Assembly (NCBI GenBank): GCA_021806615.1 | Contig: JAJZRB010000008.1 | Span: forward strand, 1 to 34,629 | DNA length: 34,629 bases | Source of the DNA: a bacterium | Lineage (GTDB): Bacteria; Patescibacteriota; Patescibacteriia; Patescibacteriales; UBA12465 | Direction of reading: 5' to 3' | Part shown: positions 1 through 34,629 of the stretch, one piece after another | Layout: each line of letters begins with the position of its first letter | How positions within the stretch are numbered: the stretch's first letter is position 1 | Made by a program: the position numbers and the translations under genes | The notes under the pieces: model-generated | What the model was told of the DNA's origin: nothing | Databases searched by the model: none | The model's input: only the letters and a program-made list of their open reading frames with translations

Positions 1-885
1 CAAGAACAATTCGGACAAAACGCTAAGATCGTCCAGAACATAACCTCGCAATCCGCTAAATTGATTGCTGATGTCACGGAAAAATTGACTAAATTAGACG
101 AGACTAATAAGCAGGTAGTCAATTTTTCCGCCCAATTACAAAATTTGCAGGATATTTTAAAGAATCCTAAACAGCGGGGCATCTTAGGCGAGTATTTCTT
201 AGAAGAAACCCTTAAAAATGTTTTGCCGCCTAATTCCTACCAGATGCAGTATCCTTTTAAAGATGGCACTATCGTCGATGCCGTGGTTTTTGTGAAAGAC
301 AAGATCATCCCTGTCGACGCTAAGTTCTCCCTAGAGACTTATGAGAAGATTCTTAATACTAGCGATGCGGAAATTCGCGCCAAATTGGAACAGCAATTTA
401 AACAAGATTTAAAAAATAGAATCGATGAAACGGCCAAATATGTTAAACCGAGCGAAAAAACCATGGAGTTCGCTTTTATGTTTATTCCTTCGGAAGCGAT
501 TTATTACGATTTATTAGTCAATAAAGTCGGAGCAGTCAAGGTCAATACGCGGGATCTTATCGAGTATGCTTTTCGCGATAAGAAAGTGATTATTGTTTCC
601 CCGACTTCGTTTCTGGCTTATCTGCAGACGGTCTTGCAAGGATTAAAAGCCATGCAGATAGAAGAGAAGGCTAAAGAGATCAGGGCGAATATTGAAAAAT
701 TACAACGGCATATCGGAAGCTATGATGAATTCATGAAAAAGTTGGGCGTTTCCATGTCCACGACAGTCAACCATTATAATAATGCCTATGCCGAGTTTAA
801 AAAGATAGATAAGGATGTGACTAAGATCACCGGGCAAGAAGCACAAATTGAGATTTTAAAAATCGAGCGGCCTAAAGAGGGCTAG
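1..885 (+). CDS. rmuC: DNA recombination protein RmuC family (5' truncated by window edge)
   Basis: Frame 1 is open from base 1 (QEQFGQNAKIVQNITSQSAK then LIADVTEKL...), so the TTG 'start' at 61 is internal. RmuC-type core: GILGEYFLEETLKNVLPPNSYQMQYPFKDGTIVDAVVFVKDKIIPVDAKFSLE...MFIPSEAIYYDLL...VIIVSPTSFLAYLQTV. Confidence 0.88.
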   Translation, partial: QEQFGQNAKIVQNITSQSAKLIADVTEKLTKLDETNKQVVNFSAQLQNLQDILKNPKQRGILGEYFLEETLKNVLPPNSYQMQYPFKDGTIVDAVVFVKDKIIPVDAKFSLETYEKILNTSDAEIRAKLEQQFKQDLKNRIDETAKYVKPSEKTMEFAFMFIPSEAIYYDLLVNKVGAVKVNTRDLIEYAFRDKKVIIVSPTSFLAYLQTVLQGLKAMQIEEKAKEIRANIEKLQRHIGSYDEFMKKLGVSMSTTVNHYNNAYAEFKKIDKDVTKITGQEAQIEILKIERPKEG

Positions 886-895
886 ACTGTAAGAT

Positions 896-1807
896 ATGGC
901 AGATGACCTGTTTTCATCAAATACTTCGCTCCAGATAGCAATCATTAAGATAATTGCTTTCTTTGATTTATTTGAATATCCGCTTACGGCCTATGAGATT
1001 TGGAATAATTTAGATAGAAAATCGTCCTTTAATGACGTCGTGGCTATCTTGGAATCAGGGAGCGGATCGATCTCTTATAAGCAAGGTTTCTATTTTTTGC
1101 CCCAGCGGGAAGATATAATCAATACCCGCCGGAAACGCTATAACTATGCTTATCGTAAAATTAAGATTGCCCGTCGCTTCGCGGAATTATTCGGCTATTG
1201 TCCGTGGGTCAAAGCCGTGGCCGTCGCTAATTCATTGGGGCAGCATAATTTACGAGATGGGAGCGACATTGATTTTTTTATCATCACGTCATCAGAGCGT
1301 ATCTGGTTAAGCCGTTTGTACTGCACCGGTTTAGCCAAGATCCTTAATAGTCGCCCGACCGCTGAGTTCAAAAAAGATAAGGTTTGTCTAAGTTTTTATG
1401 TTTCCATGGCACATTTGGATATCAGTGATCTGCGTTTAACGGGCGGAGATCCTTACTTTGATTATTGGCGCCGCAACTTGATTGTGTTGTATAATAAAGA
1501 CAGGACTTACGAACATTTTTTATCTGCTAACGGCCTGGCTAATGACGTCACTTATTTTCCGCCGGCAAGCTTTCAATCGCCGTCAGCTGGTAATCGGGCG
1601 CCAGGAAAAATAATGAAGCGTCTGGAAGATTTGGCGAAGAAAATCCAACTTAATATAATGCCGCCAGCTCTCACGGCCGCCATGAATAATTCTGATGGCG
1701 TCGTAATCAATGATGCGGTTCTAAAATTATATCAGGGCGACCGTCGCCGTGAATACGCCGAAAAATATGGACAAAAAATTAATGAAATTTTTGAAAAAAA
1801 CCGTTGA
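896..1807 (+). CDS. Nucleotidyltransferase-domain protein with N-terminal winged-helix-like region
   Basis: 303-aa ORF with NTase motif AVANSLGQHNLRDGSDIDFFIITSS (GSxxDxD-like) and an N-terminal helical segment FDLFEYPLTAYEIWNNL. Confidence 0.7.
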   Translation: MADDLFSSNTSLQIAIIKIIAFFDLFEYPLTAYEIWNNLDRKSSFNDVVAILESGSGSISYKQGFYFLPQREDIINTRRKRYNYAYRKIKIARRFAELFGYCPWVKAVAVANSLGQHNLRDGSDIDFFIITSSERIWLSRLYCTGLAKILNSRPTAEFKKDKVCLSFYVSMAHLDISDLRLTGGDPYFDYWRRNLIVLYNKDRTYEHFLSANGLANDVTYFPPASFQSPSAGNRAPGKIMKRLEDLAKKIQLNIMPPALTAAMNNSDGVVINDAVLKLYQGDRRREYAEKYGQKINEIFEKNR

Positions 1808-3074
1808 ATGGTTTTTTTACCTATTTGTTTTCCTGCTACCCTGGCAGACCAAGCTCATCCTGCGCCCTAGCGCCAGTAATTTTCAAGAGATTTCCTTATA
1901 TGTCAGCCATCTTTTGTTATTTTTTATTTTGATTATATTTTTTGTCTATAAATTCCGGCGCCCGACCGATGATGAGCGCATCTCCGGCCTATGGCTGTCA
2001 CTTGCCGGAGTGGAAATAGGTGTATTAATCTCCTTCTTCTTTGCCGCCGACCAAGTCCTTGCTTTTTATTACTACGTTTTGCTGCTAGAAGGCGTCGGCT
2101 TATTTTATCTGTTGCGTGAAGCGACGACTAATTTCGGTTATGAAGAAGCCGGTCTCGACAAGATCAAGGTCTTTTACTATTTTTTCGCCAGCTTATTTTT
2201 GCAGGCCCTGCTTGGTATTTACCAGTTTTTAGAGCAGAGAGCGCCAGCCTGTAAATATTTAGGATTAGCGGCACATGACTCTGATTCTCTGGGCGTGTCG
2301 GTCATTGAAGCCGCGTCCGGCAGATGGTTGCGCGCCTACGGCGGCTTAGACCATCCCAATATCTTCGGCGGAGTTTTGGCTCTATCTCTGATTGTCGTCG
2401 GTTATTTATTGGCTCGGAAGAAGATGATTCGGTCCAAGCGGGAAGCCATAGAGTCTCTTTTGCTGTTCATTTTTTATTTTGTGTCCTTATTTGCTTTATT
2501 TTTTACTTTTTCTCGGTCAGCCTGGCTCGCTCTTGGCGTCGGGTTAACCGTCCTTCTATTCGGTTTAATTTTAAAGAAAGACCGTTGGGTTTTGGGGCGT
2601 TTTATTGCTTTGATTTTCTTTTCTGCCGTCATGGTCCTGATTGTGGCGTATCCATATCGAGATTTATTGCAGGTTAGAATCTACGGCGGGACGCGCTTAG
2701 AGGATAAATCAGTAACAGAAAGAGAAGAATATATCGGGCAAGCCGAAAGCTTGATCAGCCGCAATTGGATTTTCGGCGTCGGAGTCGGAGCCGGAAATTA
2801 TACCATGGCTATTAAAGATTTGGATCTAGTTAAAAAAGAACACTGGGCTTATCAGCCGGTCCATAATGTTTTTTTATTGCTTTGGGCTGAAACGGGGATA
2901 TTTTCCGTCCTATGCTTCGTAGCCTTTATCTTTTTCTTGATTAAAAAAAACCGTCGAGAAGTTTTTTCATTGGCGGTCATGGCAGCTCTTCTAGTCTTGA
3001 TGTTGCTTGATCACTGGCTGTTTAGCCTGCCTTTCGGCATCATTTTCTTATTCTTTATTCTCGGCTTGCTTTGA
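1779..3074 (+). CDS. O-antigen ligase/polymerase (Wzy/WaaL-like) polytopic membrane protein
   Basis: ORF called from GTG 1749; ATG codons at 1767 and 1779 are likelier starts. Many TM segments and the ligase-like region GRWLRAYGGLDHPNIFGGVLALSLIVV...FFTFSRSAWLALGVGL...GVGVGAGNYTMAI...QPVHNVFLLLWAETGIFSVL. Confidence 0.85.
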   Translation, partial: LMKFLKKTVEWFFYLFVFLLPWQTKLILRPSASNFQEISLYVSHLLLFFILIIFFVYKFRRPTDDERISGLWLSLAGVEIGVLISFFFAADQVLAFYYYVLLLEGVGLFYLLREATTNFGYEEAGLDKIKVFYYFFASLFLQALLGIYQFLEQRAPACKYLGLAAHDSDSLGVSVIEAASGRWLRAYGGLDHPNIFGGVLALSLIVVGYLLARKKMIRSKREAIESLLLFIFYFVSLFALFFTFSRSAWLALGVGLTVLLFGLILKKDRWVLGRFIALIFFSAVMVLIVAYPYRDLLQVRIYGGTRLEDKSVTEREEYIGQAESLISRNWIFGVGVGAGNYTMAIKDLDLVKKEHWAYQPVHNVFLLLWAETGIFSVLCFVAFIFFLIKKNRREVFSLAVMAALLVLMLLDHWLFSLPFGIIFLFFILGLL

Positions 3075-3310
3075 GATTTAGGCTCTATTCGGTAATTGGT
3101 TTGCAGGAAAGCTAAGTCATTTTCTAAATTCTTCAAGGTTTTTTTAAAGGCAGCCGATTGAAAACGGGTGTCTTTTTTGATATTTTCTCTCAAAAGTCTC
3201 AAAATCGTAGCTATGGTGCCGAAATAGTCTCCGCTCTCAATATGAAATTTAACGCCCGCTTCGTCTCGTATTAACCAAAAAGTTGGAGTAATCCGGTATT
3301 TTCCCGCCAT
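3011..3310 (-). CDS. Small hypothetical protein, probably co-transcribed with radC
   Basis: 99-aa ORF starting 5 nt after the radC stop on the same strand. Its 3' end overlaps the convergent O-antigen ligase gene by 64 nt. Confidence 0.6.
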   Translation of the reverse strand: MAGKYRITPTFWLIRDEAGVKFHIESGDYFGTIATILRLLRENIKKDTRFQSAAFKKTLKNLENDLAFLQTNYRIEPKSQSKPRIKNKKMMPKGRLNSQ

Positions 3311-3315
3311 ACAGT

Positions 3316-4032
3316 TTAGATAATGCTTGAGAATTTGCCCTTGCCGATGATAAGATGGTCCAGGACCTCAATTCCTAGAATGTTCCCCGCCTCCAGCAAT
3401 TTATTGGTTATTTCAACATCGGCTTGGCTAGCTCTTAAAATTCCGGAAGGATGATTGTGAGCGATGATTATGGCGGCGGCTGAATATTCTAAGGCCGGCC
3501 GGAAGACTTCGCGCGGCTGGACGAGCGACGCGTCTAGAGTGCCCAGAGAAATGACTTCATCATGGATCAATTGGTAATGCGTATTGAGGTAAAGGCCGCG
3601 GAATTGTTCCTTATTCAGATTATTCATATCTTTTAGGTAATTAAAAGCTTGCGCGGCCGTCCTGATGGCAATAGATCCTCCAGGTTTTTTTTGATAAAAA
3701 CGGCGGCCTAATTCAAAACAGGCCACTATCTGGCAGGCTTTAGCTATCGGGATATTTAAATCTTTTTCAATGATGAGGGGATCTTTCTGATAAACGATGC
3801 CTTTCTCTCCATATTCCCGCAACAAGCGGCTGGACATGGAGAATACTTCTTCTTTTTTCGTACCGACGCCCAAGACGACGGATAATAATTCGGCTGAACT
3901 GAGCGACCCCGCGCCCTCCTTAATCATTTTTTCTCGCGGTTTTTCTTCGTCCGGCAGATCTTTTACCCGCATAATCTTATATTGCCGCCCGTGGTTTAAA
4001 ATCAAGTCATGGTCGCGTATTTTATATGGCAT
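3316..4032 (-). CDS. radC: RadC family JAB/MPN-domain protein
   Basis: 238 aa; MIKEGAGSLSSAELLSVVLGVGTKKE N-terminal helical region and HNHPSG...S.AD metal-binding signature (IIAHNHPSGILRASQADVEIT). Confidence 0.93.
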   Translation of the reverse strand: MPYKIRDHDLILNHGRQYKIMRVKDLPDEEKPREKMIKEGAGSLSSAELLSVVLGVGTKKEEVFSMSSRLLREYGEKGIVYQKDPLIIEKDLNIPIAKACQIVACFELGRRFYQKKPGGSIAIRTAAQAFNYLKDMNNLNKEQFRGLYLNTHYQLIHDEVISLGTLDASLVQPREVFRPALEYSAAAIIIAHNHPSGILRASQADVEITNKLLEAGNILGIEVLDHLIIGKGKFSSII

Positions 4033-4143
4033 AATGTTAGAAATTATATAAGGTTGATCGATTCGTGCTTACTTTAAATTATATCAAAGATGTGATAAAT
4101 TTAAAACACGATAATTAGGTTTAATTAAGTAAATGTTTAAAAT

Positions 4144-5409
4144 ATGAATAAATATAAAGTTGATATCCTGTCAAACAAGATACCTTTAATTACCGTTCCC
4201 ATAAAAGGAGCGCCGACGGCTACCGCCTTGATAGTCATTAAGACGGGCTCCAAATATGAGGGCCGCCGTACTAACGGTTTATCTCACTTTTTGGAACATA
4301 TGTTTTTTAAAGGTACGACCCGTCGTCCTAATACTTTATCTCTTTCTAGCGAATTAGATTCTTTGGGCGGTGAGTATAATGCCTTTACCAGCAAAGAGTT
4401 CACAGGTTACTGGGTCAAAGTAGCCGCCCCTAAGATAAGGGCTGCCTTGGATATCGTCGGTGATATGTTGCTTAATTCTCTTTTTGACGAGGCGGAAATT
4501 GAAAGGGAGAAAGGAGTGATTATCGAAGAATTAAACATGTACGAAGATAATCCGCTAATGCACGTCGAGGATGTTTTTGAATCTTGCTTATATGGCGATA
4601 CGCCGGCGGGCTGGGAGACTATAGGTACGAAAGAAAACATCCGCCGTTTCAGGCGGCAAGATTTTATCAGATATTTCCGTTCTCAATATGGTGCCAGAAG
4701 CGCTTACGTAGTGCTAGCCGGAGGCATAAAAGAAAAAGATAAAAGAGCCGCGATGCAGATTCTTGCCAATTTTCCGATTAATGACTGGCATCATAAATTG
4801 GCAGTTAAAGAGAAACAGAGTGCGCCTCGCATCAAAGTCGCTGTTAAGAAAATAGATCAGGTGAATCTATCCTTAGGCGTAAGAGCCTGCCCGATTGATC
4901 ACGCGGAAGAATTCAAAATCAGGCTCCTGGCTATTATTTTGGGAGGTTCTATGAGTTCGCGCTTATTCATCAATCTGCGGGAAAGAAACGGCTTGGCTTA
5001 TTATGTACGGACCTTAACAGAGTTTTATTCCGATTCAGGCTATTTGACGACGCAAGCCGGCGTGCCAATTGTCAAAGCTGAGGCGGCAATTAAAATCATC
5101 TTAGCGGAGTATAAAAGATTAACTACGGAATTGGTCAGCGCCGCAGAGCTGAGAAGAGCTAAAGATTTATTGCAGGGTAAATCGCTTTTGCAGCTGGAGG
5201 CCACAGACAACTTAGCGAATTGGTATGCCCGTCAGGCCATTTTACGTAAGAAAATCATGACTCCGGCCGAGTTTTTGCGACAAATAAAAAAAATTACCGC
5301 CGCTGACTTAAAAGATACAGCCCAGAAAATATTTATTAATCGTGGTCTGAATTTAGCTCTAATCGGCCGAGTCCAAGGAAAAAAATTTAAGAGAATTTTA
5401 AAGTTTTGA
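4144..5409 (+). CDS. M16 family zinc metallopeptidase (processing-peptidase-like)
   Basis: HxxEH zinc motif in LSHFLEHMFFKGTTRRP with downstream Glu in GVIIEELNMYEDNP. C-terminal M16 half with GGSMSSRLFINLRERNGLAYYVRT. Confidence 0.94.
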   Translation: MNKYKVDILSNKIPLITVPIKGAPTATALIVIKTGSKYEGRRTNGLSHFLEHMFFKGTTRRPNTLSLSSELDSLGGEYNAFTSKEFTGYWVKVAAPKIRAALDIVGDMLLNSLFDEAEIEREKGVIIEELNMYEDNPLMHVEDVFESCLYGDTPAGWETIGTKENIRRFRRQDFIRYFRSQYGARSAYVVLAGGIKEKDKRAAMQILANFPINDWHHKLAVKEKQSAPRIKVAVKKIDQVNLSLGVRACPIDHAEEFKIRLLAIILGGSMSSRLFINLRERNGLAYYVRTLTEFYSDSGYLTTQAGVPIVKAEAAIKIILAEYKRLTTELVSAAELRRAKDLLQGKSLLQLEATDNLANWYARQAILRKKIMTPAEFLRQIKKITAADLKDTAQKIFINRGLNLALIGRVQGKKFKRILKF

Positions 5410-5415
5410 TATCGC

Positions 5416-8400
5416 ATGTTAGACCTAACGAATTTAAATGAAGCCCAAAAATCAGCCGTTACCCATGAAAACGGGCCTCTTTTGATCGTCGCCGGAGCCG
5501 GAACAGGGAAAACGACAGTCCTTATCAGTCGTTTAGCCTATCTTATCCTGGATAAGCAGGTAAAAACCGATGAGATTCTGCTATTGACATTTACGGAGAA
5601 AGCCGCGGGCGAGATGGAAGCGCGCGCCGACAAGATACTTCCTTATGGTTATGTCGATTTGTGGATCAATACCTTCCACGGTTTCAGCGAACGCATCCTA
5701 AGGGAATTCGCCTTGGACATAGGCCTAAGCGCGAGCTTTAAAGTATTAAACGAAACCGACCAATGGGTCTTGATCAAAAAGAATCTGGCCAAGTTCAACC
5801 TAGATTATTATCGCCCCCTCGGTAATCCAACGAAATTCATTTCCGAGCTGTTGCGCCACTTCTCCCGCTTAAAAGACGAAAATATCTCCTCGGCCGAGTA
5901 TTTGAAATATGCTGAAGAATTAGAGTCAGACCAAGATGAACGGCTGAGTGGCAAAAGAATGAGCCGGAAAGCTAGCGCCCGTCCGTCGCTTAAAAAACCA
6001 AGAGATAAAGCGGCGCCGACGGATGACGATGAAGGCGAAACGCTGGAGATCGGACGCATCAAGGAGTTGGCTGAAGCCTACCATACTTATAATGATCTGC
6101 TGCTAGCCAATAATTATTTAGATTTTGGAGATCTGATCACTTATACTTTGAAGCTGTTCCACGATCGGCCGAATATTTTGAAATTCTATCGTGCCAAATT
6201 CAAATATATTATGGTTGATGAATTCCAAGATACGAATTGGGCTCAGTATGAGCTGATTAGAATATTATCCGCTCCCCGTAATAACCTGGCAGTAGTCGGT
6301 GACGACGATCAGGCTATCTACAAGTTTCGCGGCGCTTCGCTATCTAACATCATGCAGTTTAAAGACGATTATAAGCAGGCGCTGGAAATCGTATTGACGG
6401 AAAATTATCGTTCTCGCCAAGAAATCTTAAACCATGCCTATAAGTTCATCCAACACAATAATCCTAATCGCTTGGAAGCAAAATTAAATATTGATAAAGC
6501 GCTTATTTCCAAGACCGCCCAAGTCAGCCGATCATCTTCGGAACCGGCTGTCCGATTTTTCAATTTTGAATCGTCCGGAGAAGAGCTGTCTTTCGTGGTT
6601 CGAAAAATCATTGAGTTGCACGATAATCAAGAACTGGGGGCCGATTGGTCAGATTTTGCAATTTTAGTCAGAGCGAATGACACCGCCGATGCTTATGTCA
6701 AGGAATTAAGCCGTCAAGATATTCCCCAACAATTCATGTCTTGGCGCGGTCTCTATTATAAACCGCTGATCTTAGATATCCTGGCCTATTTCCGCCTGTT
6801 GGATAATTATCATGAATCGTCAGCTTTATTCCGTGTCGTAAATATGGATGTCTTCAAAGTCAGCCATTTAGATTTGGTAAATATTAATAAGATGGCAGCT
6901 CGGAAAGTCTGGTCTCTATATGAGGCGATGCAGAATGTGGACGCTATCCCAAGCGTTAGCGCCCCCAGCCTTAAGAATATCCATAAATTATTAGATTTAC
7001 TGGCCCGGCACTCTGCATTGGTTTCCAATTTAAGACCGACTAAGATATTCTTACATTTTGTCTATGACTCCGGCCTCTTAGCTGATTTGGACCGCGATCG
7101 GGATTTAGAGCTATTTTCTTATCTTAATCAGTTTTATCAGAAGATTAAAAAATTAGAAGAGGCTGAGCCGGACCTGCGTCTATCCGATTTTTTATCTGCT
7201 ATTAATTTAGAATTGGAGGCTGGCGAAACCGGCGCCCTGAAGCTGGATTTTTCCGATGATGATACGGTCAAAATAATGACCGTCCACGGGGCTAAAGGGC
7301 TGGAATTCAAATATGTTTTTCTAGTCAATTTGGTGGATAAGAAATTCCCGACGATCTCCCGAGCCGAGAAGATATCTATCCCCGATGCCCTAGTCAGGGA
7401 GAAAATGGCGACGTCCGCCAGCGATCGCTCCAGCGTCCATTTAGAAGAGGAGCGCCGCCTATTCTATGTAGCGCTGACTCGCGCTAAAGAAGCCTTATAT
7501 CTGACCGGATCGAAAGATTATGGCGGAGTGCGAGAGAAAAAACCGTCGCGTTTTATCGCCGAAATGGGTTTAGATAGCGAAGCCGTCCCCGATATTTCTC
7601 TGAGCGAGAAGAATGAATTCTTGCGCGACTTGCATTATTTGAATGCTCGCGAGCTGGCATCGAAGCTAGCCGTAGCTGAAGATAGCGGATATTCGCTTCC
7701 CGCGCAGTTTTCCTTTTCACAATTAGCGGCCTATTCTACCTGCCCGTTGCAATATAAATTCTCTTTTGTCTTGAAGGTGCCGGCCGCTACTGATAAGGCC
7801 TCTTTGATCTTTGGCCGAGTTTTGCATAACACTTTATATAATTTTTTATTACCATTGGTTGCTGAACATCGGAAAATACAGCGCGATTTATTCGCTGGCC
7901 TTGATGAGGCGAGCAGCGCCGAGAAAGAGACGGCCGATGCCCGGAGCCGGGTAATGAGCGAAAAAAGATTGCTGGATCTTTATGATGAATTTTGGCAGGC
8001 GGACGGCTATAAAAGCAAGGAAGAGAGAGAAACCTATCAAGCTAATGGCCGAGCGGCTTTAAAAAAATTCTGGCTTTCATATCAAGCTGAACCGCCGAGA
8101 GAAATATTATTTCTGGAGAAAAGATTCTCTTTTAAGCTCGGCGACGATACGATCAAGGGAACGATCGACCGAGTCGATAGATTAGCGGATGGCACTTTGG
8201 AGATTATTGACTATAAAACCGGTCGGGCTAAGACTAAATTGGAATTTAAGGATAAAAGACAGTTGATCTTGTATCAATTATTTTTAGAAGAATTTTTGTC
8301 TGAACGCGTTAGTGCCCTTAGCTTCTATTATTTAGAAAACGGTGAGAAGAGGAGCTTTACCAGCAGCGAAAAAGACTTGGCTAAACTCCGCCAGGAAGTC

Positions 8401-8505
8401 GGCGCGGAAATTGCCGCTATTAAAAAAAGGAATTTCGCTCCGACACCCTCGCCGCTTTGCGCCTTCTGCGATTTTAACTCCATTTGCGAGTTCCGGCAGG
8501 TTTAA
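5416..8505 (+). CDS. UvrD/PcrA-type SF1 helicase fused to a C-terminal RecB/AddB-like PD-(D/E)XK nuclease with a Cys4 cluster
   Basis: Walker A VAGAGTGKTTVL, VDEFQDTNWAQYELI, GDDDQAIYKFRGA, TVHGAKGLEFKYVF, RRLFYVALTRAKEALYL. C-terminal GTIDRVDRLADGTLEIIDYKTG and C...CxxCx5C (STC...CAFCDFNSIC). Confidence 0.92.
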   Translation: MLDLTNLNEAQKSAVTHENGPLLIVAGAGTGKTTVLISRLAYLILDKQVKTDEILLLTFTEKAAGEMEARADKILPYGYVDLWINTFHGFSERILREFALDIGLSASFKVLNETDQWVLIKKNLAKFNLDYYRPLGNPTKFISELLRHFSRLKDENISSAEYLKYAEELESDQDERLSGKRMSRKASARPSLKKPRDKAAPTDDDEGETLEIGRIKELAEAYHTYNDLLLANNYLDFGDLITYTLKLFHDRPNILKFYRAKFKYIMVDEFQDTNWAQYELIRILSAPRNNLAVVGDDDQAIYKFRGASLSNIMQFKDDYKQALEIVLTENYRSRQEILNHAYKFIQHNNPNRLEAKLNIDKALISKTAQVSRSSSEPAVRFFNFESSGEELSFVVRKIIELHDNQELGADWSDFAILVRANDTADAYVKELSRQDIPQQFMSWRGLYYKPLILDILAYFRLLDNYHESSALFRVVNMDVFKVSHLDLVNINKMAARKVWSLYEAMQNVDAIPSVSAPSLKNIHKLLDLLARHSALVSNLRPTKIFLHFVYDSGLLADLDRDRDLELFSYLNQFYQKIKKLEEAEPDLRLSDFLSAINLELEAGETGALKLDFSDDDTVKIMTVHGAKGLEFKYVFLVNLVDKKFPTISRAEKISIPDALVREKMATSASDRSSVHLEEERRLFYVALTRAKEALYLTGSKDYGGVREKKPSRFIAEMGLDSEAVPDISLSEKNEFLRDLHYLNARELASKLAVAEDSGYSLPAQFSFSQLAAYSTCPLQYKFSFVLKVPAATDKASLIFGRVLHNTLYNFLLPLVAEHRKIQRDLFAGLDEASSAEKETADARSRVMSEKRLLDLYDEFWQADGYKSKEERETYQANGRAALKKFWLSYQAEPPREILFLEKRFSFKLGDDTIKGTIDRVDRLADGTLEIIDYKTGRAKTKLEFKDKRQLILYQLFLEEFLSERVSALSFYYLENGEKRSFTSSEKDLAKLRQEVGAEIAAIKKRNFAPTPSPLCAFCDFNSICEFRQV

Positions 8506-8520
8506 GATACAATTATATAT

Positions 8521-9543
8521 ATGTCTAATATCAACGACCGGTTAATAAGCCCGATAGAACGCCAAGGCGATTCCGCTTTGGATTTATCCCTGCGTCCCAA
8601 GACTCTTCGAGAATATATCGGACAGGAAAAAGTCAAACAGAATTTGGAAATTACTATCGCAGCTGCAAAAAAACGCGGCGAGCCGATTGAGCATGTCTTG
8701 CTTTATGGCGCTCCTGGTTTAGGCAAAACGACCTTGGCCCATGTTATCGCCAATGAAATCGGAGCTAATATCCGGGTTACTTCGGGCCCGGCGATTGAAA
8801 AAAGCGGTGATTTGGCAGCTATTTTGACTAACCTGGAAGCTGGCGATATTTTATTTATAGACGAGATCCACCGTCTCCCCAAAGCGGTAGAGGAAATATT
8901 ATATCCAGCTATGGAAGATTATTCATTGGATATTATCATGGGTAAGGGGCCAAGCGCCAGGACTTTGCGTTTAGATCTGCCGAAATTTACTATTATCGGC
9001 GCGACGACTCTCGCTAGCTTGTTATCCGCCCCATTGCGCGATCGTTTCGGCGTGACCCATCATCTTAATTTTTATGAAACGATTGATATTGAAAAAATCA
9101 TCAAGCGTAGCGCCGGCATATTGAATATTGAGATTGATAGTGACGCGGGATCGGAAATCGCCAGCCGTAGCCGCCATACGCCGCGTATCGCCAATCGGCT
9201 GTTAAAAAGGGTGCGCGATTATTGCGAAGTAAAAGGCGATGGCCGGATTTCTCTGGACGGCAGCTTGGAGGCCTTTAAAATGCTGGAAGTCGATAAACTC
9301 GGCCTAGACCTCATTGATCGGCGTATTCTCGAAACGATCATCCATAAGTTTAAAGGCGGCCCGGTCGGCCTCAACACTTTGGCTGCCGCGACGGGCGAAG
9401 AAATGGAAACGATTGAGAATATTTATGAGCCATATCTGATGCAGCTTGGCTTTTTAGATCGTTCCCCGCGAGGCCGAATAGCCACTGTTCTCGGCTATCA
9501 GCACTTAGAGCTGGAAGAACCGGGAACAGGGAAATTGATTTAA
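8521..9543 (+). CDS. ruvB: Holliday junction branch migration DNA helicase RuvB
   Basis: [89 protein letters not shown], and C-terminal PRGRIAT. Confidence 0.98.
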
Positions 9544-9549
9544 AATATA

Positions 9550-10134
9550 ATGGTCGCATATAAATTATATTTAGGCATTATCTCTTCAGTCGTCGCCTCT
9601 CTAGCTTATATCCCCTATTTTCGGGATATATTTAAAGGCCGGACGAAACCCCATGTTTTTTCTTGGTTTATTTGGGGTTTGTTAGCGTCCATCACTTTTT
9701 CAGCCCAGCTTATCAAAGGCGCCGGTCCGGGGGCATGGGCTAATGGAATTACCGGATTGATTTGTTTTATCATTGCGTTCCTGTCTTTTTCTCACGGAGA
9801 AAAAAAGATCGTCTTATTCGATTGGCTGGCTTTTTCAGGAGCTCTGCTCGGTTTGGCGTTATGGGCGTTCACGGATAACCCTTTATGGGCAGTCATCCTG
9901 GCTGCGTTTATTGACACTTTGGCCTATCTCCCGACTTTTAGGAAGGCTTATTTGAATCCTTATGAAGAAACAATGGTTTCTTTCATACTGACTACCGCGG
10001 GCATAATGATCAGTCTGCTAGCTCTCCAGTCGTATAATCCGGTGACTTGGATTTATCCTGTCTGTTTAGTTTGTTCTAACAGTATTTTTATTACTATGTT
10101 ATTTATTCGGAGACGGGCGATAGCCCGGCCATAA
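9550..10134 (+). CDS. Polytopic membrane protein with internal repeat (PQ-loop/SemiSWEET-like by pattern)
   Basis: 194 aa with about 6 hydrophobic segments. Internal similarity SLAYIPYFRDIFKGRTKPHVFSWFIWG vs TLAYLPTFRKAYLNPYEETMVSFILTTAG. Confidence 0.7.
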   Translation: MVAYKLYLGIISSVVASLAYIPYFRDIFKGRTKPHVFSWFIWGLLASITFSAQLIKGAGPGAWANGITGLICFIIAFLSFSHGEKKIVLFDWLAFSGALLGLALWAFTDNPLWAVILAAFIDTLAYLPTFRKAYLNPYEETMVSFILTTAGIMISLLALQSYNPVTWIYPVCLVCSNSIFITMLFIRRRAIARP

Positions 10135-10154
10135 ATCCTTTAGACGGAGCCTAT

Positions 10155-11258
10155 ATGTATAAAGTTGCTGATTTTGATTATCATTTACCCGATGGACTCA
10201 TCGCTCAAAAGCCGCTACGGCCGCGGGACAGATCGCGTCTGTTAGTGCTATCACGCCGCGATGGAGAGATCGAACACCGCCGCTTCCGGGACATTATTGA
10301 TTATCTGCAACCCGGAGATCTTTTGGTTTTGAATAATTCCAAGGTTTTTCCGGCGCGATTAATCGGTAAAAAAGCGGAGAGCGGCGGGAAAATAGAAATA
10401 TTCTTGCATCGGAATGATGATCTATTTAAAGTCCCAGCCGCTGACGATCGACCGGACAATGTTTGGGAGTGTTTGATCGGCGGCCGGATTAGATCCGGCC
10501 AGGAGGTTGATTTTCCAAAAGGCCTGAGCGCGAAAGTGTTGAGAGATAATGCCGATGGTACCTGGCAAGTCAGATTTAATCTCAAGGGTCAAAAATTTTG
10601 GCGCGTTATTAACGCTATCGGGTTAGTGCCCTTGCCGCCCTATATCAAACGGAGCAGAAGGAGGGCTAGCGATGAGAGCAATTACCAGACAGTGTTCGCT
10701 GATGATACAAAAATCGGTTCCGTCGCCGCTCCGACTGCCGGCCTGCATTTTACCGAAGATTTATTGAAGAAATTAAAGATGAAAGGCGTAAAGATAGAGT
10801 ATGTGACTCTTCATGTCGGACTCGGCACTTTTGCTCCGGTGAAGACCGAACAGATTTCAGACCATAAGATGCATAGTGAGTTTGTCATTATTGGAAAACG
10901 TACGGTTCAAGCTATCCTGGAAGCTAAGCGCGAGCATAAGCGAGTGATCGCTGTCGGGACGACCAGCGCCAGAGCCCTGGAATCGTCGGCTGGGAGCATG
11001 ATGATAGGGTGGGCCGATCGCCAAGAACGAGGCGCCATTGATCAGAACCAAGCTTTCTGGACTAATATTTTCATTTATCCCGGCTATCGTTTTAAAGTCG
11101 TTGACGGACTTATCACTAATTTCCATTTGCCAAAATCCACCCTTTTGATGCTAGTGAGCGCCCTCGCCGGAAAAAAAGCGATAGATAACGCCTATAGAGA
11201 GGCTTTAGGCCTGAAATACCGTTTCTTCAGCTATGGCGATGCGATGTTTATTTATTGA
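10155..11258 (+). CDS. queA: S-adenosylmethionine:tRNA ribosyltransferase-isomerase QueA
   Basis: FDYHLPDGLIAQKPLRPRDRSRLLVL, LLVLNNSKVFPARLIG, VAAPTAGLHFTEDLL, VTLHVGLGTFAPV, TNFHLPKSTLLMLVSALAG. Confidence 0.97.
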   Translation: MYKVADFDYHLPDGLIAQKPLRPRDRSRLLVLSRRDGEIEHRRFRDIIDYLQPGDLLVLNNSKVFPARLIGKKAESGGKIEIFLHRNDDLFKVPAADDRPDNVWECLIGGRIRSGQEVDFPKGLSAKVLRDNADGTWQVRFNLKGQKFWRVINAIGLVPLPPYIKRSRRRASDESNYQTVFADDTKIGSVAAPTAGLHFTEDLLKKLKMKGVKIEYVTLHVGLGTFAPVKTEQISDHKMHSEFVIIGKRTVQAILEAKREHKRVIAVGTTSARALESSAGSMMIGWADRQERGAIDQNQAFWTNIFIYPGYRFKVVDGLITNFHLPKSTLLMLVSALAGKKAIDNAYREALGLKYRFFSYGDAMFIY

Positions 11259-11318
11259 ATATCAGCTTAATTATGCCATTTGATTTTTTTAACATTTTTT
11301 GATATAGTAAATAGCAAT

Positions 11319-11888
11319 ATGAAGAAATTTTTTTTGTTTGTTTGGGAGATTACGAAAGTAGTAGCGATTTCCTTAGCGATTATCTTGCCGGTTCGCTATT
11401 TTTTGATTCAGCCATTTTACGTCAAAGGAGCTTCCATGGAACCGAATTTCCACGATCATGAATATTTGATCATTGATGAAGTCAGTTATCGTTTTGAAGC
11501 GCCGCAACGAGGCCAGGTCATTGTCTTCCGTTATCCGCGCGATCCGCAGGAGTACTTTATCAAGCGTATCATCGGTCTGCCTGGCGAAGAAGTGCAATTT
11601 AAAGACGGTCGCGTTATTATTTTTAACCAGGCGCACCCGGAAGGCTTTGCTTTGTCAGAGAAATATCTGCCCGCCGATTTGTCCACCTATGACCAGAGCG
11701 AAGCGAAAATGGCCGTCGGTCCGGGCGAATATTTTGTTTTGGGCGATAACCGTAATGCGTCTAAAGACTCGCGCAGTTTCGGCCCGGTTAATCAGAGCTT
11801 TATTACCGGGAAAGTCCTTTTCCGCGGTTGGCCGCTTAATGAAATAACTTTTTTTAACGGCAGCTATTGGCCGCAGTATAATAATTAA
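11319..11888 (+). CDS. lepB: Signal peptidase I
   Basis: N-terminal TM, catalytic Ser region FYVKGASMEPNFHDHEYLIID, catalytic Lys region DPQEYFIKRIIGLPGEEV, GDNRNASKDSRSFGPV. ATG 11319 is likelier than the TTG at 11280. Confidence 0.95.
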   Translation: MKKFFLFVWEITKVVAISLAIILPVRYFLIQPFYVKGASMEPNFHDHEYLIIDEVSYRFEAPQRGQVIVFRYPRDPQEYFIKRIIGLPGEEVQFKDGRVIIFNQAHPEGFALSEKYLPADLSTYDQSEAKMAVGPGEYFVLGDNRNASKDSRSFGPVNQSFITGKVLFRGWPLNEITFFNGSYWPQYNN

Positions 11889-11892
11889 AATT

Positions 11893-13275
11893 ATGCCCAG
11901 ACGGAAAAAAAATATGCCGGAAACGGCTAAGAATTTAGATAAGCGCAATGAAAAGATCTTGCCTCGTCTTTTGGGCATGAAAGATTGGGTAGGAACAGAT
12001 TGCCGCTATTTCGATGGCATCGTGGATAAAGCCAGGGAATACGCCAAGCTTTATAATTTTTTGCCGATTAAGACGCCGATCCTAGAGTCTTATGAATTAT
12101 ATAAAAAATCTACCCGCAAAAGCACGGGAAAAGAATTCTATATAGTGGAAGGAGAAAAAAACGAAAAGATTACTTTGCGGCCGGAATTGACCCAGGGAAT
12201 CGTGCGGGCTTATTTAGAAAATAATTTGGGAGAGAGCGGCCAATCTGTCCGGTTATTCTCTTTGGGGCCTATCTTCCGCCATGAAAAATTGCAGACCGGG
12301 CATTATCGCGAATCTACCCAAGCGGATTTAGAAATTATCGGCGATAACAAGCCTCTCGCCGAAGCGCTTCTTATAGCCGTTGCCCATAGTTTTTTTAATG
12401 AATTGCAAGTTAAAACCCAAGTCCAGGTCAATAGCATCGGTTCAGTCGAATGTCGACGCGAATATTGCAATAAATTGTCCGCTTTTTATAAGGAGAGAGG
12501 CAGGCGATCTAAATTATGCCATTATTGCCGGAATAATTTAGGCAAGAATTGCCTTAGCTTATTAGACTGCAAAGAAGAAGGTTGCCAGAAATTGGCCGAA
12601 GAAGCGCCGCAGATAGCGGATTATCTATCTCCGGAAAGCCGCGAGCATTTTGCCAAGACCTTGGAATTCTTAGATGAATTAAATATTGACTATAACTTTA
12701 ATCCTTATTTGGTCCGCGGATTAAATTATTATAACGATACCGTATTTGAATTTTGGCCGATGGCAGACGATGGATCATTAATCTCTAAAACAGCCTTAGC
12801 CGCTGGCGGCCGTTATGATTCTTTGGTAGAAAATTTTGGCGGTGCGCCGACGCCAGCCATCGGGTTAGCCATCGGTTTAGAGCGGACCATGGCTCGGGTT
12901 AAAGATAAGAATCTCTTGATTAATAAGCCAGAAGAGGATATAGTGTTCATTGCTCAATTGGGCGATCAGGCTAAATTGAAATCCATGCGGTTATTCGAGG
13001 AATTACGCCAGGCAGGGTTTAAAGTCCGCCAGTCTTTCGCCTCCGACAGCCTGAAAATACAATTAGAAGAAGCGATAAACATGCGAGCAAAAACATGTTT
13101 GATATTAGGTAAAAAAGAGATTATGGACGGGACTATTTTAATGCGGGATATAGACTCAGGAGCCCAAGAGACGGTAGTATTTAAAAAAATTAAGGAACGT
13201 TTAGCTAAAAAAGATAAATTAATTGAAAAAAAAGTTAATAATAGAAAGGAAGGTGGATTATATGGCGGATTTTAA
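11893..13275 (+). CDS. hisS: Histidyl-tRNA synthetase
   Basis: Class II aaRS motifs: TLRPELTQGIVRAY, GPIFRHEKLQTGHYRESTQADLEIIG, VRGLNYYNDTVFEF, AAGGRYDSLVENFGG, AIGLAIGLERTM; C-terminal anticodon-binding domain. Confidence 0.96.
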   Translation: MPRRKKNMPETAKNLDKRNEKILPRLLGMKDWVGTDCRYFDGIVDKAREYAKLYNFLPIKTPILESYELYKKSTRKSTGKEFYIVEGEKNEKITLRPELTQGIVRAYLENNLGESGQSVRLFSLGPIFRHEKLQTGHYRESTQADLEIIGDNKPLAEALLIAVAHSFFNELQVKTQVQVNSIGSVECRREYCNKLSAFYKERGRRSKLCHYCRNNLGKNCLSLLDCKEEGCQKLAEEAPQIADYLSPESREHFAKTLEFLDELNIDYNFNPYLVRGLNYYNDTVFEFWPMADDGSLISKTALAAGGRYDSLVENFGGAPTPAIGLAIGLERTMARVKDKNLLINKPEEDIVFIAQLGDQAKLKSMRLFEELRQAGFKVRQSFASDSLKIQLEEAINMRAKTCLILGKKEIMDGTILMRDIDSGAQETVVFKKIKERLAKKDKLIEKKVNNRKEGGLYGGF

Positions 13276-13495
13276 AAGAAAACCAGGAGAAAGTTTCGAA
13301 AGTTTTTTGCGCAAGTTCAAAAAAGGCTTGAAGAATAGCAAACGTTTGGAAAAGGCGCGATCAAAACAGCACCTAGAGCCGAAGATAACCAAACAATTGC
13401 AGAAAAAGCATGCCCTCATCGGTTTGAAGTTGCATCATAAGAACGAATATCTCCGCAAAATTGGGAAATTACCAGAAAGCAATATGCACCCATAA
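13262..13495 (+). CDS. rpsU: Ribosomal protein bS21-like
   Basis: Basic short ORF MADFKRKPGESFESFLRKFKKGLKNSKRLEKARSKQHLEPKITKQLQKKHA, matching the bS21 length and pattern. ATG 13262 has a purine-rich SD-like gaaaggaaggtgg upstream. Overlaps the hisS 3' end by 14 nt. Confidence 0.72.
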   Translation: MADFKRKPGESFESFLRKFKKGLKNSKRLEKARSKQHLEPKITKQLQKKHALIGLKLHHKNEYLRKIGKLPESNMHP

Positions 13496-13511
13496 TTTTT
13501 AAAAATTATGG

Positions 13512-13550
13512 ATTAAAAATCACCTCAGTAAACATGAGGTGATTTTTAAT
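13512..13550. terminator. Bidirectional intrinsic terminator between convergent rpsU-like and rel genes
   Basis: Perfect 16-bp inverted repeat attaaaaatcacctca / tgaggtgatttttaat around loop gtaaaca, with T-tract on both strands. Confidence 0.92.
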
Positions 13551-13571
13551 TCGCGGTGTCTTTAATATAAG

Positions 13572-15035
13572 TTAACGGCGGATGCCCGGAATAAGACGTT
13601 TAATAGTTTCTAACTTAGATTTTTTAGCGAATTGCTTGATGCGATCGCGCGCGCGCTTAGTCTTAACGAATTTTAGCCAATCGCGGTTCGGATAGGGGCG
13701 TTTTTTTTCCGTAATTATTTCCACGAAGTCGCCGTTCCTCAGTTCCTGGTCCAAGCGGCCTAGCTTGTCATTAATTATGACGCCGGCGGCATGATTTCCG
13801 ATATTAGTGTGGACGGCATAGGCAAAATCAACAGGAGTAGCTTGCTCGGGCAGTTCAAATACGTCTCCCTTGGGAGAGAAAACGAAGATCCGGTCGCGGA
13901 AAATATCTAATTTTATCTTTTTTACGAATTCGCTGGTATTCGTAATTTCCTTTTGGATTTCAATTATCTCTTTGAGCCATGCCGGAGACTGATAAGCGCC
14001 GCCTTGTTGCATCTTGTAATACCAATGCGCAGCTAGACCGTAGATGCTTTCTTCGTGCATTTCTTGGGTGCGGATTTGAAACTCGGTAGTTTTTCCTTCT
14101 GGCCCGAAGATAGTCGTATGCAGGGAGCGATAGCCATTAGGCTTAGGTACGGCGATATAGTCTTTAAAGCGATTCGGCTTCGGTTTCCAAAGGGTATGAA
14201 TGACACCTAAGGATTTATAGCAGTCGTCAACCGTTGGCACTATCAGGCGTAAAGCAAAGACATCATATATCTCATCGAATTTTCGTTCCTTTTTCTGCAT
14301 TTTTAAATAGATGCTGTATAGATGCTTGAAACGGACCTCGATCGCGCATTGGATTCCAGCTTCTTCCAATTTAGGAACCAGGATTTTTCTGATTTTTTGG
14401 AAGAATTGGTTGCGTTCAACTTTTTTTTCTACCTCATATTTATATTCTAAGTCATGATACTCTTCGGGGTAGAGAACTTTAAAACAGATATCTTCCATCT
14501 GCCATTTTAGGCGGGCGATGCCAAGCAGGCCGGCAATCGGGGCGTAGATTTCCAAAGTTTCTTGAGCGATCCTTTTTTGTTTTTCCGGAGGCAGGTTTTC
14601 TAGAGTGCGCAGATTATTCAAGCGATCGCAGAATTTTATGAAGATGACACGTAAATCGGTAGCCATCGCCAAAAACATTTTTTTCAGGTTTTCGCGATAA
14701 CGCTCAATGCCGCGATATTTGATTTTTCCGAGCTTGGTTACGCCCTCTACTAACATCGCGGTTTCCGGTCCGAAAATGGTTTTTATCTCTTCCAAAGTGT
14801 GGCTGGTGTCTTCCGGGACATCATGCAATAAGCCTCCGGCCACTGTTGCGGCGTCGGCTTTGATCTCGGCCAGAGTGTAGGCAGTATGGAGGGGATGCTG
14901 GATATACGGCTCTCCGCTTTTACGGAGTTGGCCGGCATGAGCGGCATCGGCGAATTCAAAGGCTAACTGCAGGATAGTAACGTCAGCCCCAGGATGATTT
15001 TCTTGGAATTTTTTGATGACCCGCTCAATAGTCAT
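13572..15035 (-). CDS. RelA/SpoT-family (p)ppGpp synthetase/hydrolase, HD-SYNTH-TGS architecture without C-terminal ACT region
   Basis: HD domain LRKSGEPYIQHPLHTAYTLAEIKAD...GGLLHDVPEDT...FIKFCDRLNNLRTL; synthetase RFKHLYSIYLKMQKKERKFDEIYDVFALRLIV...KDYIAVPKPNGYRSLHTTIFGPEG; TGS VFSPKGDVFELPEQATPVDFAYAVHTNIG. Ends shortly after the TGS at 487 aa. Confidence 0.95.
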   Translation of the reverse strand: MTIERVIKKFQENHPGADVTILQLAFEFADAAHAGQLRKSGEPYIQHPLHTAYTLAEIKADAATVAGGLLHDVPEDTSHTLEEIKTIFGPETAMLVEGVTKLGKIKYRGIERYRENLKKMFLAMATDLRVIFIKFCDRLNNLRTLENLPPEKQKRIAQETLEIYAPIAGLLGIARLKWQMEDICFKVLYPEEYHDLEYKYEVEKKVERNQFFQKIRKILVPKLEEAGIQCAIEVRFKHLYSIYLKMQKKERKFDEIYDVFALRLIVPTVDDCYKSLGVIHTLWKPKPNRFKDYIAVPKPNGYRSLHTTIFGPEGKTTEFQIRTQEMHEESIYGLAAHWYYKMQQGGAYQSPAWLKEIIEIQKEITNTSEFVKKIKLDIFRDRIFVFSPKGDVFELPEQATPVDFAYAVHTNIGNHAAGVIINDKLGRLDQELRNGDFVEIITEKKRPYPNRDWLKFVKTKRARDRIKQFAKKSKLETIKRLIPGIRR

Positions 15036-15065
15036 ATACCTTTGTTCTTTTTTTATCTTTTATGA

Positions 15066-15071
15066 TATAAT
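15066..15071 (+). promoter_or_regulatory. Possible -10 element (TATAAT) upstream of the pilin-fusion/surface gene run
   Basis: TATAAT at 15066-15071 in the AT-rich divergent intergenic region, with a weak TTGTTC at 15042-15047 (18-nt spacer). Confidence 0.35.
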
Positions 15072-15131
15072 AAAAGCATAATAATTATACCATAATAAGC
15101 CTGATTTAAAAATTTTTTCGGCTTGCTCCCC

Positions 15132-17834
15132 ATGACTAAAAAAAATAAATTAATTGTTTTAATTTTTAGTTTTTTAGGAGTGATTATAGCGGCTAATTTT
15201 GCTTTAGCGGCTGATTTCGGTTTGGGAGCGGTCAATAACGGTTTGGGCGGCTCTTTGGCCGCTACCGATCCGCGCGTGGTGGCCGGACGCGTCATTCAGA
15301 TAGCCTTGAGTTTTTTGGGAGCGATCGCGGTTTTACTCATTATGTACGCCGGGTTTCTATGGACCAGTTCTGGAGGCGACGAAGAAAAGATAACGCGCGC
15401 TAAAGCGATTTTACGGAACGCCATTATCGGGTTAGTGATTATCTTATCGGCTTGGGGTATCGCTACCTTCATTATTTCCCAGCTTATGAAAGCGACTGGT
15501 GGCGAAGGCGGCGCGGGTAATTTTAACGGCGGCGGCAGCGGATTTTCCAATCCTGGCGTCGGAGCGATCGGCGCCTGTTCAATAGAGAACACTTATCCCA
15601 GCAATGGGCAATCTGACGTACCGCGCAATACCTCTATTATGGTCAGTTTCAAAGAAGAGGTGAAAAACGATACCCTATGCCTTGATAGTGCCGGCATAAC
15701 CTGTGCCTGTAACAATACGACTTGCAATAAGATCAACCCTGTAGCTATCCGTCTTTATAAGACTGATTTAGGGGACGCTTGTTCTGGCGCTTCTTGCCCC
15801 AATCCCAATGCCAATATTACCGATGTCTCAGTGAATATAGCTAGCGGCAACAAGACTCTGGTCTTAACTCCTCTGAGCGCTTTGGGCTCGGCTAATGGTA
15901 ATACGCCTTATTCCATCAAATTGACTAATCAGGTCAAGAAGCTGGACGGCTCTTCCATGTTTAAGAATTGCGGCGCGGATTACGCCCAATGGGATTTCAC
16001 CGTTAATAGCAGTTTTGATCTGACCCCGCCGATTGTGTCTCCGGCCGGAATATTCCCCTTGCCTGATAATGAAAAAGATATTTATCAGCAGATAACTCCA
16101 GCCCAGGCGGCGAGCGGCAAGATTACAGTCAATGCCTGCCCGAATATTTATTCTGCCGCTAAGATAATTTCCATCACGCCAGTCGGATTAAGCCCCGCCG
16201 GAGCGGCTGCTGTGCTGGATTATCACGGTACTCTTAACGGTTTCAAGATAGTCGTCCCTGCTGGCTCTCCAGATAAGGCTCAGCTATTTGATGCTAATAA
16301 TAATCCGTTAGGCATTGCCGATTTTAATACTTCCGGACAAGCCGTTTTTAAGAATTACCTGACTTTTACCAGCGTTACGCATTTGGAAGGTAATGCTTGG
16401 GATATCAGTATCAGCCCAGAACAGCTGGCCGATACCCTGACTATAAATAATACAGCCTATACTTTTGCCGCGGATGGGAACAACAATAATATCAAAGTGC
16501 CGGCTACCTGCGATAAGAACATCCAGGCTTTAAATATTCAGGCTAAGCTCAGCGGCCAGCCAGATATCAATGTTGACCGGGTATCCAATATTATTACTTT
16601 AAGCGCTAAAGTAGCCGGCCAAGCCGGCAATAATATCGCCGTTACTACGACCAATAGCGGCGCCTTGGCTATTATTCCGTTCTCAGGAGGCAGCGATCAA
16701 AAAGTGACGACGACTCCTAAAGACAAGAAAGATCGCCCGATGAATTCGGCTATCCAAATCAATTTCAGCGAAGCCATCAATCCGCTTACCATATCTGGTT
16801 CGGCGGGCGAAGTAGACAAATATATCAGAGTGGTAAATGCTAACGCCTCTAGCAGCCCAGCCGGTACTGTTTGCAGCAATAATGCCGATTGCCGGTCTTA
16901 TAAATGTGAGAATAATTCCTGTGTCGGTAATTATTTGGGCGGTAATTTCATGGTCAGTAACGGTTATCGGACCGTAGAATTCTTGTCGGATAGGGAATGC
17001 GGCCTGAATGGCTGCGGCGAGAAGATCTATTGCTTGCCGGCCAATAGCCATTTATCCGTTGAACTGATGGCCGCCGATTTAAAAACCTGTAATAGCGATA
17101 TTGATTGCGCGGCGTACAGTCCATTCAAAGCTTGCTCCCCGACGCTCTTAGGCTATAAGACCTGTCAGAATCCTGACCATAAGAATTATCCGACGGCGAA
17201 CTTAGGAAATCTGGACGGAATCGTGGACGCCGCTGCCAATTCTTTCGACGGCGACCGCAGCAGCTTTGCCGACGGCCCCCTGAGCTTCTATAATGACAAC
17301 TACAGCGCGACTTCTACTGTCAATGTCGGCGGGCAAGATAAATATAAATGGTCGTTCTATATCAATGATCAGATCATGCTTAATCCGCCGCAAATCACGG
17401 CCGTCAAGCCTATCCAAGGCGAAGGAAGCGTTAATTTGGCCGATCCAGTAGAGGTTGATTTCAATGCCTTGATGTTAAATAGCACCTTACGTACCGGCAG
17501 CGCCATGGTTAAGAGCGGAACATCCACCGCCGAGCATAAATTAATAAATTTACACAGTTCTTCGTTAGTGCCGCTCGGCTACTGGGTGTTGAATGATAAT
17601 ATCGATACGCCGCCTTTAGACGGTGAACCGGACCTGACTATCGCTAAGATTTGGCACTCTCCTTTTCCTCAATCCATTACTTTCAAAGCGCAGGTCGGCT
17701 CGGGCGTTAAAGATATTTATCAGAATTGCTTCAAGCCCAGCATCGGCCCAGATTGCGCCGCGACCGCCGACCAGCCGTCTTGCTGTTTTGGCAACCCGAC
17801 GGGAGTTTTAGGAGCGGATGGCAATTGTAAATAA
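15132..17834 (+). CDS. Surface protein: signal peptide + T4SS-pilin (VirB2/TrbC-like) two-TM region fused to Ig-like (SbsA/Big_5-type) and Cys-containing ectodomain
   Basis: N-term MTKKNKLIVLIFSFLGVIIAANFALA; DPRVVAGRVIQIALSFLGAIAVLLIMYAGFLWTSSGGDEEKITRAKAILRNAIIGLVIILSAWGIATFIISQ; Big_5-like IENTYPSNGQSDVPRNTSIMVSFKEEV and TPKDKKDRPMNSAIQINFSEAINPLTI. ORF called from TTG 15123; ATG 15132 preferred. Confidence 0.85.
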   Translation: MTKKNKLIVLIFSFLGVIIAANFALAADFGLGAVNNGLGGSLAATDPRVVAGRVIQIALSFLGAIAVLLIMYAGFLWTSSGGDEEKITRAKAILRNAIIGLVIILSAWGIATFIISQLMKATGGEGGAGNFNGGGSGFSNPGVGAIGACSIENTYPSNGQSDVPRNTSIMVSFKEEVKNDTLCLDSAGITCACNNTTCNKINPVAIRLYKTDLGDACSGASCPNPNANITDVSVNIASGNKTLVLTPLSALGSANGNTPYSIKLTNQVKKLDGSSMFKNCGADYAQWDFTVNSSFDLTPPIVSPAGIFPLPDNEKDIYQQITPAQAASGKITVNACPNIYSAAKIISITPVGLSPAGAAAVLDYHGTLNGFKIVVPAGSPDKAQLFDANNNPLGIADFNTSGQAVFKNYLTFTSVTHLEGNAWDISISPEQLADTLTINNTAYTFAADGNNNNIKVPATCDKNIQALNIQAKLSGQPDINVDRVSNIITLSAKVAGQAGNNIAVTTTNSGALAIIPFSGGSDQKVTTTPKDKKDRPMNSAIQINFSEAINPLTISGSAGEVDKYIRVVNANASSSPAGTVCSNNADCRSYKCENNSCVGNYLGGNFMVSNGYRTVEFLSDRECGLNGCGEKIYCLPANSHLSVELMAADLKTCNSDIDCAAYSPFKACSPTLLGYKTCQNPDHKNYPTANLGNLDGIVDAAANSFDGDRSSFADGPLSFYNDNYSATSTVNVGGQDKYKWSFYINDQIMLNPPQITAVKPIQGEGSVNLADPVEVDFNALMLNSTLRTGSAMVKSGTSTAEHKLINLHSSSLVPLGYWVLNDNIDTPPLDGEPDLTIAKIWHSPFPQSITFKAQVGSGVKDIYQNCFKPSIGPDCAATADQPSCCFGNPTGVLGADGNCK

Positions 17835-17872
17835 TAGAAATAAATTTATATATTTTCCCAAGACTTAAAATT

Positions 17873-20800
17873 GTGTCTAACAAACTTCTTAAAAATTTCT
17901 TAGCCCTCACCTTATTACTCGGAGCTTTATTGGCGGCTCATTTTGCTTTAGCGCAAGGATTCGGTGTAAATGAAGTCAATAATGGATTGGCCGGATCTTT
18001 AAGCGCGTCCGACCCGCGAACAGTAGCTGGCCGGATAATTAATATCATTTTAGGCTTTCTGGGCGTAATCGCTGTCGGCCTTGTCAGTTATGCTGGTTTT
18101 ATGTGGCTGACTGCAGGCGGTAATGAGGAAAAGATAGAGACGGCTAAGAAGATATTAAGAAACGGATTGATCGGCCTAGCTATTATCCTGGCTTCCTGGG
18201 GCATCGCTACTTTTATTATTTCTAAATTGGGCGGCGCGACCGGGAACGGAAACGGCAGCGGTTGTTATGAGGGCCAGGTCGCCTCTTGCGGTTGCGGCGG
18301 CTCTATGGTTTGTAGCGGCGGTTCTTTCGGCGCCTGCATCGGGTCGGATTGTAATGGAAATGGCGGCGGGCCGACTAATTGTGACGCTAGCCCGAGTGCC
18401 GGCTGCCAGGCGGCCGATCAGATTTGCGCCTCTAATAAATATTGTGATCATAACGATTGCAGTTGCCGGCCGAAAGGTAATTTAGGCGATCCTTGCAATG
18501 CCAGCCCTGATAATAGCGTTTGCAGCCCGGATAATAACCGTTGCGCCGACTATCTATCCTGCAATCCGCAGACTTGCGTTTGCTATGGCCCCCCGGTTAT
18601 TACGGAAATCAGTCCGGTTGGCGGGTTTTGCCAAGAAAATATAAATAAATCATGCACTCAGGATAGTGATTGTGCCACTGCTTGTAATTTAACGACTCCC
18701 AATGGCTCTGCTAATAACTTTATCACTATCTTGGGGAAAAATTTTGGTGATTATTCAGCTACCTCCAGCAAAGTAATATTCGCTGCCAGTAGTACGCCGG
18801 TAGAGGGTCGCGCTCCTTCTAGCTTGAATCCCGCTTGTGTCAGCACTTGGCGCGACGATCAAATCGTGATTGCCGTTCCGAGTGGCGTCAGTACCGGACC
18901 GATCGAGGTGGTCAATAAAGACGGCTTGTCCGATACGACCGGAAATAGCTATGGGCCGGCTATTAATGACTTCCAGGCTAACAATATCAACCGTCCTGGC
19001 TTGTGCTATCTTGATCCTAATCGCGGCATCCTGACTTCAGCGGTCGGTTATCAGGGCATTAACTTATATTCAGGACAAGCATATTTTGGGAATTATCAAA
19101 GCAATATCAAGGCTTTGGATTCTCAATTCAATAGTCCCGCCGGTTTGGCCGGTACTTCCACTACGCCGAATATCCGAGCCGGTGATTCTGGCAGCTTTGT
19201 CCAGACGAATTTGAACGGCCATTTGGAGAAGAGCAATTATCTGCGTTTTGTTAAGGAGCCTGAACCTGGTGCCGGCCCCTATATATCTTCTTTCTATCCG
19301 ACTATCGGTAATACCGGCCAATATGTGACAATCCATGGTAGCGATTTCGGCGGCGCCCGCGGTACTTCTCATGTTTATTTCGGGAACACCGAGGCCACTT
19401 ATGATTTTCCGGACATGTGCCTTAATTCTGTCTGGAAAAACAATCAAGTGATTGTTAAAGTGCCGGCCGGTTTGGCTGACGGTTATCAGACGATCAAGAT
19501 GACAATCGGCACGACTACCATTGATAGCACAAAGTTGAATCCTAACGCCTTCCAATTCGATAAGAATTTAGATTTGAAATCTAGCCTCTGCAAGATCGAG
19601 CCAGAACGCGGTCCCGCGGCTACGCCAGTCGCTCTCTGGGGAGAATATTTCGGTCCGGTTAATGGAGAAGGCTTAGTTAAATTCAATTATGACAAGTCGG
19701 CTACCGGCACTATCAAGAAAGATGGTCGAGCCGATACGATCAAGACCGCCGTCCCCGCCGGCGCGATTACCGGTCCAGTGCGGGTTATAAATAATAGCGT
19801 TTGGGGCAATGAGCTTAATTTTTCTATCGGCGAATGTACGGCTGATTCTGATTGCGGTACGCAGATCTGCTGTCCAGTGAATACCTATAAAGCCGGGCGT
19901 TGCGCCAATACCGCGGCCGATTGTTTCATCAATATCCCTACTTCAGTCTTCGAATGGAGTTTCAGCACCAGTTTCAGCACTTCCAGCAGTCCTTTCGACA
20001 GCTGTTACGGACTAGCTAAATATTATGGCGCATGCCAGATAGGAGCGACCTGCCCGAACGTGCCCGGCTCTTGCTCTCCTTATGCCGGCGGCGGGAAGAA
20101 GATCGTCGCTGATTGTAATTATAGCTGTGCTAATTTCACTGATTGCGGTTTGCTCGGAACAGGATGCCATTATGATGCGAGCGTTGATAAATGCATCAAG
20201 AATGAACCAAGCGGCGGGTGCGATTTACCGAAACCGGGGCCGAATATTATCAGTGATCAGAAATATCCTTCCGCCATAAGCTGTAATAAAGACCAGCATT
20301 GGGAGATAAGCTTGAACTCCTCCTGCCCCGCAGGTTGGACTAAAGCGGCCAATAATAAGTGCGTAGACCTTAATTCAACCTGCACTGCGTGCTCGTCCGG
20401 CCTGAGCTGTGAAAAAATAAATCCGGCGGATACAACCGGGCGCTGCGTTTCAGTAAAACTCTGCCCGAGCGGCGCAGTCTGCGCTCAGAATTTTAAAGAC
20501 GGGCAGGATAAGTGCGTCGTGCCTGATCAGCCGACTTGTGATTGTTGCTGTACTATCGGTCAGGACGCCCAGGACTGCTGCGCTTATAAAAATGAAAAGA
20601 CCGGGATTACTGGCCAGCTTAAATGCGAGGGTACCTGCGGTTCAGATACCGGAAAAACCAGCGGCGTTACTCTCGGCAAATGCGGCGGCTGTAAAGCGGC
20701 TGGCGATACGCCAGAGGAGCGTGATGCCGCCTGTAATTGTTCTGGCCATAGCGGGCAATTCTGCGACACCAATAATGCCGAATTCCCGGACGGCGTCTGT

Positions 20801-23800
20801 ACTGATTGTTCAAGCCTACAAGGCCAAGATTGCTCCGACCATAGTAGCGTGTGCTGTCTCGACGCTAAAAAGACAGCTACGACTACCGACGATATCTGCC
20901 GCGGCGGTAACGGCCTTTTGGTCACTAGTGATAAGAACAACCCCGATTACGGCTATTGTGGTTATTATAATTGTCAGAGCCTAAATTCTACTCCTCCTGG
21001 AGATCCGGCGAAGTGCGCTTCTAGCACCCCGGTTAAGATAGGCGATTATAGCACCGTTGCATCCTGCGCTAACGATTGTAAGAACTCTGATCCCTGCGCC
21101 GGCATAACAGATATCCAGGAATGCCAGAAGCATAGCAATTGTTGCTTTGATGCTAAGAATACTACGGCGGCAAAATGCCGCCTGGGCGACGCGATTAGCT
21201 ATAGCAGCAGCGGCTATACCGGTTACTGCGCTTATTACGATTGTGCTACTAGCTATAGCAGCAGCGGCTATACCGGTTACTGCGCTTCTACTACTCCGGT
21301 AAAGCTCGGCGCTTATAGCAGTATTGATTCTTGTAATAATTATTGCGCCAATCCGCCATCCGGACCCGGGCTTTCTTGCGCCGGCCAGGCGACCTCTACG
21401 TGCGATACGACGAAATGTAATTTCGAAGGCTTCGGCTGTTATTCGGCTAACGGCCAACTAGGAGTGGTCGCGCCCGATTGCGGCACCTGTTGCTGCCAAC
21501 CAGGTTCAGCTACGGATTACTGCGCCAAGATAGATCCTAAATTGAAGTGTTTGGCCGATAAAGGCAACTGTAGCGGTGCGAGCCGCGGCCTATGTTGCGG
21601 CTGCTCGAGCGATGCCGAATGCGGATCAAAGGATACTGTCGGCTGCGCTTCTGACACTTGCTGCCAATCCCGTCCGGAAATAATCAGCACTTCTCCGGCG
21701 CATTTAGCCGATAAAGTCTGTCGCAACGCGGTTATCAAAGTCGATTTCAATTCCGGGATGGACACCGCCAGTTTTAATAGCAATGTTTTATTATTAGAAG
21801 AAAGAGACTATGTAAACGGCGTCTGCCCGACAGGCACCTTTGTCGCGAGCGGCGATTCGCTGCAGGCTATCCTGGACAGTAAAAATAAGAACTGGTTAGC
21901 TCGTCTGATAGAAAAGCTGCAGACAACTTGGTCTCAAATCGCCCGATCTTTCTCAGGCTCGGCTCTAGCCGATGCTCTCCCCAGCGCTAGTAAATTGTAT
22001 TGTGCTGTTTCTGGAACGGCTGCCGGAGAGAACAACGGCAATAATACTTCCTTAGTTTTCACGCCTCAAAGATTATTGGATCCATCCGCCAATTATTATT
22101 TAGTCGTTAAAGGCGATGAAGATTTAAATAGCAAGGCTGGAGTTCTCAGCGTATCCGAAGTCGGCTTCAACGGCCGCGGTTATGGGAACGACGCTTCTCT
22201 CAGTTCCTATACGGAAGGAGCAAATATCAAATTTAACAACCGCAGCTATAAAAATTCGCAGATTATTAAATTTACCACCTTGTCCGATCAGAGCCCATCA
22301 GCCGGAATCTGCGCTATCGATCAAGTGAAGATCGCCCCCACTTCCTATCTCTTTAAGACCGCTGACAACAGTTTGGTTGAGAATGATTCTAACGCTGGCG
22401 ACAAGACCTTCGATACGGTTAGCGATCGTGACAAGGTTTTCGTCGCTGAAGCCTATAGCGCGGACGGACAGGCCCTGCATCCGGTTACCGGTTATTTCTG
22501 GGATTGGAATTTCAGCATTAATAATTCGGCTATCGCGGCTATTTCCGCCGTATCGGCTTTGCCCCAAAATCGCGCCTTCGTTTCCGCCAAGACCGGCGTG
22601 ACCGATGGCGAGACTAAGATCAATGCCACTATCAACATGTCTCGTTTCTTGAACGGTTGTACGAGCGGAAATTGTTCCTGCCAGGGGGATAATTGCAGTA
22701 ATAATTGTTGCAATGCTTATTCTGGCGGAGACGGTTTCAATAAAGCCAGCAACCTTTACGTCTTCCTCTGCAATAATCCCTGGCCGCCAGTCGGGGTGAA
22801 TGGGGAATGGCTGCCCTGGGTTGATAATTGCCAGGGCTCTCTCGGCGGTAACTGTTCGGATTATAATTATAAATTTTATTATTGCCGTGATGCTGGCGGC
22901 ACCGGGACCCTGGATGATCTGCCGGCTATTACGAATGAAGCCGTTATCCGCGGCTTGAGCAGCAATTTTATTTGTAGCTCTGATCGCAGCCCTTGCGCCA
23001 CGCTAGATGCCGCTTGTGGCGCCGATAAGAATGGCGACGGACATCCTGACGGTTTATGCGTGTGGAATATCCTTAAGGAATCATATTTTTTCCGCGAGGG
23101 TTTGCCCTCAGGCGGCCAGATACTTGATGCTACGGATCAGAAAACAGGCGGTGCGGTTAAGGTCAGTTGGCGCTCCGCATCCGATCAAGCTAATTCCTAT
23201 AAGGTATATTATTTAAAATCTGGTCGAGGGACCATGTTAAGCCAGGAGGTCAAGGCTAGCGTCGCTTGTACGACGGCTAATGCGACTAATAACTGCAGTA
23301 CGATCATTGGCGGCTTGAACAATGATTCCCCCTATATATTCAAGGTCAGCGTTATCTCTGTTAATAAGACCGAAAGCCAGTTGTCAAATGAAAAGACAGC
23401 TACTCCTACCGATCAAACGCAGCCCATGAAGCCGGCCAATCCGCAGGGAGCTATAATCAACTCGCAGCTTAGATTCTCTTGGGCCCCTAATACTGACCAA
23501 GTTTCTTTTTATCGGCTCTATCACGGGGTTATGCCCGGCCAATATGGAGAATCTTTTGATTCGGCGATTTCTTCGGCTAGCCTGGCGTTTTCTCTCGATC
23601 AGTTCCCGGCCGGAGCTAATTATTTTGCCCTGTCCGCTCTGGATGATTATAAGAATGAAAGCGTTAAATCGGGCGAGGTATATATGCAGAGCGGTTATCC
23701 CGACACTATCACTATCGGTACTCGTGAATATGATCATCTGACTAGCGACAATTGGTGGTATAAGGCGTCCGGTTTAGCGGACACTCCGAATGGCCGTGCG

Positions 23801-24025
23801 TGTTTGGTAAAATTAAACATTGATCCGGCAACCAAGAAAGCCGTTTGCGACAATAGCGCTATCGGCACCAGCACGGCTTGGTTCAGCGGCAATATTAAGA
23901 TAAACACTGACGCGAACGGCAGTTATCCTTATTGCTTGACTACCCAGTGTGGCGCCATGATTAACTCTAGCAAATGCCGCTGGTCTAGCGGCGTCTGGTC
24001 CGATCAATGTTATATATATAATTAG
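17873..24025 (+). CDS. Giant (2050 aa) surface protein: T4SS-pilin-like N-terminus, three IPT/TIG-like domains, Cys-rich modules, Big_5-like domain, two FN3-like domains, conserved six-Cys C-terminal domain
   Basis: GTG start. N-term DPRTVAGRIINIILGFLGVIAVGLVSYAGFMWLTAGGNEEKIETAKKILRNGLIGLAIILASWGIATFIIS. IPT-like ISSFYPTIGNTGQYVTIHGSDFGGARGTSHVYFGNTEA. Dense CC/C repeats. FN3-like GAVKVSWRSASDQANSYKVYYLKS...LNNDSPYIFKVSVISVNKTESQLSNEKTATPTD. Confidence 0.88.
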   Translation: MSNKLLKNFLALTLLLGALLAAHFALAQGFGVNEVNNGLAGSLSASDPRTVAGRIINIILGFLGVIAVGLVSYAGFMWLTAGGNEEKIETAKKILRNGLIGLAIILASWGIATFIISKLGGATGNGNGSGCYEGQVASCGCGGSMVCSGGSFGACIGSDCNGNGGGPTNCDASPSAGCQAADQICASNKYCDHNDCSCRPKGNLGDPCNASPDNSVCSPDNNRCADYLSCNPQTCVCYGPPVITEISPVGGFCQENINKSCTQDSDCATACNLTTPNGSANNFITILGKNFGDYSATSSKVIFAASSTPVEGRAPSSLNPACVSTWRDDQIVIAVPSGVSTGPIEVVNKDGLSDTTGNSYGPAINDFQANNINRPGLCYLDPNRGILTSAVGYQGINLYSGQAYFGNYQSNIKALDSQFNSPAGLAGTSTTPNIRAGDSGSFVQTNLNGHLEKSNYLRFVKEPEPGAGPYISSFYPTIGNTGQYVTIHGSDFGGARGTSHVYFGNTEATYDFPDMCLNSVWKNNQVIVKVPAGLADGYQTIKMTIGTTTIDSTKLNPNAFQFDKNLDLKSSLCKIEPERGPAATPVALWGEYFGPVNGEGLVKFNYDKSATGTIKKDGRADTIKTAVPAGAITGPVRVINNSVWGNELNFSIGECTADSDCGTQICCPVNTYKAGRCANTAADCFINIPTSVFEWSFSTSFSTSSSPFDSCYGLAKYYGACQIGATCPNVPGSCSPYAGGGKKIVADCNYSCANFTDCGLLGTGCHYDASVDKCIKNEPSGGCDLPKPGPNIISDQKYPSAISCNKDQHWEISLNSSCPAGWTKAANNKCVDLNSTCTACSSGLSCEKINPADTTGRCVSVKLCPSGAVCAQNFKDGQDKCVVPDQPTCDCCCTIGQDAQDCCAYKNEKTGITGQLKCEGTCGSDTGKTSGVTLGKCGGCKAAGDTPEERDAACNCSGHSGQFCDTNNAEFPDGVCTDCSSLQGQDCSDHSSVCCLDAKKTATTTDDICRGGNGLLVTSDKNNPDYGYCGYYNCQSLNSTPPGDPAKCASSTPVKIGDYSTVASCANDCKNSDPCAGITDIQECQKHSNCCFDAKNTTAAKCRLGDAISYSSSGYTGYCAYYDCATSYSSSGYTGYCASTTPVKLGAYSSIDSCNNYCANPPSGPGLSCAGQATSTCDTTKCNFEGFGCYSANGQLGVVAPDCGTCCCQPGSATDYCAKIDPKLKCLADKGNCSGASRGLCCGCSSDAECGSKDTVGCASDTCCQSRPEIISTSPAHLADKVCRNAVIKVDFNSGMDTASFNSNVLLLEERDYVNGVCPTGTFVASGDSLQAILDSKNKNWLARLIEKLQTTWSQIARSFSGSALADALPSASKLYCAVSGTAAGENNGNNTSLVFTPQRLLDPSANYYLVVKGDEDLNSKAGVLSVSEVGFNGRGYGNDASLSSYTEGANIKFNNRSYKNSQIIKFTTLSDQSPSAGICAIDQVKIAPTSYLFKTADNSLVENDSNAGDKTFDTVSDRDKVFVAEAYSADGQALHPVTGYFWDWNFSINNSAIAAISAVSALPQNRAFVSAKTGVTDGETKINATINMSRFLNGCTSGNCSCQGDNCSNNCCNAYSGGDGFNKASNLYVFLCNNPWPPVGVNGEWLPWVDNCQGSLGGNCSDYNYKFYYCRDAGGTGTLDDLPAITNEAVIRGLSSNFICSSDRSPCATLDAACGADKNGDGHPDGLCVWNILKESYFFREGLPSGGQILDATDQKTGGAVKVSWRSASDQANSYKVYYLKSGRGTMLSQEVKASVACTTANATNNCSTIIGGLNNDSPYIFKVSVISVNKTESQLSNEKTATPTDQTQPMKPANPQGAIINSQLRFSWAPNTDQVSFYRLYHGVMPGQYGESFDSAISSASLAFSLDQFPAGANYFALSALDDYKNESVKSGEVYMQSGYPDTITIGTREYDHLTSDNWWYKASGLADTPNGRACLVKLNIDPATKKAVCDNSAIGTSTAWFSGNIKINTDANGSYPYCLTTQCGAMINSSKCRWSSGVWSDQCYIYN
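21196..21287 (+). repeat. Short near-tandem direct repeat (two perfect 38-bp copies, period 54 bp = 18 codons) inside the 2050-aa gene
   Basis: tagctatagcagcagcggctataccggttactgcgctt at 21196-21233 and 21250-21287; encodes SYSSSGYTGYCA twice. Confidence 0.95.
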
Positions 24026-24066
24026 CCGGGGGCGAAAGCCAAGGCCGCAGAGTAAATATTTATTAT

Positions 24067-27000
24067 ATGGGAAAAAATAGATTTAACTTGATCATCTTCA
24101 TATCTTCCGTATTTTTATTTTTATCTTTCTTGCAGCCATCCCAAGCGCAGTATTCTTCTAGTGGATTTATAGATCCCAACAGTCCAGATGCGATCGCGGT
24201 CAGAATAGTGCCTAATCCTAATCATTATAGCATCGCGCGTTGGTACGAAAGCCAAGGTTTCCAGGGGTCGCCGCAAGCGCTATTAGTCGACGGTTATGAG
24301 GCGATAAGAGATGGCCGGACAGTCTATGTCAATGCGGCTAACATCAATCAAGACAGCCATACCATTTACACTAATATTTATTTGATTTCTTATAATCAGG
24401 ATTCGGCGCCTAATACCGTTGATATTCTCGGACAGATAGTGGCGCATTGGAAATTCAATAATAATTTGACCGAAAACTATTCGCCTAGCTGTTCTATCTC
24501 ATCCCTGAGCTGTTCTAGCGATGCCGATTGTCCGAAGGATACCGCCTGCGCTACGACAGGCGTAGCTTCCAGCTCCTGCGTCTTGAAAGCCGCCAAGAAT
24601 TGTTTGGTGGACGCGGATTGCCCGACAAACTTTTTTTGCAATAGCCTCAAGTCTCAGATCGCTAGAGATTTGCAGAGAGTCGGACGCTTAGAAGAGATGA
24701 AAGAGGCGCTGTTCAATTTTAAAAAAGTCAATAATCATTATCCATCTTTAGAATCCGGCACCTATTTAGCTGGCAACAGCGTTTCGGTCTGGCCGAGCTG
24801 GGGACAGATATTATTATCTAATTTAGCCATGCCCCAGAGCTTTACCGATCCTATAAACCGTCTAGGCGCTTGCCCGGGTTATGACGCCGCCACCTGTTGG
24901 GACGCGGTTAATAAGAAATTTTTTGCCGATCAATCCGCGAATTCCCGATCTTTGAAGCTGCCGGCCGGGAGCTATGCTTTAGCCTATTCTAGCGATTCCA
25001 ATGGTTCGGCCTATAATTTATGCGCCATTTTAGAAAGTTATTCTAATGATTATTCCACGAGCGGTTATCATTTTTCGCCTAATGACCCGGCCGATTACCT
25101 GTGTCCGGTAGCCGGAGTAATAACTGGTGGCAAGATAGTCAATACTCCGCCGCGACTGGTTGATCAATCGTTAGTCGGCGAGATTAATCAGCCATTTAAT
25201 GGTTATATCAAGGTTGTTGATCAAGAAAATAATCCTTTATCCTGGACCCTTAACACGGCGGCCAATAATTGGCTGGCTGCCGGTTGGAGCGCGGCGCCTA
25301 TCTTGCAAGATACGACTAATCCTAACCAAAAGAAAGTTTATGCGCAGAAGGCCGGTCAGGCTGGAAATTACAATATTACCTTGACTGTCAATGACGGCCA
25401 AGGCGGAGTTTTGAGCACTTCTACGCCGATTAAGATCCTCTCTTCAATGATTTCTATCGAAGCGGATAACGGCGAATACGTGGCCAGCCTAGCCTCTCCT
25501 TTTAATTATAGTTTTTCTTTCGCCGGCAATAGCCTTTCCGCCTCCTCGTATTCGGTCAACAAAATAAGCGGCCCTTTTGACTTATTAGCCACTTTAACTA
25601 GCCGCCAGGAAGTCGTGGATACTATTGGCAGCCATAAATATAAGGTGACGTATAGCGGCAATATTCCTACCGTCCATAAATTTTATCAGGATACAGATTT
25701 CAAATATAATATCCAAGTTAACGACGGGCATGGGAACGCCGCTAGCAAGACTTTCATTATCACTGTCAAGCCAGAAAATCCGATTCTAGATTTCAGTTGC
25801 GCTAATGCCGCGCGCATCAACGCTAATTATTCTTGCACGCTGGGCCCTTATCAGCAGAGCGGCTATAATCTGAGCTATTCGGCCATCGGATTATTGCCCG
25901 GGTTCTATTTAACCGCTTTCGGATCCAGCCAAGGCCTAGAGGGTAAATCATCTTCGGCTACATCTTCTCATGTGCAGATAAAAGTGGTTAATAATTATGG
26001 CGCTTCTTCCACGAGAGCCCTGGATTTTAAGATTGATAATTATTGCGGCGACGGAGTAAAACAGGCTCCGAATACTGAAGGCCGCGGCGGCGCCAATAAT
26101 GACGGCTATGAAGCTTGCGACGGTAGCGCCGGCGTGACCAGCCTCGTCGCCTCTAGCAGCATCAGCGTCCAATATGGCTGCGCCACTACCGCCCTTACGC
26201 CGCGTCCCTATCCGATTTTGACGACCGAAGAATGCATCTTCCTATCGCCGGCTAAAGGAGGAGGTTATTGCGGCGACGGCTATTGCCAGTCTAAGATCGG
26301 CAACACCAATATGGAAAATTGCACTAACTGCTTTGACGATTGCTGCGGCACCGGCAGCGGCAATTGTACGCCTAATTGCGATAATAAAGCTTGCGGGAGC
26401 GATGGTTGCGGCGGATCCTGCGGCGTTTGCGGCGCCAAGCAGACTTGCAGCGGCGGCAATTGCGTGAATATTTGTACTACGAAAGACGATTGCAATGATC
26501 TGAACCCTTGTACCGATGATATTTGCAACGGCGGCTTCTGTTCTCACAGCGACAATAATACTAATTTCGCCTTCTGCGTCGGGTCAACTTTCTACGATGC
26601 CTGCACCGCCTCATCATCCGTCCCTTGCAGCAATGGCAAGTGCACCGTCACCCCTAAAAAGACTTGCAGCGGCGGTAAATTCGGAGCCTGCGCCAGCGCA
26701 GACCCCCGTTTGGCATATTGTGTTGGAAAATGCGAGGGACAGAATGACAATTGTACCAATATCGGATGCACCAGCGTCGGCAGCCAGTGCGGAGCCTGTA
26801 TCAATACCGGTAATGGCAGCGCTTGCTTGTCCGGCGGCAATAAGGTCGAAAGCAAATCCTGCACCGATTTCCTCGGCTGGCCCTCAGGCAGTTATTATGG
26901 CAACGTATATTGTTATAGCGACTGCAGCGGTTATGACACCTCCTCCTGCACGCCCAATGTTTGCACATCGACTAACCCCGACGTCCCATCAGGCTGTTAT

Positions 27001-27288
27001 TGGTATCAAGTGCCTGAGTCAGAAGATAGCCATTTGACCCCGGGGGTTACTTGCATGGTGAAAATGAATGTGGATTCTAACCACCATATTATCTGCGATA
27101 ATAATGAGGCTAACGGCAGCGCCCAGTGGTTCAAGGGGTCCATCGCTAAAGACAAGGGTTATGACGGTAAGACGAATAAGGTAAAAATCTGTTCGGTTAC
27201 CGGTTGTACCGATACGGTTAATCCTAATAAATGCCGTTATTATAACGGTTTATGGTCCAACCATTGTTACGTTCATAAGACTTGGTAA
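24067..27288 (+). CDS. Secreted Cys-rich multidomain protein (1073 aa) with pseudopilin-like head segment, cadherin/Ig-like region, EGF-like Cys modules, and shared six-Cys C-terminal domain
   Basis: Signal peptide MGKNRFNLIIFISSVFLFLSFLQPSQAQ. RDLQRVGRLEEMKEALFNFKKVNNHYPSLESGTY (type II pseudopilin-like). NTPPRLVDQSLVGEINQPFNGYIKVVDQENNPLSWTL...NYNITLTVNDGQGG. CNDLNPCTDDICNGGFCSH. Confidence 0.82.
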   Translation: MGKNRFNLIIFISSVFLFLSFLQPSQAQYSSSGFIDPNSPDAIAVRIVPNPNHYSIARWYESQGFQGSPQALLVDGYEAIRDGRTVYVNAANINQDSHTIYTNIYLISYNQDSAPNTVDILGQIVAHWKFNNNLTENYSPSCSISSLSCSSDADCPKDTACATTGVASSSCVLKAAKNCLVDADCPTNFFCNSLKSQIARDLQRVGRLEEMKEALFNFKKVNNHYPSLESGTYLAGNSVSVWPSWGQILLSNLAMPQSFTDPINRLGACPGYDAATCWDAVNKKFFADQSANSRSLKLPAGSYALAYSSDSNGSAYNLCAILESYSNDYSTSGYHFSPNDPADYLCPVAGVITGGKIVNTPPRLVDQSLVGEINQPFNGYIKVVDQENNPLSWTLNTAANNWLAAGWSAAPILQDTTNPNQKKVYAQKAGQAGNYNITLTVNDGQGGVLSTSTPIKILSSMISIEADNGEYVASLASPFNYSFSFAGNSLSASSYSVNKISGPFDLLATLTSRQEVVDTIGSHKYKVTYSGNIPTVHKFYQDTDFKYNIQVNDGHGNAASKTFIITVKPENPILDFSCANAARINANYSCTLGPYQQSGYNLSYSAIGLLPGFYLTAFGSSQGLEGKSSSATSSHVQIKVVNNYGASSTRALDFKIDNYCGDGVKQAPNTEGRGGANNDGYEACDGSAGVTSLVASSSISVQYGCATTALTPRPYPILTTEECIFLSPAKGGGYCGDGYCQSKIGNTNMENCTNCFDDCCGTGSGNCTPNCDNKACGSDGCGGSCGVCGAKQTCSGGNCVNICTTKDDCNDLNPCTDDICNGGFCSHSDNNTNFAFCVGSTFYDACTASSSVPCSNGKCTVTPKKTCSGGKFGACASADPRLAYCVGKCEGQNDNCTNIGCTSVGSQCGACINTGNGSACLSGGNKVESKSCTDFLGWPSGSYYGNVYCYSDCSGYDTSSCTPNVCTSTNPDVPSGCYWYQVPESEDSHLTPGVTCMVKMNVDSNHHIICDNNEANGSAQWFKGSIAKDKGYDGKTNKVKICSVTGCTDTVNPNKCRYYNGLWSNHCYVHKTW

Positions 27289-27315
27289 TTTAAATAGTCA
27301 GTTAATATTATAGCT

Positions 27316-27633
27316 ATGACTAAGAAAAATAAAATCATTCTGGCTTCATTAGGATTGATTCTCCTGGTTCTCGTATTCGTTTTCATCCGGCTTATCGCCC
27401 CGGCTAATAAAATATCCAGCCAGCCTACTTCTGGCGCGGTTGTCCCGGAATTCATGACCGCGCAAGAGAAGGCCAAGCTCGGCCTGCCGCCCGAACTTAA
27501 AGCGCAGATTATAAATAGGAACGGTAGCGGCGATATCACTGTCTATAAAGTCATTAAGAGCGATCAAGATATTGTAGCCGATCCGAATAAAATATCCCCG
27601 ATTAATCCGCCGCAAGAGACTCCGGCCAGATAA
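27316..27633 (+). CDS. Small single-TM membrane-anchored protein
   Basis: 105 aa; MTKKNKIILASLGLILLVLVFVFIRLIAPANK followed by a hydrophilic tail. Same strand and tightly spaced with neighbours. Confidence 0.65.
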   Translation: MTKKNKIILASLGLILLVLVFVFIRLIAPANKISSQPTSGAVVPEFMTAQEKAKLGLPPELKAQIINRNGSGDITVYKVIKSDQDIVADPNKISPINPPQETPAR

Positions 27634-27704
27634 TCTTAGCCCGAACTGGCCAAGCTTGCCGTTATTAGCTATAATTAAGATGCCTAATAAGTAAAAAGAA
27701 AAAT

Positions 27705-28475
27705 ATGTTTAATGATTTAAACAATCCTAATAGCCAAGGACATCCGGCAGTAGATGACATTTTTGCTGAAACTGACAAAGCGTCCGGAGGGGCGTCATCC
27801 GGGAATATTAATTCATCTAATTCCGGCATTGAGGCCAAAAGAGTCGGGCTAACCGCTACGGACGGAACGGTAGAAGAAATTTCCGAGAGAGCTACAGGCA
27901 ATAAATGGTTCAAGATAAGTTTAATCGCCGTTATCGCGGCTATCGTTATTTTAGGATCTTATTTGGTTTACAGTAAATTTCTTAAAGCTAGCCCGGATTT
28001 GAATGCTAATACAATGAATTCAAATGTAAACACCGCAGCGCCGGTGGCTAATAATAATCCGACTCCAGCGCCGGCCGCCCCAGCCGCTTCTAATTCCGGC
28101 TCGTTCGTGACTCCGACCGGAGAAAGCGCCGCCACCGGGAGCTTGGAAACTATCCCGTCCATTCCCGGAGTCAACGCTCCGGCCACTTCTAGCTTGGCGG
28201 CTACTACTTCCGGCGATGTCGTTACTTCCAGCCCCGACGCTTTGATTGACTCTGACAATGATGGCTTGACCGATGCAGAAGAAAAGGCGCTTGGCACCAA
28301 TATTAACGTGATTGATACTGATAACGACGGTTTGAGCGATTATGAAGAAGTAAAAATATACCATACTAACCCTCTTAGCGCCGATACCGACGGCGATGGT
28401 TATTTGGACGGGGCAGAGGTGAAAAACGGCTATAATCCTAATGGCCCCGGGAAATTAGTTAAGCCTCTTAATTAA
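27705..28475 (+). CDS. Single-TM protein with Ala/Pro/Ser/Thr-rich linker and C-terminal TSP3-type Ca-binding repeats
   Basis: TM KISLIAVIAAIVILGSYLVYSKFL, low-complexity linker, then DSDNDGLTDAEEKALGTNINVIDTDNDGLSDYEEVKIYHTNPLSADTDGDGYLDGAEVKNGYNPNGPG. Confidence 0.85.
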   Translation: MFNDLNNPNSQGHPAVDDIFAETDKASGGASSGNINSSNSGIEAKRVGLTATDGTVEEISERATGNKWFKISLIAVIAAIVILGSYLVYSKFLKASPDLNANTMNSNVNTAAPVANNNPTPAPAAPAASNSGSFVTPTGESAATGSLETIPSIPGVNAPATSSLAATTSGDVVTSSPDALIDSDNDGLTDAEEKALGTNINVIDTDNDGLSDYEEVKIYHTNPLSADTDGDGYLDGAEVKNGYNPNGPGKLVKPLN

Positions 28476-28507
28476 GCATTTCAGGTTTATTGATAAATTT
28501 CAGATTT

Positions 28508-28702
28508 ATGTTGGTTAATAATGATAACAAAGTGCCAGCGCGTTCTCGCGCTTTTGGCATTAAACAGGCGGCACCGCGCTTATTCTTGAGCCTGCACACT
28601 ATGCCGCAGACTGCCGATAGCCATTTTAAGAAATGGCTATTTTTGGGATTGCTTATTTTTGGCCTAATGGCTCTTATCGCTTTCTTGATTTTTTGGCAGT
28701 AG
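28508..28702 (+). CDS. Small protein with C-terminal TM helix (tail-anchored-like)
   Basis: ORF 28490..28702 (alternate ATG 28508): HFKKWLFLGLLIFGLMALIAFLIFWQ at the extreme C-terminus. Lies between two surface genes on the same strand. Start codon uncertain. Confidence 0.45.
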   Translation: MLVNNDNKVPARSRAFGIKQAAPRLFLSLHTMPQTADSHFKKWLFLGLLIFGLMALIAFLIFWQ

Positions 28703-28721
28703 CATTATCTCGTGGCAACTT

Positions 28722-29741
28722 ATGTTCAGGAAAAAAAAGAAAATTAAACCAGAAACGGCGTTAGAGGACGCGTTGAATCAGGAAATGATCGTCCATAATA
28801 TGCCGAAAGACCCCAAGTTAAGCGGGGCTTATTCTAGCGGCTCTTCGCCTATTTCTGCTAATGAAGCCGCTCCGCCTTCAGAAAGCCAGAAAAATCCAAC
28901 TAAGTCCCGGTCTAATTTCAAGGCTGTGGGATTTATAATCATGGCTTCCGGGGTAGTGGTTATCGCCGCCCTAGTTTATCTAAGTTATCGTTTCATTATC
29001 GCTCCGGCCGCTCAGGATAAAACCCCTAATATGCCGATCGCCGCCGATAATGGCAAGTCGGCCACGACGGTTCCGATTACGTCAGATTTAGCTTCTACCA
29101 CCGAGCTATCAACGGCCACGCCAGCGGTCGTAGATCTAGCCACAACGACTGTCGCGACCTCTAGCGAGAAAATAGCGAGCAGCACCAATCCTTTATTCCC
29201 GGATAGCGATTATGACGGCTTAAATGACGGAGAAGAAGCCATTTTAGGCACTTCCCCCACAATGAACGATTCAGATAGCGACGGCTATTCTGACTTTGCC
29301 GAAGTAATCAGCGGCTATGATCCGTCTGGTAGCGGGAAAATCAGCGCTAATGCTAATTTAGCCAGCTATACTAATAAGACTTTCAATTACGATATATTGT
29401 ATCCTAAGCTTTGGCCGATCCAAGCCTTGAATGATAATGCCACCGTTATTTTTAATGCTCCCGATAACTCTTTAATCCAAATTTCCGTCCAAGATAACCC
29501 CGATCAAGCCAGCATTTTAGATTGGTATGAGCAGTCTTTCCCTGGCACGACCGTGACTTATGATCAGGTCCGCAGCACCTATAGTTGGGAAGGGATCATG
29601 GGAGAAAGCGGGCTTAATTTTTATATTACCGATAAGAATCGGAAAAACATCATAGTCATTTCCTATATTCCGGCCGTGGAGGGCCGCATCGCTTATCCGA
29701 CCATTTTCCAGTTGATGATCAATTCTCTATTTATTAAATAA
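28722..29741 (+). CDS. Single-TM protein with TSP3-type repeats and C-terminal PsbP-like globular domain
   Basis: TM AVGFIIMASGVVVIAALVYLSYRFII; FPDSDYDGLNDGEEAILGTSPTMNDSDSDGYSDFAEVISGYDPSGSGK; then YTNKTFNYDILYPKLWPIQALNDNATVIFNAPDNSLIQISVQDN..., a pattern common in PsbP-like domains. Confidence 0.8.
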   Translation: MFRKKKKIKPETALEDALNQEMIVHNMPKDPKLSGAYSSGSSPISANEAAPPSESQKNPTKSRSNFKAVGFIIMASGVVVIAALVYLSYRFIIAPAAQDKTPNMPIAADNGKSATTVPITSDLASTTELSTATPAVVDLATTTVATSSEKIASSTNPLFPDSDYDGLNDGEEAILGTSPTMNDSDSDGYSDFAEVISGYDPSGSGKISANANLASYTNKTFNYDILYPKLWPIQALNDNATVIFNAPDNSLIQISVQDNPDQASILDWYEQSFPGTTVTYDQVRSTYSWEGIMGESGLNFYITDKNRKNIIVISYIPAVEGRIAYPTIFQLMINSLFIK

Positions 29742-29789
29742 ATAGCCGGTTGCGGGTTATCTGAGTAGATCAAATAGTTTTTTATAATC

Positions 29790-29821
29790 AAAAACTCCGT
29801 GGCTTTTGCCGCGGAGTTTTT
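29790..29821. terminator. Bidirectional intrinsic terminator between the surface gene run (+) and clpP (-)
   Basis: aaaaactccgtggc-tttt-gccgcggagttttt: 14-bp stem with one G.U pair, flanked by A/T tracts. Confidence 0.9.
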
Positions 29822-29830
29822 ATCAAGCCA

Positions 29831-30424
29831 TTAGGCCTTAAGCCCTATAATCTTATCGATTATCCCATAGTCCACCGCTTCCTGAGCCGTCATGAAATGA
29901 TCGCGATCGCTGTCTTTTTCAACGGTCGCTATCTTTTGTCCGGTATGAGCCGCTAGGATCCTATTCATCCGGTCCTTTATCTTTAGGATGTGCTCGGCTC
30001 GGATCTTGATATCGGAGGCCTGGCCTTCAGCGCCGCCCATGACCTGGTGGATCATTATTTCGCTATTAGGCAAGGCGAATCTTTTTCCCTTCTTCCCGGC
30101 GGCTAGCAGGACAGAAGCCATGGAAGCAGCTAGCCCGACGCAGATCGTGGAAACATCGGATTTGATATATTGCATGGTATCATAAATCGCTAATCCGGAA
30201 GACACAGATCCGCCCGGAGAGTTGATATAGAATTTTATGTCTTGGTCCTTATTCTCCGCGTCTAAGAATAGAAGCTGGGCGATGACTATATTCGCGACAT
30301 GGTCATCTACTGGTTCGCCCAAGAAGATTATCCTGTCGCGCAAGAGACGGGAATAGATATCATAAGCCCTTTCTAACTGTCCTTCTTTTTCAATTACGGT
30401 AGGTATTAGTGGCATATAAGTCAA
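29831..30424 (-). CDS. clpP: ATP-dependent Clp protease proteolytic subunit
   Basis: 197 aa; [42 protein letters not shown], catalytic Ser [14 protein letters not shown], His in [17 protein letters not shown], Asp region [21 protein letters not shown]. Confidence 0.98.
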
Positions 30425-30475
30425 GTTTAATTATTCAGACTATAATTATAGATAAAATCAAGGTTTTTTAAAATA

Positions 30476-30504
30476 TTGACGTAATTAAATATATATTGTA
30501 ATAT
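30476..30504 (+). promoter_or_regulatory. Sigma70-type promoter for the sorting-tail secreted protein
   Basis: TTGACG (30476-30481), 17-nt spacer, TAATAT (30499-30504), in an AT-rich intergenic region upstream of ATG 30622. Confidence 0.6.
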
Positions 30505-30621
30505 TTATAGTCCTTATCCGTCTATATAATAAGGCGTGTTGTTTAACAAGATATTTAAGAAATTTTATCTTAAATTACATAAATAATATCCGATTTCAAC
30601 CACTAATTGTTAGGAGAAAAC

Positions 30622-32415
30622 ATGAAAAATGTTTTATCGTTTCTGTTCGTTTTTGTTTTATTATCGCTGAATTATTCTAGAGCGCAAGTCAGTCAGATTA
30701 CCGCCCTAGATTCGATTTCAGTTGAGCTGGATGCGTCAGCCCCGAGCGCTAATCTCGTGAGTAACGACCAGACATTATTAGCCGGCATCGATTGCTATGC
30801 CGTCAAGATAAATAATTGGTCCAGCCATGATATTGCTGTCGGCGGAACCGTTTTCAGTTGCAATAGCCAATATGCGGGAGCCAGGCTAGACATGAATAAT
30901 ATCTATGTTACCGCGGGGAATGTATACATCGGTAAAATTAACTCCTGGTCTCTTAATAGCGCCGACAATAAACTAGGCTTTTATTTTCCTAATTTGACGG
31001 TCGTCGGCAGCCATTCCGCAGTAGTCCTGCATTTGCGCTCTGATCTCTATGGTTGGGGAACATTTAAGTTCTTGCTTATGGATCTGGCGCTGGCAGACGT
31101 TCAAACATCTGAAAATAAAGTCCTTCATTTCAGTCAGAATTGGGGAGCGGAGTTATTGGGTTATGATATTGCTCTGGCGAATACTGACCACCTAAGATTG
31201 AGTCTCGGTGTCTATCCTAATGGATGGGACCAAGCTTTTGAAGATACTCTCTATGTTCTGCCCGGGCAGTACGTCTATTCCTCCGCCTATTGCGAAATGG
31301 ACCGGGCGAACTATATCTCGCAATCTATCAGCGCCTTCAAATCCGGCGTGATAATCAGTTCGAATCTTTTGGGTTTTGGAAATTTCAATTTTTCCCAACC
31401 CTGGGCTCAGTATTTGGAAGAATTAGGACACGTGACTTTTGCCTCCGATGATCTGAGCCAGACAGTCTCTTGGACGGCCAGCTCGACCTCTAACGGCATT
31501 GATTATTTCAATCTGAGCTGGGTTTCTGGTTATAATACTCTGGCTTTAGGAGGAGCCGCCAACATTCATTTCTATGTTGAAGGGGTGCTGTATAATCAAT
31601 TTTGCGCCGCGCCCGTGTCTTCCTATATCAGCCATAACCGGGTATTAAAATCAGTAGACGGAATCCTGGGCGATTATAATGGAGACGGTCTCGTCCTTGA
31701 AAACGACGCGGACGAGATGCAGCAGGTTTATACTACATATGGGGGTTTTATGGATTATTATTCCAAGGATGGCCATAATGCCGGACGAGCCTCTATCCTG
31801 TTCGACGGCGCGACGCTATCGGATATTTTCTTGATCCGCGTTTGGCTGAATGACCCGAATGATCGTCTGGTGAAAGATCTGGGTATCGGACAGCCGATGT
31901 CAGCTAGAACCAAGCCGATACAGGCAGCATATTCTAAGACGATATCCGGCAGCCAGATCGTAATAAGCACGAAGGCTTTCGCTGTCCGGATTTCCGCGAT
32001 ATTGCCATCCGGCAAATTATGGAGCAGTTCTTCCCAGGTCAGCGGCGATAAGGCTATATTCACTGTTCCGGACCAAAGCTTGGATTACCGGGTAGAAGCT
32101 GTCAGCCTAGCTGCCGGACTCACCGACGTTGGAAATTCTGCCAGACTGCCGGCTGATTTCCAGCTTGATCAGAATTATCCTAATCCGTTCAATCCTTCCA
32201 CATCAATCAGTTACTCTCTGCCGGAGAGAGCGTTCGTTACGTTGAAAATTTATGATATTCTCGGAAGAGAAGTCGCCAGCTTAGTGAATGAAGAAAAACA
32301 GGCTGGCCGTTATCAGATAAGATTCGATGCTAGTAATTTAGCCAGCGGAACCTATGTCTATAGGTTAGCCGCCGGTAATTTTATACAAACAAAAAAAATG
32401 GTACTCATGAAGTAA
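30622..32415 (+). CDS. Secreted protein with dockerin-like/EF-hand segment and T9SS type A-like C-terminal sorting domain
   Basis: SD aggagaa then ATG 30622; signal peptide MKNVLSFLFVFVLLSLNYSRAQ; GDYNGDGLVLENDADEMQQV; C-term FQLDQNYPNPFNPSTSISYSLPERAFVTLKIYDILGREVASLVNEEKQAGRYQIRFDASNLASGTYVYRLAAGNFIQTKKMVLMK. Confidence 0.9.
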   Translation: MKNVLSFLFVFVLLSLNYSRAQVSQITALDSISVELDASAPSANLVSNDQTLLAGIDCYAVKINNWSSHDIAVGGTVFSCNSQYAGARLDMNNIYVTAGNVYIGKINSWSLNSADNKLGFYFPNLTVVGSHSAVVLHLRSDLYGWGTFKFLLMDLALADVQTSENKVLHFSQNWGAELLGYDIALANTDHLRLSLGVYPNGWDQAFEDTLYVLPGQYVYSSAYCEMDRANYISQSISAFKSGVIISSNLLGFGNFNFSQPWAQYLEELGHVTFASDDLSQTVSWTASSTSNGIDYFNLSWVSGYNTLALGGAANIHFYVEGVLYNQFCAAPVSSYISHNRVLKSVDGILGDYNGDGLVLENDADEMQQVYTTYGGFMDYYSKDGHNAGRASILFDGATLSDIFLIRVWLNDPNDRLVKDLGIGQPMSARTKPIQAAYSKTISGSQIVISTKAFAVRISAILPSGKLWSSSSQVSGDKAIFTVPDQSLDYRVEAVSLAAGLTDVGNSARLPADFQLDQNYPNPFNPSTSISYSLPERAFVTLKIYDILGREVASLVNEEKQAGRYQIRFDASNLASGTYVYRLAAGNFIQTKKMVLMK

Positions 32416-32436
32416 CATTCATGGGTTTCCGTCCTT

Positions 32437-32486
32437 AAATCCCCGCTCGATCAGCAGCCTCATCGCTGATCCCGGGGATTTTTTAT
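32437..32486 (+). terminator. Intrinsic terminator downstream of the sorting-tail protein gene
   Basis: aaatcccc ... gatcagc ... gctgatc ... ggggattt followed by a T run; two-segment stem with internal loop. Confidence 0.8.
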
Positions 32487-32600
32487 AAGTCTTTTCCTCT
32501 TGATTTTTATTCTAAGCTATTCTAAGATAGAACCAGTTTAGCTAATATATAAAAGAAAGTCTGTTTATCCCGCTTGTCGGGCCTTATTTTAAGTAAATTT

Positions 32601-34187
32601 ATGTCATTTATCCAAAAATTCTCTAAATTATCCGTACGGGCTAAAGCCTGGTGGATCCTAGGAATTATCGTTATTTTTACCGTAACGGTCGCTTTGACGA
32701 CCGGAGGTTCGTATTATAATGCTTTAGCTAGGGATTTAGCCGCGAAAACCAATAATATCGTCGTTTTGCCTCTAGTCAAGGATTTGCCTTTCAGCCTCGG
32801 GCTAGATTTGCAAGGCGGCGCCCACCTAGTTTATAAGGCCGATTTGAGCAATATTCCCGAAGCCGACCGGGCTGGCGCCATGGATTCAGCCCGCGACGTC
32901 ATTGAGCGCCGCGTGAATGCCTTCGGTGTCAGCGAACCGGTCGTGACCGTTAATAAAAGCTTGAACGGCGATTATCAGATCATTGCCGAATTAGCTGGCA
33001 TTAAAGATGTCGGCGAAGCGATAAAGACTATCGGTGAAACGCCGATTTTGGAATTTAAAGAAGAAGGTTCGGCGGTCCAGGCGGTCCAAGTAGCCACTTC
33101 TTCTCCTTCAGTCGCCTCTTCTTCCTCTTCTACTCCGGTTAATTTAGATTTAGGCCCGACTTGGAAGAATACGGAGCTAAGCGGCAAATATTTGAAGCGA
33201 GCTTCAGTCCAGTTCAATCCTAACGACGGCTCTCCCGAAGTTTCTCTGGAATTCAATGCTGATGGTTCAAAATTATTTGAAGATATCACTGGACGAAATA
33301 TCGGCAAGCCGGTCGCTATCTTTTTGGACGGCTATATAATCAGCGCGCCGACAGTCAATGATAAGATTACCGGGGGGAAAGCGGTCATTTCCGGTCATTT
33401 CAGCGTAGATGAAGCCAAGCTTTTGGTTACCAGGCTGAATTCCGGAGCTCTGCCTGTCCCTATCACCCTGATTTCCCAAAAAACCGTAGAGGCTAGTCTG
33501 GGGTCAAAATCTATTGATAATAGCTTGAAAGCCGGTCTCATCGGCTTGTTGCTGGTTTCTCTGTTCATGATTATATATTATCGTCTGCCCGGATTCTTAT
33601 CGGTTTTATCCTTATTTGTCTATGGGTTAACAGTGTTGGCTATCTTTAAGACCCTGCCTATCTGGCTGTCTCTCGCTTTAGTGACCATAATGGTCGGCTT
33701 GATATTCTATACTTTCAACGAACTAAAGATCTTTAACGGGTTATTGGCGCTCCTCTTTATTATCATCGGTTTCTTATTATTCTTCTATGCTCTAAAGCCG
33801 GTCACTTTGTCCCTGTCAGGTATCGCTGGGTTCATTTTATCTATCGGCATGGCCGTAGACGCTAATATCCTTATTTTTTCCAGAACGCGCGAGGAGTTAA
33901 GGGGAGGGAAATCTGTCAGCCAAGCTGTTAATGATGGTTTCAAGCGCGCTTGGCCGTCTATTCGTGATGGCAATGTCTCGACTATCATCACTTGTTTGAT
34001 CCTGATGTTCTTCGGGACTTCTACGGTCCAAGGTTTCGGCACGACCCTATTTATTGGTATCGCGGTTTCCTTATTCAGCGCTATTGTCATTACTCATACT
34101 TTATTCGTGGTTATATTAGGCGATTGGCTGGAAAAAAGAACCTGGCTTTTGGGGGTTCGCCGCGCTAAGACCGAAGAAACTAAATAA
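32601..34187 (+). CDS. secD: Protein translocase subunit SecD
   Basis: FSLGLDLQGGAHLVYKADL, SARDVIERRVNAFGVSEPVV, GKPVAIFLDGYIISAPTVNDKITGGKAVISGHFSVDEAKLLVTRLNSGALPVPI, GIAGFILSIGMAVDANILIFSRTREELRGGKS. ATG 32601 preferred over TTG 32574. Confidence 0.97.
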   Translation: MSFIQKFSKLSVRAKAWWILGIIVIFTVTVALTTGGSYYNALARDLAAKTNNIVVLPLVKDLPFSLGLDLQGGAHLVYKADLSNIPEADRAGAMDSARDVIERRVNAFGVSEPVVTVNKSLNGDYQIIAELAGIKDVGEAIKTIGETPILEFKEEGSAVQAVQVATSSPSVASSSSSTPVNLDLGPTWKNTELSGKYLKRASVQFNPNDGSPEVSLEFNADGSKLFEDITGRNIGKPVAIFLDGYIISAPTVNDKITGGKAVISGHFSVDEAKLLVTRLNSGALPVPITLISQKTVEASLGSKSIDNSLKAGLIGLLLVSLFMIIYYRLPGFLSVLSLFVYGLTVLAIFKTLPIWLSLALVTIMVGLIFYTFNELKIFNGLLALLFIIIGFLLFFYALKPVTLSLSGIAGFILSIGMAVDANILIFSRTREELRGGKSVSQAVNDGFKRAWPSIRDGNVSTIITCLILMFFGTSTVQGFGTTLFIGIAVSLFSAIVITHTLFVVILGDWLEKRTWLLGVRRAKTEETK

Positions 34188-34197
34188 TAAAAATCAT

Positions 34198-34629
34198 ATG
34201 ATTTATCGGATTATCCAAAAAAGAAAAATATTCCTGACTCTCTCCAGCTTAGCGGCGCTCGCGGCTATCTTGGCCCTGATGGTTTGGGGCTTGCATTTCG
34301 GAATTGATTTTACGGGCGGCAGTTTTCTGGAAGTGCAGTTTACTAATTATCAGCCGAGCATAACTGAGATCCAGAACGGATTGAAAGACGCTAATTTGCA
34401 CAATCTGATCGTACAGCCGACTAATAATTCCGTTATTTTACGCTTCCAAGATAATACTGAAGAAGCGCATCAGATCGCCCTTCAGAAATTACAGGCGATA
34501 ATCAAAGATAAGAAAGACGCCTCTCTAAAGGAGCTGCAATTTGACGCCGTCGGACCGTCCATCGGCCAAGAGTTGAAAAGCAAATCTTTCAATGCGACCG
34601 CTATCGTTTTTATCATGATCATCCTGTAT
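34198..34629 (+). CDS. secF: Protein translocase subunit SecF (3' truncated by window edge; absent from the ORF track)
   Basis: Manual translation from ATG 34198: MIYRIIQKRKIFLTLSSLAALAAILALMVWGLHFGIDFTGGSFLEVQFTNYQPSITEIQNGLKDANLHN...LQFDAVGPSIGQELKSKSFNATAIVFIMIIL, open to the window end. Confidence 0.94.
   Translation, partial: MIYRIIQKRKIFLTLSSLAALAAILALMVWGLHFGIDFTGGSFLEVQFTNYQPSITEIQNGLKDANLHNLIVQPTNNSVILRFQDNTEEAHQIALQKLQAIIKDKKDASLKELQFDAVGPSIGQELKSKSFNATAIVFIMIILY

Follow-up and report, generated by a model that had tools for sequence, protein, structure and literature searches.

The window that we analysed is a 34,629-nucleotide stretch of DNA from a member of Candidatus Falkowbacteria (class ABY1, Patescibacteria). 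It holds seven consecutive open reading frames on the plus strand (g1–g7), with intergenic gaps of 19–71 bp, between two genes on the minus strand:

13572–15035, minus strand: rel, divergent from g1
15036–15131: divergent intergenic region between rel (minus) and g1 (plus), presumed promoter region
15132–17834, plus strand: g1, 900 aa from an ATG (903 aa from an upstream TTG)
17873–24025, plus strand: g2, 2050 aa, GTG start
24067–27288, plus strand: g3, 1073 aa
27316–27633, plus strand: g4, 105 aa
27705–28475, plus strand: g5, 256 aa
28508–28702, plus strand: g6, 64 aa
28722–29741, plus strand: g7, 339 aa
29783–29828: hairpin resembling a bidirectional intrinsic terminator, from its folding energy, between g7 (plus) and clpP (minus)

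The original prediction described seven consecutive same-strand genes, all encoding a signal peptide or transmembrane (TM) segment. Both points are borne out by the plus-strand coordinates (15132–29741) and by the products, each of which has a TM segment or a hydrophobic stretch at its N terminus. Of the sizes given for the three large proteins, 2050 and 1073 aa hold, while g1 reaches 903 aa only from the TTG. The genes had also been placed between two convergent boundaries, which is correct for g7 and clpP but not for rel and g1; because these two are divergent, 15036–15131 is an upstream region common to both. The bidirectional terminator predicted after g7 corresponds to a stable hairpin with strongly negative z scores on the two strands, at –23.4 kcal/mol (z –6.9) and –20.2 kcal/mol (z –5.7). 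We found no Rfam families or tRNAs within the window.

The products of g1 and g2 join a pilin-like N terminus to a large ectodomain. In g1, a signal peptide (about 1–26) is followed by a VirB2-like T4SS_pilin hairpin (54–114; helices 47–78 and 84–122) and then by an Ig-like rod in which Big_5 (149–290) and further beta domains are strung together; the 903-aa reading has 26 Cys. In g2, a signal peptide and hairpin (50–115) precede Cys-rich modules, a TIG domain (469–562), a variable, Cys-rich middle (about 751–1200), Big_5 (1266–1322), a conserved CRDAG region (about 1540–1745), two fn3-like domains, and an extra six-Cys C terminus (about 1940–2050), with 130 Cys in the whole protein. The expectation that the two genes share a pilin-like N terminus was correct: both score above the Pfam T4SS_pilin (PF18895) cut-off of 26.6 bits (g1 40.9, g2 31.6), and they are 67% identical over 95 aa. 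An N-terminal signal peptide and a two-helix hairpin matching the profile are thus common to g1, g2, and the VirB2-like T4SS pilins of Patescibacteria (PMC12102498). Those pilins, however, are small subunits without large extra domains, free and often arrayed, whereas the hairpin here makes up the first 6–13% of proteins of 900 and 2050 aa (elsewhere up to 4,700 aa) encoded away from virB4. Open frames of the ABY1 giants extend to 4,734 aa. We rejected assignment of the g1 and g2 N termini to type IV pilus pilins, as the profile match is of the VirB2/T4SS type; by eye, the N termini of g1–g3 show no class III prepilin motif and have Sec-type leaders instead. A PDB sequence search returned no match for g1 and only fn3 and TIG relatives for g2. 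In the topology of the VirB2-like family, both termini are external and the basic loop is internal, and the g1 and g2 ectodomains would therefore face out.

The g3 product is a secreted protein with a signal peptide, 62 Cys, and no membrane anchor of its own. It comprises a conserved head (about 41–130), a pseudopilin-like globular domain without a membrane helix (about 195–270), a cadherin/Ig-like stalk (about 360–660), and a hypervariable Cys-rich end (about 780–1073), although its structure model is only moderate (pLDDT 70). By hhalign, the globular domain matched pseudopilin globular domains at 96.4% and two independently collected pilins at 92.8% (20 column shuffles gave 1.4% or less), and six of the seven out-of-class loci inspected for it were pseudopilins. 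The likeness to type IV pilins and pseudopilins is confined to this domain, which is embedded in a secreted protein that has neither a prepilin leader nor a membrane helix. Fold matches of the stalk were cadherins, an RTX adhesin, and S-layer chains. Within the genus, residues 780–1073 are 11–17% identical with large indels, compared with 27–75% for the rest of g3.

Across ABY1, g2 and g3 are usually one protein of 2,900–4,700 aa, and in other orders of the class they form a single polypeptide; there, the alignment of giants measuring about 3,240 aa runs first through g2 (hairpin, TIG, CRDAG region) and then through g3 (41–341). Because of this fusion, and because g3 lacks its own anchor, the split g3 presumably works with g2. 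The original prediction had linked the two genes by their six-Cys C termini. The C terminus is indeed shared (E = 3.9e-13, 32% identity), and these are its only two copies in the genome, but among relatives only a few g3 proteins have the module, and g2 orthologues mostly stop at about residue 1937. Judging from this distribution, it is a recent, lineage-specific local duplication and so gives no evidence for an old module; we rejected the idea that it has long tied g2 to g3.

Two of the four smaller proteins, g5 and g7, occur class-wide. The g5 protein has a cytoplasmic N terminus with a conserved MFNDL...VDDIFAETD motif, one TM segment (about 71–89), a linker, three TSP3 repeats (TSP3_bac, 82.1 bits, E = 2.4e-23, above the cut-off), and no Cys; g7 has a cytoplasmic N terminus with an ...MP motif, one TM segment (about 69–87), and a conserved C-terminal domain (about 205–339). 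TSP3 repeats had been reported in both, which is clear for g5; g7 gave one weak match below the cut-off (19.2 versus 25 bits), with the Asp pattern kept in relatives. By these predictions, each protein crosses the membrane once, with a conserved motif on the cytoplasmic side and, facing outward, parts that are mostly of TSP3 type. TSP3 repeats bind Ca2+ by family. The three repeats liken g5 to bacterial TSP3 membrane/cohesion proteins (PF18884), from which it differs by the cytoplasmic VDDIFAETD motif and its fixed partnership with the giants. In some relatives an apparent minus-strand ORF takes the place of g5; in those inspected (L049, L057), it is a run of N, and g5 cannot be scored there. 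The remaining proteins, g4 (a single TM segment at the N terminus and no recognised domain) and g6 (a C-terminal, tail-anchor TM segment), are found at these positions in the genus and family only and are, on that distribution, family-level additions to the locus.

Across the genus and family, the order hisS-rpsU-rel(–)-g1-g2-g3-g4-g5-g6-g7-clpP(–)-secD is kept with the full g1–g7. The core g1-g2-g5-g7 recurs throughout ABY1 between hisS-rpsU and ybeY-dgkA-ftsA, taking the form lepB-hisS-rpsU-g1-giant-g5-g7-ybeY-dgkA-ftsA in other orders, and the order (rel)-g1-g2 was seen in most of 77 further loci, including Buchananbacteria. We found g1 in 203 of 287 class genomes (84 had no match) and, in a sample of the phylum, in 31 of 33 ABY1 genomes versus 4 of 347 outside the class, where the matches were marginal. 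Two inspected loci have the giant and no g1. Conservation in dozens of genomes means that the arrangement is not due to chance, and the proposal of one functional module, having come through this comparison of gene neighbourhoods, is strongly supported. Envelope anchoring, also proposed, is consistent with the signal peptides and with the hairpins and TM segments. We conclude that the locus appears to belong to the core of class ABY1, where it has been kept by vertical descent, and that it very probably encodes one cell-surface complex; we have similarly high confidence that its proteins are surface-exposed.

On balance, we favor attachment as the main role and most likely function of this complex, which may adhere to a host. 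In our model, g1 would form a short rod, and g2/g3 would form a long stalk stiffened by disulfides and assisted by Ca2+; the hypervariable, Cys-rich end of this stalk (the g3 C terminus and g2 middle) would contact the partner cell, with g5 and g7 coupling or bracing the complex to the cell interior. Host-dependent ABY1 cells would thereby attach to a host or partner, in a role like that of PrgB-type adhesins beside monoderm-type T4SSs. Adhesin-like folds (the g3 stalk and g1 beta chain), the variable g3 end, the natural g2–g3 fusion, and a DsbA-like protein in the genome argue for this model, as do the synteny, the restriction to the class, the free small pilin, the VirB4 system, and published work on patescibacterial T4SSs. 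Counting against it are the genomes and inspected loci that lack a g1 match, the moderate g3 structure model, and searches of the genome for the disulfide-formation partners VKOR and DsbB, which found neither although the positive controls did give matches; a search for SprA as a sign of a T9SS was silent, as were its controls.

The proposed surface-adhesin role beside a monoderm-type T4SS recalls the PrgB-type adhesins of monoderm (FATA) conjugative T4SSs, but this locus is hairpin-anchored, and Pfam and NCBIfam scans of g1–g3 revealed no PrgB-type adhesin domain or wall-sorting anchor. PrgB-type adhesins were also absent from Patescibacteria in a published survey of T4SSs (PMC12102498). Patescibacterium danicum, another member of ABY1, has giant FhaB-like proteins that are likewise surface proteins proposed for adhesion; that study reported giants without conserved full-length homologues (PMC11809585), whereas the present locus is syntenic class-wide, a distinction drawn from the published description, such that one of the two could equal the present giant. 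Among open-licence papers, we found no description of this locus; the published surveys that we read concern patescibacterial T4SS pilins and unconserved giants.

Class-wide conservation next to ftsA/ftsZ, which we counted against attachment, would also suit an envelope-structural role. The locus could encode an envelope scaffold in which g1–g3 form an S-layer-like or wall-spanning coat, g5 and g7 connect it with the machinery of division or growth in the cytoplasm, and the hairpin is a mere anchor. We consider this unlikely, although it would account for the fixed place near housekeeping genes (ybeY-dgkA-ftsA in most of the class) and the conserved cytoplasmic motifs of g5 and g7. Elsewhere in the genome, an unrelated protein, a VanY-type D,D-carboxypeptidase, carries the same hairpin as a fusion, and the hairpin may therefore serve simply to anchor proteins in the membrane. 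The fold matches of g1 and g3 include S-layer chains (8opr and 4aq1, respectively), and an S-layer chain is the sole, weak match of the g3 head in a PDB sequence search (E = 0.07). However, these fold matches reflect Ig chains in general (8opr probability 0.08), g1–g3 match no S-layer family, and the differing lengths and hypervariable g3 end would fit contact with a target that varies.

Pilus association, part of the original prediction, is only suggested, by the VirB2/T4SS-type hairpins, a chromosomal VirB4-PrgI operon, a small pilin array in the genome, and a small, free pilin whose hairpin belongs to the same subfamily (53–61% identical to g2); against it, the carboxypeptidase is anchored likewise. 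A VirB4-type ATPase lies beside a PrgI-family gene in 37 of 40 relatives, but co-occurrence of g2 and VirB4 was not significant (34/3/2/1 in 40 genomes, Fisher p = 0.28), and VirB4 had no match in three genomes that have g2. A direct partnership with the T4SS is possible but doubtful, and some g1/g2 hairpins might be inserted in the T4SS pilus base. That the locus forms an accessory tip, with its hairpins assembling with free small pilins under VirB4 and the pilus or its base carrying the ectodomains, is quite improbable. In Saccharibacteria, T4SS genes including pilin arrays, plus adhesins, are essential for epibiotic growth (PMC10633639), which would favor a tip, but the locus is not genetically linked to virB4. 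To our knowledge, a VirB2 filament bearing a C-terminal load of 2,000–4,700 aa has no precedent.

We give little credence to a receptor for DNA or macromolecule uptake, in which g1 and the giant serve competence and the g3 pseudopilin-like domain is a remnant of a DNA-uptake filament: ABY1 T4SS loci adjoin comF, recG, and radA (PMC12102498), a RadA-like gene lies near virB4 here, and g1 sits between a PilT-like gene and recA in some Falkowbacteria, but the latter neighbourhood occurs in few genomes, no DNA-binding domain was recognised, and the domain composition is adhesin-like.

Returning to attachment, we speculate that the locus may encode an ABY1 attachment machine in which giant adhesins are built onto VirB2-type hairpins that anchor them in the membrane or in a filament, with the cytoplasmic motifs of two TSP3 proteins coupling the machine to the cell interior: a class-defining organelle put together from components of two pilus systems. 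On how Patescibacteria attach to their hosts and exploit them, the published genetics that we read come from Saccharibacteria (PMC10633639). For ABY1, the locus provides a few proteins that are fixed in position and open to testing (g1, the g2/g3 giant, g5, and g7), which, with a pilin hairpin, a disulfide-rich stalk, and a variable end, are candidates for the missing attachment component and would serve as markers, and as targets for antibodies, when uncultivated ABY1 cells are imaged on their hosts.

The locus lies on contig C4 of the source genome (847 kb, 95% complete), the entire 34,629 bp of which make up the window; we take the class of this genome to be ABY1 in GTDB. The seven consecutive genes proposed originally were all recovered on one strand:

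15132–29741, + strand: g1–g7, seven genes with intergenic gaps of 19–71 bp

The original prediction also placed them between two convergent boundaries. At the right this holds, clpP being convergent, with a strong hairpin on both strands at the g7/clpP boundary; the left boundary is divergent because rel, which precedes g1, is directed away from it. Between clpP and secD, a 602-aa protein (window 30607–32415, + strand) carries a C-terminal T9SS-type sorting domain (Por_Secre_tail, E = 1.2e-11), and its gene is missing at the clpP/secD junction of relatives. The genome holds three Por_Secre_tail domains, and 15 of 40 genomes of the order hold at least one; a search for SprA gave no match, and its controls were likewise silent.

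The gene order, proposed to reflect a single module, possibly for host attachment, held up in relatives, including the named Candidatus Falkowbacteria and Buchananbacteria. Within the genus and family it reads rel-g1-g2-g3-g4-g5-g6-g7-clpP-secD as far as contigs reach; g4 and g6 were undetected in some of the family's other genera, and in some genomes the g5 position is N in the sequence and unreadable. Other families of the order have rel-g1-g2-(g3)-g5-g7-ybeY-dgkA-ftsA-ftsZ, and other orders have lepB-hisS-rpsU-g1-giant-g5-g7-ybeY-dgkA-ftsA, the giant being one protein of 2,900–4,700 aa with the domain order hairpin, g2 core, g3 head. Because the giant is a single protein in the class loci inspected outside the order, the g2/g3 split looks derived in Falkowbacteria. 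Among 287 class genomes, we detected g1 in 203, with about 17 of these matches marginal (E above 1e-5); among the 256 good ones, we detected it in 191. In a phylum sample, it was present in 31 of 33 class genomes (one of them, G232, a marginal match to the giant) compared with 4 of 347 outside, all four marginal; in two exceptions, G232 and G336, the giant is present and g1 is missing. In some Falkowbacteria, the g1 homologue has recA on one side and, on the other, a PilT/GspE-like gene with a 90-aa gene (loci L115 5183–7873, L144 9590–12901, and L164 9569–11483), and at L124 and L135 g1 is flanked by rel and recA. Close to its C-terminus, the Buchananbacteria giant (L168 12466–22200) additionally has a laminin-G-like domain and a weakly matching von Willebrand A domain.

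In both g1 and g2, a Sec-type signal peptide is followed by a two-helix hairpin, whose two ends would face outward by the established topology of its family. The two hairpins pass the Pfam T4SS_pilin (VirB2-like) cut-off and are 67% identical over 95 aa, bearing out a shared pilin-like N-terminus; the next most similar hairpin in the genome belongs to a free pilin of 128 aa. Downstream of the hairpin, g1 is predicted by AlphaFold2 to form a rod made up of Ig-like domains (pLDDT 80), and g2, with its 130 cysteines, contains TIG and Big_5 as well as two fn3-like domains. Around positions 435–505 of g1 (window 16435–16650) is the motif DTLTINNTAYTF...AKVAGQAGNNI, which we take to resemble a small module of phage tail and surface proteins.

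The third protein, g3, has a signal peptide and no further membrane segment. Its conserved N-terminal profile matched strongly in 30 of 33 class genomes; outside the class, matches were marginal, mostly to one stretch and mostly in short ORFs, and six of the seven such loci read encode type IV pseudopilins. Profile comparison of g3 positions of about 195–270 gave 96.4% against pseudopilins and 92.8% against two independently collected pilins (shuffled columns, at most 1.4%), which confirms a pseudopilin-like domain, here without leader or membrane helix. Cadherin/Ig-like domains follow, then a Cys-rich end with 11–17% identity and large indels even within the genus. Two out-of-class pseudopilins (L197 427–1338 and L198 209–2293) apparently have two tandem globular domains, the second most like that of g3.

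g5 and g7 lack cysteines; each has a single TM segment, and TSP3-type Asp motifs occur in its outer part. Their N-terminal tails, presumed cytoplasmic, carry a VDDIFAETD-like motif in g5 (kept across 14 sequences from several orders) and a ...MP motif with an invariant Pro in g7 (16 sequences, several orders); g4 and g6, both small and with a TM segment, were found in genus and family only. Together, the genes form one conserved, co-oriented locus of anchored or secreted proteins, with g2 and g3 fused in other orders and with a variable end. That the locus encodes an envelope scaffold is the strongest alternative to attachment, and we consider it rather unlikely.

A role as accessory to a true T4SS pilus, which the hairpins bring to mind, is less probable still. 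A pilus cannot be concluded from the hairpin by itself: of the 12 T4SS_pilin hairpins in the genome, several sit in an array, and one forms part of a VanY-type carboxypeptidase fusion. A VirB4-type ATPase was found in 37 of 40 relatives; its gene adjoins one of the PrgI family, an arrangement described before (PMC12102498). However many relatives carry it, virB4 is not linked to the g1–g7 locus, and g2 and VirB4 presence showed no significant association in the 40-genome sample. In many genomes of the order virB4 is split in two (about 226 + 630–640 aa; L091 1–1489, L092 12833–14071), and in the source genome the gene is interrupted by a contig break. On contig C6 of that genome (about 45.9–49.4 kb; L014 5934–9423), T4SS_pilin-hairpin proteins of 377 and 485 aa, the second a VanY/M15-type D,D-carboxypeptidase fusion, alternate with genes resembling 2-oxoacid oxidoreductase subunits. 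An uptake receptor is very improbable.

The hairpin family, Ig/TIG/fn3 domains, and TSP3 repeats are already known. Patescibacterial T4SSs and pilin arrays have been mapped, with a PrgB-type adhesin reported absent (PMC12102498), and giant proteins without conserved homologues are described in ABY1 (PMC11809585), a class name used in both papers. T4SS pilins are among the highly expressed genes of Patescibacteria (PMC10936435), and T4SS, pilins, and adhesins are essential in a Saccharibacterium (PMC10633639). We found no published description of the g1–g7 locus in the open-licence literature.

For oxidative folding, the genome encodes a DsbA-like protein; searches of it for VKOR and DsbB found neither. 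We postulate that the locus products form one complex, whose ectodomains would be a stalk stiffened by disulfides and Ca2+ with a variable contact end. Attachment is, by a modest lead over even chances, the role we assign to the locus, and the complex may attach these bacteria to a host or partner.
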